NCBI GenBank assembly: GCA_002715725.1
Contig: PAZU01000034.1
Span: 1-48,474 of the forward strand
Reading direction: 5' to 3'
Origin: Methanobacteriota archaeon
Lineage (GTDB): Archaea; Thermoplasmatota; Poseidoniia; Poseidoniales; Poseidoniaceae
DNA: 48,474 bases
Shown here: positions 1-48,474 of the stretch, piece by piece
Layout of the letters: every line of letters begins with the position of its first letter
How positions within the stretch are numbered: the first letter of the stretch is position 1
Notes under the pieces: generated by a model
Told to the model about the DNA's origin: nothing
Seen by the model: only the letters and a program-made list of their open reading frames with translations
Databases searched by the model: none
Made by a program: the position numbers and the translations under genes

Positions 1-135
1 GTAAAGTGCTTCTTGTTTTTTTGAGATATGCCAAACTCTTAAAACTGGCTGGCTGACAGTACCATTGACGACCAAAAGAATCTGATCTGTAATAGTTTGA
101 ATAAGAGAGAATCTTTGATTGGATTTAATAGTCAT
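1..135 (-). CDS. hypothetical protein, C-terminus beyond window
   Basis: An open frame of 45 codons starts at ATG 135-133 (MTIKSNQRF...) and runs off the left edge, so the product is truncated by the window. It lies 3 nt downstream of the stop of the 139-471 gene, as expected for the same leftward operon. No motif is recognisable in the visible part. Confidence 0.5.
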   Translation of the reverse strand, partial: MTIKSNQRFSLIQTITDQILLVVNGTVSQPVLRVWHISKKQEALY

Positions 136-138
136 TGT

Positions 139-471
139 TTAATCACTACAAACATGTTCGGGAAATTCCTTTAACGCACATTTGTAACAGTATTTTTCGC
201 CTGTATCTGGGTGTGCATCGTACTCTTGAGCATTTTCAAGACCTCTCTTATCCTCGAAAACCAAAGGATAAAAACCACAAACAGCACAAGAAAATAAAAC
301 TTCTTTTTCTGTCTTGACTGAGCCTCGGTCAACGGTTTTCTTAATCAACCACTCTTCGCAATGATCAACCATGCCAACTCTGACTAGTTGAATAGCTTCT
401 TTCTTGGAGTTGGCTTCGACTTTGTAGTCTCTGTTGTAAGTTTCATGAGTTTTTAAATAGTAAATAGTCAT
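139..471 (-). CDS. small zinc-ribbon protein
   Basis: 110 aa. The C-terminal half carries two Cys pairs, CAVC (about residues 62-65) and CYKC (about 94-97), followed by HVC. This spacing is typical of a small treble-clef or zinc-ribbon fold, suggesting a nucleic-acid or protein interaction role. The N-terminal half (YKVEANSKKEAIQLV) resembles the short beta-alpha adaptor-like segments of many small phage proteins. It is part of the leftward operon that begins at the dyad at 3148. The specific family is not recognised. Confidence 0.7.
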   Translation of the reverse strand: MTIYYLKTHETYNRDYKVEANSKKEAIQLVRVGMVDHCEEWLIKKTVDRGSVKTEKEVLFSCAVCGFYPLVFEDKRGLENAQEYDAHPDTGEKYCYKCALKEFPEHVCSD

Positions 472-485
472 CAGTGATTTTGTAG

Positions 486-662
486 TTAGGTATCAGGATC
501 CTTGATGTCATCTACGCCGAGAAAGTTGCTGGTTTCATCAACACGTTCGAGATACTCGAACTCTGATTCATCCATTTGTTCAACATCTTCAAGACTGTCA
601 GCCTGAACATGAACGGTGTAGCTGTTCTTCTCGGAACAAGTGACGTGAAAGGTTTTCTTCAT
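486..662 (-). CDS. hypothetical acidic small protein
   Basis: 58 aa, ATG at 662-660, stop TAA at 488-486. The frame fills the gap between two well-supported genes in the same direction, with 3 nt to the upstream stop. The product opens MKKTFHVTCSEKNSYTVHV and then becomes strongly acidic (LEDVEQMDESEFEYLE). No family recognised. Confidence 0.6.
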   Translation of the reverse strand: MKKTFHVTCSEKNSYTVHVQADSLEDVEQMDESEFEYLERVDETSNFLGVDDIKDPDT

Positions 663-665
663 TTG

Positions 666-809
666 TTAATCGACAATAATTTTGGTTTGAAGTTCGAATA
701 TTTCTGGCTCAATACCTTTTGATCTTGCAAGAGCCGTAAGAAAAATTTCGGTGAGCTGATGTAATTCATCAGGCTTGAATACTTCATAAAGATCGTAAGT
801 TTTAGTCAT
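666..809 (-). CDS. hypothetical small protein
   Basis: 47 aa. The ATG at 809-807 (MTKTYDLYEVF) is preferred over a longer upstream frame because it overlaps the stop of the preceding gene (802-1002) by a few bases, as at most junctions in this operon. Contains a short helical region (DELHQLTEIFLTALARSKG). Function unknown. Confidence 0.55.
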   Translation of the reverse strand: MTKTYDLYEVFKPDELHQLTEIFLTALARSKGIEPEIFELQTKIIVD

Positions 810-1002
810 CAGTCTCCTGAATAGTGTGTACGTTGTAGCCAGTGTTCTCTTCCATCTCAAGCTGATCATCTTGAATCATTTGCCAATCTAGACCTGTTGA
901 TCTAGACATGGATTCAGCTTCGATGCGGTCAAAGGCATCGACTGTTGTGGTGTAAGTGATTGTCTTGGAAGCAATCAATCTCCACGTTTTAAGTTCTTTC
1001 AT
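802..1002 (-). CDS. hypothetical protein, shares its start sequence with its neighbour
   Basis: 66 aa, starting MKELKTWRLIASKTITYTTT. Its first 18 bases are identical to the first 18 bases of the gene upstream (999-1175), so the two are either paralogues or share a copied start region. The C-terminus is acidic. It overlaps both neighbours by a few bases. Function unknown. Confidence 0.6.
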   Translation of the reverse strand: MKELKTWRLIASKTITYTTTVDAFDRIEAESMSRSTGLDWQMIQDDQLEMEENTGYNVHTIQETDD

Positions 1003-1175
1003 TGGCGTTTAATCCCCAAGATGGTAAGAATTTCGTTGTAGACTTGTTTACCAGATGAGCTCATGCGGTCATAATCCCATCCCAAATCAAGGATCTTTTC
1101 AATGACTTGCTCAAATTGTTTTTGAGTAATTGTTTTAGTAATGGTTTCAGTCGTCGTCGTTTTAAGTTCTTTCAT
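999..1175 (-). CDS. hypothetical small protein
   Basis: 58 aa, ATG at 1175-1173, stop TGA at 1001-999 overlapping the next ATG (ATGA). Opens MKELKTTTTETITKTITQKQ and continues with an amphipathic helix (FEQVIEKILDLGWDYDRM). The TAATG junction with the gene upstream supports translational coupling. No family recognised. Confidence 0.6.
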   Translation of the reverse strand: MKELKTTTTETITKTITQKQFEQVIEKILDLGWDYDRMSSSGKQVYNEILTILGIKRQ

Positions 1176-1444
1176 TAGTACTTGCCTCCAGTGTTATTAA
1201 TGTCGATGAATGTTTTAGGTTGTTCCGCATATTGTTGGGTGGCATTGTCAACCAACTCATCGAACAAATCTTTATCACGATCATCAACATCTGACTTCAG
1301 TTCTTCTAGTGAACCTTCGTCAAAATATGCAGTCATTTGACTGATTGCATATCTAACGAGTTCTTTTGTGTCCCAGTCATCAACGACAATCTGAACGTAT
1401 TGTCGAGTGACGTCTTCCCTTTGTTTTTCAGTAAGATTAATCAT
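1175..1444 (-). CDS. hypothetical acidic helical protein
   Basis: 89 aa, strongly acidic and predicted helical (VVDDWDTKELVRYAISQMTA, followed by a Glu/Asp-rich segment). Start and stop overlap the neighbouring genes by one base each (TAATG). Small, negatively charged early phage proteins sometimes mimic DNA or bind host proteins, but that is inference only. Confidence 0.7.
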   Translation of the reverse strand: MINLTEKQREDVTRQYVQIVVDDWDTKELVRYAISQMTAYFDEGSLEELKSDVDDRDKDLFDELVDNATQQYAEQPKTFIDINNTGGKY

Positions 1445-1650
1445 TAGTTTTCCTCTCTAGGAACGAGTTTAAGTTCGAGCCTGCAGATAGAGTCATTATC
1501 TTTATCCATAACCCATCCATAACGTTCCATCAATTCATCGGGAGGAATTTGGTCGTAATCAGAGCAGATGGCAGAGTCGCCAAGATACTGAAAGATTTCA
1601 CATCGACGAATGATTTCGTCTCTAGTTTTTTTGTCCATTGTGGTGGTCAT
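1444..1650 (-). CDS. hypothetical protein
   Basis: 68 aa (MTTTMDKKTRDEIIRRCEIF...). A helical N-terminus is followed by a segment with two Cys (RCEIFQYLGDSAICSDYDQ). Overlaps the upstream gene by 4 nt and the downstream gene by 1 nt. Unrecognised. Confidence 0.65.
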   Translation of the reverse strand: MTTTMDKKTRDEIIRRCEIFQYLGDSAICSDYDQIPPDELMERYGWVMDKDNDSICRLELKLVPREEN

Positions 1651-1823
1651 GATTGCACGGAAGGGTGAGGAATAAATTTTTGTTTAAGAAGAGCAGGATC
1701 AATTTGATTTTCAAGAATGATCTTGTTAATCAACTCATGAATTCCTTTGTTGTACTCTTCACAGTCTTCATCTAAGTAAGCTGTTAAAGCTTCTAAGATT
1801 AATAAGTTTTCTGCTTCAGTCAT
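1647..1823 (-). CDS. hypothetical helical small protein
   Basis: 58 aa with ATG at 1823-1821 (MTEAENLLILEALTAYLDED). A longer frame extends to 1892, but the 5' part is occupied by the gene at 1816-1995, and the internal ATG gives the usual short overlap. Mostly alpha-helical and acidic. Unrecognised. Confidence 0.55.
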   Translation of the reverse strand: MTEAENLLILEALTAYLDEDCEEYNKGIHELINKIILENQIDPALLKQKFIPHPSVQS

Positions 1824-1995
1824 GGAGCCAACCTTTATTAGCTTGGTACCACTCACAATATGCGTCTTGTTGCCAAGGAAAAAGCAAATCATCGAGTATC
1901 AGCTCTAAGGCTTCTTTCTCTGACTTAGCTTGCAGAACTTCGAGACGCATCCAAGGGATGAATTTTTTGGTCTTCATAGCATCTTCTATATTCAT
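1816..1995 (-). CDS. hypothetical small protein
   Basis: 59 aa, ATG 1995-1993, stop TGA 1818-1816. Opens MNIEDAMKTKKFIPWMRLEV and is rich in Trp/Tyr near its end (FPWQQDAYCEWYQANKGW). The start overlaps the stop of the 1992-2450 gene (ATGA), which together with continuous filling of the operon supports it as a real gene. Confidence 0.55.
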   Translation of the reverse strand: MNIEDAMKTKKFIPWMRLEVLQAKSEKEALELILDDLLFPWQQDAYCEWYQANKGWLHD

Positions 1996-2450
1996 GATTC
2001 CTCCTTGCTATCGAAAATGTTGTTAATCATTTTCATGAAAGTTTTCTCTTGATCTGAACTGAATGGTGTATCTTTTGGAACTCCTGCCCATTTAGTAACC
2101 ACATCACCAACGAATTGTTCGTTCTCTGTTTTACTAGAGAAAGAGTCACCGTCTGGACTAGTTACTTCGGTCTTGTCGAATGGGTAGTATTCATCCTCAG
2201 GTAAATCGCAGTTAAACGTAATATCTTTACGAGGGTAAGCTACATATAAAGTGGTTTGTTGTATTTCAACTTTTACATCTTTGTCATCTTCAACGGTAGC
2301 TAAGTCAACGATCTCTCTGTTCTTGATTTGTTTCTTGTAAATATTTAATTCTTCTTCTGATTTGAATACCATGTAACCTTGTTCTACGTTTTCGTAAGCA
2401 AGGACTAATGGATTCCATGTGACTTGTTTGTCTTTGGTGAAGTTTGACAT
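1992..2450 (-). CDS. hypothetical protein
   Basis: 152 aa (MSNFTKDKQVTWNPLVLAYE...). Mixed alpha/beta composition with an acidic C-terminus; no signal peptide, membrane segment or recognisable motif. It begins 2 nt after the stop of the GP88-like gene and belongs to the same operon driven from the dyad at 3148. Confidence 0.75.
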   Translation of the reverse strand: MSNFTKDKQVTWNPLVLAYENVEQGYMVFKSEEELNIYKKQIKNREIVDLATVEDDKDVKVEIQQTTLYVAYPRKDITFNCDLPEDEYYPFDKTEVTSPDGDSFSSKTENEQFVGDVVTKWAGVPKDTPFSSDQEKTFMKMINNIFDSKEES

Positions 2451-2452
2451 AA

Positions 2453-3145
2453 TTAATGATCAATAAGGGCAAAGTTTTGGTCGATCTCACCGAATGCCAA
2501 GGAGTCATTGACATCGACTGGTAGACCGAGTTTGTCTGCTTCTGCTTGGTCTTTAACGACTCGAGCAGAGCGTGGAAAATCTTTGGAGTTAATCATATGG
2601 TCGAAGCGACCACCCCAACTAGCGTTGAGTCTGAAATTGTCAGGTTTTTTGACATCTTTGAATAAAGGAAGATTTTTCGTATAGGCGTAATGAATTAAGT
2701 TGGGTAACTCCTGGGTCATGATAAAGACTGCATCTCTGTACTTAGGTAGATAAAAATCTCCTGCGACATGCCATCTAAATAATTTGGCTTTTTTGATGAG
2801 ACTTTTGTAATTGAACTCCAGAGAAAGAAGCATCAGGTCGACTATTTCATGAATAGATAGACCATCGATAAGAGCTTTGTTGTTAGCACGAGCTCTACGA
2901 GTATTCGAGTAAACGACTTCGCCTTTAGCGGCATAGCAGATATACTCGTTGTCCACTCCCTTCTTTAAAGTGACTTTACCGTTAGCGTCAACGGCAGCCA
3001 TTGCCCAGCATTTGTCGGCACCAGGGCATGCACGACCAGCAGGAAGGCTGAAGTTAATAATATAAAGACCTTGCTGTTGCAGAGTCTTTTTGAACTTCAT
3101 GTTGGGAGGGCTGAATTTAAAATATGCAGGCCCCAATAAAGGCAT
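2453..3145 (-). CDS. GP88-like phage protein
   Basis: 230 aa. The N-terminal part has a conserved-looking Cys cluster, LPAGRACPGADKCWAMA (about residues 34-50), then a second Cys/Tyr-rich stretch (NEYICYAAKGEVVYSNT) and a core containing LFRWHVAGDFYLPKYRDAV. This arrangement resembles the 'Gene product 88' family seen in actinophages and cyanophages, whose biochemical role is not established. It is the first gene of the left-most operon: its ATG directly follows the right arm of the dyad at 3148-3167 with no Shine-Dalgarno sequence between. The family call is from memory of the motif; it could be a related Cys-containing family. Confidence 0.65.
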   Translation of the reverse strand: MPLLGPAYFKFSPPNMKFKKTLQQQGLYIINFSLPAGRACPGADKCWAMAAVDANGKVTLKKGVDNEYICYAAKGEVVYSNTRRARANNKALIDGLSIHEIVDLMLLSLEFNYKSLIKKAKLFRWHVAGDFYLPKYRDAVFIMTQELPNLIHYAYTKNLPLFKDVKKPDNFRLNASWGGRFDHMINSKDFPRSARVVKDQAEADKLGLPVDVNDSLAFGEIDQNFALIDH

Positions 3146-3147
3146 AA

Positions 3148-3167
3148 TGCATTGTTGAATTACTGCA
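3148..3167 (-). promoter_or_regulatory. start-proximal dyad, copy 1
   Basis: On the + strand: TGCATT, GTTGAATT, ACTGCA. It sits 2 nt upstream of the ATG of the GP88-like gene and directly downstream (in transcription) of an intrinsic terminator. One of ten 20-bp copies; see findings. Confidence 0.8.
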
Positions 3168-3168
3168 T

Positions 3169-3202
3169 AAAAAAAACCCCTCCGCTATGCAGTACGGAGA
3201 GG
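3169..3202 (-). terminator. intrinsic terminator before dyad copy 1
   Basis: Read on the minus strand, a GC-rich stem (CTCCG / CGGAG, extended by flanking C/G pairs) with a 10-nt loop is followed by eight T. It would end the operon of 3363-6087 immediately before the next dyad. Confidence 0.8.
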
Positions 3203-3362
3203 TTTAAGAAATTGTTCACTTCCCAAGGAGAGAGTAACTCAACTTTATGTATTTGTAAAGTAAAAGACTGAAATCCTCTGAGCTCCACCAAACCCAGAGG
3301 ATCTAGCTTGGGCTTACAAGGAGTACCCCCTTTACTCTCTTAGCACTCCAATGCCAATAAAC
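3203..3362. other. noncoding gap with a perfect 8-bp hairpin
   Basis: No convincing ORF lies in this 160-base gap. It contains an inverted repeat ATCCTCTG (3272-3279) / CAGAGGAT (3294-3301) with a 14-nt loop and no adjacent T-run. It is probably transcribed as the 3' untranslated region of the 3363-6087 operon and may act as an RNA-stability or processing hairpin. Confidence 0.45.
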
Positions 3363-3635
3363 TTAATCTAGTCTGTCAAGCTTGGAGTGAGAGACTCTTG
3401 TCTTGTTCTTGCTATACATGATCTCTTTTACAAATGCATTAGTTTTAGAAATCATCGTATCTTTAACTTTCTTTTCTTCGTTGTTAGTAGCTGGTACATG
3501 ATCTATTGCTGTCCTGATAAACAAAAGCTCAGAGATGGAGTACTCGACATCTTGTGGTCTATCGACTAACTCTTGGATTGCTTTTGTGTCTGCTTCAAGG
3601 TTGCGACCTGCGAAGAAGTGGTTGGGATCTGACAT
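3363..3635 (-). CDS. hypothetical helical protein
   Basis: 90 aa (MSDPNHFFAGRNLEADTKAI...), predicted mostly alpha-helical with a basic C-terminus (KNKTRVSHSKLDR). It is the last gene of the operon that starts from the dyad at 6105. Unrecognised. Confidence 0.65.
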   Translation of the reverse strand: MSDPNHFFAGRNLEADTKAIQELVDRPQDVEYSISELLFIRTAIDHVPATNNEEKKVKDTMISKTNAFVKEIMYSKNKTRVSHSKLDRLD

Positions 3636-3763
3636 TGTGATGAGAAGGGGTAAAGGTTACAGAAGGCGTTAGGTTGTTTAGATAGAACTGCATTAGCTGC
3701 CTGTTCTATTTGTTTTAGGAATTTTTCTCGAGGCGTTAACATCTGAAGCATCAATGTGTCCAT
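3566..3763 (-). CDS. hypothetical small protein, overlaps both neighbours
   Basis: 65 aa (MDTLMLQMLTPREKFLKQIE...). The N-terminal 35 residues look like a real amphipathic helix; the C-terminal third overlaps the 3363-3635 gene by 70 nt in another frame and is low-complexity. The frame may genuinely be used, since otherwise 3636-3692 would be empty, but the overlap lowers confidence. Confidence 0.45.
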   Translation of the reverse strand: MDTLMLQMLTPREKFLKQIEQAANAVLSKQPNAFCNLYPFSSQCQIPTTSSQVATLKQTQKQSKS

Positions 3764-3875
3764 TTTGAAATAAGGGGGTACCGTCGGTGTTCAGTTGGTG
3801 GCGAAGGGAACGCTTATAGCTACCTTCTTTTAGTCTATATTTTTGACTGTATGTTTTGCGTTGGTTTTTTCCCAT
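3693..3875 (-). CDS. hypothetical basic small protein
   Basis: 60 aa, very basic (MGKNQRKTYSQKYRLKEGSY...). It overlaps the genes on both sides by 41 and 71 nt in other frames. The charge pattern suggests nucleic-acid binding, but no fold is recognisable. Confidence 0.45.
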   Translation of the reverse strand: MGKNQRKTYSQKYRLKEGSYKRSLRHQLNTDGTPLFQNGHIDASDVNASRKIPKTNRTGS

Positions 3876-4101
3876 TGTCTACTGGTTTAAGAAGTCTTTG
3901 TTCAAGATGGTGTAAACGAGGGTTGTTGTCAAATCGAATCCAATAAGCTTTATGAGTGGCTCCATTTTTATAATTGATGTCTTCTCGTGAAACGATGATT
4001 CCATCTTTCCTTCCAGTGTTACCATTTTTAGCTTTATAGACTCGATCCCCGACTTTAAAGCGGGGACCTTCAGTCTTGCCTGATCGTTGTCTAAATGGCA
4101 T
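3835..4101 (-). CDS. SH3/KOW-like small protein
   Basis: 88 aa from ATG 4101-4099 (MPFRQRSGKTEGPRFKVGDR). The core FKVGDRVYKAKNGNTGRKDG plus the later YWIRFDNN has the pattern of a small SH3-like or KOW beta-barrel. The 47839-48078 product has a comparable VGHRVRN...GFVVG pattern. The internal ATG is chosen because upstream codons lie inside the DUF932-like gene. A barrel of this type often binds RNA or protein; the role is unknown. Confidence 0.6.
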   Translation of the reverse strand: MPFRQRSGKTEGPRFKVGDRVYKAKNGNTGRKDGIIVSREDINYKNGATHKAYWIRFDNNPRLHHLEQRLLKPVDNGKKPTQNIQSKI

Positions 4102-5176
4102 CGTAATTGTGACCTGTTGTTTGTTCCTGTAGGAACTTGGTGAACTGAGTATTGATTCTTGACAGGTTGCCATCCAATTGTTTAGCAAACCTAGAATCAT
4201 CACCGTTTCTAACTCGCTTATGGTGGCTTGTAAATTGGGTTATGGCTGAATGAACACGAAAGAGATTGTCTGTTCTTGTTTCTAATTCTCCACCTATTAA
4301 GCCATGCACATAAGTATGCTCTAGTTGTTGAATATATCTGGAATCAACAGGTTCCCAAACATTTTCTATTTGAGATTTACGATTTTCTTCTGGAATGAAA
4401 TCTTTGAAGAAAGTACGAATTAATTTCTTTCCGTCGTAAAGATCACAAGGAGTATCTATAAAACTCTCTTTGATGTACACATGTCGCTTAGCTTCTAGTA
4501 CAGCAGCCTCTAGTGCTTGGTACACATCAACTTCTCCACGAGCTTTTCTGTGATTAATAGTTGCTTGACCATCTCTGATTCGACGTGTCATGCCATTTTC
4601 ACAGACTAATTCGTTAGCCCATATCTGAGCTTTCATAGCTCTAGGTTCCATGTAGTTGATACTAAACATGAGGAAGAAATCAGTTGTATCACCAACTTCT
4701 TTTAACCTTTCAGGATTCATGTCAGTCAGCTTGGATGCAAAATATAAAACCCTTTGCTCAGGTAGATATCCTATGACATCAAGCGTGAGTTCCTGCAAGA
4801 AAGCAGCTTTGGTTTTATGGATGAACTCTTTGTACCAATTCAAACCATCTTGAGGATGGATAATGTGTCTGCAATTAGAGAATTGACCTAGTCGATCTCC
4901 ATCACTGGTATACCAATTAACTACTTCGGGGTATGTTCTGTCGTATCTTTTTGAATATAAAGGTTCAGGAGTGACCAACCAATTGCAACCAATAGATTTC
5001 AATTGCTCTTCTGTTGATTGCCATTCTCGACATTCGGATTTAAGTCCTTGGAAGAACTTAGCGTCTGTTCGAGTAACTTTACCAGGTCTGAAAGTTTCAG
5101 AGCCTGGATCTTCTACATCTTTTGTACATAGCCCTGAGGTTGTGTAAGGCATTGCGGTAGCTAGGGATTGATTCAT
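4091..5176 (-). CDS. DUF932 family phage/plasmid protein
   Basis: 361 aa. Contains the features I associate with the DUF932 (phage/plasmid-like protein TIGR03299) family: an N-terminal region ending in VVNWYTSDGDRLGQF, a central FLMFSINYMEPRAMKAQIW and the signature ANELVCENGMTRR (about residues 187-199). Members are common near replication or anti-restriction loci of phages and plasmids; no biochemical activity is established. It lies mid-operon and overlaps the next gene by 11 nt. Confidence 0.7.
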   Translation of the reverse strand: MNQSLATAMPYTTSGLCTKDVEDPGSETFRPGKVTRTDAKFFQGLKSECREWQSTEEQLKSIGCNWLVTPEPLYSKRYDRTYPEVVNWYTSDGDRLGQFSNCRHIIHPQDGLNWYKEFIHKTKAAFLQELTLDVIGYLPEQRVLYFASKLTDMNPERLKEVGDTTDFFLMFSINYMEPRAMKAQIWANELVCENGMTRRIRDGQATINHRKARGEVDVYQALEAAVLEAKRHVYIKESFIDTPCDLYDGKKLIRTFFKDFIPEENRKSQIENVWEPVDSRYIQQLEHTYVHGLIGGELETRTDNLFRVHSAITQFTSHHKRVRNGDDSRFAKQLDGNLSRINTQFTKFLQEQTTGHNYDAI

Positions 5177-5189
5177 GGTGGAGATGAAA

Positions 5190-5456
5190 TTAAGAATTGA
5201 GGGTGGTAATCATTTCATCGATGAGTAACTCTATTCGAGTCACTTTGGGTCGATGAATTGTGGGAACTTCTTGTTTCATGCTTTGAACATGAGACTTGAT
5301 GTACTTCAAGTTAGGTAGGACACCTCCTGGTGGAAGTTCCTGCTTGGTGATTTCTTGGAGTAAATGTTTTTGCCTGTATTGAGACAGGCTTGTTGGAGGA
5401 ACTGAATCAGGGATTTCCAAAATCTCTCCGTTAATTGTGTGTATGTGACTATTCAT
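5190..5456 (-). CDS. hypothetical protein
   Basis: 88 aa (MNSHIHTINGEILEIPDSVP...). A Pro-rich middle (PPTSLSQYRQKHLLQ) is followed by a basic helical C-terminus. It overlaps the upstream gene by 8 nt and is part of the operon starting at the dyad at 6105. Unrecognised. Confidence 0.65.
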   Translation of the reverse strand: MNSHIHTINGEILEIPDSVPPTSLSQYRQKHLLQEITKQELPPGGVLPNLKYIKSHVQSMKQEVPTIHRPKVTRIELLIDEMITTLNS

Positions 5457-6087
5457 CAGAAACTGATTGTAAGAAAGGAGCTGGTTGGTTTAATGAAGCA
5501 GCGAGATCATTAACTTGAGATTGGAAAGCCATGAGTTCTCTGTCTGCTTGTTTGAATCGCAACTGATCGTTGCCAAGGAAACAATCAATGAAGGTACCTT
5601 TGAACGTGGTTTTTAAGCCAGTACTTGGGTTAACAACTTCACGTCCTTCTCCTTTTCTTGCATACAATGTGCCTGATATATCTTCTAAGTCAAGGTTAGA
5701 TAAGATAATTCGTTGTACTAGCTCGTGAAGAGCACCAACGAGGCAGGCAGCATGATTTTGCACGAGGATCTTACCGTTACTTGTTGAACTGCCATTGCAT
5801 TTAAGTTTGATTACTGACAGTCTTGTTTGGCGATCTTCAGTTGGCTCAAGAAAAGCAAATCTGAAGTAAGGACATGAGACGCCTTGGCTTGTATGCCAAT
5901 CAACTCCAATAATGGGTTTACCAATGAAGCTGATACCTTCGTCTGGAGCGAGAGTAAACTCTGGACTACCAGCTTTAGTACCCCAGCCAAACCATTGGGC
6001 GTTAAGATCTAGTCCATAAGTTTGGATCTTTTGGTTAGGTCTCGTAGGATGAATACCTGTTGGAGGTTGAACAATTGCAGAGCTCAT
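5449..6087 (-). CDS. hypothetical protein, first gene of operon
   Basis: 212 aa (MSSAIVQPPTGIHPTRPNQK...). Beta-rich N-terminal two-thirds with a Cys-containing core (GVSCPYFRFAFLEPTEDRQT), helical C-terminus. The position at the head of the operon with the DUF932-like gene and the beta-rich core would be compatible with a single-strand DNA-binding or recombination accessory role, but no motif proves this. The start lies 17 nt downstream of dyad copy 2. Confidence 0.7.
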   Translation of the reverse strand: MSSAIVQPPTGIHPTRPNQKIQTYGLDLNAQWFGWGTKAGSPEFTLAPDEGISFIGKPIIGVDWHTSQGVSCPYFRFAFLEPTEDRQTRLSVIKLKCNGSSTSNGKILVQNHAACLVGALHELVQRIILSNLDLEDISGTLYARKGEGREVVNPSTGLKTTFKGTFIDCFLGNDQLRFKQADRELMAFQSQVNDLAASLNQPAPFLQSVSDE

Positions 6088-6104
6088 AAACGAAGCAGAA
6101 ATAA

Positions 6105-6124
6105 TGCACAGTTGAATGTTTGCA
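6105..6124 (-). promoter_or_regulatory. start-proximal dyad, copy 2 (divergent intergenic region)
   Basis: On the + strand TGCACA, GTTGAATG, TTTGCA: the conserved GTTGA core with TGCA at both ends but imperfect arms. It lies between the divergent 5449-6087 gene and the Dps-like gene, so it could influence both. An adjacent TTTGCAAA palindrome (6119-6126) overlaps it. Confidence 0.65.
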
Positions 6125-6163
6125 AACTTAAGAACCTAAACTAAAGTCAATAGCAGCCAACCT

Positions 6164-6691
6164 ATGGAAACAGCAGAGACAACAAACCATCCTGAGAATC
6201 ATGAGCTAGTGCTAATGATGAGTAACAAGCCAGAGGCGAGTCAATCTAGTGATATTTCTCAGAAATTAGTTTTATTGGCTTCTTTTGTTAAAGAATTACA
6301 GACACAATCACATCTAATTCACTTCAATTACGAAGGTTCAAACTTCTTAGATATTCATAATTTCCTAAAAGATCAATATGAACTGCATTTAAAACAGTTT
6401 GATCAGTTAGGAGAATTCGTAAGAATCTTGAATTATTGGATGCCGATGTGTTCCTGTGGCTTAAAGGACGCTTTAGGTTCTTGTTTTAAGAATATTGAGT
6501 CATACGAATGTACGTCTCAACTGAGGGTGTACTACGACAACTTAGGGACGCTAGAAAACATGATCAAATTGATCCAACCAGCAGTTGAATCATCTGATCT
6601 GTACGATGTTGCTCATTACTTGGCTGAACTTTTATCTCAAACATCCAAAGCTTGTTGGATGATTAGATCAGTTATCAGAGACAAGTATTAA
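6164..6691 (+). CDS. Dps/ferritin-like protein
   Basis: 175 aa, the usual Dps length. The ferritin-like four-helix signature is visible: a first helix LVLLASFVKELQTQSHLIHF leading to HFNYEGSNFLDIHNFLKDQY and then QFDQLGEFVRIL. The Dps ferroxidase ligands align: His of HFN, His of DIHN, and Asp and Glu of D-Q-L-G-E (Dps: D-x3-E). The C-terminal helix AELLSQTSKACWMIRSVI matches the end of Dps proteins. Dps oxidises Fe(II) with H2O2, stores iron in a dodecamer and can bind DNA. An N-terminal extension of about 30 residues precedes the fold. It is a single rightward gene inside a leftward block and ends 4 nt into the convergent neighbour. No Shine-Dalgarno is visible. Known cyanobacterial DpsA proteins make host acquisition plausible. 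Confidence 0.8.
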   Translation: METAETTNHPENHELVLMMSNKPEASQSSDISQKLVLLASFVKELQTQSHLIHFNYEGSNFLDIHNFLKDQYELHLKQFDQLGEFVRILNYWMPMCSCGLKDALGSCFKNIESYECTSQLRVYYDNLGTLENMIKLIQPAVESSDLYDVAHYLAELLSQTSKACWMIRSVIRDKY

Positions 6692-6906
6692 TAAGAGGGA
6701 ATGTTTAAATAAGCTGCGTCTTTCATATCATCTAAACAAACATCTTTACATTCCTTATCATTAATACCGCAATCCGTAACACATTCGAGGTATTGATCTA
6801 CCTCGTCTAATTGACTTGCGTCTCTAGGTAGCAGTTGATCAGCAATGACTTGCATTTGATGTTCTCCTGTTGTTACGTCTGAGGATTGCTTTTCTTTGGA
6901 TGCCAT
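6688..6906 (-). CDS. small twin CX3C protein
   Basis: 72 aa. The C-terminal half has two CX3C motifs, CVTDC and CKDVC, separated by seven residues, which could form a disulfide-linked helical hairpin or a metal site. It is the last gene of the 6688-10178 operon and overlaps the convergent Dps-like gene by 4 nt. Function unknown. Confidence 0.65.
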   Translation of the reverse strand: MASKEKQSSDVTTGEHQMQVIADQLLPRDASQLDEVDQYLECVTDCGINDKECKDVCLDDMKDAAYLNIPSY

Positions 6907-7002
6907 AAAGAATAATGAGTAAAGAAAACAATCCTATGTAGTCTAAAAAGCTCATAAGATGAAGAAATGTTGAGGAATGGAGTACCAGCTATGATCAATA
7001 AT

Positions 7003-7215
7003 TTATTCGATTAGTGATTCTGATTCATGTTGCTGTGCAACAGAAACTTCACAAGGTTGATAGTACTCAGGCTTGTAAATCGTGCCTGTTACTGCTCCTA
7101 GGCTAGCCTCGAAGGGCTGAGTAATAGCAGCACATGAGTCACAATTAGCACCGAGTACTTCTTCTGTGATTGTTCCATCTGGTAGGAAGACAAATTTAAC
7201 TTGCGTTTGTTTCAT
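7003..7215 (-). CDS. DUF2997-like small protein
   Basis: 70 aa. FLPDGTITEEVLGANCDSC followed by LGAVTG resembles the short DUF2997 family found in cyanobacteria, where a PDG.I...V.G..G..C pattern precedes a conserved Thr/Leu segment. No function is known for the family. The assignment is by pattern memory. Confidence 0.55.
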   Translation of the reverse strand: MKQTQVKFVFLPDGTITEEVLGANCDSCAAITQPFEASLGAVTGTIYKPEYYQPCEVSVAQQHESESLIE

Positions 7216-7481
7216 GGAACCAAGGATTGAACAATGACTGATTTGTCTTTATTCATAGCTTGGATGCATTGGATTTCTGTACAAGCTTCTGATAGTTTTA
7301 ATATTTTCATATTTCCTCCTTTACCTTTAAGAAAAAGATAGGAGCGAACTCTGGGATCCATTGACCATGTCTCGGAAGGATTCTTGAAAGGGATCCAAGC
7401 ATGAAACTCGGTGTCGTCGATAGAAACTTTAACTCCAAGCCCCTCCCGAAGGAGGGATGTGGTGTGTTTAGCACGAGTCAT
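7212..7481 (-). CDS. hypothetical protein
   Basis: 89 aa (MTRAKHTTSLLREGLGVKVS...). Mixed alpha/beta; contains WIPFKNPSETWSMDPRVRSY. It overlaps its neighbours by 4 nt on both sides (ATGA), consistent with coupled translation. Unrecognised. Confidence 0.65.
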   Translation of the reverse strand: MTRAKHTTSLLREGLGVKVSIDDTEFHAWIPFKNPSETWSMDPRVRSYLFLKGKGGNMKILKLSEACTEIQCIQAMNKDKSVIVQSLVP

Positions 7482-7669
7482 AATTCAGCACCTATACCAG
7501 AGAAGATTTCCTTGACTGAATCTTTAATACTGCCTCCGTTGGAAACGTATTTTTCCATCTTGCTAACAAGTTTTTCCAATACTTGTGCTTCGTCGTATTG
7601 ACTGTCTTTGGCAATCTCAGTCAATAACGATTGTACTTTGGGGCTCACCTGATTCTTCACAAATGACAT
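7478..7669 (-). CDS. hypothetical helical protein
   Basis: 63 aa from ATG 7669-7667 (MSFVKNQVSPKVQSLLTEIA). The longer frame (to 7750) is rejected because that sequence is coded in the frame of 7617-7862. Helical, with an SNGGSIKDSVKEIFSGIG C-terminus. Overlaps the upstream gene by 53 nt. Confidence 0.6.
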   Translation of the reverse strand: MSFVKNQVSPKVQSLLTEIAKDSQYDEAQVLEKLVSKMEKYVSNGGSIKDSVKEIFSGIGAEL

Positions 7670-7862
7670 TGTGAATCGTGGTTGTGTTAAATGTTTCATC
7701 TTGACACTGGATGTTATAGGAGTCGAGGGTGTATGGGGGTGGAAAGTCACTTGTTATGGGCCAAGTATTGTCGTATTCCACCAATGTTTTGGTAGAAGTT
7801 TTAACAAAAGGCCATTTCTTGCTAAAAAGCAAAGAAAATTCAAAAACTTTGTGACTTTCCAT
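7617..7862 (-). CDS. hypothetical protein
   Basis: 81 aa from ATG 7862-7860 (MESHKVFEFSLLFSKKWPFV), 4 nt after the stop of the upstream gene. Beta-rich, with aromatic and Thr residues. The C-terminal 18 codons overlap the next gene. Unrecognised. Confidence 0.6.
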   Translation of the reverse strand: MESHKVFEFSLLFSKKWPFVKTSTKTLVEYDNTWPITSDFPPPYTLDSYNIQCQDETFNTTTIHNVICEESGEPQSTIVID

Positions 7863-7866
7863 AGGT

Positions 7867-8556
7867 TTAGTCTTCAATGATGTTCTCAGTTTGCACTTCG
7901 GACTTGAGGTAGTCAACGTAAGCAATACCTACTGATGTAACATGCTTCTGAATTGTGTCCTGACGGATGGGTTCTCTGCATCCAAGCCTGCCTGCTGCAT
8001 AAACTTGACCGTCGATATACATATCAAGAAGCTTTTTGAAGTGTGGATTTAAGCGATCTCCAGCTTCACGTACACGTTTAGCATGCTCTGTTTCATTGCG
8101 AGCTGCATTCCTTCGAGCCTGTGGTGGTCTAACCCCTGCTCTAGGTACACCATTTCTTACTGGTTGGGCAGTTGCAGTAATACTGTCTGCATCTCCCCAT
8201 CCTTCGGTAGGGAAAGGTGTTGGTAGGAACGGAGCACTTTCTTCCACCTCTTGGTGGCTTTCTTGTTTGATGTAGTCAAATATGAGCATGGAACACTTGT
8301 ATCTCTCATCGTATTGGATGCGAGTAGTGTATCCAAGTCCTGCGATGGGTGTGCCGTCAACACTGAAGGGTTGCCCAGCTTTGACATGGTCTTTGACGCT
8401 TTCGGGGAAGCTGACGGAGCATTCTCCCCCTCCTCCGTTTTTGGCTGGGGCGTTGTAATAGGCATAGTGGATGCCGTCTTGCCTCTGAGCTGGCTTGGCG
8501 CTGAGCTGGGGGTTCGAGGTGAAGAAGAAGACGGAGGTCGGAGTGGTGGTAACCAT
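7867..8556 (-). CDS. hypothetical protein, possibly C-terminal part of a frameshifted gene
   Basis: 229 aa. The N-terminal 95 residues look globular (GIHYAYYNAPAKNGGGGECS, then YERYKCSMLIFDYIKQ), followed by a Pro-rich linker and a basic helical C-terminus (RNAARNETEHAKRVREAGDR). The only available ATG follows A/T-rich sequence without a ribosome site and lies about 200 nt inside the 8157-8753 ORF. Either it is translated from this internal start or it is joined to the upstream frame by a frameshift. Confidence 0.65.
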   Translation of the reverse strand: MVTTTPTSVFFFTSNPQLSAKPAQRQDGIHYAYYNAPAKNGGGGECSVSFPESVKDHVKAGQPFSVDGTPIAGLGYTTRIQYDERYKCSMLIFDYIKQESHQEVEESAPFLPTPFPTEGWGDADSITATAQPVRNGVPRAGVRPPQARRNAARNETEHAKRVREAGDRLNPHFKKLLDMYIDGQVYAAGRLGCREPIRQDTIQKHVTSVGIAYVDYLKSEVQTENIIED

Positions 8557-8753
8557 TTTATGGAAAAATGTGATGGAATAAAAAGATCCACGATTGTATA
8601 TAGGTCACGTAGGCTGTAAACCACAGACTGACCTACTTTTAAATCGGGGAATAGTTCAGGGATGAACTTCATAGCCTCTTGTGAGACTGGAGTAAGAGTA
8701 ACTTCACTGGCTCCTTTGGTTGTAGACGCAAAGAAGTCATATTGTTCACTCAT
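8157..8753 (-). CDS. hypothetical protein, 5' part credible, 3' part overlaps 7867-8556
   Basis: 198 aa. The first 65 residues (MSEQYDFFASTTKGASEVTL through FIPSHFSIKW) look like ordinary protein and are the only coding option for 8557-8753. The remaining 133 residues, in a frame overlapping the 7867-8556 gene for 400 nt, are Pro/Ser/Lys-rich and may be a shadow. The true product may therefore be a short protein, a genuine overlap, or the 5' half of a frameshifted gene. Confidence 0.5.
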   Translation of the reverse strand: MSEQYDFFASTTKGASEVTLTPVSQEAMKFIPELFPDLKVGQSVVYSLRDLYTIVDLFIPSHFSIKWLPPLRPPSSSSPRTPSSAPSQLRGKTASTMPITTPQPKTEEGENAPSASPKASKTMSKLGNPSVLTAHPSQDLDTLLASNTMRDTSVPCSYLTTSNKKATKRWKKVLRSYQHLSLPKDGEMQTVLLQLPNQ

Positions 8754-9436
8754 TCAACTCTCCATTGGCGCTCTTGGATGAATTCAACTCCTTCATATGA
8801 TGGTGGTTCTGTCTTGTTCTTTTGAGCTGCTTTGAAAGCATCTTTGAGTGATTGTTTGTTGACTGTTGTTTTAGTCCTTTTGAATTCATCTGGCAAACTA
8901 TCAGGATCGCATAAGTATTCGTCAACATGCACTGATGAGGTGATCATGGATTTAATAGTATGCATAGGCAATCTGTAGTTAGTTAATTTGTTGTCATCGT
9001 TAATGATTGTTCTAAACAATCTGATGACTAACTCCTGTAACCGATGAGCCTTAGTTAACTCTGGGATAGCTAGCTTCTTCAGCCTGTCTGCTTCTGCTTT
9101 CTTTGCATTAGCCATTGCTATCAAAGCAAACGAGAAGTTAAGTAGGTCTGTAGCCTTGTTCTCGAAATTCTCCTTATCTGCTAGATATACTTCAATCGCA
9201 CTGACTGCTGTCTGCCTCTTAACAGGATCGTCACTCTCCAGATCAACTATTGCTTGGTCTAGGGCTTTGAGTGAGATCTGATGTTGCAGAGCTAAGTCGA
9301 ATGAGCTGATTCGGTGCCTTAGTTCTTTCGATAGTACCTTCGAAGTAGTCACTGGAGTAGATGTTGAGGCAGTGGTTTCCTGCGTCGATTTCACAGTCGA
9401 AGTCTTCGACCCAGGCGAGGTTTGTTTTGAGGTCAT
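8750..9436 (-). CDS. hypothetical helical protein
   Basis: 228 aa from ATG 9436-9434. The N-terminus is Ser/Thr-rich low complexity where it overlaps the 9243-9500 gene; from about residue 45 it is strongly helical (LRHRISSFDLALQHQISLKA; then AMANAKKAEADRLKKLAIPE), with a basic C-terminus. It overlaps the next gene by 4 nt (ATGA). Coiled-coil-like character but no recognised family. The real start could lie downstream at an alternative codon. Confidence 0.65.
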   Translation of the reverse strand: MTSKQTSPGSKTSTVKSTQETTASTSTPVTTSKVLSKELRHRISSFDLALQHQISLKALDQAIVDLESDDPVKRQTAVSAIEVYLADKENFENKATDLLNFSFALIAMANAKKAEADRLKKLAIPELTKAHRLQELVIRLFRTIINDDNKLTNYRLPMHTIKSMITSSVHVDEYLCDPDSLPDEFKRTKTTVNKQSLKDAFKAAQKNKTEPPSYEGVEFIQERQWRVE

Positions 9437-9500
9437 GAATAAATAGGCGTTTGAAGTCGCCACGAAAGGGGTTAATTGTATACCGATCTTCAGGATGCAT
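9243..9500 (-). CDS. hypothetical protein, long overlap with next gene
   Basis: 85 aa from ATG 9500-9498 (MHPEDRYTINPFRGDFKRLF). The sequence through NHCLNIYSSDYFEG looks like a real small globular protein; the last 25 residues overlap low-complexity sequence of the 8750-9436 gene in a different frame. Its start overlaps the stop of 9490-9666. Confidence 0.55.
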   Translation of the reverse strand: MHPEDRYTINPFRGDFKRLFIHDLKTNLAWVEDFDCEIDAGNHCLNIYSSDYFEGTIERTKAPNQLIRLSSATSDLTQSPRPSNS

Positions 9501-9666
9501 AAAGTTTCCTGTTGATTGTGTTAATGAGTGTTTCAATCTTTCCTTGATTTTTTGAGTCTCCCGAAGATCGTAAAGTTGCTTGAGATTGTTTGATGGCATC
9601 AATAAGTTCAAGCAGGTGTTGACTGCGTGGACTATCCGCAACAGGATTACATTCATTTATATTCAT
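9490..9666 (-). CDS. hypothetical small helical protein
   Basis: 58 aa, ATG 9666-9664, stop TGA 9492-9490. Opens MNINECNPVADSPRSQHLLE and continues as an amphipathic helix to KIETLINTINRKLYAS. It overlaps the next start (9500), typical of coupling here. Unrecognised. Confidence 0.55.
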   Translation of the reverse strand: MNINECNPVADSPRSQHLLELIDAIKQSQATLRSSGDSKNQGKIETLINTINRKLYAS

Positions 9667-9764
9667 AATTAAATATGCTGCTTGCGAATGATGCCGCAGA
9701 AATCAAGGATTGGGTAGAGCTGGCGCTGTCATGTCAGCAGAACGACAACACCAGCATCATTTGG
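9667..9764. other. 98-base noncoding gap
   Basis: No ORF. Contains an interrupted inverted repeat GCTGG...CCAGC (minus strand) around a GCTG-N6-CAGC dyad near 9726-9739, possibly a transcript-processing or attenuating hairpin between the first gene of this operon (9765-10178) and the rest. No T-run follows it. Confidence 0.35.
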
Positions 9765-10178
9765 TTACGCGGTTGCTTGCACGTCAACAACGTCTTCAGA
9801 CTCAGCATTGTTGATCTCTAGATCTAACTTCTGACGTCTGAGTTCTTCCTCGGCTTTGTTGATAGCACGTAGCTTTGCTCTTGCTGCAATCTCCTCGGCT
9901 GAGTATGTAATCTTCTGTGGATTACCATTCTCATCACGACCCCAACCAATTGACTTGGCTGAGTATGTCTTGCCGTCAACAGAACATGTGTTGGTTGGAT
10001 CTTCATTGGCAACAAATTCAGCAAGCGTGTCAGATCTTGCACCAAGAGTGATGTGATCTTCCATGCAGGCTTTGGTGTGCCTGTTACGGCAGAAACCGAC
10101 TGATATTAAACCAGTCTTATTAAATACGTCTGGTCTGATGAAGAACGAGAACGATTTAGTACCCAAGTGTAGGGTCAT
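9765..10178 (-). CDS. hypothetical protein, start coupled to a leader ORF
   Basis: 137 aa from ATG 10178-10176 (MTLHLGTKSFSFFIRPDVFN). A beta-rich N-terminus with Cys residues (FCRNRHTKACMEDHITLG) is followed by a charged helical C-terminus (AEEIAARAKLRAINKAEEEL). A longer TTG-initiated frame to 10214 is possible but the ATG overlaps the stop of a 15-codon leader ORF. First full gene of the 6688-10178 operon downstream of dyad copy 3. Confidence 0.7.
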   Translation of the reverse strand: MTLHLGTKSFSFFIRPDVFNKTGLISVGFCRNRHTKACMEDHITLGARSDTLAEFVANEDPTNTCSVDGKTYSAKSIGWGRDENGNPQKITYSAEEIAARAKLRAINKAEEELRRQKLDLEINNAESEDVVDVQATA

Positions 10179-10222
10179 AGGTGTGTGGTAGTTGTGAACA
10201 GAAGATCTACGCAATAATACAT
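10175..10222 (-). CDS. candidate leader peptide
   Basis: 15 codons (MYYCVDLLFTTTTHL) from an ATG located just after dyad copy 3, exactly where the other dyads place a start codon. Its TGA overlaps the ATG of 9765-10178 (ATGA). The run of four Thr codons followed by His-Leu is attenuator-like, but there is no terminator between it and the gene, so a coupling role is more likely. Confidence 0.35.
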   Translation of the reverse strand: MYYCVDLLFTTTTHL

Positions 10223-10226
10223 AAAA

Positions 10227-10246
10227 TGCATTGTTGAATTAGATCA
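10227..10246 (-). promoter_or_regulatory. start-proximal dyad, copy 3
   Basis: On the + strand TGCATT, GTTGAATT, AGATCA: invariant core, degenerate distal arm. Sits 4 nt upstream of the leader ORF start and next to a hairpin with an A/T run at 10249-10275. Confidence 0.7.
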
Positions 10247-10248
10247 CC

Positions 10249-10275
10249 AAAAAAATACACCTAATATAGGTGTAT
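10249..10275 (-). terminator. hairpin with T-run before dyad copy 3
   Basis: ATACACC (10255-10261) / GGTGTAT (10269-10275) with a 7-nt loop; on the minus strand it is followed by seven T. It would stop transcripts running antisense through the 10294-11251 genes. The loop contains TAATAT, so it could also be an operator over a rightward -10 element for the gene at 10294. Confidence 0.6.
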
Positions 10276-10293
10276 CAATGGAAATTTTAGGGC

Positions 10294-10899
10294 GTGAACA
10301 TTAATCCACAGACTCGACTTAATCAGTTGCAACAGGCTATTAATAAAAGGTATTTAGCTGCTCAGAATGCTATACCTTCTGTTGGTCAGGCTGATGCTTC
10401 AGTTGCCCAAGCTTTGCGTGACGCAGGTGCAAACGTTAGTAACTTTGGTGCCAACAGAATTAATGCTCGGATTCAGGCTGCTACGGATGAGTTGATAGGA
10501 GAACAGGACAGACAACGTCTTGCAGAAGCAATTGTCGCAAGACAGAGTAGGAATCCTGTTCGGATGATTACTAATCCAGACGCTTTCTCAGCAGATGCTA
10601 AGGCAGTCTTGTCTCAAGTACAGCCAGGAGATAGAGCTTCTATCCAAGCGGCTTTACAAAATATACCTAACACCAGAGCAGATATAGCAGGAGCAGTGGG
10701 TGACGCTTTGACATTTTTAGGAGGATCTCCAGATCAAAGGACAGCGTCATTTAGACAAGCCCAAGTAGCCAGAGCAGGTGTAGCTGGTGTAGCGGGAGGT
10801 TCCGCTTTAACTGCAGCAGGTTCAGGATTACTTGACCTCATGGCTTATGTAGAGAGTACAGAGCAGCAAATTGTTGACAGAGCAAACACTTTAGTATGA
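10294..10899 (+). CDS. putative virion-associated Ala/Gly-rich helical protein
   Basis: 201 aa from GTG. Gln/Ala-rich helices (RLNQLQQAINKRYLAAQNAI; QRLAEAIVARQSRN) lead to a C-terminal Gly/Ala hydrophobic segment GVAGVAGGSALTAAGSGLL. The composition matches the proteins of the 14.6-26.6 kb block (membrane-active, small-residue-rich helices) rather than the surrounding leftward genes, so a minor virion or ejection protein is a reasonable guess. No family recognised. Confidence 0.7.
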   Translation: MNINPQTRLNQLQQAINKRYLAAQNAIPSVGQADASVAQALRDAGANVSNFGANRINARIQAATDELIGEQDRQRLAEAIVARQSRNPVRMITNPDAFSADAKAVLSQVQPGDRASIQAALQNIPNTRADIAGAVGDALTFLGGSPDQRTASFRQAQVARAGVAGVAGGSALTAAGSGLLDLMAYVESTEQQIVDRANTLV

Positions 10900-11051
10900 T
10901 CAAAAATCCAACTCCTGCTGAATGTGACATGGCAAGAAAGATCTTATATTCCATGGAGGCTCATGGGAATACTCATTCTTCTGCCTATATATCTCAGCAG
11001 GAGACTGTTCGGATTTGTCAAATAAGAGAGGAAAAAGAGTGGACGACCTAA
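10896..11051 (+). CDS. hypothetical small protein
   Basis: 51 aa, ATG 10896-10898 overlapping the stop of the preceding gene (ATGA), stop TAA 11049-11051. Opens MIKNPTPAECDMARKILYSM and ends RICQIREEKEWTT. Coupled position and continuous coding support it. Unrecognised. Confidence 0.5.
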   Translation: MIKNPTPAECDMARKILYSMEAHGNTHSSAYISQQETVRICQIREEKEWTT

Positions 11052-11251
11052 GATTTGCAGGAGAATTATTTGATCTCGACCTGAGGAAAGGTTTAAAGAA
11101 TAGCAATTTAGATAGCCTACGTAGAGGCTTTCGTAGTGACAAGCTAATACCTTCTTTACAGAAGACGTTTAACGAGATGTCTCCTGAAAATAGCGAGCCT
11201 GAATATACACTGTCAGGCAGTTATCAACCTGAAGTGGCATATGGGCTTTAA
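11015..11251 (+). CDS. hypothetical basic protein
   Basis: 78 aa from TTG (SNKRGKRVDDLRFAGELFDL...). Basic N-terminus, acidic/polar C-terminus. It overlaps the previous small ORF by 37 nt and the convergent 11248-11640 gene by 4 nt. Unrecognised; the TTG start is uncertain. Confidence 0.5.
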   Translation: MSNKRGKRVDDLRFAGELFDLDLRKGLKNSNLDSLRRGFRSDKLIPSLQKTFNEMSPENSEPEYTLSGSYQPEVAYGL

Positions 11252-11640
11252 GATTTAGTCTTCTTAAGAAAAGTACCGTCAGGCTTTTGTAGACGTCCAG
11301 TCTTGGTCTTGCCGACCCAATAGTCTTCTCTTCTAAAACTGTATAGATATTCAATAATTTGCATAAATGGCTTGTTCTTCTTTGCCCAAGACTCGTACCT
11401 AGCTGCTAGCTTCTTGATCTGCCAAAGGAAGCGAACAATAGGAGGTAAAAGCTTATGGCAAAGTTCTTGAGTGAAGCGAGCCATGAAATAACAGACAAAA
11501 AGAAATTGAGTAGAGAAATTTAAGAAGGATTCTTTGAAATTTTCGTACTTATTACTAGTGTCGTAGTTTGTTGGGTCATAGTCAACCAGTTCACCGGGCT
11601 GAACAGGTGCAATGTCCCACTTGGAATTAGGTGGTGTCAT
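11248..11640 (-). CDS. hypothetical protein with hydrophobic segment
   Basis: 130 aa. A polar N-terminus (MTPPNSKWDIAPVQPGELVD) precedes an aromatic hydrophobic stretch FSTQFLFVCYFMARFTQEL (about residues 42-60) and a very basic C-terminus. It could be a single-pass or peripheral membrane protein with a cytoplasmic basic tail. It is the left-most member of the dyad-cassette array; its start is 20 nt from dyad copy 4. Confidence 0.6.
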   Translation of the reverse strand: MTPPNSKWDIAPVQPGELVDYDPTNYDTSNKYENFKESFLNFSTQFLFVCYFMARFTQELCHKLLPPIVRFLWQIKKLAARYESWAKKNKPFMQIIEYLYSFRREDYWVGKTKTGRLQKPDGTFLKKTKS

Positions 11641-11660
11641 TTGAATAGTAAGTAGGAGGA

Positions 11661-11680
11661 CGCACTGTTGAGTTAGTGCA
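11661..11680 (-). promoter_or_regulatory. start-proximal dyad, copy 4
   Basis: On the + strand CGCACT, GTTGAGTT, AGTGCA. Both inner arm bases differ from the consensus TGCAGT...ACTGCA in a compensatory way (GCACT pairs with AGTGC), which argues that the pairing itself is conserved. Confidence 0.8.
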
Positions 11681-11682
11681 AT

Positions 11683-11708
11683 AAAAAAGCCCCACCCGAA
11701 GGTGGAGC
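11683..11708 (-). terminator. intrinsic terminator between cassettes
   Basis: Minus strand: GCTCCACC, TTCG loop, GGTGGGGC, then six T, ending directly at dyad copy 4. Ends the 11716-12158 cassette. Confidence 0.85.
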
Positions 11709-11715
11709 TGTGTAT

Positions 11716-11892
11716 CTATATGTGGGATTCATCAAGAGTGTCGTCTTCCATTAGACAGCTTGCGGCATAACCTTCTCTGTCTGGAATCTCGTCTTCTTCA
11801 TAAAGACTAGTAGTTAGGTGAGTACCTATTTGAACTGTCTTGCAGGGGTTGGCCTTCATAGGAAAGCCTTCGAAGCCACGTCGGTCACTCAT
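11716..11892 (-). CDS. hypothetical small acidic protein
   Basis: 58 aa, ATG 11892-11890, stop TAG 11718-11716. Opens MSDRRGFEGFPMKANPCKTV and ends in acidic sequence (CLMEDDTLDESHI). Start overlaps the stop of 11889-12158 (ATGA); a terminator follows. Second gene of a two-gene cassette. Confidence 0.6.
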   Translation of the reverse strand: MSDRRGFEGFPMKANPCKTVQIGTHLTTSLYEEDEIPDREGYAASCLMEDDTLDESHI

Positions 11893-12158
11893 GATTTCAC
11901 CTTCTGTTGCTGCTTAGCATACTGCTTTAACTTGGTCTCACAGTTATCAAGTTCACGAACCTTATCATCTGTATGTGAAAAGTAGCATTCGATAGCTCTA
12001 ATCATTTCACTATGTACACGTTCCAATCCTCTTGCATTAGATCGCTGCATAGCATCTATGAGTAGTAAGGCTTCTTTGGCTGACACATGACCAAATGGAA
12101 TCAAGGTTTCGGTGGACTGACCAGGCTGTGGCTGACCAGTTATGTCGTTGTAGTGCAT
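11889..12158 (-). CDS. hypothetical helical protein
   Basis: 89 aa (MHYNDITGQPQPGQSTETLI...), helical from residue 27 (AKEALLLIDAMQRSNARGLE) with a coiled-coil-like C-terminus (RELDNCETKLKQYAKQQQKV). Its ATG follows dyad copy 5 within 1 nt, with no Shine-Dalgarno. Unrecognised. Confidence 0.65.
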   Translation of the reverse strand: MHYNDITGQPQPGQSTETLIPFGHVSAKEALLLIDAMQRSNARGLERVHSEMIRAIECYFSHTDDKVRELDNCETKLKQYAKQQQKVKS

Positions 12159-12159
12159 G

Positions 12160-12179
12160 ACCAGTGTTGAGTTGGAGCA
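12160..12179 (-). promoter_or_regulatory. start-proximal dyad, copy 5 (degenerate arms)
   Basis: On the + strand ACCAGT, GTTGAGTT, GGAGCA. The GTTGAGTT core and spacing are kept but the arms do not pair, the most diverged copy. It is still sandwiched between a terminator and a start codon. Confidence 0.65.
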
Positions 12180-12181
12180 AT

Positions 12182-12211
12182 AAAAAAGCCACCCAGCCGA
12201 AGCTAGGTGGC
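12182..12211 (-). terminator. intrinsic terminator between cassettes
   Basis: Minus strand stem GCCACC/GGTGGC with inner GCT/AGC pairs and a tetraloop, followed by six T, directly before dyad copy 5. Confidence 0.85.
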
Positions 12212-12218
12212 ATATAAG

Positions 12219-12665
12219 TTACTTAGTGACAGGCTTGTCAAGACTAGATCTGATGATCTTGTAACTCTTAACTCTAAGAGCCTTGTACTGAGACTTCATG
12301 TAGCCTCCCATTAACTGTGGGTTAGAGGAAGGAACCCAGAAGCCTTTTAAGGCAACTTTGACCCACTGGCCTTTTTCTGAGTGCTTGGCTTGTAAATCAA
12401 GCAACTCTTGGGCTAGTGGAATACCGTTGTCACTAGCAATGAAGTTGTCGACAGGTAAGTCGATATTGATCTTCTGATCATTGAAGGTGTCAGTAGAACT
12501 GCAGCTAAGGAAGCCTTTGGCTTGGCGCTTAGCATTTTCACCTTGTCCAATCCACTCCTGTGTGTTCTTGAGCAGACCGACGATAACGACGTCATCATCG
12601 ATACGCTCTGGAGTAGCAGCCTTGGCGGATGCTTTTACAGGAGTTTTAGTTGGAGTTGCAACCAT
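12219..12665 (-). CDS. hypothetical protein, possible OB-like fold
   Basis: 148 aa from ATG 12665-12663 (MVATPTKTPVKASAKAATPE), chosen over the longer frame because the extra codons would read through the dyad and terminator. A Lys/Ala/Pro-rich tail of about 20 residues leads into a beta-rich domain (DDVVIVGLLKNTQEWIG ... KGQWVKVALKGFWVPSSNPQ) ending basic. The basic tail plus beta domain could be a nucleic-acid-binding protein; this is inference. Confidence 0.65.
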   Translation of the reverse strand: MVATPTKTPVKASAKAATPERIDDDVVIVGLLKNTQEWIGQGENAKRQAKGFLSCSSTDTFNDQKINIDLPVDNFIASDNGIPLAQELLDLQAKHSEKGQWVKVALKGFWVPSSNPQLMGGYMKSQYKALRVKSYKIIRSSLDKPVTK

Positions 12666-12688
12666 TTTTAGGTGGTGATAGAGAACAA

Positions 12689-12708
12689 TGCAGTGTTGAA
12701 TTACTGCA
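12689..12708 (-). promoter_or_regulatory. start-proximal dyad, copy 6 (perfect arms)
   Basis: On the + strand TGCAGT, GTTGAATT, ACTGCA: a perfect 6-bp inverted repeat around the 8-nt core. The start codon of 12219-12665 lies 23 nt further, after a CCACC stretch. Confidence 0.85.
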
Positions 12709-12710
12709 AT

Positions 12711-12743
12711 AAAAAGACCCCCACCAGCTAGAGCTGGCAGGGG
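12711..12743 (-). terminator. intrinsic terminator between cassettes
   Basis: Minus strand stem CCAGCT/AGCTGG extended by CCCC/GGGG, followed by a T-rich run, directly before dyad copy 6. Confidence 0.8.
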
Positions 12744-12762
12744 ATACATGGGGTAGGACGAC

Positions 12763-12942
12763 CTACTCGAGGAAGGCGGCTGGGTCGATACCGAAGGAAC
12801 GAGCTCGGAGGGCTACAGCAGACCTGTAGTTAAACTCGTCAGTGGTACCAACACTTGCCGCATAATTACTGGTAGCTCTAAGAAGGGAAGACAAAGCGTG
12901 ATCCTCTTGAGCAAGATACTCAGAAATTAAATCGTTAACCAT
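12763..12942 (-). CDS. hypothetical small protein
   Basis: 59 aa, ATG 12942-12940, stop TAG 12765-12763. Opens MVNDLISEYLAQEDHALSSL, helical, ending RARSFGIDPAAFLE. Bounded by terminator and dyad on both sides, so it is a one-gene cassette. Unrecognised. Confidence 0.65.
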   Translation of the reverse strand: MVNDLISEYLAQEDHALSSLLRATSNYAASVGTTDEFNYRSAVALRARSFGIDPAAFLE

Positions 12943-12963
12943 GGTGGTGGATAGAGAGAATAA

Positions 12964-12983
12964 TGCAGTGTTGAGTTACTGCA
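12964..12983 (-). promoter_or_regulatory. start-proximal dyad, copy 7 (perfect arms)
   Basis: On the + strand TGCAGT, GTTGAGTT, ACTGCA: perfect 6-bp arms. Start of 12763-12942 follows 21 nt downstream after CCACCACC. Confidence 0.85.
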
Positions 12984-12985
12984 CT

Positions 12986-13030
12986 AAAAATTCCCCCGAC
13001 CGACCTGAAGACCAGACCGACCGAGGGGAA
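12986..13030 (-). terminator. intrinsic terminator between cassettes
   Basis: Outer stem TTCCCC/GGGGAA with a GC-rich interior containing repeated GACCGACC, followed on the minus strand by five T before dyad copy 7. Confidence 0.7.
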
Positions 13031-13060
13031 CGTAGTGGATAAGGGGTAGTACTGATGTAC

Positions 13061-13216
13061 TTAAGCAGATAACTGAACCAAATCAACGAGATGACTAGGT
13101 TTGTTAGGTCCGCACAGGACGACCTCAAGCAAGAATGCTTCAGACTCTGCATCCTCTCTAGATCGATGGAAGCTAGAAAACTTCCTATCTAGGATGACTG
13201 CCCACAACTCATTCAT
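13061..13216 (-). CDS. hypothetical small protein
   Basis: 51 aa, ATG 13216-13214 (MNELWAVILDRKFSSFHRSR), stop TAA 13063-13061. The start directly follows dyad copy 8. The MNELWAVILDRKFSSF...EDAESEAFLLEVV pattern suggests a small beta-alpha domain. One-gene cassette; unrecognised. Confidence 0.65.
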   Translation of the reverse strand: MNELWAVILDRKFSSFHRSREDAESEAFLLEVVLCGPNKPSHLVDLVQLSA

Positions 13217-13218
13217 AA

Positions 13219-13238
13219 TGCACTGTTGAGTTACTACA
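13219..13238 (-). promoter_or_regulatory. start-proximal dyad, copy 8
   Basis: On the + strand TGCACT, GTTGAGTT, ACTACA. ATG follows the right arm after 2 nt. Confidence 0.75.
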
Positions 13239-13240
13239 TT

Positions 13241-13274
13241 AAAAAACCCCCATCCAGGAAGACCTAGACAGGGG
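13241..13274 (-). terminator. intrinsic terminator between cassettes
   Basis: Minus strand stem CCCC...GGGG with inner CCT/AGG pairs, followed by six T before dyad copy 8. Confidence 0.75.
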
Positions 13275-13281
13275 CTTTGGG

Positions 13282-13506
13282 TTATTGCTCTTGCTGCAAA
13301 TGCTTACCAACGTAGTAACCATTATCGCGGCAAAACTCAACTAAAGCCAGCTTCTGAGCGCGTTGATCGCCTCTCAAATACTCTGCGCCAGCGCATTGCA
13401 TCTGAGTAGAGGCAGACAAACCAGTCACAAGCTGGGTTATTAGCATGATTGTTCCCCAAGAGAAACAAAAAACACAAATAGGATAGAGAATCGAAGATGA
13501 TTTCAT
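13282..13506 (-). CDS. small membrane or exported protein
   Basis: 74 aa. A hydrophobic N-terminal segment (ILYPICVFCFSWGTIMLITQ, about residues 6-25) followed by LVTGLSASTQ resembles a signal peptide or a single transmembrane anchor. The remainder has two Cys (QCAGAEYL ... VEFCRDNGYY) that could form a disulfide outside the cytoplasm. One-gene cassette whose ATG abuts dyad copy 9. Confidence 0.7.
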   Translation of the reverse strand: MKSSSILYPICVFCFSWGTIMLITQLVTGLSASTQMQCAGAEYLRGDQRAQKLALVEFCRDNGYYVGKHLQQEQ

Positions 13507-13508
13507 AA

Positions 13509-13528
13509 TGCATTGTTGAATTAGTCCA
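13509..13528 (-). promoter_or_regulatory. start-proximal dyad, copy 9
   Basis: On the + strand TGCATT, GTTGAATT, AGTCCA. ATG of 13282-13506 follows after 2 nt. Confidence 0.75.
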
Positions 13529-13530
13529 AT

Positions 13531-13554
13531 AAAAAACCCTACCTTGCGGCAGGG
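13531..13554 (-). terminator. intrinsic terminator between cassettes
   Basis: Minus strand stem CCCT/AGGG with inner GG/CC pairs and a short loop, followed by six T before dyad copy 9. The stem overlaps the last codons of the 13539-13787 gene. Confidence 0.75.
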
Positions 13555-13787
13555 AGTTTCTTGACCTTCTTAGTGGTGTATCTGGGATGACCAGCTAGGA
13601 TCTGGGTCTTCTTCCAGTGCTCTTTGGCTGTTTCAAAGGACATCAACAGCGAGCACTGAGCATACACCTTATTGCGTGGATTCTTAGCCTTAGGCAGGTA
13701 AGTTATCACGCAAGTTTTAAATTCCTTGTTCAAGGTATATACATACTTAGCGGTGCTAGTTGTAATACTCTTAACTTGGATAGACAT
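13539..13787 (-). CDS. hypothetical basic protein
   Basis: 82 aa (MSIQVKSITTSTAKYVYTLN...), rich in Lys and beta-branched residues, with a strongly basic C-terminus (RYTTKKVKKLPAAR). Its stop lies in the following terminator. First gene of the leftward array: ATG abuts dyad copy 10, beyond which there is no gene on this strand. Possibly nucleic-acid binding; unrecognised. Confidence 0.65.
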   Translation of the reverse strand: MSIQVKSITTSTAKYVYTLNKEFKTCVITYLPKAKNPRNKVYAQCSLLMSFETAKEHWKKTQILAGHPRYTTKKVKKLPAAR

Positions 13788-13789
13788 AA

Positions 13790-13809
13790 TGCATTGTTGA
13801 ATTACTGCA
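13790..13809 (-). promoter_or_regulatory. start-proximal dyad, copy 10 (head of the leftward array)
   Basis: On the + strand TGCATT, GTTGAATT, ACTGCA. No gene and no terminator lie upstream, so this copy cannot be a read-through or processing site for an upstream message in the way the others could; it supports a promoter/operator role for the whole motif. Confidence 0.8.
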
Positions 13810-13922
13810 CTAACATCGCACTAACATAAAAACTTGCATTATCTCCAAAAAGTAGCTATATTTGTCAACTAATCTACTTAACAGTAGGCGTGAACGTTAC
13901 ATTGTAAACAAGTAACTCAAAG

Positions 13923-14052
13923 AGCGAGCGATTAGCGAGCGTAATGCGAACACAAAACGAGCATAGCGAGTGCATGGGGAGCTTGGGTAAAATGAGCTTA
14001 ATTGCGTAGCAATTCGAAGCGAATCATTATAAGCAAGCGAGTGAAGCGAGCG
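13923..14052. repeat. iteron-like cluster of AGCGAG[CT]G
   Basis: Five copies at 13923, 13934, 13965, 14036 and 14045, all in the same orientation, with further partial copies (GCGAA, GCGTAG) between. No DnaA box (TTATNCACA) seen. Direct iterons in a gene-free region suggest binding sites for an initiator or regulator. Confidence 0.6.
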
Positions 14053-14189
14053 CAGCGGTTAGCAACTGGGTACGTGTTAGCCTAGTGTCACAGGGTTTGG
14101 CGCCCTCGAGAGAGCGAAGAAGGGGCAGTGCGATAAATGCGCTATGTATGCGGGGATGCGTGGGATAACTGTTGCTAACTCAGGCTCGC
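14046..14189. ncRNA. putative structured RNA / large stem-loop domain
   Basis: GCGAGC (14046-14051) pairs with GCTCGC (14184-14189), and after a short internal loop GTTAGCAAC (14058-14066) pairs perfectly with GTTGCTAAC (14171-14179). These 15 bp enclose about 104 nt containing smaller hairpins (AGGG...CCCT near 14092-14105). Strand and expression cannot be read from sequence; it could equally be a DNA structure at an origin. No match to tRNA, tmRNA, 6S or RNase P signatures that I can recognise. Confidence 0.4.
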
Positions 14190-14297
14190 AAGGGAAACAA
14201 TAGATTATGCAAAAGATAACTATGGATTACACCCTTGAACGCGGTCGCGTAACACGGCGCAACGCAAACTTCCGCAGCTAAAGATTTAAACGTAGTC

Positions 14298-14352
14298 ACA
14301 TAAGTCTTCTGTTGTTAAACAATTAACTAACATAAGTCTTCTGCTGTTTAAC
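14298..14352. repeat. 23-bp direct repeat, 32-bp period
   Basis: ACATAAGTCTTCTG followed by [T/C]-containing TGTT-AAC appears at 14298-14320 and 14330-14352 with two differences. It lies in the gene-free region, on the rightward side of the structured domain. Confidence 0.6.
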
Positions 14353-14623
14353 ATTTGCTGCGTCGCTTCATTACATATGCCCTTCTTTTTTTTGTTTGAG
14401 CGGTGCTTCAACTAGGCGAGGGTGTTTGATGTATATCTCGCTGAGCAATATTTTTCGAGATTTTCCCGCGAGGCCCGCATAAGGGGGCATAAAACGCTTC
14501 ATGAGGAAAAAACGCGACAAAGAGCTCCGACGCCCTTAACCATCGCTTAACATCAGAAAACCAGGGCTAGCACCTTTAGTAACTCGGTAGACTTGTAGTA
14601 CAGATATAACTCGTAGAAATAAG

Positions 14624-16777
14624 ATGCTTGGCGGTATCGGCAACTTTAGGTTTTGGGATGATAAAGACGACAGACGTCGGCCCGAAGGCGAGCAACTCAA
14701 ACGCCTGCAAAAGCTAGTAGAAGAAAGCGCGGCACCATATAGAGGGCAGACTGCAGCAGAAAATTTAGACGAAGTAGAAAGAAGAGGTAGGCAAGGCTTA
14801 ATATTTGGTTCTCCACAGCAGCAACAGCCCGAAAATACTCGTAGAACTATCAATCCAGACACAGGCACTTATGTAATGCCTGAAAAAACTCGTGCAACAC
14901 CTTCTGGAGATTTTGCATTTACTCCAAATAGGGGTGCGGGTGGTCGTATTATTCAACCTAATAAAGAAAACAACACGGCAGGCGGCGTTTTAACACCAAT
15001 CCCTGCTAGAAAATCTGACGAAATTTCTCCATCTGTCCCTCCAAGGGGAAATTTTCCAGACATAGGCGAATATTCTGGTAGAACAGGCAAGCAAATGCCT
15101 TACAAAATGGTCGGCGTTTACAGACCTAATAAAGAACCTGTACCTACTAAAGACTTTTTCTCAGAAACACAAGCAAAATATCCCACTCAGAGAGATCCAA
15201 GAATAGAAAAAGCTCTGAGAGAAGTGCGACAAGAGGCTTTACGACCAAAAGAAGACTTAAAACCACAAGAAGAACTGCTAAAAAGGTATAAAAACTGGGA
15301 TTACGGCCCATCTGCGGCGGAAGGTAGGCAAATAGGACCTGCAGAGACTCGTTCGCAGCAATTAAGTGCAGCAATGCCAGAGTTAAGTGGAGAAGGAGTT
15401 AACTATTTATTAGACAATCAAAGAGTTATACAAGATCCATCAACGCGCCCCGAAGGTGTCTTAGCAAGATTAGGCAGATCCGGAGAGATTGGTCCTGAGT
15501 CAGGAGTGGCGACTTCTTATGACGATCCTGAAGGGAAGTATTTAAGAGCTGATTCCGAAAGATTCAAGGAAGTTCCCACTGTTCAGATGGTTCAAGACTA
15601 TGATCAACTTGCAAAAATAGGAGTAGCCCCTAATGACAAGCTGAAACAGTCACGGACTGCGGTTGGTCCTTATGTTGTACCTGCTTTGATGGCTCCGCCT
15701 GGCGAATTCTACGACCTGCAAACTCAAAAGATCGAACCGCTCGGGTCAACGCCTGAAGAAACGCGCAGACAAAAAATGATGGTTGCCGAGGGTACTGGTG
15801 TCAGGCAGCCTGCTACTTATACTGTCGGTCGAAAAGGAACAAGACGCTTTAACCCAACAGCAGTCAGGTTGGAATTGCTTGATCCAAGTGCAAGACTACC
15901 GATTGATATTGCTGAGAAATATGGTTTGTCTTATTTCGTCCCAGATAGGACTAGTGGCAGACCTCAAAGTCAAGCACAAACATTAGGAGAAGCAATTAAT
16001 GCGATAATTCGTGGAAATTTAGCTCCTGTAGTATCTATTCCAAGCTCAAATTTGGATGTGAGAGCTGGTAAATATGAAAATTCTCCTAATCAATTCTTTT
16101 TAAACGACGAAAGAGTAATTCCTTTAGGACGTGGTCAGTCAGATGGAGAAACAACAGTAAGACTTGGAACTAGTCGCATAACTAATCAAGGATATATCAC
16201 AATTAATAACTTATTAGAAGATATAACTGGTATGCAATTAGTTTCAAACTTCAAATTGCAAGATCCAATATTGGGTGACATGCAAAAACGATTGATGCAA
16301 GTTACAAAGCCAGCTAAGCAATACCAAAAAGGAAAACCAATGGTTACCATTACTGGCAATCCTTTACAAGACTTACTTGATCAGTTACAAGAAGGAAGAG
16401 ATATAGATCGAATGCTTGGAAGTGCAGAAAGAGTGAACTTCTCTCCTTTAGCGACAGATCGTTTTCCTCTAGAACGAGATGCGTTCAGAGATAAGATGGG
16501 ACTCAAAGAACGCATGATTCAAATAAGAAGAGACGCTAGAGCCGCAGGAGCTCCTAATCTGTACACTCCTGAAGCCCAGAACGCCCCTGTAAACCCCAGC
16601 CCGGACGCAAATATAAATAGGAAACCTTCGGTGAGTCAGGCCAACGTCCCAGCAGGAATGAGACCTACAACTAACGAGTATGTTGATCTGCTTGTGCGAG
16701 GAAAAACTGAAGAATTACTGAACAAATATTCAGATATGGACTTTGTTCAAAAACTACGTCGTCTCAGAGGTCGTTAA
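14624..16777 (+). CDS. large putative virion protein
   Basis: 717 aa, the first gene of the rightward block. Polar, Pro/Arg/Gln-rich and probably largely extended in the first 300 residues (for example SPQQQQPENTRRTINPDTG), with a more ordered central part (PATYTVGRKGTRRFNPTAVR, YITINNLLEDITGMQLVSNF) and a basic C-terminus (DFVQKLRRLRGR). No catalytic motif, signal peptide or membrane helix. Size, position and composition suit an internal virion, tail or ejection protein of a cyanophage. The start could lie at a nearby in-frame codon. Confidence 0.7.
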   Translation: MLGGIGNFRFWDDKDDRRRPEGEQLKRLQKLVEESAAPYRGQTAAENLDEVERRGRQGLIFGSPQQQQPENTRRTINPDTGTYVMPEKTRATPSGDFAFTPNRGAGGRIIQPNKENNTAGGVLTPIPARKSDEISPSVPPRGNFPDIGEYSGRTGKQMPYKMVGVYRPNKEPVPTKDFFSETQAKYPTQRDPRIEKALREVRQEALRPKEDLKPQEELLKRYKNWDYGPSAAEGRQIGPAETRSQQLSAAMPELSGEGVNYLLDNQRVIQDPSTRPEGVLARLGRSGEIGPESGVATSYDDPEGKYLRADSERFKEVPTVQMVQDYDQLAKIGVAPNDKLKQSRTAVGPYVVPALMAPPGEFYDLQTQKIEPLGSTPEETRRQKMMVAEGTGVRQPATYTVGRKGTRRFNPTAVRLELLDPSARLPIDIAEKYGLSYFVPDRTSGRPQSQAQTLGEAINAIIRGNLAPVVSIPSSNLDVRAGKYENSPNQFFLNDERVIPLGRGQSDGETTVRLGTSRITNQGYITINNLLEDITGMQLVSNFKLQDPILGDMQKRLMQVTKPAKQYQKGKPMVTITGNPLQDLLDQLQEGRDIDRMLGSAERVNFSPLATDRFPLERDAFRDKMGLKERMIQIRRDARAAGAPNLYTPEAQNAPVNPSPDANINRKPSVSQANVPAGMRPTTNEYVDLLVRGKTEELLNKYSDMDFVQKLRRLRGR

Positions 16778-16998
16778 TGGCAAGAAAAAAACATTTTATT
16801 GAAATTACTCCTGAAAGGATGAGGGAGCATACTGCACAAGGATATGCTGTTTTGGGTGCTATCACTGATAGACGAGGATTTGACCCTGTTGCGGTTGTAA
16901 TTTTATCAACTTTAATTTTCAACACGCATACATGGCTGCTTCATGAGTACGTTTATAAAACAAATAAATTTCAGGCTATAGAATTAAGAGATGAATAA
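16777..16998 (+). CDS. small membrane protein
   Basis: 73 aa; a basic N-terminus (MARKKHFIEITPERMREHTA) precedes one hydrophobic stretch FDPVAVVILSTLIFNTHTWL (about residues 35-54). One predicted transmembrane helix. Its ATG overlaps the previous stop by one base (TAATG). Unrecognised. Confidence 0.65.
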   Translation: MARKKHFIEITPERMREHTAQGYAVLGAITDRRGFDPVAVVILSTLIFNTHTWLLHEYVYKTNKFQAIELRDE

Positions 16999-17068
16999 TA
17001 AAACTGATTGCCCTAAGTGCAAACACGCTAAAGAGTTGGCACAAGCTTACCAAAGGCAGAAAAAATGA
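16991..17068 (+). CDS. candidate CxxC micropeptide
   Basis: 25 codons (MNNKTDCPKCKHAKELAQAY...), ATG 16991, TGA 17066-17068 overlapping the next ATG. It bridges the gap between two genes with overlaps on both sides, and has a CPKC knuckle. Very short, so moderate confidence only. Confidence 0.4.
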   Translation: MNNKTDCPKCKHAKELAQAYQRQKK

Positions 17069-17874
17069 CTTATTCGATAGCTGATTACGAAAATAGGTAC
17101 GCTAATCACATAGCAGAGGCCAATCGTAAAGGTAATTATGACACCGAAAAGATTATTGCCAACGCTATAAGACTGAGTCGCGTTGCTACACGAAAAGATT
17201 TTGAGGATTTCAAAGAGACTTTCAAAGATTATGATCATGGATTAGGTCACTGGAAGAAGTGGGGAGGTGGCAATAAAAGAGCTTCTGGAACCACTGCTAC
17301 AAGGAAAGCGAAAATTGCAGCGATATCTAAAGCAGTTGGTGATAGTGCTGACTCTGTTAATGTGACGCAAGCTCCAGATATTAATAGAAATGATTATGCT
17401 CATTCTTCTTATGACGATGGATTAGGTTTTAGAGTTAATCAATTTTTAGCAGGGATTAACGCAAAGGCTAATGATACGCAAGGGAAAAACATGCCTAGCA
17501 ATCCAAGTATTGGATACAGCAATCACAGCAGAACAAATAGTTATAACACTCATGGAGTAGGAACACGAAGCGATGGATCTAAAGGAACTTATGGAGGTCC
17601 TAGTGTTTCTGCTGGAACTTATGGAGGCATTAGTTCTAACTCCTCCTCCCCTAGATTAAGTAGATTTGCAATGTCATTTTCTGTGCCATCTAACTTGCGA
17701 TCCTTATATACAGGAGCTTTTAACATAGCTGGTGGACCTGATCCTAATAGAGGACTGAACAGAGGTGCTACTTATGGTCGTGACGGAGAAAAAACCAGTA
17801 TTACTACAGATTCTGATTTCGGTATAAGAATGAGAAATCAAGTTTTAGCTGATATGGCTAGATTTAAAGCATGA
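17065..17874 (+). CDS. putative virion protein, Gly/Ser/Asn-rich
   Basis: 269 aa. The N-terminal 75 residues are charged and helical (YENRYANHIAEANRKGNYDT ...), the C-terminal two-thirds is Gly/Ser/Asn/Tyr-rich with repeated GTYGG (SKGTYGGPSVSAGTYGGISS). Such low-complexity glycine-rich sequence is common in phage structural adhesin or linker regions. Overlaps the next gene (ATGA). Confidence 0.65.
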   Translation: MTYSIADYENRYANHIAEANRKGNYDTEKIIANAIRLSRVATRKDFEDFKETFKDYDHGLGHWKKWGGGNKRASGTTATRKAKIAAISKAVGDSADSVNVTQAPDINRNDYAHSSYDDGLGFRVNQFLAGINAKANDTQGKNMPSNPSIGYSNHSRTNSYNTHGVGTRSDGSKGTYGGPSVSAGTYGGISSNSSSPRLSRFAMSFSVPSNLRSLYTGAFNIAGGPDPNRGLNRGATYGRDGEKTSITTDSDFGIRMRNQVLADMARFKA

Positions 17875-18101
17875 GCAGGAAAGCTGGAGACGAGCTTAAA
17901 AAAGCTTTTAAAAAAATGGATAAGCCGATGAGTAAAGGCGGCACAGGAGGAACCTTTACTGCTGCTGCAACTAAGGCTGGCTATGAAGATACTCCTGAAG
18001 CTCGCTTGGAATTTGCTAATAAAATTTTAAAAAATAAAGATGAATATTCCGACAAAATGGTGAGAAAGGCTAATTTTTATAAGAACGTTATTTCTAAGTA
18101 A
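17871..18101 (+). CDS. small basic protein
   Basis: 76 aa, Lys-rich (SRKAGDELKKAFKKMDKPMS...), with a GGTGGTFT turn and helical C-terminus. ATGA-coupled to the upstream gene. Unrecognised; perhaps a small virion or DNA-binding protein. Confidence 0.6.
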   Translation: MSRKAGDELKKAFKKMDKPMSKGGTGGTFTAAATKAGYEDTPEARLEFANKILKNKDEYSDKMVRKANFYKNVISK

Positions 18102-18127
18102 ACTAAAATTAACAATTCTTTGTAGAC

Positions 18128-18874
18128 ATGCCTAATAGGTTCTTAGAAGTAGAGTATGATCCTGCTCAATTTAAGTTATATGCAGCACGCAAGATAGAAG
18201 GTGTTACCAAAGTATTACCTACTCCTGAATTTAAGACAATCAGCGATGCTGCTTATAGCATTACTACTGATGATGAAGAAAGCTATTTAATTGCTGATAC
18301 TGTTGACACTACATTTACTTTGTCGTCAGGATCGTTTAGGAAGGGAAGTCAAATAACTCTTGTATCAGGTGCTTCGAATCAAATTACTTTAGTTGCTAGT
18401 GGTGTAAACCTTTTTTCCTCTTCATCTAATACATCAACGACTGGTACCTACAGAAATACATTTGCTTATTCAAAAGTTAATTTATTCAATATATCAACTG
18501 ATAAGTGGGTAGTAGTAGGAGATATCACTGCTGATGCTTTGGAATCTTACGTTGTCACTCACGACAGTGGTGATTATATATTTAACGGTAGTGGACTGAC
18601 TGACCAAGCTAACCCTAATTTGACGTTATCTGCTGGACAGCTTTTGATTATCGAAAACCAATCGGGATCTTCTCATCCTTTTGTCATCAAGAAAGGCAAT
18701 GTCAGTGGTGCAACAACAGGAGCAGGTTTAACTAATCCCGGTTGGGCACGCATAGATAACAACAACACAGCAGTTGCAGCCGACAAGTTGATGGTTTCTT
18801 TCAAGGAAACTGGTGATTACTATTACATCTGTCAAAACCACTCTTCAATGAAAGGATCTATCACTGTTCAGTAG
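18128..18874 (+). CDS. putative virion protein with C-terminal cupredoxin-like domain
   Basis: 248 aa. The N-terminal 140 residues are Ser/Thr-rich beta sequence (TTFTLSSGSFRKGSQITL ...), typical of tail-fibre or decoration-protein folds. From about residue 150 the chain resembles a plastocyanin/cupredoxin domain: ...GSSHPFVIKKG and the C-terminal YYYICQNHSSMKGSITV. The type-1 copper ligand set His (SHPF), Cys, His and Met (C-x2-H-x2-M) is present with near-canonical order. Cupredoxins bind Cu and transfer electrons; in a virion context the domain may act in adhesion or stability instead. Ends in a noncoding 35-nt gap. Confidence 0.75.
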   Translation: MPNRFLEVEYDPAQFKLYAARKIEGVTKVLPTPEFKTISDAAYSITTDDEESYLIADTVDTTFTLSSGSFRKGSQITLVSGASNQITLVASGVNLFSSSSNTSTTGTYRNTFAYSKVNLFNISTDKWVVVGDITADALESYVVTHDSGDYIFNGSGLTDQANPNLTLSAGQLLIIENQSGSSHPFVIKKGNVSGATTGAGLTNPGWARIDNNNTAVAADKLMVSFKETGDYYYICQNHSSMKGSITVQ

Positions 18875-18909
18875 CAGTTATTATATGTAATAAAGAGTAT
18901 CTTCTTAGC

Positions 18910-19173
18910 GTGGCGCATAATCTGACCGATCATTTAGGTACGACTAACAAGGCTATTGACCGTGCTATCTCCCAAAAAAAGGCTCGGGACGAGACGGCAG
19001 TTAAAGGTGCTTATGAAGAAGGTGCATTTCAACAGTTCGCAGAAGCTAATAAAAGAGAATTTGATAATTTAGCCAACAACCCTGCTTCCGATCCTGCCGC
19101 TAAAGAATTCTTGGCGAGGTGGATGGAACAATATCAGCGAGGTCAGTACGGACCTATGGGGCCATACGCATGA
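18910..19173 (+). CDS. hypothetical helical protein
   Basis: 87 aa from GTG (AHNLTDHLGTTNKAIDRAIS...). Helical and charged, ending RYWMEQ-like aromatic/Gly sequence (QRGQYGPMGPYA). Its stop overlaps the next ATG (ATGA). Putative minor virion component by position only. Confidence 0.6.
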   Translation: MAHNLTDHLGTTNKAIDRAISQKKARDETAVKGAYEEGAFQQFAEANKREFDNLANNPASDPAAKEFLARWMEQYQRGQYGPMGPYA

Positions 19174-19727
19174 GTATTCCATTAGCAGGGGCGAAAATGC
19201 TGCCCTTCATTAAAAGAGGGGCTGGCATGTTGGCTAGAAATGCTGGCAAGCTTGGAAAAGAATTAATTCCAAAAGGTACTCCAATGGAGAGAGCCTTAAT
19301 GACTGCTGTTTGGTGGGGGCCTGATGTATTAGTTTTCCCTGCATTAATGGCTGCTACGGCTCCAGAAGGAACAAGTGCAATCGATAGATTAGGTATTGCT
19401 GGAGAAGAGGCGACTATTGGCACCCTTGCTTCTTTAGTTGGTCAGTCTGCAGGTATAGGAATTGGTAAAAAATTACTTAAATTACCTTCGGGTGGACAAG
19501 CACTTGGCTTGCTCCAAACTGCAGGTGACTTTACTGTTGGTGCTCCTGCCAGAATGCTTGCTCCAAGGCCATTGACTAACAAGGCTTATGAAACAGCACA
19601 GCTAGAAGGGCAAGAACTCCTAAGAGCACAAATTAGACAAGAAGAAAGAGAACGCAGCGATGCGTTAATTAAGCTTGTTTTAGAAGGTGCAGGATTATCT
19701 ACTAACCTGATGGATAATTATGGCTGA
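19170..19727 (+). CDS. putative membrane-active virion protein
   Basis: 185 aa from ATG 19170 (MSIPLAGAKMLPFIKRGAGM); the longer upstream frame overlaps a real gene. Two hydrophobic Gly/Ala-rich segments are visible: ALMTAVWWGPDVLVFPALMA and TIGTLASLVGQSAGIGIG. The C-terminus is a charged helix (LRAQIRQEERERSDALIKLV). This resembles internal ejection proteins that enter membranes. Confidence 0.65.
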   Translation: MSIPLAGAKMLPFIKRGAGMLARNAGKLGKELIPKGTPMERALMTAVWWGPDVLVFPALMAATAPEGTSAIDRLGIAGEEATIGTLASLVGQSAGIGIGKKLLKLPSGGQALGLLQTAGDFTVGAPARMLAPRPLTNKAYETAQLEGQELLRAQIRQEERERSDALIKLVLEGAGLSTNLMDNYG

Positions 19728-21177
19728 AGGATTAGGACGTAGACCTCAGGATGGCTTGAGGATATTCGAAGAGGGCTTTAGATCTAACCCTAGATTCTTC
19801 AACCCTGAAGATATTGTCAGAGCAGATCCTATCGAAGATATGTTCATGAGCTCTTCGGCTCTGGATGCATTAAGACGAGCACTGCCTTCAAATGTAGGAT
19901 CTACCGCATGGGGTAATGATTTCCAACGTCGCATGGAAACTGCCCCTAATTGGCAGAGAAAAATTGCTAATGCTATTTCTTCCGTTCCTCTAGGGGGAAT
20001 GTCAGAAGTTCAAAAAGAAGAATACAGAGTTCAAAGAGACTTAGATCCTCGAATAGCTAGAGAAACTGTTGATCCTGGTTACACAGTTACTAAGACATCT
20101 AGGTTTGGATTACCTCAAGTCGCAGAAGATGCCGTTCCTAGTGATCGTACAAAGTTAGGACGTCGAGCACGTATGTTGCAGGCTTCAGGTATAGCGGCTG
20201 GCGATATTATGACGGACGGATTGAGAACTATTTGGTGGTTCTTAAATGCACCTCAAGCTGTGGCAACCTTAGGTTCCTTACAAGGTATGCATATGGGTGA
20301 GAAGCCTTTAACAGATATGATGCCTGATATCCCAGTAGGAAAAGAAAAAACAATTAAATCAAGATTATTACCTACGAGGGGATACAGATTAGCTGCAACT
20401 ATGCCTGCCGTAATAGGAACTTCTATTGCCGTCGGCAATATTGGACGTCAACCAGGATATAAAGCAATTATTCCAAGTGAAGATGATCCTCGTAAGAGTG
20501 ATGCTCCTGCTGCTGAATTACTAAGTAGATACTTCTTAGGACGTTCAGGTAGGCTTCTTCCTTACAGCGAATTTGCAAAAGAAAGACCAGACGTTTCTCC
20601 TGAGGAATACAGACGATATAAAGCTTATACCTTTGACCAAAAGACAGACTTAAATCCTTTCGATGGAGACTTTAATCTTCTAGGTGCTTTAAAAGGTACC
20701 GTAGATGGCATTCAAGGCCCTGAAGTTAACTTTATGGGTAAAAGCATCCCTATAGCAACAGGTGTCTTACCTGCGGTAGCAGCAGCGGTTGGCACAGGCT
20801 ATGGCTTAAGAAGAGGAGGAAAGAGATTGCTTGCACCAAGAGGGGGAATTACAAAACAGCAAGGTGTTCAAAGTCGTCTAGCAGCTAAAGAAGAAGAATT
20901 TGATAAATTAGCTTATAAATTAGGACAATACAAACCTGAGGATAAGTACTTTGAAGGAGCCAAAGGAAAAGCAGATCTAAGAAGAAAGGCTCGCTTACAG
21001 GAAAACATTCCAGAAATGAAAGCAATAAACGAAGCCAGAAAAGCTGCTAACGAAAGAGAAGCCTTCTTATCTGCAGTGCAGTATGGATCTGGAGGATTAG
21101 TAAGCACTGCTGTTCTTGGTCAGGCTTTAGAATCTTTAAGAAGGTCTTTAAAGACACCAGAGGAAGAAAATGTTTAA
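19720..21177 (+). CDS. putative internal virion/membrane protein
   Basis: 485 aa. Polar N-terminal 140 residues, then hydrophobic segments IMTDGLRTIWWFLNAPQAVA, YRLAATMPAVIGTSIAVGNI and IATGVLPAVAAAVGTGYGL, and a very charged coiled-coil-like C-terminus (KEEEFDKLAYKLGQYKPEDK ...). It overlaps both neighbours by 8 nt. Likely a minor structural/ejection protein; no enzymatic motif seen. Confidence 0.65.
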   Translation: MAEGLGRRPQDGLRIFEEGFRSNPRFFNPEDIVRADPIEDMFMSSSALDALRRALPSNVGSTAWGNDFQRRMETAPNWQRKIANAISSVPLGGMSEVQKEEYRVQRDLDPRIARETVDPGYTVTKTSRFGLPQVAEDAVPSDRTKLGRRARMLQASGIAAGDIMTDGLRTIWWFLNAPQAVATLGSLQGMHMGEKPLTDMMPDIPVGKEKTIKSRLLPTRGYRLAATMPAVIGTSIAVGNIGRQPGYKAIIPSEDDPRKSDAPAAELLSRYFLGRSGRLLPYSEFAKERPDVSPEEYRRYKAYTFDQKTDLNPFDGDFNLLGALKGTVDGIQGPEVNFMGKSIPIATGVLPAVAAAVGTGYGLRRGGKRLLAPRGGITKQQGVQSRLAAKEEEFDKLAYKLGQYKPEDKYFEGAKGKADLRRKARLQENIPEMKAINEARKAANEREAFLSAVQYGSGGLVSTAVLGQALESLRRSLKTPEEENV

Positions 21178-21673
21178 CAGAATTAAACCTTTTGCTTCTA
21201 TAAGAAGTGATGACGAAGCTTTGAAGCTGATGATGGGCGATTATGATGCAGAAATGGGAAATACTCTTGCAAGGCAAATGTTGGCTGCTAAATCCAAGAC
21301 AAACATAGCCGAGATAGGTGGTGACGCGAGAACGGATGCAGCAGATAAATTAGCTAGTGGTGCATTTTTTAATTCACTTATTGGAGGTATTGGAACATTA
21401 GCAGGAGCTGGTATTAAAGCATATAACGCTAATCAAGCCAGCAACGTCTACGCTAATAGTGACTATGACTACCCAATGTATGAAGATCCTGCAATTACTG
21501 GAGGTGGTGATGTTTACTCCGAATGGAATACTGATATGGGTGTAAATGACGCCCCTATATACAAAACTTGGAATACCGATTACAGTACTAACCCAAAGTA
21601 TGATCCGTCATCTGATTCCTATAATTCTTTCGGTAATAGGTTTGACCGTTTCTTTAACACAGGTTGGTTTTAA
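21170..21673 (+). CDS. putative virion protein
   Basis: 167 aa. Helical N-terminal half with a Gly-rich hydrophobic segment FFNSLIGGIGTLAGAGIKAY (about residues 64-83), then Tyr/Asp/Asn-rich C-terminal half (DYDYPMYEDPAITGGGDVYS ...). Two near-repeats are visible in the tail: YSEWNTDMG and YKTWNTDYS. Confidence 0.6.
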   Translation: MFNRIKPFASIRSDDEALKLMMGDYDAEMGNTLARQMLAAKSKTNIAEIGGDARTDAADKLASGAFFNSLIGGIGTLAGAGIKAYNANQASNVYANSDYDYPMYEDPAITGGGDVYSEWNTDMGVNDAPIYKTWNTDYSTNPKYDPSSDSYNSFGNRFDRFFNTGWF

Positions 21674-21676
21674 ATA

Positions 21677-22102
21677 ATGGAAATCAAAACAGACCCTAAC
21701 GCAATTTGGACTATCAAGGACTTCGGAAACTACGGAGACGATGGTGGCGACTTCTCTGGACCAAGTATTAATAAGTATGCAATGGAGTTTAATGATGTTA
21801 AAAATTTCAGAAAGGCCAAAGCGAAGGAAATGTCTTTTGCAATAGGTAGTTTGGCAGACGGTCCTGCTCCATTTGATATGAGTGGAGGAAAAGCAGGAAT
21901 AGCAGCAGGTTTAGGACCAATACAATCGGATGCTCAAAAGAATCTACGTTTAGGGGGAGATCTACTTGGAATTAAAGCAGCAGAGGAAGCAGCCCAAATT
22001 CAAGCTGATGCCATTAGAGATGCTGCTAAAAAGCAAGCTAGAGCAGCAAGAAATTCTGCAATCATTGGTGCTGGGGTAACTATTGGCGCTGCGTTGATTT
22101 AA
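21677..22102 (+). CDS. putative virion protein with C-terminal hydrophobic tail
   Basis: 141 aa. A polar N-terminus (MEIKTDPNAIWTIKDFGNYG) leads to an Ala-rich helix (AAEEAAQIQADAIRDAAKKQ) and ends in a hydrophobic Gly/Ala stretch (SAIIGAGVTIGAALI). The pattern resembles tail-anchored or membrane-inserting peptides of ejected proteins. Confidence 0.6.
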   Translation: MEIKTDPNAIWTIKDFGNYGDDGGDFSGPSINKYAMEFNDVKNFRKAKAKEMSFAIGSLADGPAPFDMSGGKAGIAAGLGPIQSDAQKNLRLGGDLLGIKAAEEAAQIQADAIRDAAKKQARAARNSAIIGAGVTIGAALI

Positions 22103-22115
22103 GTTATATTGAAAA

Positions 22116-22132
22116 GCGTATTGGGGATACGC
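22116..22132 (+). promoter_or_regulatory. hairpin presenting a GGGG loop just before a TTG start
   Basis: GCGTAT (22116-22121), loop TGGGG, ATACGC (22127-22132), ending 2 nt before the TTG start at 22135. The loop G-run could be the ribosome-binding sequence, so folding may limit or present it. Confidence 0.4.
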
Positions 22133-22134
22133 AT

Positions 22135-22941
22135 TTGATTACTAAGTTAGAACGTACAGATCAGATTATTGATACATCAGTAAATCATTTCCTTTCAACC
22201 ATGGTTGCATGGTCTGGAGGGAAAGACAGTATGGTTTTGTTACATCTGCTTAGACGTCATGGTATTCGTGTACCTGTCATATTTTTTAGAGAATTATGGC
22301 AACCTTTTAAATATGAGTTTCATGATCAAATTATTAGAGATTGGGGTTTATTGGTTCACACATGGCATCCTTTCGCTACGGCGATGCAACGTAGTGGTGA
22401 TGAATTCGAGGTTCAAAATTATTACAAGATAAACAAGACTGTTTTAACGTGTCCGACAGGTATTACAGAACCTGTAGATGATTTACCTTTTGTGACGGCT
22501 TTAGATATTTTGAATAGACCAACGCAAGACAAATTAGAAGTACCAATATTTAATGCAATATGGATTGGACATAAACGCTGTGATTCAGATCCGATCCTTG
22601 GAGGGGATGCTGGTACCAGGGTGGAAGCAAGGACATTACCTGAAGGGCCTACTTTCTTATATCCATTACGTGATTGGACTCATGACGATGTTTGGCAGTA
22701 CATAGAAAAGTATGATGTTCCTTTTGACGAGAAGCGGTATGAAAAGGTAAACGGCAAATGGAGAGAAAGACCTGAGAAGAGACATAATGCAGACTACGTT
22801 CATGCATCGATTGAATGCGTAGATAATCGAGAAAATGCCCCTAATTTTTTCCGATGCAAAAAACTGAACATGGACACGGAAAATATGGCTCATATGGTTC
22901 CATGGGTTGAACCAGAGAAATTGAGTTATATGCAAGATTGA
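22135..22941 (+). CDS. PP-loop PAPS-reductase-family protein
   Basis: 268 aa. The adenylate-binding PP-loop is clear: MVAWSGGKDSMVLLHLLRRH (about residues 22-41, SGGKDS). Later PLRDWTHDDVWQYIEKYDVP matches the conserved PL.DW...DVW.Y region of the PAPS reductase/DndC superfamily. The catalytic ECGIH tail of assimilatory reductases is absent; instead there is an SIECVDN ... FFRCKK arrangement, so the substrate may not be PAPS. Alternatives are a nucleotide- or base-modifying PP-loop enzyme. It sits as the only enzyme inside the virion-gene block and uses a TTG start behind a hairpin. Confidence 0.8.
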   Translation: MITKLERTDQIIDTSVNHFLSTMVAWSGGKDSMVLLHLLRRHGIRVPVIFFRELWQPFKYEFHDQIIRDWGLLVHTWHPFATAMQRSGDEFEVQNYYKINKTVLTCPTGITEPVDDLPFVTALDILNRPTQDKLEVPIFNAIWIGHKRCDSDPILGGDAGTRVEARTLPEGPTFLYPLRDWTHDDVWQYIEKYDVPFDEKRYEKVNGKWRERPEKRHNADYVHASIECVDNRENAPNFFRCKKLNMDTENMAHMVPWVEPEKLSYMQD

Positions 22942-22996
22942 AACGTCAATTCCTGATAGTCATTAGAATCTAGTTATAGGATTCGTGTGACTAATT

Positions 22997-23857
22997 TTGG
23001 ACGAAAATTTATTTCAGCGATTATTGGCTGCGATCACAGGGGGCAATAAGACGATTGATATTACTGGAGACTACGTTCCGGGTAGTACTCTTAACCCTGT
23101 AACGTCAAGAGGGAATAGGAATCTCCTCCCTGAGATGAATGATTTGCTTGGCAGAAGGAGAACTAATGTATCTATTACCGGAGATCTTGACGCTGCCAAT
23201 AATGCTATTAATAACGCCGTAAAAAACACTAAAACACCAAAAGCTGTTTTTGGAGTCAAAGGGGGTCAGCCAGGACCTATGACTCGCCTAGCTTTTGATA
23301 ATAATTTTCAAAATGCATTAAAAGGAAATCGTTTAATAATAGGAGATGTAAATTTACCCGCAGCACAGAGAGCTGGTATTGGATTTAATTCTGCTACCAA
23401 TAGATTGGTCATGCCTAAGGGGATGAATCAATTAAAGATTCCAAGGATTGGAGGTGTAGGAAAACTAGGAGGAGTATTATTAGTTGCCGATGCGTTAGCC
23501 GAGTTAGCAGATAAAAACGATCCTATGGTCGTCAATTTGGCAGAAGGTAGTGGTAGAGCTGGAGGAGGAATGTTAGGAGCTATTTTAGGTGGTGGTGCCG
23601 CAGGATCAGCGTTTGGTCCCTGGGGAACACTTGCAGGTGGTATTGGAGGTGCTTTCTTAGGTTCAGGACTTGGACAAACTGCTGCTAGAGGATTAGCTGA
23701 AGTTTTACTTCCTGATGGTTATGTGCGTGATTATCGTCAAGGTAGAATGTTAGATGAAATAGCAAGACAAAACGAATTGCAAGCAGCACTGAATGCTAAT
23801 CAAACGGCTGCTAATGTGGCTAATGCATTGATTGAAAGTTCTTTAGCTAGGAGATAA
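22997..23857 (+). CDS. putative ejection protein with glycine-zipper segment
   Basis: 286 aa from TTG. Asn/Gly-rich N-terminal half followed by a long glycine-zipper: GGGMLGAILGGGAAGSAFGP then GGIGGAFLGSGLGQTAARG (about residues 193-237). Such zippers form transmembrane channels or oligomers and are typical of phage internal membrane-penetration proteins. C-terminal helix is Asn/Ala-rich. A GAATC...GATTC hairpin lies at 22966-22984, just upstream. Confidence 0.65.
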   Translation: MDENLFQRLLAAITGGNKTIDITGDYVPGSTLNPVTSRGNRNLLPEMNDLLGRRRTNVSITGDLDAANNAINNAVKNTKTPKAVFGVKGGQPGPMTRLAFDNNFQNALKGNRLIIGDVNLPAAQRAGIGFNSATNRLVMPKGMNQLKIPRIGGVGKLGGVLLVADALAELADKNDPMVVNLAEGSGRAGGGMLGAILGGGAAGSAFGPWGTLAGGIGGAFLGSGLGQTAARGLAEVLLPDGYVRDYRQGRMLDEIARQNELQAALNANQTAANVANALIESSLARR

Positions 23858-23862
23858 CCTGA

Positions 23863-24618
23863 ATGGCTTTTAGAGGAGTTTCTTTTACCCCTAGTGCGGC
23901 TCAACAATACTTAGCAAGTGTTGCTTCTCGTACTGCAAATCCGTCTACCAGAGCTTTGAGCACTATTGCTTCTGGGGAGAAGGCTGTAGATGCAATGTTG
24001 GATGTAGAGAAGAATAATCAGAAATATTCGACCGAGTTAGCGACTAGAGCATTAATGGAAGCAGGAGCTATCGAGCGTCAAAAAATAGCAAGCGAAAACT
24101 CTCTAAAAGAAGCAAAACTTAGAAATAAAAGTACTCTTGCTGACAAACTTACTGCTTTCGGGAATTTCAGAGGTAGTCGTCAATTAGCAACTCCTGCCAT
24201 GATTCCAATGGCTGGAACAAGAACTGATCAAAATAACGCCTTGAAATCGACATTATCAAACATCGACGGATCTGCTAAAAAAATAGACCGTCAGGACAAG
24301 AAGCTTTTAAATAAATTCAAGAAGAACGAATTACTTGAACTGGATACTGATACCCTACTGAATAATATTGACCAGAAACTTATTGGAATCCAAGAACAAC
24401 AAGTGTTAAGTCAACGTCCAGCAATCCAGAAAGTAGAGGAAGATTTAGTAGGCAATCTGGACAAGGGTTTATATGATTTCTTAACTCCAGGTATTGTTAA
24501 TAACAGCAACCTAGGAATCAGTGCATTTAAATCACCAGCACAAATCCTTGCAGAGAAAAACCTAGAAGAACATGTCAAGAGTGGAGGTTGGAACGTCCCT
24601 CTGACAGGTGGTTATTAA
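23863..24618 (+). CDS. putative virion protein, helical
   Basis: 251 aa. An N-terminal helical region (AQQYLASVASRTANPSTRAL; LMEAGAIERQKIASENSLKE) and a Lys-rich middle (SAKKIDRQDKKLLNKFKKNE) suggest an elongated coiled-coil protein. Contiguous with its neighbours in the virion operon. Unrecognised. Confidence 0.6.
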   Translation: MAFRGVSFTPSAAQQYLASVASRTANPSTRALSTIASGEKAVDAMLDVEKNNQKYSTELATRALMEAGAIERQKIASENSLKEAKLRNKSTLADKLTAFGNFRGSRQLATPAMIPMAGTRTDQNNALKSTLSNIDGSAKKIDRQDKKLLNKFKKNELLELDTDTLLNNIDQKLIGIQEQQVLSQRPAIQKVEEDLVGNLDKGLYDFLTPGIVNNSNLGISAFKSPAQILAEKNLEEHVKSGGWNVPLTGGY

Positions 24619-24658
24619 AACAAGTATTATTAATACAGATTGGTAGATTCCTTCGGCA

Positions 24659-25135
24659 ATGTCATTTAAGTTAAATCCAAATAAGCTGTATTCAGAAGAA
24701 CAGTACGCAAGGCTGCTGAATGAAGGAAAAATTTCTAAAGAGGATATAAGAACTCATTTTGACGCCCAAAAAGCGAGGGTTCAATACGCTGACAAACAGA
24801 TAGAGATTCAAAAGTTAGGGCCTACTGCTATAGCGGCTGACAACGCCACCAAGTTTCACGGTCAATTCATGGATTCTGTAAGGGATCAGGAAATTAAAGA
24901 TATAAATACGATGGTGCCAAACCTTCAGAATTTAAAACAACAAGCTTCCCTCTTAGGACCAGGTGCCTTTGACGCGGATGGCAATATAAGTCTTGATACT
25001 AGAAATGCTCAACTTCAAGGATATCAGGATGCACAAAAATATAAAGCATATAAAGAGCAAATTTTAATGCCTCAACTAAACAGGCAGCTAGGGACGGATT
25101 TAGCTGTGGCTCTAGGTTTAATGCTTACTAATTAA
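24659..25135 (+). CDS. putative virion protein, helical
   Basis: 158 aa (MSFKLNPNKLYSEEQYARLL...), charged and helical, with a hydrophobic C-terminal end (DLAVALGLMLTN). Five-base spacing to the next gene. Unrecognised. Confidence 0.6.
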   Translation: MSFKLNPNKLYSEEQYARLLNEGKISKEDIRTHFDAQKARVQYADKQIEIQKLGPTAIAADNATKFHGQFMDSVRDQEIKDINTMVPNLQNLKQQASLLGPGAFDADGNISLDTRNAQLQGYQDAQKYKAYKEQILMPQLNRQLGTDLAVALGLMLTN

Positions 25136-25139
25136 GAAC

Positions 25140-25817
25140 ATGGCACGTTTTGCGGGAGACAATCCTCAACTATCTAATTTAGATTTAGCATTGTCTAATT
25201 CTCCTAAGGATCCTCAAGATCGTTTTGATCCTTATGCTCAGAATGCAAGCACCGTTCAATATGGTGATGTTCAGAGAGCTCCTATACCTTCTCAGAATCC
25301 TAATCAATCTGAGTTTGCTGCTGGGATACAAGCAACGGCTGACAATGGATCTCAGTCGGTAGTGAATGATAATCAATTACCAGAAAATATTCCTACTAAA
25401 AGAATGACAGCCTCAGAAAGGTTGGCTTCTATGTATAAAGCAGCTCGTGAAACAGGAGACAGAACAAGAGCTGAGAATCAACCAAAACAAGAGTCAAGAG
25501 AAACTAGGGAGACTCCAGAATCATCTCGTGCTAATCAAGATTTAGCTGGGGTGAGAGGTGCTATTAACTATTTCGACGAGGCAAGAAATCAAAAGAAAGC
25601 TGAGTTAACAGAAGGTAGCGACAATAAAACACCTGAAAAAGAAGAAGCTGATAATGATAAGCAGAAAGAAGCATTAGAAAGAGCTCAGACTCAAAAAGCA
25701 ACTAAAAAAGAAGAACCTGTTTCAGATCAACCATCTTGGGATAGGAAAAAGAATAAAAACGAAAAAGATGAATTAGAACCTTCTAGTTTCGGCTCTGTTA
25801 TTTTCCAATCTATGTAA
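25140..25817 (+). CDS. disordered charged protein
   Basis: 225 aa, dominated by Glu, Lys, Gln, Asn and Asp; the second half (ETRETPESSRANQDLAG ... EKEEADNDKQKEALERAQTQ) looks intrinsically disordered or coiled-coil. No hydrophobic core. Likely a scaffold-like, linker or internal virion protein by position. Confidence 0.6.
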   Translation: MARFAGDNPQLSNLDLALSNSPKDPQDRFDPYAQNASTVQYGDVQRAPIPSQNPNQSEFAAGIQATADNGSQSVVNDNQLPENIPTKRMTASERLASMYKAARETGDRTRAENQPKQESRETRETPESSRANQDLAGVRGAINYFDEARNQKKAELTEGSDNKTPEKEEADNDKQKEALERAQTQKATKKEEPVSDQPSWDRKKNKNEKDELEPSSFGSVIFQSM

Positions 25818-25857
25818 TTAAAAGGGTTTATCATAGTAGTATCTAGTCTCAATATTC

Positions 25858-26586
25858 ATGTCATCTGTAGCCCAAAATTCAATAACTGGTACAGGCTCTT
25901 CATCTAATAATCAGTCTCTAACTGATTTTTGGAATAATTTCGGAAAGCAAACCCCTGCAAACCCAGCCGTAACTACTGAAGGAAAATTAGTAGAAAAAGG
26001 CATGGGTGGCCTAGTGAATTGGGCTTTGTTAAATCCGACTAATAAAACTATTGGAGGATTTACTTCTGGAAGTTTAATGGGAGCATATAAAAATTACATG
26101 GATATGGGACAAGACCTGACGTATAGAAAGGCTCAATTAGGTCAAAATTTAGACTATGAAAAAGGAATGCAGCAACTTACCACTGGTAACACTGCAATCT
26201 TGATGGGGATGGAAGGAAATATAACTAAAGATTTGACAAAATTAGCTGGCAATATAGGTAGTAGGCAAATAGGGGAGGAAGGAGATCAGGAGCGTAGAAC
26301 TGCTCGAGTTCTTGGAGATGAGTCACGCTTAAGCATGATGGAAGAAGGGTCTCAGAATAGGATGACTCTTGGAGCTCAAGGAATACAAGATCGCTTGGGA
26401 ACAAAGGCAAAAGGAAAAGAAGATAGACTCAGCAGAAGAGAACAAGGGCTTCAAGACAGACTATTAACTCAGACCAAAGGATCAGAAGAACGTAAGACTC
26501 AACGAGATATGTTCAGAGGCCAAAGGCAGATGCGTGCCGATGCCAGAGGTGCTATAAGAGGTGCAGGTGCTAGATTCTTCGGGTGA
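25858..26586 (+). CDS. 11-residue-repeat helical protein
   Basis: 242 aa. Residues 142-218 form seven consecutive 11-residue repeats, each starting with Gly and with Arg at position 5: G-D-Q-E-R, G-D-E-S-R, G-S-Q-N-R, G-I-Q-D-R, G-K-E-D-R, G-L-Q-D-R, G-S-E-E-R. Eleven-residue periodicity fits a straight hendecad coiled coil or a membrane-binding amphipathic helix. The N-terminal 130 residues are Asn/Thr/Gly-rich; the C-terminus is very basic (GQRQMRADARGAIRGAGARF). Probably an internal virion or tail component. Confidence 0.65.
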   Translation: MSSVAQNSITGTGSSSNNQSLTDFWNNFGKQTPANPAVTTEGKLVEKGMGGLVNWALLNPTNKTIGGFTSGSLMGAYKNYMDMGQDLTYRKAQLGQNLDYEKGMQQLTTGNTAILMGMEGNITKDLTKLAGNIGSRQIGEEGDQERRTARVLGDESRLSMMEEGSQNRMTLGAQGIQDRLGTKAKGKEDRLSRREQGLQDRLLTQTKGSEERKTQRDMFRGQRQMRADARGAIRGAGARFFG

Positions 26587-27107
26587 TACAACAAACCATT
26601 GTGAAGGTAGATTTTCCTGAGATTCAATCTTTTTTAACAGCTTTAGATAATGATCGTCGGGAGGCGTTTTTAGCATATGTCGAAAATACTTATTCGATTT
26701 ACGAAATATGGCTGTATGCAAGAGTAATTGGATATGATTTAGGTTTTAATTTATTAGAAAAATGGGTTACAAAGAATTACCCAAAACTTAATCGAAGAGA
26801 AATTCTCCTAGCAGAAACTGTCAAATTAGAAGCGGATGTTGATTTTCTTCGTCAGCAAGTGCAAGCTGACCTAGTTAAACCTGATGCGGCAGCTACTCGT
26901 ATTGCTCATTTATCTAAAGAATTAAGAGGTCATATTGTTGAAACTGAAAAGATGACTAAGAGTACCGACAGAAGAGGATTAATATTGGCGGGTGCTGATA
27001 AAGTAATGCGTGAACTAAGATCAATATTTAAGGGGAATGAGGATGTTATTAACGCTCTCGACCTTGCCTATGAATCCGTATGGGCGGCATTAATAGAAGA
27101 ACGGTAG
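26583..27107 (+). CDS. candidate small terminase subunit
   Basis: 174 aa from GTG, overlapping the previous stop (GTGA). Predominantly helical: an N-terminal helical domain (EIQSFLTALDNDRREAFLAY) and a C-terminal charged coiled-coil region (LAETVKLEADVDFLRQQVQA ... MRELRSIFKGNEDVINALDL). Size, helical make-up and location upstream of the large terminase are what a small terminase subunit would show, but no HTH signature is certain. Confidence 0.45.
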   Translation: MIQQTIVKVDFPEIQSFLTALDNDRREAFLAYVENTYSIYEIWLYARVIGYDLGFNLLEKWVTKNYPKLNRREILLAETVKLEADVDFLRQQVQADLVKPDAAATRIAHLSKELRGHIVETEKMTKSTDRRGLILAGADKVMRELRSIFKGNEDVINALDLAYESVWAALIEER

Positions 27108-27130
27108 TATTCACCTAAACCAACAATTCA

Positions 27131-27412
27131 ATGACTGAGGAAAAAATCAGAGAGATTTTACCAGACGTTTGTTATACCAAAGCAGAAGTAGATATCATGT
27201 TGGCTGATGCTGTAGCAAAAGCAAAAGCAATAGATGAAGCGTCTATGAAACAACATAATCGCAATGCAACGATTATCAGTATGATCCTTGGTTTTACTTG
27301 TTTAGCCTTGTTTTTAGATGGTTTGCTACGTATATTAGGAATCATCCCTCCTTTTCTTGGTTTGGATGTGAATGTGATTGATCAAATTGTTGAGAAGGTA
27401 AAACGTGGCTGA
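27131..27412 (+). CDS. holin-like small membrane protein
   Basis: 93 aa. A charged N-terminal helix (about 50 residues) precedes one or two close hydrophobic segments, ATIISMILGFTCLALFLDGL and ILGIIPPFLGLDV, and a short basic C-terminus (IVEKVKRG). The layout is compatible with a holin or another membrane-tethered phage protein. No endolysin is seen nearby, so a lysis role is unproven. Confidence 0.5.
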   Translation: MTEEKIREILPDVCYTKAEVDIMLADAVAKAKAIDEASMKQHNRNATIISMILGFTCLALFLDGLLRILGIIPPFLGLDVNVIDQIVEKVKRG

Positions 27413-28046
27413 TCTTGATGGCGTCATTGAGTTATTTCCTACTCGTATTTTTAAATTTCGGATAGATCCTCGAATTATTAAGGATGCCGTAAAACATAAG
27501 AAAAAAGGAGGAGAAAACCATACTTTTGATGAAGTTTTTAATCACCCAGAATTCCTCTCTCTACAAGAAGAAGTTCTTAAGAGTGTTACCCCTTATTGCC
27601 CAGGCGGTATCCCTAGATTGCGACATATGCGTTCACAACAAAAACATGATCGCATAGGTGAATGGAAAATTGTTTCTGGTTGGATCAATAATCAATCACC
27701 AGGTCAAGAAGGATTTAAATATCATCCTCACGCAGAATCTTTTATGTCTTGTGTCGTTTATTTAGAAGGAGAAAATATGTCTATCAATTTTAGAGATGAA
27801 GCTAGGCTTGCCCCTGCCGACGAAACTGGTAGAGCATCTTACGACTTACTTATACGTCACCATTGGCACGAGGATGCCACTATCCCCGCCGAAGTAGGAG
27901 ATGTAATATTATTCCCAAGCTACCTACTTCACAAGCCAAATAAGAACGAAACAGACATTGACAGGATTAGTATTGCTTATAATTTAATGCCTACTCGACT
28001 TAATCCTCCAACCACCCCTCCCTGGTCTATAAAATTCGATGTATAG
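27405..28046 (+). CDS. 2OG-Fe(II) oxygenase family protein
   Basis: 213 aa from GTG, overlapping the upstream gene by 8 nt. The double-stranded beta-helix motifs are visible: FKYHPHAESFMSCVVYLEGE (first metal His region), VGDVILFPSYLLHKPNKNE (distal His) and DRISIAYNLMP (Arg binding 2-oxoglutarate). These enzymes couple 2-oxoglutarate decarboxylation to hydroxylation of protein, nucleic acid or small molecules. This belongs to the prolyl-4-hydroxylase-like group common in T4-like cyanophages. The first Asp/Glu of the HxD/E triad is probably in the HAE segment. Substrate unknown. Confidence 0.8.
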   Translation: MADLDGVIELFPTRIFKFRIDPRIIKDAVKHKKKGGENHTFDEVFNHPEFLSLQEEVLKSVTPYCPGGIPRLRHMRSQQKHDRIGEWKIVSGWINNQSPGQEGFKYHPHAESFMSCVVYLEGENMSINFRDEARLAPADETGRASYDLLIRHHWHEDATIPAEVGDVILFPSYLLHKPNKNETDIDRISIAYNLMPTRLNPPTTPPWSIKFDV

Positions 28047-28081
28047 TGAAAAATAAGCAGTAATTAAGTTTATCACTATTT

Positions 28082-28315
28082 ATGAATAGGGAACAACAAA
28101 ATGTTGAGAAGTCAGTACCCATGTACGATCTTCTAGATGCATGCTGTGCCTTGCATGGTGGTCTGGAGCTAGAAAAATTCGAAGATAAAAATTATGCCCT
28201 AAAACATGCGTTGAATAGATTCTTTGGTTATTTGACCCCCGAAGCCAAGGCAGAATTTCAAGATTGGGTTGAAAGAAAGGGCTGGAGGCAGAAAGAAAAA
28301 ATTATTCTTATGTAG
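28082..28315 (+). CDS. hypothetical small protein
   Basis: 77 aa (MNREQQNVEKSVPMYDLLDA...). Helical, with a CCALHGG segment and a Trp-rich C-terminus (EFQDWVERKGWRQKEKI). Lies between the oxygenase and the large terminase gene. Unrecognised. Confidence 0.6.
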   Translation: MNREQQNVEKSVPMYDLLDACCALHGGLELEKFEDKNYALKHALNRFFGYLTPEAKAEFQDWVERKGWRQKEKIILM

Positions 28316-28347
28316 TAGAAATAGTGAATAATGTCTAGACTTGAGGC

Positions 28348-29880
28348 ATGTCAAATGTTTCTATATCTTTAGCTCGTAGACGTAGCGCACAGCTAGCTGC
28401 TCAGTCTATTACGACTGAACCTAAGGTTGTAATTACTCCTCCTCATGTTGTAAAAGCGCGTCAGAGTTTTGCATATTTTTGCGAACTCATGGGCAAACCA
28501 GCCGCTAAACATATGAAAGATTGGCATAACGCCTTTCTGACAGGAGAAAGCAATGAGCATTTGCTGGACGTAGCAGGCCCTAATACTTGCTTGTTGAGTC
28601 CGAGAGGAAGTGCTAAGTCAACCGTGATAGGTATGTTGGTTGCATGGCTAATAGGACGTCATGCAGAGAAAAAGAAGTTACTCAGAACACTGTATGTTTC
28701 TTATAACGTTGACGTCGCAAGAAACAAAAGTGCTGCGATTAAAAATTTAATTTGTAATAAGGAATATCAGGAAATTTTCCCAACTGTTCGCTTGTCTAAA
28801 CATCGAACAAGTGATGAATTATGGTCTATTGATTTCGAGTTTGCAGAGATAGATATCAGAGGAGAAGATGCTTTTACAGTTGCTTGTGCGGGATTAAAAG
28901 GAACAATTACGTCTAAAAGAAGTTCCTTGATTATTGTTGATGACGCGATCAAAAGTGCCGCAGCTATTGCAAACCCAGACATTAGAAGAGAGATGGAAGC
29001 AAATTGGAATAATGTCATCGTTCCAACCATGTTCCAAGGTGCTCGTGCAATAGCCTTAGGTACTAGATTCCATTTTGATGATTTATTTACAACTACTTTT
29101 TGTGAAAAAAGAGGCTGGAAAGTTATAACGCAAGGAGCTTTGTCTTACGACGATAGTGGTAATCCTAAATCTTATTGGCCCAAAATGTGGTCGATTAAAT
29201 ATCTTTTAAAACTGCAAGCAGAAGATAGAACTTCTTTTTCTTATCAGTATTTGAATCGACCAATTAAAACGACAGAATTAGGAATATCTCCTGAATTATT
29301 TGTAAAAGGCGAAGTTCCTGACGATTACGACATTGTTGGAGTAGGTATTGATTTATCTGCAGGGATGTCAGAAAGAAACGATTGGACAGTATTCACCTTG
29401 GCAGGGCGAGTTGGTGACAAGGTTTATATCATTGATTACAAAAGAATGCGTTCAATGGGAAACATTGAAAAGGTAGAAGCTTTATGTGAATTACTAGTGG
29501 AATGGAATCTTTTAAGAATGAATGATGATGGACAATTTTTTAGAACTGATTCGCCTGTAGTCATATGGCCTGAAGTTGTCGCATATCAAAAAAGTTTTGA
29601 AGGAGATTTAAAGAGAATGTTGTTTAATGAATGGCAGCTCTATAATTTAAGTATTAGTCCTGTCAAAGGTTTTCGAGGTGACAAGCTTGCACGCCTTCGA
29701 GGGATTATTGGTCTTTTTCAAGGTAAAAAGATTATTTTTAACAAATATCGAGATTTCTCTTGCATGACTGATGAAGTGATTAACTTTGGTCATGCTTCAC
29801 ATGATGATTGTGCTGACTCTTTGAATATGGTCGTACAAGGTCTGATGAAACGTGGCGGTGCTCAAATAGAATGGAGATAA
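28348..29880 (+). CDS. terL: large terminase subunit
   Basis: 510 aa, the usual length. N-terminal ATPase: Walker A LLSPRGSAKSTVIGML (about residues 81-96), Walker B SLIIVDD (about 194-200). C-terminal RNase H-like nuclease: VGVGIDLSAGMSERNDW (about 331-347) and final HDDCADSLNMVVQG, which supply the acidic metal ligands. It packages DNA into the prohead through the portal encoded by the next gene, which starts 9 nt after its stop. Confidence 0.93.
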   Translation: MSNVSISLARRRSAQLAAQSITTEPKVVITPPHVVKARQSFAYFCELMGKPAAKHMKDWHNAFLTGESNEHLLDVAGPNTCLLSPRGSAKSTVIGMLVAWLIGRHAEKKKLLRTLYVSYNVDVARNKSAAIKNLICNKEYQEIFPTVRLSKHRTSDELWSIDFEFAEIDIRGEDAFTVACAGLKGTITSKRSSLIIVDDAIKSAAAIANPDIRREMEANWNNVIVPTMFQGARAIALGTRFHFDDLFTTTFCEKRGWKVITQGALSYDDSGNPKSYWPKMWSIKYLLKLQAEDRTSFSYQYLNRPIKTTELGISPELFVKGEVPDDYDIVGVGIDLSAGMSERNDWTVFTLAGRVGDKVYIIDYKRMRSMGNIEKVEALCELLVEWNLLRMNDDGQFFRTDSPVVIWPEVVAYQKSFEGDLKRMLFNEWQLYNLSISPVKGFRGDKLARLRGIIGLFQGKKIIFNKYRDFSCMTDEVINFGHASHDDCADSLNMVVQGLMKRGGAQIEWR

Positions 29881-29889
29881 AATTATAAA

Positions 29890-32127
29890 ATGAGTAATCC
29901 AAACAACGAACGGTATCGCCAAATACTTGAGGCTGCACGCAAGCGGGATGGCAGCAGTGGTACCGATACTATGGTGGTTAATAGCCACCTAGCACAGATG
30001 AAGCTTTTCATGCTTCGTCAAGGTATAGAGTTTTTCCCTACACAGGACACCTTTGGTTTTAGAAGGCTTTTCCTCAATCAATTAGTAGAAGAGAACGAGA
30101 TTGATAGTCGTTTAGAAGGAATTGTTGATGATTTCTTGATCGATGGAAAAGGATTATTTTATTTTCGCCCTATCAACGATACCTATCGTTTGATGTGGTT
30201 TAGTAAGGATAATTACAGAGCATATTACGACGCACAGTCTGAACTAGAAGAAGTTGAATTAATTTATTCTTTCAACGTTCGCTCAGGAGTGGGAGCGTTA
30301 GCAATCCCTGGCGTGGATGGAGGAAGTAAAAAATATGTCAAGTTAAGAGTTCGAAGAGACAGCATCAAAGAGTCAATTACGTCAGAAAAACCCTCTTTTG
30401 AAGCAGGTGCAATTAACAATTTCTCGTATTCTCCTACTACGACTAGAACACTGACAAATAGCCTCGGATTCGTCCCAGCAGTGGAATCGTTTAACACGAT
30501 GAAATCCACAGGTATGGATTCCACAGGTGACTTTGATTGGTTATCTGATCAAATTGTCTTGCATGATGATTTAGTTAAAAATATTAGGACTAATATCACC
30601 TTCTTTGGCAACCCTACTCTTGTCTCTAGTCGTCCCAAGCATGATCTAGTCGAGTCTGCAGGTGAAGACACCCTAAGACCTACTATTAGCTCTCAGGCTG
30701 GCTTTTCTTCCGCAGGTAGACCTTCCACAAGGAATAGCGATCCTGGGGCTTCAGGAGGCTCAGGGAAGGTTCCTCGTATTATTGCTAACGTTGAGCCAAC
30801 TGATAGGGCTGTTTACTTAACCCCAGATGCTGTTTCAGGCGATCAAAACCTATATGCAAGACAATATCGAGAAGAACTAAGAACAGCTTTAGGAGGAGTA
30901 GACGAGTTAGGTATTAGTTCAGGAGCTACTGCGTATGAGATTAAATCCTTATATGGACGTGCTGCTACAACAGCTACTCGTAGATGTAGAGGTCTTTTGA
31001 CCTACGGATTAGCCAAATTGTTTGCATTGATTATTTATCACGAAGAAAGAATTTTCAGAGATTCATTTGCTATGGCTGTTGGAATGCAAACTCCAATAGT
31101 TCCTATTAAAGAAGATTTTGCAGAAGAGCAAGATTATATATTGGCAACCAATGTATTTGCCGAACAACGGAAAGTATTCGAAGCAGAATTAGACTTAGCT
31201 ATTCAAACAGCAGTGCAGGACAGGAATTTGCCACCCGGAGTGGTTGGTCTTATTCCTGATGGCAACAGGAAAGTTGAATGGAGATGGAAGGGACCAGTCT
31301 TCGAAGACGGTACAGACGATATACTGAATTCAAGTATTGTCGTCAGAAACCTACAGGAATTAGGCGTTAATAGCGTCGAAGCTCTGAGGTATCTCTTCCC
31401 TGATAAAACAGATGAGGAGCGAAGTGCAATGCTTAGTGGCTACCCATTCAGGATGGCTCAAGCCACTCAAAGCAGTATTGGGACTTTCTTGTCGCTTATA
31501 AATGACATGCGACAAACGCCTCATCCCCAGGCTCCGGATCTTCCTTTGCTGGCAGACCCTAAACTAGATTTAACACCCTATGTCTATAGGGCAATAGAAT
31601 TCCTTAAACGAGAACTAACTTACAGTGGACAATACACAGACGACACAGGCTCCGGCGATCCAGCCGAACTCGATACCATCGAGCGCGCCCGTGCAGCAAG
31701 GGGCTTACCAACAAGCACCAGCCCAGAGCGCCCAAGTTTCGTACCAGACAGCTTCGGCTCCCTCACCACAGATAGCAGCTCCACAAGTGGAGCAGCAGGC
31801 ACCGGTTCAGGCACCAGCCCAGGAGGTGAACCCATGGCAGGAGGCGTTCAAGAGTCTCAGCGACAGTTTGAGCGGAACGCAGAACTCCCAACCCCAGGCA
31901 GCCTACTCGACGCCGACCCCACAGGCACCAACACAACAGCCAAGCTACCCCTCTCAGGAGAGCGCGTATCAGGCAGCTCCATCAGTTTCGGGGATGCAGA
32001 CCTACGTGCCCCAAGCAACGCAGGCTTATTCCCAGACACAGCAGCCACAGATACAGAGCTCACCGAACGTAGCGAATCCAACAAGCAGCGACGAGTATCT
32101 CGCCAACGTAAGTCAAGAAAGTCTTGA
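29890..32127 (+). CDS. portal protein
   Basis: 745 aa. Portal-like features: an N-terminal region with LFMLRQGIEFFPTQDTFGFR and RLEGIVDDFLIDGKGLF, a beta-rich middle, and the helical LGGVDELGISSGATAYEIKS followed by ATTATRRCRGLLTYGLAKLF. The last 168 residues are Ser/Thr/Gly/Pro-rich and disordered-looking and lie entirely in the 503-nt overlap with the 31625-32701 ORF. Forms the dodecameric DNA gateway and terminase dock. The call rests on motif memory, length and position after terL. Confidence 0.85.
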   Translation: MSNPNNERYRQILEAARKRDGSSGTDTMVVNSHLAQMKLFMLRQGIEFFPTQDTFGFRRLFLNQLVEENEIDSRLEGIVDDFLIDGKGLFYFRPINDTYRLMWFSKDNYRAYYDAQSELEEVELIYSFNVRSGVGALAIPGVDGGSKKYVKLRVRRDSIKESITSEKPSFEAGAINNFSYSPTTTRTLTNSLGFVPAVESFNTMKSTGMDSTGDFDWLSDQIVLHDDLVKNIRTNITFFGNPTLVSSRPKHDLVESAGEDTLRPTISSQAGFSSAGRPSTRNSDPGASGGSGKVPRIIANVEPTDRAVYLTPDAVSGDQNLYARQYREELRTALGGVDELGISSGATAYEIKSLYGRAATTATRRCRGLLTYGLAKLFALIIYHEERIFRDSFAMAVGMQTPIVPIKEDFAEEQDYILATNVFAEQRKVFEAELDLAIQTAVQDRNLPPGVVGLIPDGNRKVEWRWKGPVFEDGTDDILNSSIVVRNLQELGVNSVEALRYLFPDKTDEERSAMLSGYPFRMAQATQSSIGTFLSLINDMRQTPHPQAPDLPLLADPKLDLTPYVYRAIEFLKRELTYSGQYTDDTGSGDPAELDTIERARAARGLPTSTSPERPSFVPDSFGSLTTDSSSTSGAAGTGSGTSPGGEPMAGGVQESQRQFERNAELPTPGSLLDADPTGTNTTAKLPLSGERVSGSSISFGDADLRAPSNAGLFPDTAATDTELTERSESNKQRRVSRQRKSRKS

Positions 32128-32701
32128 AGTTTTAAATCACTTTGGAGCAGAAGCACCAGCTTTACTAAATAGATATTCTTGCGTAGTAGAAGATGCTTTA
32201 CTAAAGCAGACTCAAACTGCAGCAGACGCTCTTAAAAAGGTAGAATCATTAACTCAAAATATTGCTGGAGCTAAGAAGGTTGTAGACGCAGCAGCAGAAG
32301 ATAACGCTGCTTATCACACCATGTTGACTAATCCCGACATGTTGTCTTCTTACGTCAACGAATTCTTTGGTCCTAATGGTCCTCATCCTGTTGAACTAGC
32401 CCAAGATAGACTTGCTGCAGAAGTAGCAGCTAATGAAGCTCGTTTTGGTCAGACTCAGGCAGCTCCAGCACCACAAGCAGCTCCAGCTCCTCAAGCTCCA
32501 GCTCCTCAGGCTCCAGCTCCAGAATTTCGCAGACCTCAGTTAGATATGCCTCAACCTGGCGTTCAGGCTCCTGCAGGAGGAGAGGATTTTTGGTCTAACT
32601 TCTCTGCTATGAGTGATAAGAATCCTCAGGCAGCATGGCAAATCTTAAGCCAAGCAACACCTGACGCTCTTCGTAGCAAAGTCTTAGTATCTGAAGCTTA
32701 A
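31625..32701 (+). CDS. scaffold-like protein overlapping the portal gene in another frame
   Basis: 358 aa from GTG. The first 165 residues are Gln/Pro/Ala/Ser-rich and disordered and are encoded wholly within the portal gene in a different frame. The C-terminal part is credible helical protein (SLEVLNHFGAEAPALLNRYS; AADALKKVESLTQNIAGAKK), then APAPQ repeats and a last helix ending KVLVSEA. A terminator follows. Position behind the portal and the helical/low-complexity make-up suggest a scaffolding or internal core protein. The true start could be internal. Confidence 0.7.
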   Translation: MDNTQTTQAPAIQPNSIPSSAPVQQGAYQQAPAQSAQVSYQTASAPSPQIAAPQVEQQAPVQAPAQEVNPWQEAFKSLSDSLSGTQNSQPQAAYSTPTPQAPTQQPSYPSQESAYQAAPSVSGMQTYVPQATQAYSQTQQPQIQSSPNVANPTSSDEYLANVSQESLEVLNHFGAEAPALLNRYSCVVEDALLKQTQTAADALKKVESLTQNIAGAKKVVDAAAEDNAAYHTMLTNPDMLSSYVNEFFGPNGPHPVELAQDRLAAEVAANEARFGQTQAAPAPQAAPAPQAPAPQAPAPEFRRPQLDMPQPGVQAPAGGEDFWSNFSAMSDKNPQAAWQILSQATPDALRSKVLVSEA

Positions 32702-32715
32702 ATAGCTTTACATTT

Positions 32716-32749
32716 AGCCACTGCCATTTAAGATGGTGGTGGCTTTTTT
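32716..32749 (+). terminator. intrinsic terminator of the virion operon
   Basis: AGCCAC-TGCCAT stem pairs with ATGGTG-GTGGCT across a 5-nt loop, followed by six T at 32744-32749. It closes the rightward operon that ends with the scaffold-like gene. Confidence 0.85.
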
Positions 32750-32762
32750 GTGAGTTGCAATA

Positions 32763-33338
32763 TTGGATCTACATAATCAAATCATTATTAAAGATGATTT
32801 AGTATGTCCTGCCTTACAGGACGCTATTCACGCCATTGCTGCCGCTCCTACCATGGCTTGGTACAACGGAGGAGAACACGATAGATATCAAGGCATGTCG
32901 GCTCCTATTTTTGATAGTGGAAATGGTGGACATATAAATCACCCAGGATTGTATTACTTGTCGTTACCGATACTCCTGCAAACCGCATATACGGTATTAG
33001 ATAAAAATGTATCAGAAGTAATGAGGTTCAGAATTGGATTATTTCTGCATACGATGAATATGAAGAATAAAAGTACACAACATAGGATGCATACTGACTA
33101 TGATTTTCCTCATCAAAATATGTTGTACTACGTCAATAACAGTGATGGTGTGACTACTATTGTTGATTGGGATGATAAAGAAGTGAACGTCGAACCTAAA
33201 AAAGGTCGTATTGTTTTATTTCCTGGAAGTTTAATGCACTGCTCTCATGATCCTGAGCATCATCACTCCAGAATGGTTATTAATATGAATTTTATGCTGG
33301 AAGGTGTGGAGTCAGAGAGAAAATTATATAGACGTTAG
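32763..33338 (+). CDS. 2OG-Fe(II) oxygenase family protein
   Basis: 191 aa from TTG. HxD motif HTDYDFPHQNMLYYVN (about residues 109-124), distal His in GRIVLFPGSLMHCSHDPEHH and the 2-oxoglutarate Arg in SRMVINMNF give the complete Fe(II)/2OG site. Its only 13-nt gap after the terminator means the promoter must overlap the terminator region. Substrate unknown; second of five such enzymes in the window. Confidence 0.82.
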   Translation: MDLHNQIIIKDDLVCPALQDAIHAIAAAPTMAWYNGGEHDRYQGMSAPIFDSGNGGHINHPGLYYLSLPILLQTAYTVLDKNVSEVMRFRIGLFLHTMNMKNKSTQHRMHTDYDFPHQNMLYYVNNSDGVTTIVDWDDKEVNVEPKKGRIVLFPGSLMHCSHDPEHHHSRMVINMNFMLEGVESERKLYRR

Positions 33339-33342
33339 CCTT

Positions 33343-33576
33343 TTACATTCCTTGGTAAATTTTCATTGCTTCAGCTTTGTAAGACTCCATCAAGTCATCA
33401 GCTTTGAACGTTGAAAAATCAATTCCATCCGCCAATAAAGCTGCTGCCCCTGAAGGTATTTGACCTGCTTGGACAGCATCATAAACTTGACGAGTTGAAA
33501 TACGACCTATCTTTATTTCGTTGTAGATATTGGCTGCAATTTGTCGGTCTTCGTCACTAATCCTTGACCAAGTCAT
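33343..33576 (-). CDS. hypothetical helical protein
   Basis: 77 aa on the minus strand between two rightward genes (MTWSRISDEDRQIAANIYNE...). Helical, soluble, with GRISTRQVYDAVQAGQIPSG that could be a small HTH, although no clear signature is present. A purine-rich AAAAGAAA precedes the ATG. Confidence 0.55.
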   Translation of the reverse strand: MTWSRISDEDRQIAANIYNEIKIGRISTRQVYDAVQAGQIPSGAAALLADGIDFSTFKADDLMESYKAEAMKIYQGM

Positions 33577-33712
33577 TTCTTTTTCTTTTCGTATTCTTCC
33601 ATGCTACCAACTCCAATTGCAAGACCAGTACCCTAGCGATATTGCAAACAGAAAAGCAGAGCTTATATAAATCATTAATACAGATAATATGCCGAATTGC
33701 TAACATTAGATC

Positions 33713-33767
33713 TGAATCATTCGTGATTCATTTAATACCCCAAACCGAGACCATGGGGGTAAGTCTC
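33713..33767 (+). promoter_or_regulatory. psbA 5' leader with hairpin and possible H-type pseudoknot
   Basis: TGAATCA-TTCG-TGATTCA (33713-33730) is a perfect hairpin with a TTCG tetraloop. Downstream, ACCCC (33737-33741) pairs with GGGGT (33756-33760) and GAGAC (33747-33751) pairs with GTCTC (33763-33767); the two stems interlock in pseudoknot order. The leader ends 37 nt before the psbA ATG. A possible -10 TAATAT lies near 33686. Confidence 0.5.
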
Positions 33768-33804
33768 TCATCTTACAAGTTCACAAAATCGTACTATTAC
33801 TTAA

Positions 33805-34890
33805 ATGACTTCTTCTTCTTTAACAAGAAGCGGCAGCGTTTTGAAGGGATGGGACGAGTTCTGTGAGTGGACTACTTCTACTAGCAATCGTATTTACGTT
33901 GGTTGGTTTGGAGTCTTAATGATTCCATGTCTACTTGCTGCAGCAACTTGTTTCATCATTGCTTTCATAGCTGCCCCTCCTGTCGATATTGACGGGATTC
34001 GCGAACCAGTAGCAGGTTCATTCTTATATGGAAACAACATCATCTCAGGAGCCGTTGTACCGTCATCTAACGCAATCGGTCTTCACTTCTACCCAATCTG
34101 GGAAGCTGCAACCGTCGACGAGTGGTTGTATAACGGAGGACCATATCAACTCGTGGTGTTCCATTTTCTCATCGGGATCTCCGCCTACATGGGACGCCAA
34201 TGGGAATTGTCATATCGGCTCGGGATGAGGCCTTGGATCTGTGTTGCTTACTCAGCGCCAGTATCCGCAGCTTTTGCTGTATTCCTCGTCTATCCTTTCG
34301 GACAAGGATCATTCAGTGACGGTATGCCTCTCGGCATTTCAGGCACGTTCAACTTTATGTTTGTCTTTCAGGCGGAACATAATATCCTCATGCATCCATT
34401 CCACATGGCAGGTGTGGCGGGTATGTTTGGTGGTGCTTTGTTTAGTGCTATGCATGGTTCACTGGTTACCTCCTCTCTTATTAGAGAGACCACAGGACTA
34501 GACTCTCAGAACTATGGCTACAAATTCGGACAAGAGGAAGAGACGTACAACATCGTCGCAGCTCATGGCTACTTCGGACGTCTTATCTTCCAATACGCCT
34601 CGTTTAACAACTCTCGTAGTCTTCACTTTTTTCTTGCTTCTTGGCCTGTTATTTGTGTTTGGCTCACCTCAATGGGTATATGCACAATGGCCTTTAACCT
34701 CAACGGATTTAACTTTAATCAATCTGTTGTAGATGCTTCAGGCAAAGTTGTACCAACCTGGGGTGATGTTCTTAACAGAGCAAACCTTGGAATGGAAGTG
34801 ATGCACGAGCGTAATGCTCATAACTTCCCTCTTGATTTAGCTTCTACTGCTGCTACCGATGTAGCTTTAGTTGCTCCTTCTGTTGGATGA
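33805..34890 (+). CDS. psbA: photosystem II D1 protein
   Basis: 361 aa, the normal D1 length, with no internal stop. Recognisable D1 sequence throughout: [20 protein letters not shown] near the N-terminus, [20 protein letters not shown], the QB-site region [30 protein letters not shown] at the C-terminal processing region. It forms the reaction-centre heterodimer with D2 and binds P680, QB and the Mn cluster. Phage copies keep photosynthesis running as host D1 turns over. It is flanked by its own leader structures and a terminator, consistent with an independently regulated transcript. No Shine-Dalgarno is visible. Confidence 0.98.
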
Positions 34891-34898
34891 TGATATGA

Positions 34899-34931
34899 TT
34901 CACTCGAGGCCGCATGACCTCTGAGAGTGAA
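34899..34931 (+). other. 11-bp hairpin in the psbA 3' untranslated region
   Basis: TTCACTC-GAGG pairs with CCTC-GAGTGAA around an 8-nt loop with a 3-nt bulge, 9 nt after the psbA stop and 15 nt before the terminator. It may protect the psbA message or define a 3'-derived small RNA. Confidence 0.5.
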
Positions 34932-34946
34932 CAGGTGAGTAAAGAG

Positions 34947-34976
34947 CCCTCGTTGTGAGAACAACGGGGGTTTTTT
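34947..34976 (+). terminator. psbA intrinsic terminator
   Basis: CCCTCGTTGT, GAGA loop, ACAACGGGGG, followed by six T (34971-34976). Strong rho-independent terminator. Confidence 0.92.
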
Positions 34977-34977
34977 A

Positions 34978-35007
34978 TTGGAAACCTGTGCAAAACATTG
35001 CTATATT
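34978..35007 (+). promoter_or_regulatory. candidate sigma70-type promoter
   Basis: TTGGAA (34978-34983) and TATATT (35002-35007) separated by 18 nt, immediately after the psbA terminator and about 20 nt before the ATG at 35027. Confidence 0.45.
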
Positions 35008-35026
35008 CGTAATATTAAACAAGAAG

Positions 35027-35656
35027 ATGATGGATCTCAGAAAGAAAAGAACAGTACAAGAACTAGATTATGGCATTAAAGTATACCAAAACTTCTGTAG
35101 AGATTCTGATTTTTACCATTTCAGCCAATTAATCCAACAATTACCTTGGACAATAGATAATATATATAATTCTGAAGTTCCTGAAGAATTTCAAGACCCA
35201 GATTACCAACCTCATAAAGATATTGAAATAGACCCTAAATACAACACTCAAATGAGTTATTTTTTATTACATCCAGATCAAGCAAAATTCCCTACAAAAG
35301 AATTCGAACATGACATGTTTGGTTTTATTGTGGATGCCATAAGGAATATATTCGATGTTTATGCGTGGGCTAAGATTAAAGCCAACACCACGTTTTGCAC
35401 AAACAAGATAATAGAACACGGCTTTCACGTGGACAGAATGCCTTTAACATCGTTAAGCGAAAATCAAACTACAGCTATCCTGCATCTAGACGACTCCAAT
35501 GGATACACAAACTTTTATAAAGACAATATTATAATCCCTTCTAAATCAAACCAATTAATAACTTTCCCTTCCAATTTATATCACAGAGGTACAACCTGCA
35601 CTGATCAAGATAAGCGCCAAGTTCTCAATTTGAATTTCTTCGGAACTCCATGCTGA
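35027..35656 (+). CDS. 2OG-Fe(II) oxygenase family protein
   Basis: 209 aa from ATG 35027 (MMDLRKKRTVQELDYGIKVY); the longer frame from 34955 is rejected because it would read out of the psbA terminator. The active-site residues are visible: HVD (FHVDRMPLTSL), distal His in FPSNLYHRGTTC and Arg in KRQVLNLNFFG. Soluble. It overlaps the next oxygenase gene by 7 nt, so the two are a tandem, probably co-translated pair downstream of psbA. Confidence 0.78.
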   Translation: MMDLRKKRTVQELDYGIKVYQNFCRDSDFYHFSQLIQQLPWTIDNIYNSEVPEEFQDPDYQPHKDIEIDPKYNTQMSYFLLHPDQAKFPTKEFEHDMFGFIVDAIRNIFDVYAWAKIKANTTFCTNKIIEHGFHVDRMPLTSLSENQTTAILHLDDSNGYTNFYKDNIIIPSKSNQLITFPSNLYHRGTTCTDQDKRQVLNLNFFGTPC

Positions 35657-36321
35657 AAAACCTCTTTCCTTCTTATATTTTTAATAGCGATGCTACAACA
35701 CTCAATAATTTTAAAGATATTCAAGAAGAAATTAAACAATATTTAAACACAAAAGATCCTCATTATTTACCTTGGTTTGGTAAAACTCATAAACTATACG
35801 AAAAATCTTTCAATATAAATGATGCAAACCTATTAGGTCATTGTCCTTTATTGAAGGTTTTTATTGAAGATCAAATTGCTAGATTTTTAGTTGAAATTAA
35901 ACCGATTGAGCTAGTTAAACAAACCATCGGTCAACTGAAAATAGGTTCTTCGTGGGCTACGAAATTCGATAATGGAGATTTTGCACATCAACACCACCAT
36001 TTACCTGATGAGATTTCAGGTGTCTATTATTACCAAGTTCCTGCAACAGCTCCTTTAGATGCAGAAGATACAAATAGATATGAAGGACATTTATATTTTG
36101 TCACCCCCGTCATGGGACATTATATGTCTCCTATGACTGCACCACTGCAGAAAGTTTATGTTGCTCCGCAAGAAGGTAAACTTGTTCTTTTTCCTTCTTA
36201 TTTAGAACATGGAGTCATGCCCTGCGATAACAAAGACAAATCACGTATCAGTATATCTTTCAATGGTTCTATCCATCACAATGCGATACTTAAAGAAATT
36301 AAACAAAGAGATACAAAATAA
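35650..36321 (+). CDS. 2OG-Fe(II) oxygenase family protein
   Basis: 223 aa. First metal region AHQHHHLPDEISGVYYYQVP, then GKLVLFPSYLEHGVMPCDN (distal His) and SRISISFNG (2OG Arg). This is the form of the family most often annotated in cyanophages as a putative 2OG-Fe(II) oxygenase (PF13759 type). Overlaps the previous oxygenase gene; followed by a fragment of a further copy. Substrate unknown. Confidence 0.85.
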   Translation: MLKNLFPSYIFNSDATTLNNFKDIQEEIKQYLNTKDPHYLPWFGKTHKLYEKSFNINDANLLGHCPLLKVFIEDQIARFLVEIKPIELVKQTIGQLKIGSSWATKFDNGDFAHQHHHLPDEISGVYYYQVPATAPLDAEDTNRYEGHLYFVTPVMGHYMSPMTAPLQKVYVAPQEGKLVLFPSYLEHGVMPCDNKDKSRISISFNGSIHHNAILKEIKQRDTK

Positions 36322-36499
36322 AGAAAGAATTAGCCTTGCTTTTAATACGTATCCCAAGTTACCTTACGGGGATAATAAACGACTTACAGTAGTCGACCAC
36401 AAACACGATGCCCCGCAAAAAAAGCAACACAAGGAAAACTCCTCCACAAAGATTCACTCTTCCCAACCCACGATCAGCATGGGGCAGGCATCTCTATAG
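36281..36499 (+). pseudogene. remnant of a further 2OG-Fe(II) oxygenase C-terminus
   Basis: A frame reading NKERISLAFNTYPKLPYGD followed by NKRLTVVDHKHD matches the terminal strand typical of the family (R-I-S-[IL]-[AS]-F-N). The rest of the domain is absent, so this is a C-terminal scrap left by duplication or recombination with the neighbouring oxygenase. The frame then runs into low-complexity sequence shared with the 36408-36566 gene. Confidence 0.45.
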
Positions 36500-36566
36500 C
36501 TTGGTAGACGAAGAAGGCAAAAAACTCTGTAAAAAACCATCAAGACAAAGAAAAGGCATTATATGA
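36408..36566 (+). CDS. hypothetical small basic protein
   Basis: 52 aa, ATG 36408, TGA 36564-36566. Opens MPRKKSNTRKTPPQRFTLPN and continues PRSAWGRHLYSLVDEEGKK. Very basic with an aromatic/charged core, so nucleic-acid binding is possible. Unrecognised. Confidence 0.5.
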   Translation: MPRKKSNTRKTPPQRFTLPNPRSAWGRHLYSLVDEEGKKLCKKPSRQRKGII

Positions 36567-36663
36567 ATTTTGTTTTAGGGAAAGAGTGACAACCACATTT
36601 AAACCAGTTAAGCTGTAATTCCGTCTAATAAGGTTAGGCATTCGATCAACTGGTGGAAAGCAA

Positions 36664-36879
36664 ATGGAAGAACGAGAATCAATTCAAAAAAGAGCCATCA
36701 TGGTTCATTCATTCACAGCCGAAGTTCTAGATGAAAAGTGGACTCCGACAATTGGAGCTAAGGAATTAGAAATGGCAAATACTCGCTTAGCTGAACAACA
36801 TATTCCTTGGCGCTGGCGTTGGCACACAAAAACTAGTAACCTTGCAGGATCGATCACTCTGCAAAATGCTACAGCTTAA
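36664..36879 (+). CDS. hypothetical protein
   Basis: 71 aa (MEERESIQKRAIMVHSFTAE...), with an aromatic-basic motif IPWRWRWHTKTS. A GGTGGAAAG sequence upstream could serve as the ribosome site. Its end overlaps the clamp-like gene by 14 nt. A CCAGTT...AACTGG inverted repeat lies about 20 to 60 nt upstream, possibly an operator. Confidence 0.55.
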   Translation: MEERESIQKRAIMVHSFTAEVLDEKWTPTIGAKELEMANTRLAEQHIPWRWRWHTKTSNLAGSITLQNATA

Positions 36880-37483
36880 AGCTGCTCTTGTTTCTATTGC
36901 AGCAGAATTCACTGGAAAATATTCTCCATTCCAATCTGTCCAGATATCTCCAGCTGGAGTGGATAATGGTGTCTTCGTTGCTTCTACAGACAAAGGTAAT
37001 ATTGCTTGCCTTGCTTATGACCCTGCTGGCAAAGCAGATGAGTCTGTTCAAATTATTCCTTCTAAAGAACTCGTAGCAGCCTGTAAGCCAATTAAAACTG
37101 CTGAAAGGGAAATACGTATTACAGACAATTCAGCCTTGGTTACGACCTATAGAAAGACCACTAACGAAGCTAAAGAATTATCTATTCAAAGAAGCCAAGT
37201 AGATTTTCCTGATCTACCAAAAGCAATTCGAGATTGTATTAATAGATGGACAGCCTTACCTGAAACATCTAAAACAGCTGGTCGATACGATCAACTCTAT
37301 TTACAAAAAGCAATCAAAGGTTTATCTGCTTTTGACTCTTCAATCGTTATGTCTGCATTTGATGGCGGACCCTTGAGACTTGAAACTGATGATAATAATG
37401 TCATTATCCTAGTGATGCCACAGGAAGCTAGACCTATTCCTAGCCTTCCTGATTGGATCTGTAAATATGCTCAAAAAGAATGA
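36866..37483 (+). CDS. possible sliding-clamp-like protein
   Basis: 205 aa from ATG 36866 (MLQLKAALVSIAAEFTGKYS); a TTG 24 nt earlier is possible. Beta-rich, with a C-terminal segment MSAFDGGPLRLETDDNNVI then ILVMPQ that resembles the last strand of bacterial DNA polymerase III beta clamps (lvMPm), and an upstream domain with VDNGVFVASTDKGNIACLAY. It is about half the length of a complete bacterial clamp. If real it would tether a phage or host polymerase. Ends in ATGA overlap with the zinc-ribbon regulator. Confidence 0.45.
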   Translation: MLQLKAALVSIAAEFTGKYSPFQSVQISPAGVDNGVFVASTDKGNIACLAYDPAGKADESVQIIPSKELVAACKPIKTAEREIRITDNSALVTTYRKTTNEAKELSIQRSQVDFPDLPKAIRDCINRWTALPETSKTAGRYDQLYLQKAIKGLSAFDSSIVMSAFDGGPLRLETDDNNVIILVMPQEARPIPSLPDWICKYAQKE

Positions 37484-37794
37484 GATGCCCTAAATGCAAT
37501 ATCCTCCAACTTAAAGGTAAAACATTTGTTACAGAAGTTAGAACCAAACAGCAAGGAACAATTACTAGAAGAACAAGACGCTGCTCCTGTGGTTACAAAT
37601 TTATAACCTATGAACAACTAGCAAAAGATAGTGACCGCAAGAGTGGAGGAGCACATAAAATTACCGATGCTCAGAAGAAAAGTATTGCCAAATCCAAGGA
37701 TTGGTACACCAACCAAGAACTTGCCGATTTGTTCTGCGTTCACGTCAGTACGATTCGAGATATTAAGAGAACAAATAGTTGCACCACGCTATAG
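37480..37794 (+). CDS. NrdR-type zinc ribbon fused to a helix-turn-helix
   Basis: 104 aa. The N-terminus MRCPKCNILQLKGKTFVT then TRRTRRCSCGYKFITYEQL matches the NrdR zinc ribbon (MRCP.C ... RRRR.C..CG.RF.TYE). The ATP-cone that follows in NrdR is missing; instead TNQELADLFCVHVSTIRDIK looks like a helix-turn-helix. The protein is probably a DNA-binding regulator. A 16-bp palindrome very like an NrdR box lies at its 3' end. Confidence 0.7.
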   Translation: MRCPKCNILQLKGKTFVTEVRTKQQGTITRRTRRCSCGYKFITYEQLAKDSDRKSGGAHKITDAQKKSIAKSKDWYTNQELADLFCVHVSTIRDIKRTNSCTTL

Positions 37795-37801
37795 ATAGCG
37801 T
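37786..37801. promoter_or_regulatory. 16-bp palindrome resembling an NrdR box
   Basis: ACGCTATAGATAGCGT, a 7-bp inverted repeat around AG, overlaps the stop codon of the zinc-ribbon gene and lies 31 nt upstream of the SSB start. NrdR boxes are ACAC-wATAT-TwG-TGT-like 16-mers; 12 of 16 positions agree, and the two replaced A/T pairs are replaced symmetrically by G/C. Confidence 0.5.
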
Positions 37802-37831
37802 TAAGTTGAGCTGCAACCTTCTATAAATAGT

Positions 37832-38521
37832 GTGAGCACTGCTACTTTCATAGTTAAATTAGCGTCTGCTCCTGTCCAAGAAGTTGTAAACCAGAAAGAA
37901 GTTTTACAAGCTTTCGCTGAAACTCCCACTCCTGAACCAGTCACAATTCAAATCACGGCTAACACAGGAACAAGTATTGCTGATCGCCTGAATTCTAAGA
38001 AACAAGGAGATCTTGTTATTATTTCTGGTTCTATCAACCTCGATGACAGTGGTAAGAACCTAATTATCAATCCTCATGTCCTTTGTGACGCTCATCCAGA
38101 TCAATTTCTAAATGAGATCAACATTGTTGGCAGGCTTGGAGGAGAACCCAAGCAAGCGGAAAAATCCTGCAGGAGATCCCTCGCAGAGAACAGGTACGGA
38201 GGGAAAGACCCTTCTACAGGTAAAGCTAAAGAGAACACCGATTGGTGGCTAATACGAGGCTATAAGTTCAATAGAACTAAGCTCGAAAAAGCACCTAAAG
38301 GTTCCTTAGTTTCTGTTTCGGGAACTGTTGTTACTCGTAAAAATAAGGACAATCAACCTTATATAGAAGTCACGATGAGAAAAATGACTTCTCATAAAAG
38401 AGGTAAGGGAGGAGCTGCTCCAGACCCTGCCGCGAATACCACAGCAGTCGGTTATGATCCTTCAGCTTTTGAAGGAGACTCTGACGATAGTGTTGACGAT
38501 CTACCTTCTAACTGGAATTAA
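37832..38521 (+). CDS. ssb: single-stranded DNA-binding protein
   Basis: 229 aa from GTG. NEINIVGRLGGEPK (about residues 89-102) is the start of the classical SSB OB-fold, followed by NTDWWLIRGYKFNRTKLEKA and GSLVSVSGTVVTRKNKDNQP. The C-terminus is acidic with a hydrophobic end (DSDDSVDDLPSNWN), the usual partner-docking tail. An N-terminal extension of about 85 residues is longer than normal and may contain a second small beta domain (DLVIISGSINLDDSGKN). Located in the replication cluster, 3 nt ahead of the next gene. Confidence 0.78.
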   Translation: MSTATFIVKLASAPVQEVVNQKEVLQAFAETPTPEPVTIQITANTGTSIADRLNSKKQGDLVIISGSINLDDSGKNLIINPHVLCDAHPDQFLNEINIVGRLGGEPKQAEKSCRRSLAENRYGGKDPSTGKAKENTDWWLIRGYKFNRTKLEKAPKGSLVSVSGTVVTRKNKDNQPYIEVTMRKMTSHKRGKGGAAPDPAANTTAVGYDPSAFEGDSDDSVDDLPSNWN

Positions 38522-38523
38522 TT

Positions 38524-39279
38524 ATGCCTAAATTCGAATTTCCAAAGAACTATAAGTTCTCTTCGGATGATTCTCCGAAACAAAAGAAAGAAGACGATCC
38601 TAGATTCTTCTACCCAGGACAATTAGCTGATAAAGAATCAGTCACATTACGTCCTTGTGGTGACTTTAATACAGGTCATATGATTCATGGCTTTAAATAT
38701 TTTGCCCATGAGACCCCAGGAGATGAAAGCTCTAAGAAAATAGTCAAACACTTCCCTACTTTTCCACCAAGTTACGAGGAAGATATTTGCTATAAATGGG
38801 GTCACGGCAAAGGCAAGAAGCTTAAAAACGAGAAAACTGGTGAAATGGAGGCAGCGGAAGACAAAGACTATCCGAAAGATTTCGTGGCGATGGTTGCCTG
38901 CTGCAAGGAGCGTAAAGGTATTGTTGTTGCCACTCTTGATAAGAAGTCAGTACGTGATGCTTGGGAAGCTGCATTATTAGATGAGGACTCTCAGGTATTG
39001 GACAGTGGGCTGCATAACTGGCAGCTAAAAATCACCAAGACAGGAGAAGGTTTAAATACTAGGTACGCAGCTGCAATTGCCTTTAAGAAACCTACCGCTA
39101 CTGAAGAAAAAGGATGGGCGGAAGTTAAAGACTCTATATGGCTACATTCGATCTACCACGGTGCAGATCCTTTTGATGGTCGTCCCGCTGATGCCAAGCC
39201 TGAAGGATTACCTCCAACGAGTAGGGATGAGCTAGGTCAAGATCACGAAACGACTTCTATGCCTTCGGACGGATGGTAA
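38524..39279 (+). CDS. hypothetical protein, possibly ssDNA-binding
   Basis: 251 aa (MPKFEFPKNYKFSSDDSPKQ...). Cys/His residues are present but scattered (RPCGDFNTGHMIHGFKYFAH; MVACCKERKG). A lysine-rich segment (GHGKGKKLKNEKTGEM) and an acidic C-terminus (ELGQDHETTSMPSDGW) would fit a gp32- or gp2.5-like protein next to SSB, but no signature proves it. It overlaps a 34-aa membrane micropeptide ORF by 7 nt. Confidence 0.55.
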   Translation: MPKFEFPKNYKFSSDDSPKQKKEDDPRFFYPGQLADKESVTLRPCGDFNTGHMIHGFKYFAHETPGDESSKKIVKHFPTFPPSYEEDICYKWGHGKGKKLKNEKTGEMEAAEDKDYPKDFVAMVACCKERKGIVVATLDKKSVRDAWEAALLDEDSQVLDSGLHNWQLKITKTGEGLNTRYAAAIAFKKPTATEEKGWAEVKDSIWLHSIYHGADPFDGRPADAKPEGLPPTSRDELGQDHETTSMPSDGW

Positions 39280-39377
39280 TTCTTATAAATGTGGTCGGGT
39301 TAGTTCTCTGTCTAATGCTTGCTTATTACTGCTGGAAGCTAATCTCCGACCATTCCCATCCTAATCATCCTCGTTAG
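39273..39377 (+). CDS. 34-aa single-pass membrane micropeptide
   Basis: 34 aa, ATG 39273-39275, TAG 39375-39377 directly abutting the next ATG. MVILINVVGLVLCLMLAYYC is one uninterrupted transmembrane segment, followed by a His/Pro-rich polar tail (SDHSHPNHPR). The overlap with the upstream stop and the abutting downstream start support coupled translation. Its length and form resemble small photosystem/cytochrome subunits and small phage membrane proteins; the role is unknown. Confidence 0.5.
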   Translation: MVILINVVGLVLCLMLAYYCWKLISDHSHPNHPR

Positions 39378-39581
39378 ATGTCATACTCTCCTGTCACAGA
39401 AGGGCTCAAAAGAGCTTCCACTAAAGACGACGTCAAGGACTTAATTAGTTCCTACGGCTACCCTGCTGTTAATGACGCATGGAAGGATCTTTCTCCTGCT
39501 GACAGGGGAGCTCTATCTTTGCTGAGATCTTTCGAAGGATCTACTATTATCCGTGATTTTGATGACGACCTCACCATCTAG
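39378..39581 (+). CDS. hypothetical protein
   Basis: 67 aa (MSYSPVTEGLKRASTKDDVK...), helical and acidic at the end (IIRDFDDDLTI). It overlaps the next gene by 20 nt. Unrecognised. Confidence 0.6.
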   Translation: MSYSPVTEGLKRASTKDDVKDLISSYGYPAVNDAWKDLSPADRGALSLLRSFEGSTIIRDFDDDLTI

Positions 39582-39960
39582 ACCTGAAGCCGTAGTAGAA
39601 GAGCTTAAGGCTCTCAACACGAAGATTGATAAACTGCTCAAGCTTCAAACAGAACAACTCTATGTTCTTAATGGCTTCACTTCTGGTGGATCATCATTTA
39701 ATGGATATGTAACAGATCCAATGACTACTGCTTATCTAAGCGTCTTAGGACCAGTATTAGCAGTTCGATTAAATAATCAAAACATCGATTTAACTGAGCT
39801 GATGAAAGGTTCGATCATGTTATCGAATCAAGTATTAGAAGAACTAAATGCTTACCGCAGCGAACAAGGAGGGAAAGATTTAGTTAAAAAGAGTTTGGAA
39901 TTTATGGAATGGATGGCTGACGATAAAGATAAAGATTCTGGGCAGCCAGAGGACGCATGA
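39562..39960 (+). CDS. hypothetical helical protein
   Basis: 132 aa from ATG 39562 (MTTSPSRPEAVVEELKALNT); a GTG 9 nt upstream is possible. An N-terminal coiled-coil segment (VVEELKALNTKIDKLLKLQT) and a Gly/Ser-rich turn precede further helices, with an acidic end. Unrecognised. Confidence 0.6.
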   Translation: MTTSPSRPEAVVEELKALNTKIDKLLKLQTEQLYVLNGFTSGGSSFNGYVTDPMTTAYLSVLGPVLAVRLNNQNIDLTELMKGSIMLSNQVLEELNAYRSEQGGKDLVKKSLEFMEWMADDKDKDSGQPEDA

Positions 39961-40168
39961 CCTCATTAAACGTTCTCCCGAGTTGCAGAGAAGATGCCTT
40001 TCGGATCAAAGACATCAGTCATTTCTCTGTCCTGCATGGTTAATTACTCAAAGGGTCTCATCGAAGACTTGCGGTGATCCAAGGCCAGTTTCTCCTTGAA
40101 GGCTGCAAGCAAGAACAAGGCATAAGTCGATTCAAACAACTGCAATTGTTGAATTCCCAGAAGTAAAT
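39961..40168 (+). other. gap with short overlapping micro-ORFs only
   Basis: No convincing gene. Three micro-ORFs of 27 to 30 codons follow one another: ATG at 39957, ATG at 39994 and GTG at 40074, the last two joined by a GTGA overlap. They may be fragments of a decayed gene or true micropeptides. A near match to the leftward dyad core (TTGTTGAATT) occurs at 40145-40154. Confidence 0.3.
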
Positions 40169-40211
40169 CGATCTCTTGTTTAGGACTGGCAAGAGGTCGG
40201 TTTTCTTTTTT
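40169..40211 (+). terminator. intrinsic terminator
   Basis: CGATCTCTTG (40169-40178) pairs with CAAGAGGTCG (40190-40199) around an 11-nt loop, followed by TTTTCTTTTTT. Ends the 36.6-40.2 kb transcript. Confidence 0.85.
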
Positions 40212-40244
40212 CACTAAAATTAAAGTATAAGTATTAAGTGTTTC

Positions 40245-40898
40245 ATGGCGTTCGCATTAACTGAAAAGGATTTAGCTAAAGGTCTTTTAGATAAGGAAGC
40301 AACTGGTCTTATTGAACAGCATATGTATAACCCTCGTGAACAGGAAAGAATAGATAGAGGAGACACTATTGAAGAAGGTCTAGGAGAACCAGTAGGAGAT
40401 CAAGCATTGAACCTTGGCGATCTTTGGAATAAATTGACAAATAAAGCCAAAGAAAACGAAAGACTAAGGCAAGAATACCGAGAAGAAAATCCTGGTGGTT
40501 ATCCAGGTATACCTTACGATCAAAAACTAAAACAAGATCAAGAAAATCTATACCCAGGACTAAGAGGAGAACCTCAGGAAAATCTATACCGAGAACTAAG
40601 AGGAGAACCTCAGGAATTTTCTAAGAAGGATGTCAACAAAAAAGTTGCAGAAGTAGTTGGACAAACTGCTCAGAAAATAGTTGAAGACAATCCAGGATTA
40701 GCTGGACTAGAGAATGACTATATAGCTGATGGAACCAATGGGAGAATGGCTCAACAAGTTTTTGAAAGACCTGATGCAGATAGAAGTATATCTGATGAAG
40801 AATTTATCGACCTTTTAAAACGTCTAGGAGTTGATAGTTCTCCTTGGGAAAACGATACTCCAAGTTGGGCTACAGATGGCAGAACATGGGAGACTTAA
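40245..40898 (+). CDS. hypothetical acidic protein with a 12-residue tandem repeat
   Basis: 217 aa, Glu/Asp/Arg/Asn-rich, probably mostly disordered in the centre. Residues about 100-123 contain two copies of E-N-L-Y-x-x-L-R-G-E-P-Q. An Ile/Val/Ala helix follows (VNKKVAEVVGQTAQKIVEDN). It starts a new transcript after the terminator. Unrecognised. Confidence 0.6.
   Translation: MAFALTEKDLAKGLLDKEATGLIEQHMYNPREQERIDRGDTIEEGLGEPVGDQALNLGDLWNKLTNKAKENERLRQEYREENPGGYPGIPYDQKLKQDQENLYPGLRGEPQENLYRELRGEPQEFSKKDVNKKVAEVVGQTAQKIVEDNPGLAGLENDYIADGTNGRMAQQVFERPDADRSISDEEFIDLLKRLGVDSSPWENDTPSWATDGRTWET
40542..40613 (+). repeat. 36-bp tandem duplication inside a gene
   Basis: Two adjacent 36-bp units (40542-40577 and 40578-40613) differ at only three positions and encode the 12-residue repeat. 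Recent in-frame duplication. Confidence 0.85.
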
Positions 40899-40954
40899 TT
40901 AAGTATTAATATCTGCAAATTGTCAAATAATTGTTAAATTAAACTAACAGCTAA

Positions 40955-41791
40955 TTGTCTATGAGTGGTCCCACCCGATATGACATTGACGGGGAGAGAC
41001 ATTATGCGACGGACGTCGAAGGAAAAGCATACCCATCTGTGACCACCATTCTCGGTAAGACAGCCTCCGAGAAATCAAAGAATATGCTACGAAATTGGAA
41101 TGTAAAAAATCCAGGGGGACTGGAAGCTGCAGCTGCACGAGGTAGTGCAGTACATAAAGCGTGTGAAGACTACATCCGAGGAATACCTGTAGAGATTGAC
41201 GAGCAATATTTACCATTTTGGGAAGGATTGTCTCAACATTTAGATCGCTATGATCACTTCATTTGGTCAGAAAAACCATTAGATCCTAAATGGAAATTCA
41301 CAACTGGTAGTGACGGCATCTCTCGAGTCTGGAGTCACAAGTATCAATTCTGTGGCTGCCCAGACTTCATAGGCGTAAGGAACGGAGTCATGATCCTAGG
41401 AGATTTCAAGACTTCCAATCAACCTTACTGTCGATATTTTCCAGACAAAGATAACCGTCAGAATTTCACGGGCTGGAGTAAATTCACTAAATGCTCTATG
41501 CAATTAGGAGCCTACTCATTAGCTATCAAAGAGACATTAGATCTCGATATTGATGCAGCCCAGATAGTTGTTTCAACTCCTAAGACTAATCAAAGTTTCC
41601 TCCTCAGAGGAGACGAGCTTCAAAGATTCCAGAAGAAATGGCTGCAAAAAGTACGTCGATATTGGGAGATGAAGGAGGAGGAACGACTAGCTAAAAAGAT
41701 CTTAAAAGATGCTCGGGATGATTTGGCCAGTAGTCAGATAAGCTCCGAGAAGAGCAACAAAACCGATCATTGCCCAGCGACCGTTAGCTAA
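40955..41791 (+). CDS. PD-(D/E)XK exonuclease, RecB/Cas4-like
   Basis: 278 aa. Nuclease motifs are visible: AARGSAVHKACEDYI (His motif, about residues 60-74), GCPDFIGVRNGVMILGDFKT with the catalytic D...DxK, and MQLGAYSLAIKE (QxxxY motif). N-terminal KAYPSVTTILGKT is typical of phage members. Such enzymes resect or process DNA ends in phage recombination and replication. Its last 90 nt overlap the convergent hli gene. Confidence 0.82.
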   Translation: MSMSGPTRYDIDGERHYATDVEGKAYPSVTTILGKTASEKSKNMLRNWNVKNPGGLEAAAARGSAVHKACEDYIRGIPVEIDEQYLPFWEGLSQHLDRYDHFIWSEKPLDPKWKFTTGSDGISRVWSHKYQFCGCPDFIGVRNGVMILGDFKTSNQPYCRYFPDKDNRQNFTGWSKFTKCSMQLGAYSLAIKETLDLDIDAAQIVVSTPKTNQSFLLRGDELQRFQKKWLQKVRRYWEMKEEERLAKKILKDARDDLASSQISSEKSNKTDHCPATVS

Positions 41792-41899
41792 TTCAGCTTC
41801 TGCAATGTAACCTTTATAGTCTTCCATAACTTGAGGTTGAGTTTCTTTAGCAAAAATGTTTTGCTTGCCGTATTCAGTTGTAACAGAAGAAGAAGTCAT
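41702..41899 (-). CDS. hli: high-light-inducible protein
   Basis: 65 aa from ATG 41899-41897 (MTSSSVTTEYGKQNIFAKET); a longer frame is rejected because it reads into the other hli gene. The single membrane helix carries the chlorophyll-binding motif AELANGRWAMIGF (ExxNGRxAMxGF) and ends TTGQIIPSIF. Hli proteins bind pigment and protect photosystem II. The start overlaps the stop of the upstream hli by one base (TAATG), and the last 90 nt overlap the convergent nuclease gene. Confidence 0.92.
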   Translation of the reverse strand: MTSSSVTTEYGKQNIFAKETQPQVMEDYKGYIAEAELANGRWAMIGFVALLGAYLTTGQIIPSIF

Positions 41900-42006
41900 T
41901 AAAAAATACCAGGGATAAGCTGTCCTGTAGTTGCATATGCTCCGATGCCTGCAACGACTCCAAGCATTGCCATCCAACCATTAAATTTCTCTGCTTCAGG
42001 TGTCAT
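41899..42006 (-). CDS. hli: minimal high-light-inducible protein, tandem copy
   Basis: 35 aa, ATG 42006-42004, stop TAA 41901-41899. It consists of little more than the helix: MTPEAEKFNGWMAMLGVVAG, then GAYATTGQLIPGIF. The Glu-x-x-Asn-Gly core is kept, but the Arg that normally follows (NGR) is Trp. It precedes the longer hli with a TAATG overlap. A TATAAT -10-like box lies about 30 nt upstream on the minus strand (42034-42039). Confidence 0.8.
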   Translation of the reverse strand: MTPEAEKFNGWMAMLGVVAGIGAYATTGQLIPGIF

Positions 42007-42096
42007 GCTTTGTAAAGAATTGTTAACTTCTTAATTATATATTCCATTTTTATGCTTTTTACTCGTCTATGTAGTAAAAACACCCATCCCTGACAC

Positions 42097-42127
42097 AGTA
42101 TTTCTTATGTCGCTAGTAAGAAATACT
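42097..42127. repeat. perfect 11-bp inverted repeat between hli and the next gene
   Basis: AGTATTTCTTA (42097-42107) / TAAGAAATACT (42117-42127) with a 9-nt loop and no T-run. It follows the stop of the 42133-42747 gene on the minus strand and precedes the hli promoter; it may be a terminator, operator or RNA-stability hairpin. Confidence 0.55.
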
Positions 42128-42132
42128 TATAC

Positions 42133-42747
42133 CTAACAATCGTGATACCACTCAGCCACTGATTCTCCTATCTGTCCACCTTTTTTAGCACCGAAAGTAG
42201 TACTCCAAGCAGAGGCAACCCACCCAATGATAGGAATGGTAGAGACAGAAGGAGCCACGTAAGTAGATGCGGCTGCGGCTCCAATGGCTGCTCCTGTTCC
42301 TTGCCCTGCTCCAGCTTTCTTAAGGCAAGCGATCTGCTCTTCAGTAAGTTTTCCATCTGAAGGAAGTTTGCTTTTGTCTTGAAAGATTCCCGGTCCCATA
42401 AGATGTTGCTTACCCTCCATTGTGTACTGCTCATATTCAGTAACGGTTCTATCTGCTGTGCTGCCAAATATTCCTTTCTTGCCAGGTATAACTAATTCCT
42501 TCTTCATCTCCATTACCCTTGGATCATTCATTCGATGGGTAATACTGTATCCATCCTTGCTAGCGTCAATCGTGTATTGACTATAAGGACTTGTTGGTAA
42601 ATTAAACTTAGGTAAACCTGCTTCCTTATTTGCTAGAAGACCTATCATCCAAAAATGAGACAAACCAAGGACTCCTCCTAATCCAATCCCTATATATTTT
42701 CCGATTGAAGAGCCAGTCAATTTTACAGATTCCACAACATTAAACAC
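42133..42747 (-). CDS. membrane protein
   Basis: 204 aa. An N-terminal hydrophobic helix (IGIGLGGVLGLSHFWMIGLL, about residues 19-38), then a polar beta-rich middle (YSQYTIDASKDGYSITHRMN), and a Gly/Ala-rich hydrophobic C-terminal part (TGAAIGAAAASTYVAP; IPIIGWVASAWSTT). Two membrane segments with a soluble domain between. Just upstream (in transcription) of the hli pair. Function unknown. Confidence 0.7.
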   Translation of the reverse strand: MFNVVESVKLTGSSIGKYIGIGLGGVLGLSHFWMIGLLANKEAGLPKFNLPTSPYSQYTIDASKDGYSITHRMNDPRVMEMKKELVIPGKKGIFGSTADRTVTEYEQYTMEGKQHLMGPGIFQDKSKLPSDGKLTEEQIACLKKAGAGQGTGAAIGAAAASTYVAPSVSTIPIIGWVASAWSTTFGAKKGGQIGESVAEWYHDC

Positions 42748-42825
42748 TACTTTAAATCGATTTTAGAATAAGTAAACAATTATGATCCCCTTTTACATGA
42801 AAAATACGTTCAAGGCATCTGATTA

Positions 42826-43035
42826 ATGACTAATCGTCTTGACGATAAAGATGAATTTCGTTTAGCCCTAGAGTTGAATGCAGAAGCAATGCGAATATTA
42901 AAAACTAGTCTTATAGAATACATGGCTGCTCACGATTTCAATCTTCCTAGCAAAAAGAAGGAAGGAGAAATGGTGTTCTTCATGAAAGAAGTTCTAGACA
43001 AAATGCTTCTAGAGCATGCCCTGTATCAAAGTTAA
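42826..43035 (+). CDS. hypothetical helical protein
   Basis: 69 aa (MTNRLDDKDEFRLALELNAE...), fully helical and acidic/basic mixed. It lies between the divergent membrane-protein gene and the primase-helicase, 49 nt upstream of the latter, and may be co-transcribed with it. Unrecognised. Confidence 0.6.
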   Translation: MTNRLDDKDEFRLALELNAEAMRILKTSLIEYMAAHDFNLPSKKKEGEMVFFMKEVLDKMLLEHALYQS

Positions 43036-43084
43036 CCTTGCACTTTTATCTGGATTTGTTAATTTAGTTTCCTAAGAGAAAAAT

Positions 43085-45439
43085 ATGGAAAAGCTCAGCT
43101 TCAGCATTCACCCCGAAATTCATAATAAACCTCGCAGTGGATGGAAGCCTTCCTTTGCTGAGAGATGGAAGCTCGAAAGCAGTGATCTTGAATCACTTAG
43201 AGATCACATATTGAATGGCGGTGCATTTGTGGCTGCAGCTATGACATCCCATAGAAGATCAAGTGCTGCATTTGACTACGCCAATCTTGCCTGTGTTGAT
43301 ATTGACAATGGACTCAAAATTGATGATTTCCTGAAGCATCCATTAGCTCGTAGTGCTACTTTCGCTTATACAACTGCTAGCCATAATGCTGCTGAAAACA
43401 AGCATCGATACAGAGTAATATTTCAACTGCCTCAAAAGGTTACTGACGGTGACATCTATAAGGCTATCCTGACGATCTTATCTAAGGCTCTAGGAGGAGA
43501 TCAAGCTTGCACAGATGCATGTCGATTGTTCTACGGAAATAGCGAAGGAGAAACAATCCTATGGCAACCTTCAACCTTTTTACCAGTAGATCTTATTAGT
43601 GAAGCTGAAAAGGAAGCTGAGAAAAGAAGAACACGCTATGACCACGAAACAAAAGACTATGACCAAATAACAATTGATCAAGCTATCTATTGTCTAGAGC
43701 AAGTCATAGAACCAACCAGTGAAGGGGATTACCAAAGATTTACTAAAGTCACTGCAGCAGCGAGAGCTGGTGGAAGTTCTATTTATACAGCTTGGTGTGA
43801 CTGGGCTTCTCAAGGACATCATGGGTCAGGGAGTAACTCCAGACGTTGTACTGAAAAGTTCTTCTATGGTTTCAACGGATCAAGTCTTGCTACTTTGTTC
43901 TACTGTGCAAATGAATGCGATTCAGAATGGCGCAAAAAACTTCCTTCAGAACTAAAAGGGTCAGGAGATTTCGGAACAGATTTCATTGGCCAACGTTTCT
44001 CAGTCAGTGGCTACGACCACTCCGATTTTGGCGGAGAAGACGAAGAGGCGGAAGAAGAAGTAATCGCTACACCGACTCAAGGTTTATTCAGCGAAAATAG
44101 ACCTTGGAATATCATCGCTCCTACTCCTCCTCCAGTTACTACTCCACCAACTCATCATGCCGAAGAGATCTCAGATGAACCTGCGGTTCACGCGCGAAAT
44201 ACACAAAACAGGGATGGTCTAAGTGAAATTGAAATCATCGAAAGGCATCTTCGCCTTGCTTACCCTGACCTACGTCGCAATGCAATGTCTTTGGATATGG
44301 AATATGGATCCAAAGCTAACCCCAGTATTATTCGGGACGTTTCGACTACCTACGTCAAAATCCCTACCCGAGAAGGTAGAGCCTTCCCAAAAACCTTAGT
44401 GTATGACGTCACTACGGTGATGGCAGACAGGAATGAATACAACCCTTGTAAAGCTTATTTAGAATTTGTAGCTAGCAGAAGTACGCCTTGTAATTACTTC
44501 GATACATTGGCTTCAACTTTAATTGGAACCCCAGAAGATATAGCACAGAATCCTAGAATGCCTGATGGAAAACTTCTAGCTGATGTGATCATGAAACGCT
44601 TCATGATTGGAGCAGTGGCAAGAGTTCTACAGCCTGGGGTAAGACATGACTGGATGCCTATCTTTATTGGTGGGCAGAACTGTGGTAAATCCACATTCTT
44701 CCAATACCTCACTCCACCTGATCCTGCAGATCCTGGCAATTACCCTTGGGTTTCCACTATCCAACAAGGTATTGAATATCTGAAAGATAGACCTCATGCA
44801 CTTCACTCTGGCTGGATTGTTGTATTAGATGAAGCCGAAAGATACTTTAAAAGAAAACACGTTGAAGAATTAAAAAACTTGGTTAGTGTTTCAGTCGATA
44901 GAAGTGCTCGGAAATATGAGAATGAAAAGAATTATCCTCGCAGCTTTGTTCTTGCAGGAGCTACTAACGGTATGGACTTCCTTGTAGATCCAACAGGTAA
45001 TAGACGCTTCATGCCTATTATTGTTTCAGGAAAAGTTGCATCGAAAGATAATCCTAAATTAAAGATCATAGATCTCGACAGACTTAAAGCAGATCGCAAT
45101 TCTATTTGGGCTGCAGCTTACCAAGCTTATCTCGACGAGCCAATTCATAATTTCTCAAGCTACGAACTTAGTCACATCGCTGATTACATTGACAGCTTCA
45201 CTAAAGACAGTCCATTAGAAACAAGAATTGCAGAAACCTTAACAAGGAATATGTCTGGTTATTACAAGACTCAAGGGTATATAACCCTCTCCGACCTCTA
45301 TTCATGGCTAGAAATCGCTGTCGATAAACAAGCTCAGATAGGGATGCAAGTAACTGATGCTTTGAAGCGTTTAAATTACAAGCAATGCCGTGCAACTATT
45401 GATGGTAAGACTCGCCGTATTTGGCTTAGACCTAATTGA
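43085..45439 (+). CDS. primase-helicase with VapE-type SF3 helicase domain
   Basis: 784 aa. The N-terminal 190 residues look like an archaeo-eukaryotic primase: LACVDIDNG (acidic metal motif), ENKHRYRVIFQLPQ and ACRLFYGN. Next comes a PriCT-like helical region with AWCDWASQGHHG. The C-terminal half is a VapE-family SF3 helicase: Walker A FIGGQNCGKSTFFQYL (about residues 528-543), Walker B GWIVVLDEAE, then SVDRSARKYENEKNYPRSF and GATNGMDFLVDPTGNRRFM. It unwinds DNA and probably primes replication. With no DNA polymerase in view it is the central replication enzyme here. Confidence 0.88.
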   Translation: MEKLSFSIHPEIHNKPRSGWKPSFAERWKLESSDLESLRDHILNGGAFVAAAMTSHRRSSAAFDYANLACVDIDNGLKIDDFLKHPLARSATFAYTTASHNAAENKHRYRVIFQLPQKVTDGDIYKAILTILSKALGGDQACTDACRLFYGNSEGETILWQPSTFLPVDLISEAEKEAEKRRTRYDHETKDYDQITIDQAIYCLEQVIEPTSEGDYQRFTKVTAAARAGGSSIYTAWCDWASQGHHGSGSNSRRCTEKFFYGFNGSSLATLFYCANECDSEWRKKLPSELKGSGDFGTDFIGQRFSVSGYDHSDFGGEDEEAEEEVIATPTQGLFSENRPWNIIAPTPPPVTTPPTHHAEEISDEPAVHARNTQNRDGLSEIEIIERHLRLAYPDLRRNAMSLDMEYGSKANPSIIRDVSTTYVKIPTREGRAFPKTLVYDVTTVMADRNEYNPCKAYLEFVASRSTPCNYFDTLASTLIGTPEDIAQNPRMPDGKLLADVIMKRFMIGAVARVLQPGVRHDWMPIFIGGQNCGKSTFFQYLTPPDPADPGNYPWVSTIQQGIEYLKDRPHALHSGWIVVLDEAERYFKRKHVEELKNLVSVSVDRSARKYENEKNYPRSFVLAGATNGMDFLVDPTGNRRFMPIIVSGKVASKDNPKLKIIDLDRLKADRNSIWAAAYQAYLDEPIHNFSSYELSHIADYIDSFTKDSPLETRIAETLTRNMSGYYKTQGYITLSDLYSWLEIAVDKQAQIGMQVTDALKRLNYKQCRATIDGKTRRIWLRPN

Positions 45440-46103
45440 CATCCTCTTTAGGTGTAGCAAAAACTGCCATATTTCCAGCGATACTTACGCGGGTATCATC
45501 GCTATCAAAAAAAGGATTAACACTATGATGTAATCCTGCAGGAAAAAATAACATAATTGCCTCGGTTCTTTTATTTAATTGATATCCAGTAGATACCCAA
45601 TTACCTAATATGTCTTGGTAATGAAAAGCGAATGAATTATTTTGAGGGCGACTCGTTTTGACAGCATTGTCTTTCTGGTTTTGTTCTTCGAAGTCAACAG
45701 CTTCATGCATCCAGATAGTAAAAGAGAAAATACCTGAATGATCGTGCATAGGATTGTATTCGTATTGCTTCTGCTTATTAACCCACCAGCTATCTAGCTT
45801 GATTTCGAAATTGTTATATCGAAACTTGTCTCTAGGGTAATGACTCATAAAACGTTCCTGATAAGTAGGCCAATATTTACAAAATTGGTCTGCTAAAGGT
45901 ACGAGAACGTTGTTATTAAAAGAATTATCAGGATCATCCAACTCTAAACTTGAGCTAATTTGACCTATTAATTCGTTGCGTACATCTTGATCTTTCTTCT
46001 CCGCCGTTTCTATTCTCTTCCATAGATACTCCATCTCTGTTTCACTTAGACGAGCTTCCATCCAACCACCTGGTTCTCTAGCAGGGACGATCTTAGACTG
46101 CAT
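45432..46103 (-). CDS. 2OG-Fe(II) oxygenase family protein
   Basis: 223 aa on the minus strand, ending 8 nt inside the convergent primase-helicase gene. Active-site pattern: NPMHDHSGIFSFTIWMHE (HxD-like HDH), distal His in LFFPAGLHHSVNPFFD and Arg in TRVSIAGN. An N-terminal helical region of about 80 residues precedes the catalytic core. This form is also found in T4-like cyanophages. Fifth intact member of the family in the window; substrate unknown. Confidence 0.85.
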   Translation of the reverse strand: MQSKIVPAREPGGWMEARLSETEMEYLWKRIETAEKKDQDVRNELIGQISSSLELDDPDNSFNNNVLVPLADQFCKYWPTYQERFMSHYPRDKFRYNNFEIKLDSWWVNKQKQYEYNPMHDHSGIFSFTIWMHEAVDFEEQNQKDNAVKTSRPQNNSFAFHYQDILGNWVSTGYQLNKRTEAIMLFFPAGLHHSVNPFFDSDDTRVSIAGNMAVFATPKEDVN

Positions 46104-46482
46104 AAACCCCGTCGAAAAACTTTGTTCAATTATAAGATAGTGTCAGCTGAAAAGCCTGATATACATTGAATTTATGTTTTCTTGACAGGGTTGACAGGGT
46201 CGCCTAAGAACTTTGTAGGGAGAAACTAAATAATACTTAATCCTAATATTTTCCTTCGAGTTGTTCACTAAAAAGAACGTCTAATATCAAGCTAGGTCTT
46301 GGTTCTTCCTTCTTCCAAGAGAGGAGGATATATTCTGAGAGAGTTCTAGCAAACCCCGTCAACCCCGTCAGGTTGCTTAAGAACTAAGTCATACCAATTA
46401 AATACTCTTGACACCCTGTCAAGTCTTCTTTAGATTTCTGACAGGGTTTTTTAAGGTCAACTTGTCACAACGTAAATCTCCG
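46104..46482. promoter_or_regulatory. 379-bp gene-free region with TGACAGGG/CCCTGTCA repeats
   Basis: No ORF. Contains TTGACAGGG-TTGACAGGGT (46182-46200), ACCCCGTCA-ACCCCGTCA (46353-46370), ACACCCTGTCAAG (46411-46423) and TGACAGGG plus a T-run (46439-46452). The first two are inverted with respect to each other and pair over 18 bp with one A-C mismatch per unit; each is followed by a direct [CT]TAAGAACT. The segments can pair in alternative ways, as in an attenuator, or serve as regulator binding sites. Confidence 0.55.
46413..46452 (+). terminator. intrinsic terminator-like hairpin before 46483
   Basis: CCCTGTCA (46414-46421) pairs with TGACAGGG (46439-46446) across a 17-nt loop, followed by TTTTTT. 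It lies 31 nt upstream of the ATG at 46483, where a terminator would act as a leader attenuator. Confidence 0.6.
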
Positions 46483-46824
46483 ATGCCACGAGTTTCTCCT
46501 CAAAATACTGCTGCCTATCGAACAGATAATGCTGCCTTAGTCGATCACGATAGAAATTTACTTAGTCAAATAATATCTGTAGAAGAACCAACAGACGAAG
46601 AATATATAGATATAGCAAGATTATGTATGAGGTATTGGGACAGCCGTCCATTCCTACATATCAGAGAAGACTTGCAATTATGCTTATCTAAATGGAACCT
46701 ATCTAAAGAACAACTATTCGAGAAGACACGAAAGATATGGTTTTCTGGATATAGACCCAGCTGGGCTCCAGAGCAATCTGCATGCGTCGGATCAGGAGCA
46801 GACGTAGAAGAAGGAGCTAAGTAG
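46483..46824 (+). CDS. hypothetical protein behind an attenuator-like leader
   Basis: 113 aa from ATG 46483 (MPRVSPQNTAAYRTDNAALV); codons upstream would lie in the terminator hairpin. Helical, with Trp/Tyr (RLCMRYWDSRPFLHIREDLQ; KIWFSGYRPSWAPEQS). It overlaps the convergent gene end by 8 nt. Unrecognised. Confidence 0.6.
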   Translation: MPRVSPQNTAAYRTDNAALVDHDRNLLSQIISVEEPTDEEYIDIARLCMRYWDSRPFLHIREDLQLCLSKWNLSKEQLFEKTRKIWFSGYRPSWAPEQSACVGSGADVEEGAK

Positions 46825-46999
46825 CTGCTGACTCTTCGTAGATAGGAGGACCGTAACTTTTATATTCCAATTGCTTCTGAAGGAAAGCAGTCTTAGCCTT
46901 CAACTCCTTGTTCTCTTTCTCCAGCACATCAATGTGCTCTTGATAGACGATAATCATACCCTTTAGTCTATCATTCTCTAGTTCTTGATCCCAATTCAT
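46817..46999 (-). CDS. small coiled-coil protein
   Basis: 60 aa from ATG 46999-46997 (MNWDQELENDRLKGMIIVYQ), one nt after the upstream stop. A continuous heptad coiled coil (VLEKENKELKAKTAFLQKQL) ends in a short tail. Probably a partner of the TM/coiled-coil protein of the gene before it. Confidence 0.6.
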   Translation of the reverse strand: MNWDQELENDRLKGMIIVYQEHIDVLEKENKELKAKTAFLQKQLEYKSYGPPIYEESAAT

Positions 47000-47000
47000 C

Positions 47001-47228
47001 TCATCTCTTTTTGTGATCGTGTGATACATCTTCAAGATTTCTTATTCTTTTCTCATGGTCATGCAAGTTACGTTCAATATGTCTAATATCTTTACTGACT
47101 TCGTTTCTTAAAAGACGAACTTCATTTAAAATTGATTCCATACCCTTCTTCATACTGCCTTGCTCGAAGGCCATTCTCCACAACGCTCCTGTTGCGGCTA
47201 ATCCTAAAACGGCGACGACTTCAAGCAC
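47001..47228 (-). CDS. TM plus coiled-coil protein, XhlA/holin-accessory-like
   Basis: 75 aa. An N-terminal membrane helix MLEVVAVLGLAATGALWRMA is followed by a charged coiled coil (EVRLLRNEVSKDIRHIERNL, HDHEKRIRNLE). This is the layout of XhlA-type holin accessory proteins with reversed order, or of small phage membrane adaptors. Co-transcribed with 46817-46999. Confidence 0.6.
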   Translation of the reverse strand: MLEVVAVLGLAATGALWRMAFEQGSMKKGMESILNEVRLLRNEVSKDIRHIERNLHDHEKRIRNLEDVSHDHKKR

Positions 47229-47268
47229 TGATAAAACAATAGGGTTCCATATTTATTTTAAGTTACTA

Positions 47269-47805
47269 ATGGATACTAAAAGTATTGGACGTCCACCAAA
47301 AGCACCAAAGCACTGGGATCAACGTTTCCTTGTTATTGCATCTCATGTCGCTGGTTGGTCTAAAGATCCTTCCACTAAAGTTGGAGCAGTAGCTGTGAGG
47401 AATCGTAGGATACTCGCTACAGGATACAACGGTTTACCTGCAGGAGTAGATGACACCGATAGTCGACTAGCCAATAGAGAGACTCGTCTTAAAATGACAA
47501 CTCACGCAGAGATGAATTGTGTTGCTTACGCCGCACGTAGTGGTGTTTGTCTAACAGGTGCGACTATGTATGTTTGGCCGTTAATGACATGCAGCCAATG
47601 TGCTGCTGTTTTGATCCAAGCGGAAATAAATAAAGTAGTCGTTCCTGATTTTGTCGAACCATTTAGGTGGCAAGAAAGTTTTGATTTAGCTCGTCAAATG
47701 TTTGTAGAAGCGGGAGTTACTGTTCATAGGGTTCCGATGAAAGGTCCTGTGAATCAAGAAGAAGAACCGATAGATACATCACCTTGTTCGCTTGACGTAA
47801 CTTAG
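47269..47805 (+). CDS. dCMP deaminase
   Basis: 178 aa. Zinc and catalytic motifs: THAEMNCVAYAARSG (HAE, about residues 84-98) and PLMTCSQCAAVLIQAEIN (PxxxCxxC). The N-terminus has the allosteric/substrate region STKVGAVAVRNRRILATGYN and GLPAGVDD. Converts dCMP to dUMP for dTTP synthesis; found in many T4-like and other phages. Immediately followed by two further rightward genes. Confidence 0.93.
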   Translation: MDTKSIGRPPKAPKHWDQRFLVIASHVAGWSKDPSTKVGAVAVRNRRILATGYNGLPAGVDDTDSRLANRETRLKMTTHAEMNCVAYAARSGVCLTGATMYVWPLMTCSQCAAVLIQAEINKVVVPDFVEPFRWQESFDLARQMFVEAGVTVHRVPMKGPVNQEEEPIDTSPCSLDVT

Positions 47806-47838
47806 ACAGTAATTAACCTAGTTTGAAGGCTTAATTAA

Positions 47839-48078
47839 ATGTCTACTTTCCAAGTTGGTCATCGAGTGCGAAATATAACAGTCAATCAAGATGGATTTGT
47901 CGTCGGACAAACCCAGGCTGTTGGCCTCCATCTAGAAAAACTTCCTGTCATTATTGAAGGCTCTACGAGACAAGAGCTGTGGGATACTAAAAACGTAGAG
48001 TTAAAGCCCAAGAAAGAGCAATTAGTCAAGATGGGTGGTAAATTTAAACCACCAAAAGGCTTCCCATTAAACATATAG
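47839..48078 (+). CDS. small SH3-like protein
   Basis: 79 aa. FQVGHRVRNITVNQDGFVVG then WDTKNVELKPKKEQLVKMG has the pattern of a small beta-barrel (SH3-like) with a basic tail, similar in plan to the 3835-4101 product. Function unknown; starts 34 nt after the deaminase stop. Confidence 0.6.
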   Translation: MSTFQVGHRVRNITVNQDGFVVGQTQAVGLHLEKLPVIIEGSTRQELWDTKNVELKPKKEQLVKMGGKFKPPKGFPLNI

Positions 48079-48082
48079 CTCT

Positions 48083-48474
48083 ATGGCTCAATGGCCTATT
48101 CCACCTAACCTCCATTCAAAGATAGAAGGAGGGCCTATCTGTCCTTGTAAAGACCATTCTTTGGGATCTAAGGATGGCAAGATTCCTCGTTATAGCGATA
48201 GCCATGCCTGCGTTCGCTGTGTCTCTTCTTTGACAGAAGGAAGACTATCTCTAGATATTCATAAAATTGACAAAAAGCATAGAAGACGTTTCTTAGAATT
48301 CTGGTCATTTGTAGAGATAGGAACAGCAGACGAATGCTGGCCTTGGAGAGGACCGATGCATAGTCGATCTAATTCAACTTATTTTTCAATGCCTCGCCAT
48401 TGGGGAGGAAGACAATATTCAGCACCTCGAGTTGCTACTTGGTTTTCTTGGGGTGATATAGGACGCTTACCTAT
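48083..48474 (+). CDS. HNH endonuclease-like protein, 3' end beyond window
   Basis: Starts ATG 48083 (MAQWPIPPNLHSKIEGGPIC), open to the right edge with about 130 codons visible. An N-terminal zinc-binding region (CPCKDH ... HACVRC) is followed by FLEFWSFVEIGTADECWPWR and SAPRVATWFSWGDIGRLP, which is the usual N-terminal half of phage HNH proteins (FW..V....CW.W.G ... AHR..Y ... G.IP). The catalytic HNH triad would lie beyond the window. Probably a homing or packaging-type nicking enzyme. Confidence 0.75.
   Translation, partial: MAQWPIPPNLHSKIEGGPICPCKDHSLGSKDGKIPRYSDSHACVRCVSSLTEGRLSLDIHKIDKKHRRRFLEFWSFVEIGTADECWPWRGPMHSRSNSTYFSMPRHWGGRQYSAPRVATWFSWGDIGRLP

Follow-up and report, generated by a model that had tools for sequence, protein, structure and literature searches.

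Between 11.6 and 13.8 kb, the 48,474-nucleotide stretch of DNA analysed here (the window) carries a run of small genes, each headed by a copy of the same short element and separated from the next by a putative terminator. This raises the question of whether such genes form independent units that relatives exchange, and of what the repeated element does.

Anatomy of the array

The element, of about 27 nt, occurs ten times in the window, always on the minus strand (positions 3148, 6105, 10227, 11661, 12162, 12689, 12964, 13219, 13509 and 13790), and seven consecutive copies lie at 11.6-13.8 kb, as reported by the first-pass annotation. A 20-nt pattern derived from the window copies themselves, with up to 3 mismatches tolerated, matched the window 9 times against 0.46 expected, a number reached in 0 of 100 shuffles; a 22-nt pattern gave 9 matches against 0.06 expected.

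The modular order of terminator, regulatory element and small gene claimed in that annotation was confirmed, with a hairpin and T-run at each of the six junctions between the seven array units. Along the minus strand, motif copy 1 at the array head (13785..13814) has no upstream terminator, GTTAGTG replacing the T-run, and is directly followed by the ATG of c7 (82 aa; 13539..13787). The c7/c6 hairpin and T-run (13537..13554) precede copy 2 (13504..13533) and c6 (74 aa; 13282..13506); the next terminator (13247..13261) precedes copy 3 (13214..13243) and c5 (51 aa; 13061..13216); and one with a 16-pair stem (12993..13027) precedes copy 4 (12959..12988) and c4 (59 aa; 12763..12942). After the c4/c3 terminator (12718..12743) and copy 5 (12684..12713) comes the first backbone cassette, c3 (148 aa; 12219..12665), and then a terminator (12188..12211), the degenerate copy 6 (12155..12184) and a unit of two overlapping genes (12158-11716), c2a (89 aa; 11889..12158) and c2b (58 aa; 11716..11892). 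The c2/c1 terminator (11688..11709) and copy 7 (11656..11685) precede c1 (130 aa; 11248..11640).

The remaining three copies, also on the minus strand, lie apart. Copy 8 (10222..10251) precedes c0 (9765..10178), whose start was set at the ATG at 10178 because the alignment with its relative in G002 begins at residue 13 when the longer ORF (9765-10214) is used. This 10.2-kb unit had been counted with the array; its element is present, but three plus-strand ORFs set it apart. The terminator-like hairpin before c0 (10254..10276) lies between divergent genes and would halt antisense readthrough, not a neighbouring gene on the minus strand. Copy 9 (6100..6129), between divergent ORFs and with no terminator, heads a 212-aa gene (5449-6087), and copy 10 (3143..3172), after a terminator at 3205-3174, heads a GP88-family gene (2453-3145).

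Terminator-like sites number 25 in the 15-kb region, compared to 10.8 (sd 3.8) in shuffles. Among 108 sites from the relatives and the window (identical sites counted once; the window plus-strand match at 8740 and contig G003 excluded), 83 have a hairpin of -7 kcal/mol or below plus at least 4 T directly upstream of the motif, the other 25 lacking the T-run (8), the hairpin (8) or both (9). Array heads without a terminator retain the motif. The distance from motif to start codon is bimodal, from overlap to over 60 nt: of 112 distinct cassettes, 57 have their first in-frame ATG within 5 nt of the motif, in 14 of these overlapping its last bases, and the others have it at 6-15 nt (7 cassettes), 16-30 (26), 31-60 (12) or beyond (10). 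These counts, like those over 136 units including near-duplicate loci, rest on a mechanical choice of ORFs. In the cassette maps this choice was the longest ORF from its first start, and some labels are in the wrong frame (F19 for c5); those of family F6 are questionable ORFs, and the single-linkage families may merge or split distant homologs. Alignment A3 omits five F0 members (L162, L163, L167, L168, L180) and the duplicate L176, and includes five F5 members added by hand.

What is conserved is the asymmetric motif TTTWKTGYMCYHHTTCARCAGTGCATT. Described at first as a 20-bp dyad, the element is better called a directional motif, because several copies in the window (10227, 12162 and 13509, judged by eye) form only an imperfect dyad, as do many copies of relatives; across 12 contigs, 119 of 121 placements lie on one strand. 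A partial dyad is strongest at register 31, where counts over 105 distinct sites, uncorrected for kinship among sites, gave Watson-Crick pairs at 8/23 in 57 (41.1 expected), at 10/21 in 78 (69.0 expected) and at 12/19 in 9 (4.3 expected). Covariation at this register is weak within genomes (z 2.8 with shuffling inside genomes, best of 36 registers). That the element is in essence a palindromic operator or a hairpin was rejected as a general description, with pair 9/22 being C-T in 49 of the 105 sites and the excess pairing modest.

Motif letters tend to be genome-specific, even in copies remote from the array, as expected if one factor reads all sites. In G004, 12 of 12 sites, including three that lie 2-9 kb away from the array, have T/A at positions 18/23; in G020, 13 of 14 have G at position 18. 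The tendency is not universal: G006 is mixed, with 8 A, 3 T, 2 C and 1 G at position 18, and in G002 the copy ahead of the 212-aa gene differs from those of the array. Compared with G001, its closest relative, the window shows 7 differences over the 270 positions of the ten motif pairs, 27 over 360 positions in the 45-nt stretches upstream of eight motifs, and differences at 17% of the synonymous sites of the array.

Distribution and exchange of units

Homologous portal-like and terminase proteins place the window in the S-EIV1-like lineage, the portal-like protein matching one of 50,697 phage records, S-EIV1, at 43.6%. S-EIV1-like phages are common, and the lineage is widely distributed and aquatic; in one survey of the ocean, 3.3% of the cyanophage content belonged to the group that includes S-EIV1 (PMC5332604). 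A motif matrix, trained on the same contigs as those scanned, located 115 distinct sites, spread over 13 of the 17 contigs of the lineage, compared to 8, 3 and 4 matches in three runs on simulated sequence and 1 in reversed sequence. Of the IMG/VR contigs, 14 fitted a strict pattern, and every one of them carried the lineage's portal gene; the pattern was built such that it excludes the clade of the window itself, and the 14 are no census. No such unit was found in S-EIV1, G018, G023 or G027. As the latter three match none of the queried early genes, only S-EIV1, the only named relative found, is informative, and its complete genome lacks the motif. The phage collection held no DNA-level relative of positions 9000-15000.

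Close relatives differ by whole units, with junctions mostly inside or at the edges of the block formed by terminator and motif, and inside it in two events. Exchange was seen in the pairs L168/L180, L169/L172 and L162/L163, L163 ending close to a contig edge. In G002 (L161), c4 is replaced by an unrelated 180-aa gene, and family F21 is flanked by different genes in L162 and in L180. The c2 unit of the window is a diverged allele relative to G001, with 35 of 91 synonymous differences against 25 of 272 in c3-c7 (p = 1e-9), the divergence spanning about 12170 to 11750. Not every gene difference corresponds to a motif unit: a 320-aa ORF of L169 missing from L172 has no motif nearby, and a 145-aa gene of L168 missing from L180 adjoins only a below-threshold copy.

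Backbone genes (c3, c2, c1, c0, the 212-aa gene and GP88) keep a fixed order where present, whereas the units before them turn over. Of the gain, loss and shuffling of cassettes first suggested, gain, loss and replacement are borne out; no reordering of units was seen among the relatives, and the outcome that would have refuted the suggestion, a fixed order without exchange, did not hold for the cassettes before c3.

The motif as a putative promoter

We consider it probable that the array is a series of independent early transcription units of an S-EIV1-like phage, with the motif as core promoter and the block as recombination joint. Each unit comprises the promoter-like motif, a leader mostly of 0-60 nt, one or two small genes and an intrinsic terminator, and the terminator of one unit with the motif of the next makes up a block of about 50 nt repeated between units. 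We infer promoter activity of the motif for two reasons: half of the units are too tight to hold a further promoter between the terminator and the start codon, and the motif persists at array heads that have no terminator, whereas no sigma70 pair persists across lineages; with so many first ATGs within 5 nt of it, the motif would most simply be the promoter itself. The genes are called early from their position and their orientation opposite to the structural genes. The repeated block may let homologous recombination insert, delete and swap cassettes with their neighbours undisturbed, which would make the array an exchangeable store of small accessory genes.

A sigma70 promoter was rejected for the motif, as TATAAT-like hexamers near it are rarer than in mononucleotide shuffles (7 of 108 sites versus 25.2); TTGACA-like hexamers number 21 versus 27.8. 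A sigma70-like site does follow a terminator at the plus-strand gene at 34971. The single-subunit RNA polymerase family PF00940 was found in none of 15 records, several of them fragments, nor in four further virus records (control P-SSP7 positive at 2.7e-69), and sigma70 region 2 (PF04542) in none of 11 records (positive in 10 of 14 control genomes), so a T7-type polymerase and a phage sigma factor were rejected as readers of the motif. With sigma70 boxes lacking and neither of these proteins found, the results point to an initiation mechanism of another kind, in which the presumed reader of the motif would be a trans-acting factor or a polymerase, but not one of T7 type or one dependent on plain sigma70 -35/-10 recognition. 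We suggest, tentatively, that the motif may form a separate class of promoter, with a phage-specific transcription factor or polymerase unlike catalogued families as its reader and often with leaderless mRNAs as its product, and that the same 50-nt block may serve across the lineage as a joint for recombination without a recombinase.

The element might instead act in RNA, as a 5' leader hairpin or loop for translation, processing or antitermination, transcription starting upstream and passing antiterminated or leaky terminators. The partial dyad and its weak within-genome covariation are compatible with an RNA hairpin role, and longer hairpins can be drawn by eye at operon-head copies (G020 4010, G021 14417, G025 68957). 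At the window array head, TTGACA...GATAAT (19 nt) upstream of the motif could start a long transcript, which counts against per-unit promoters; judged by eye, G002, G004 and G021 do not retain it. We nevertheless judge an RNA element unlikely given the bimodal start-codon distance, the frequent C-T at pair 9/22, the absence of any Rfam family at gathering score in the window, and the antitermination it would need at each of many successive terminators.

Less probable still is that the motif is an operator through which a phage or host regulator times the units from a promoter elsewhere. Such an array would be comparable to the stoperators of mycobacteriophage L5, and repeated one-orientation sites near starts, a partial dyad and letters often fixed per genome would fit this reading; the consensus is asymmetric, though, no conserved sigma70 boxes accompany it, and half of the units have no room for a separate promoter. 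That the motif is the target of an integron-like recombinase inserting and excising cassettes seems very improbable: the two events with junctions inside the block agree with it, but a tyrosine recombinase scored over the cut-off in no more than 2 of 10 records with the motif (G025 and G028; G006 weak, below cut-off) and was not found in G036 (the record of L169) or G004 (the record of L162), both partners in swap pairs, and backbone genes are headed by the motif too.

Known parallels and predicted products

T4-type phages have early promoters of the host (sigma70) type. Their promoter early stem-loops (PeSLs; Arbiol 2010 and Comeau 2014, as presented in PMC4503421 and PMC3950731) are likewise repeated promoter-terminator blocks that separate the genes of a plastic region and are credited with gene shuffling among related phages, and PeSL cassettes are the closest known kind to the array, which differs by a putative promoter without sigma70 boxes. 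Whole-gene exchange between relatives at the blocks is common to both; terminator and promoter are fused in PeSLs, and here the terminator is present at most sites and the promoter role is putative. The genome here is S-EIV1-like rather than that of a T4-like myovirus, the ATG often directly follows the motif, and gene order is kept through indels and replacements. Literature searches agree with the first-pass statement that no cyanophage system with this unit has been described.

Parallels to the unit also occur in mycobacteriophages and a haloarchaeal virus. The SAS/ESAS elements of cluster K mycobacteriophages are repeated, start-associated, mostly in one orientation and in the non-structural half, part of the element being an imperfect inverted repeat, and differ in that the accounts in PMC3203893 and PMC12699233 describe them without a terminator or cassette exchange; the 13-bp SAS consensus GGGATAGGAGCCC is absent from the window (one 2-mismatch match, 0.42 expected). 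In the haloarchaeal virus HGTV-1, most ORFs of one genome side follow an inverted-repeat promoter-like motif likened to PeSLs in PMC3950731, which differs in its TATA-box-like element and archaeal host. With its directly observed junctions, the array would carry the PeSL concept over to an unrelated lineage of phages. It shows where small early genes are kept and in what way phages exchange them; such genes can be listed simply as all those that lie behind the motif, and unit swapping may explain the rapid change of the small accessory gene set in such viruses.

The small ORFs behave as real genes, the eight array genes having a pooled pN/pS of 0.17 against G001 and single values from 0.03 (c1) to 0.55 (c5, on few changes), with 0.14 for c7 and the highest values in the two short genes c5 and c4. 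The suggestion that they encode host-takeover or anti-defence proteins found no support in family libraries: the array genes gave no PADLOC match, no PHROG match better than E 0.09 and no Pfam match above the cut-off, and matches below it for c1 (E 0.042, 0.046) and c7 (E 0.028, an animal-virus family) were taken as chance. The host-takeover module of SPO1 similarly groups 26 early genes, most of them small, and has several promoters, although its genes lie in operons and growth-attenuating or shutoff functions were demonstrated (PMC6873191). The c3 product, with no Pfam or PDB sequence match, looks like an SSB/PriB-type OB-fold protein in its predicted structure (barrel b1-b2-b3-a-b4-b5; pLDDT 67.8), PriB being the best match (E 6e-5, TM 0.48/0.66). 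By eye, the c6 protein is hydrophobic at its N-terminus, and two of its Cys residues are invariant across the 8 aligned proteins; its clear relatives are in L160, L161, L168 and L180 (F4), with possible ones at 27-30% identity in L174, L175 and L179 (F9), F4 and F9 being joined by hand.

Array units and the motif that heads them

Ten copies of an element had been proposed for the window by the first-pass annotation, and ten were indeed present, all on the minus strand and seven of them consecutive at 11.6-13.8 kb, each heading an array unit of one or two small genes (patterns drawn from the window copies gave 9 matches versus 0.06-0.46 expected). The terminators placed by that annotation between consecutive units were also recovered, with a hairpin and a T-run at 6/6 junctions of the seven units. 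Because pooled pN/pS for the eight array genes was 0.17 (0.03-0.55 for single genes) against G001, a 74.6-kb contig that is the nearest relative of the window in IMG/VR (95%), these ORFs behave as genes. Between the array and the plus-strand operon, positions 13860-14480 hold no long ORF; repeats of the GAGCGAGCGA type occur there, as does a 27-nt direct repeat (14298, 14330).

An iterated weight matrix was run on 17 contigs (the window, 15 IMG/VR contigs and Synechococcus phage S-EIV1). At convergence it gave 115 distinct sites, distributed over 13 of the contigs, with the consensus TTTWKTGYMCYHHTTCARCAGTGCATT; control matches numbered 8, 3 and 4 in first-order Markov sequence and 1 in reversed sequence, and the weight-matrix scan of the S-EIV1 genome gave 0 copies. 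Across 12 contigs, 119 of 121 placements lay on one strand, and all nine copies in G001 fell within 21-32 kb. The conserved feature is not the dyad originally described as the element: the pair 9/22 is C-T in 49 of 105 sites, and pairing over these sites exceeds independence only modestly (8/23, 57 vs 41.1; 10/21, 78 vs 69.0; 12/19, 9 vs 4.3). Individual letters tend to be fixed per genome (G004, 12/12 alike at positions 18 and 23; G020, 13/14 at position 18), also in copies kilobases away from the array; G006 is mixed. A strict motif pattern, which misses the window's own clade, hit 17 stretches spread over 14 viral contigs, 14/14 of them with the portal gene that marks the lineage; this shows lineage restriction rather than abundance. 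At array heads, (G)ATGTTAGT-like copies about 11 nt apart were seen directly upstream of the motif or entering it (window 13815-13850; G002 and G004-G006).

At 83 of 108 sites the motif directly follows a hairpin at least as stable as -7 kcal/mol, together with at least four T. The other 25 comprised eight with a hairpin and a shorter T-run, eight with a T-run and a weak hairpin, and nine with neither; seven of these nine stand first in their array, and five of the nine begin GTTARTG. A terminator-then-promoter layout like that of the array, with a different promoter type, was noted on the plus strand at 34971-35030, where a terminator precedes a sigma70-like TTGGAA...TATATT, a site also present in G018 and G023.

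The motif as a candidate promoter

Among 112 distinct cassettes, the first in-frame ATG overlapped the motif or lay within 5 nt of its end in 57, at 6-15 nt in 7, at 16-30 in 26, at 31-60 in 12 and beyond in 10 (67/136 within 5 nt with near-duplicate loci retained). As the terminator ends at the motif start, no space is left for a promoter elsewhere in half of the units, and such scattered distances fit a translation-initiation element poorly. Two window heads that lack a terminator, at 13785 and 6100, need a promoter because they sit between divergent ORFs, and both retain the motif. As for a sigma70-type promoter, TTGACA...GATAAT does occur at the window array head; by eye it is not conserved in G002, G004 and G021, and TATAAT-like hexamers are rarer than in mononucleotide shuffles (7/108 vs 25.2). 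Searches for a dedicated transcription apparatus revealed no T7-type polymerase in 15 records plus 4 further virus records (the control was positive), no sigma70 region 2 in 11 records and, for 89 of the 122 ORFs of G001, no polymerase or sigma factor among the families listed, 25 out of 35 for Pfam and 25 out of 105 for PHROG. From the ATG spacing, the terminator-less heads, the per-genome letters, the paucity of TATAAT-like hexamers and the lack of a polymerase or sigma factor in these searches, we infer that the motif acts as a promoter. Where many relatives (G020 82495 and G021 14417 among them) have longer leaders downstream of the motif, these often include GCTGCTTCGTTT or similar before the ATG, and no Shine-Dalgarno is visible in them by eye.

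Cassette exchange between arrays

Arrays were mapped in 12 contigs and subsequently in the window and 21 loci fetched via the conserved convergent gene at 11015-11251. The backbone kept one order wherever it was present: variable cassettes first, then the c3-like gene, c2, c1, c0, the 212-aa gene and the GP88-family gene. In most genomes these units are headed by motifs. The shuffling that had been suggested found no counterpart, no reordering being seen in the arrays compared. Two to nine cassettes precede the c3-like gene in each array, many of them singletons (62/198 proteins in the second map, near-duplicate loci included).

Cassette gain, loss and replacement, by contrast with the suggested shuffling, were seen directly in close pairs. 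L168 and L180 share 95% identity in the cassettes on either side of their difference, where a pair of cassettes (162 and 130 aa) in one has a single unrelated 142-aa cassette as its counterpart in the other; identity stops at the start codon past the motif and returns where the next block (terminator of one unit plus motif of the next) begins with its terminator. L172, unlike L169, has a unit of 99 aa (375 bp from one motif to the following one). The L169 block has its left flank in common with one L172 block and its right flank with the block after it, which places the junction inside the terminator plus motif; a second difference in this pair sets one unit against two. L163 lacks two single units of L162, and at one of them the junction is a hybrid that lies within the motif. 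The window differs from G002 by c4, replaced there by a 180-aa gene. Relative to G001, which has equal array content, the c2 unit alone is a diverged allele (synonymous differences 35/91 vs 25/272 in c3-c7, p=1e-9), its divergence starting with the motif at 12.17 kb and ending near 11.75 kb, a little short of the terminator. One cassette family, F21, has different neighbours in L162 and L180. Exceptions were a 320-aa ORF of L169, absent from L172 and with no motif nearby, and a 145-aa gene of L168, absent from L180 and beside a below-threshold motif copy. L180 (NHEF01000002.1) is filed in GTDB as 'Gammaproteobacteria bacterium TMED78' and has the look of a phage contig from the lineage.

Array products, phage lineage and known parallels

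The array combines a conserved protein, c3, with fast-changing small proteins. The predicted c3 model is an OB-fold of moderate confidence (pLDDT 67.8) with PriB and SSB as best PDB matches (E 6e-5 and worse), and the terminal tails of its relatives from G+C-rich contigs, EEVPF for example, resemble the SSB tip; c3 is probably DNA-binding. Common to the relatives of c6 are an N-terminus that is hydrophobic by eye and two cysteines that do not vary. Host takeover or anti-defence, as first proposed, is a fair guess for the fast-changing proteins, although the 8 array proteins had 0 PADLOC matches, nothing over the Pfam cut-off and nothing better than 0.09 in PHROG.

The portal-like protein (29890-32127) had a single match among 50,697 phage genomes, in S-EIV1 (43.6%), and 137 of 144 candidate stretches in IMG/VR were confirmed as relatives, 80 of which were kept. 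The window's bin (57 contigs, 1.94 Mb, 76% complete) shows no PSII core family PF00421 and has three contigs with the lineage portal (C34, which is the window, C30 and C44); its phage contigs are therefore probably mis-binned and the bin is uninformative on the host, for which analogy with S-EIV1 would be the sole pointer. C30 carries a second array of eight consecutive motif copies. Some members may be temperate, as a tyrosine recombinase (PF00589, above its cut-off) occurs in two G+C-rich relatives (G025 30064-30486, G028 27537-27971).

Two papers (PMC4503421, PMC3950731) treat the PeSLs of T4-type phages as composite blocks of promoter and terminator, to which the shuffling of genes is attributed. 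The window unit would work alike, but lacks the sigma70-type promoter and the T4-like genome; ESAS elements of cluster K mycobacteriophages and the motif of the haloarchaeal virus HGTV-1 are looser parallels, and the SPO1 takeover module is a functional one. Literature listings on S-EIV1 promoters and terminators or cyanophage cassettes, whose coverage stops short of the S-EIV1 genome paper, contain no description of such units, and the terms promoter and terminator are absent from the text of PMC5332604. S-EIV1 has paired intergenic repeats of its own before small genes, upstream of 40711/41408 and 43419/43732 (CCCTGGGC...GTAAGTCCCAGGA variants; CTGATCCGTCAAAGCGGGT); these may be a cassette-type element of another sort.
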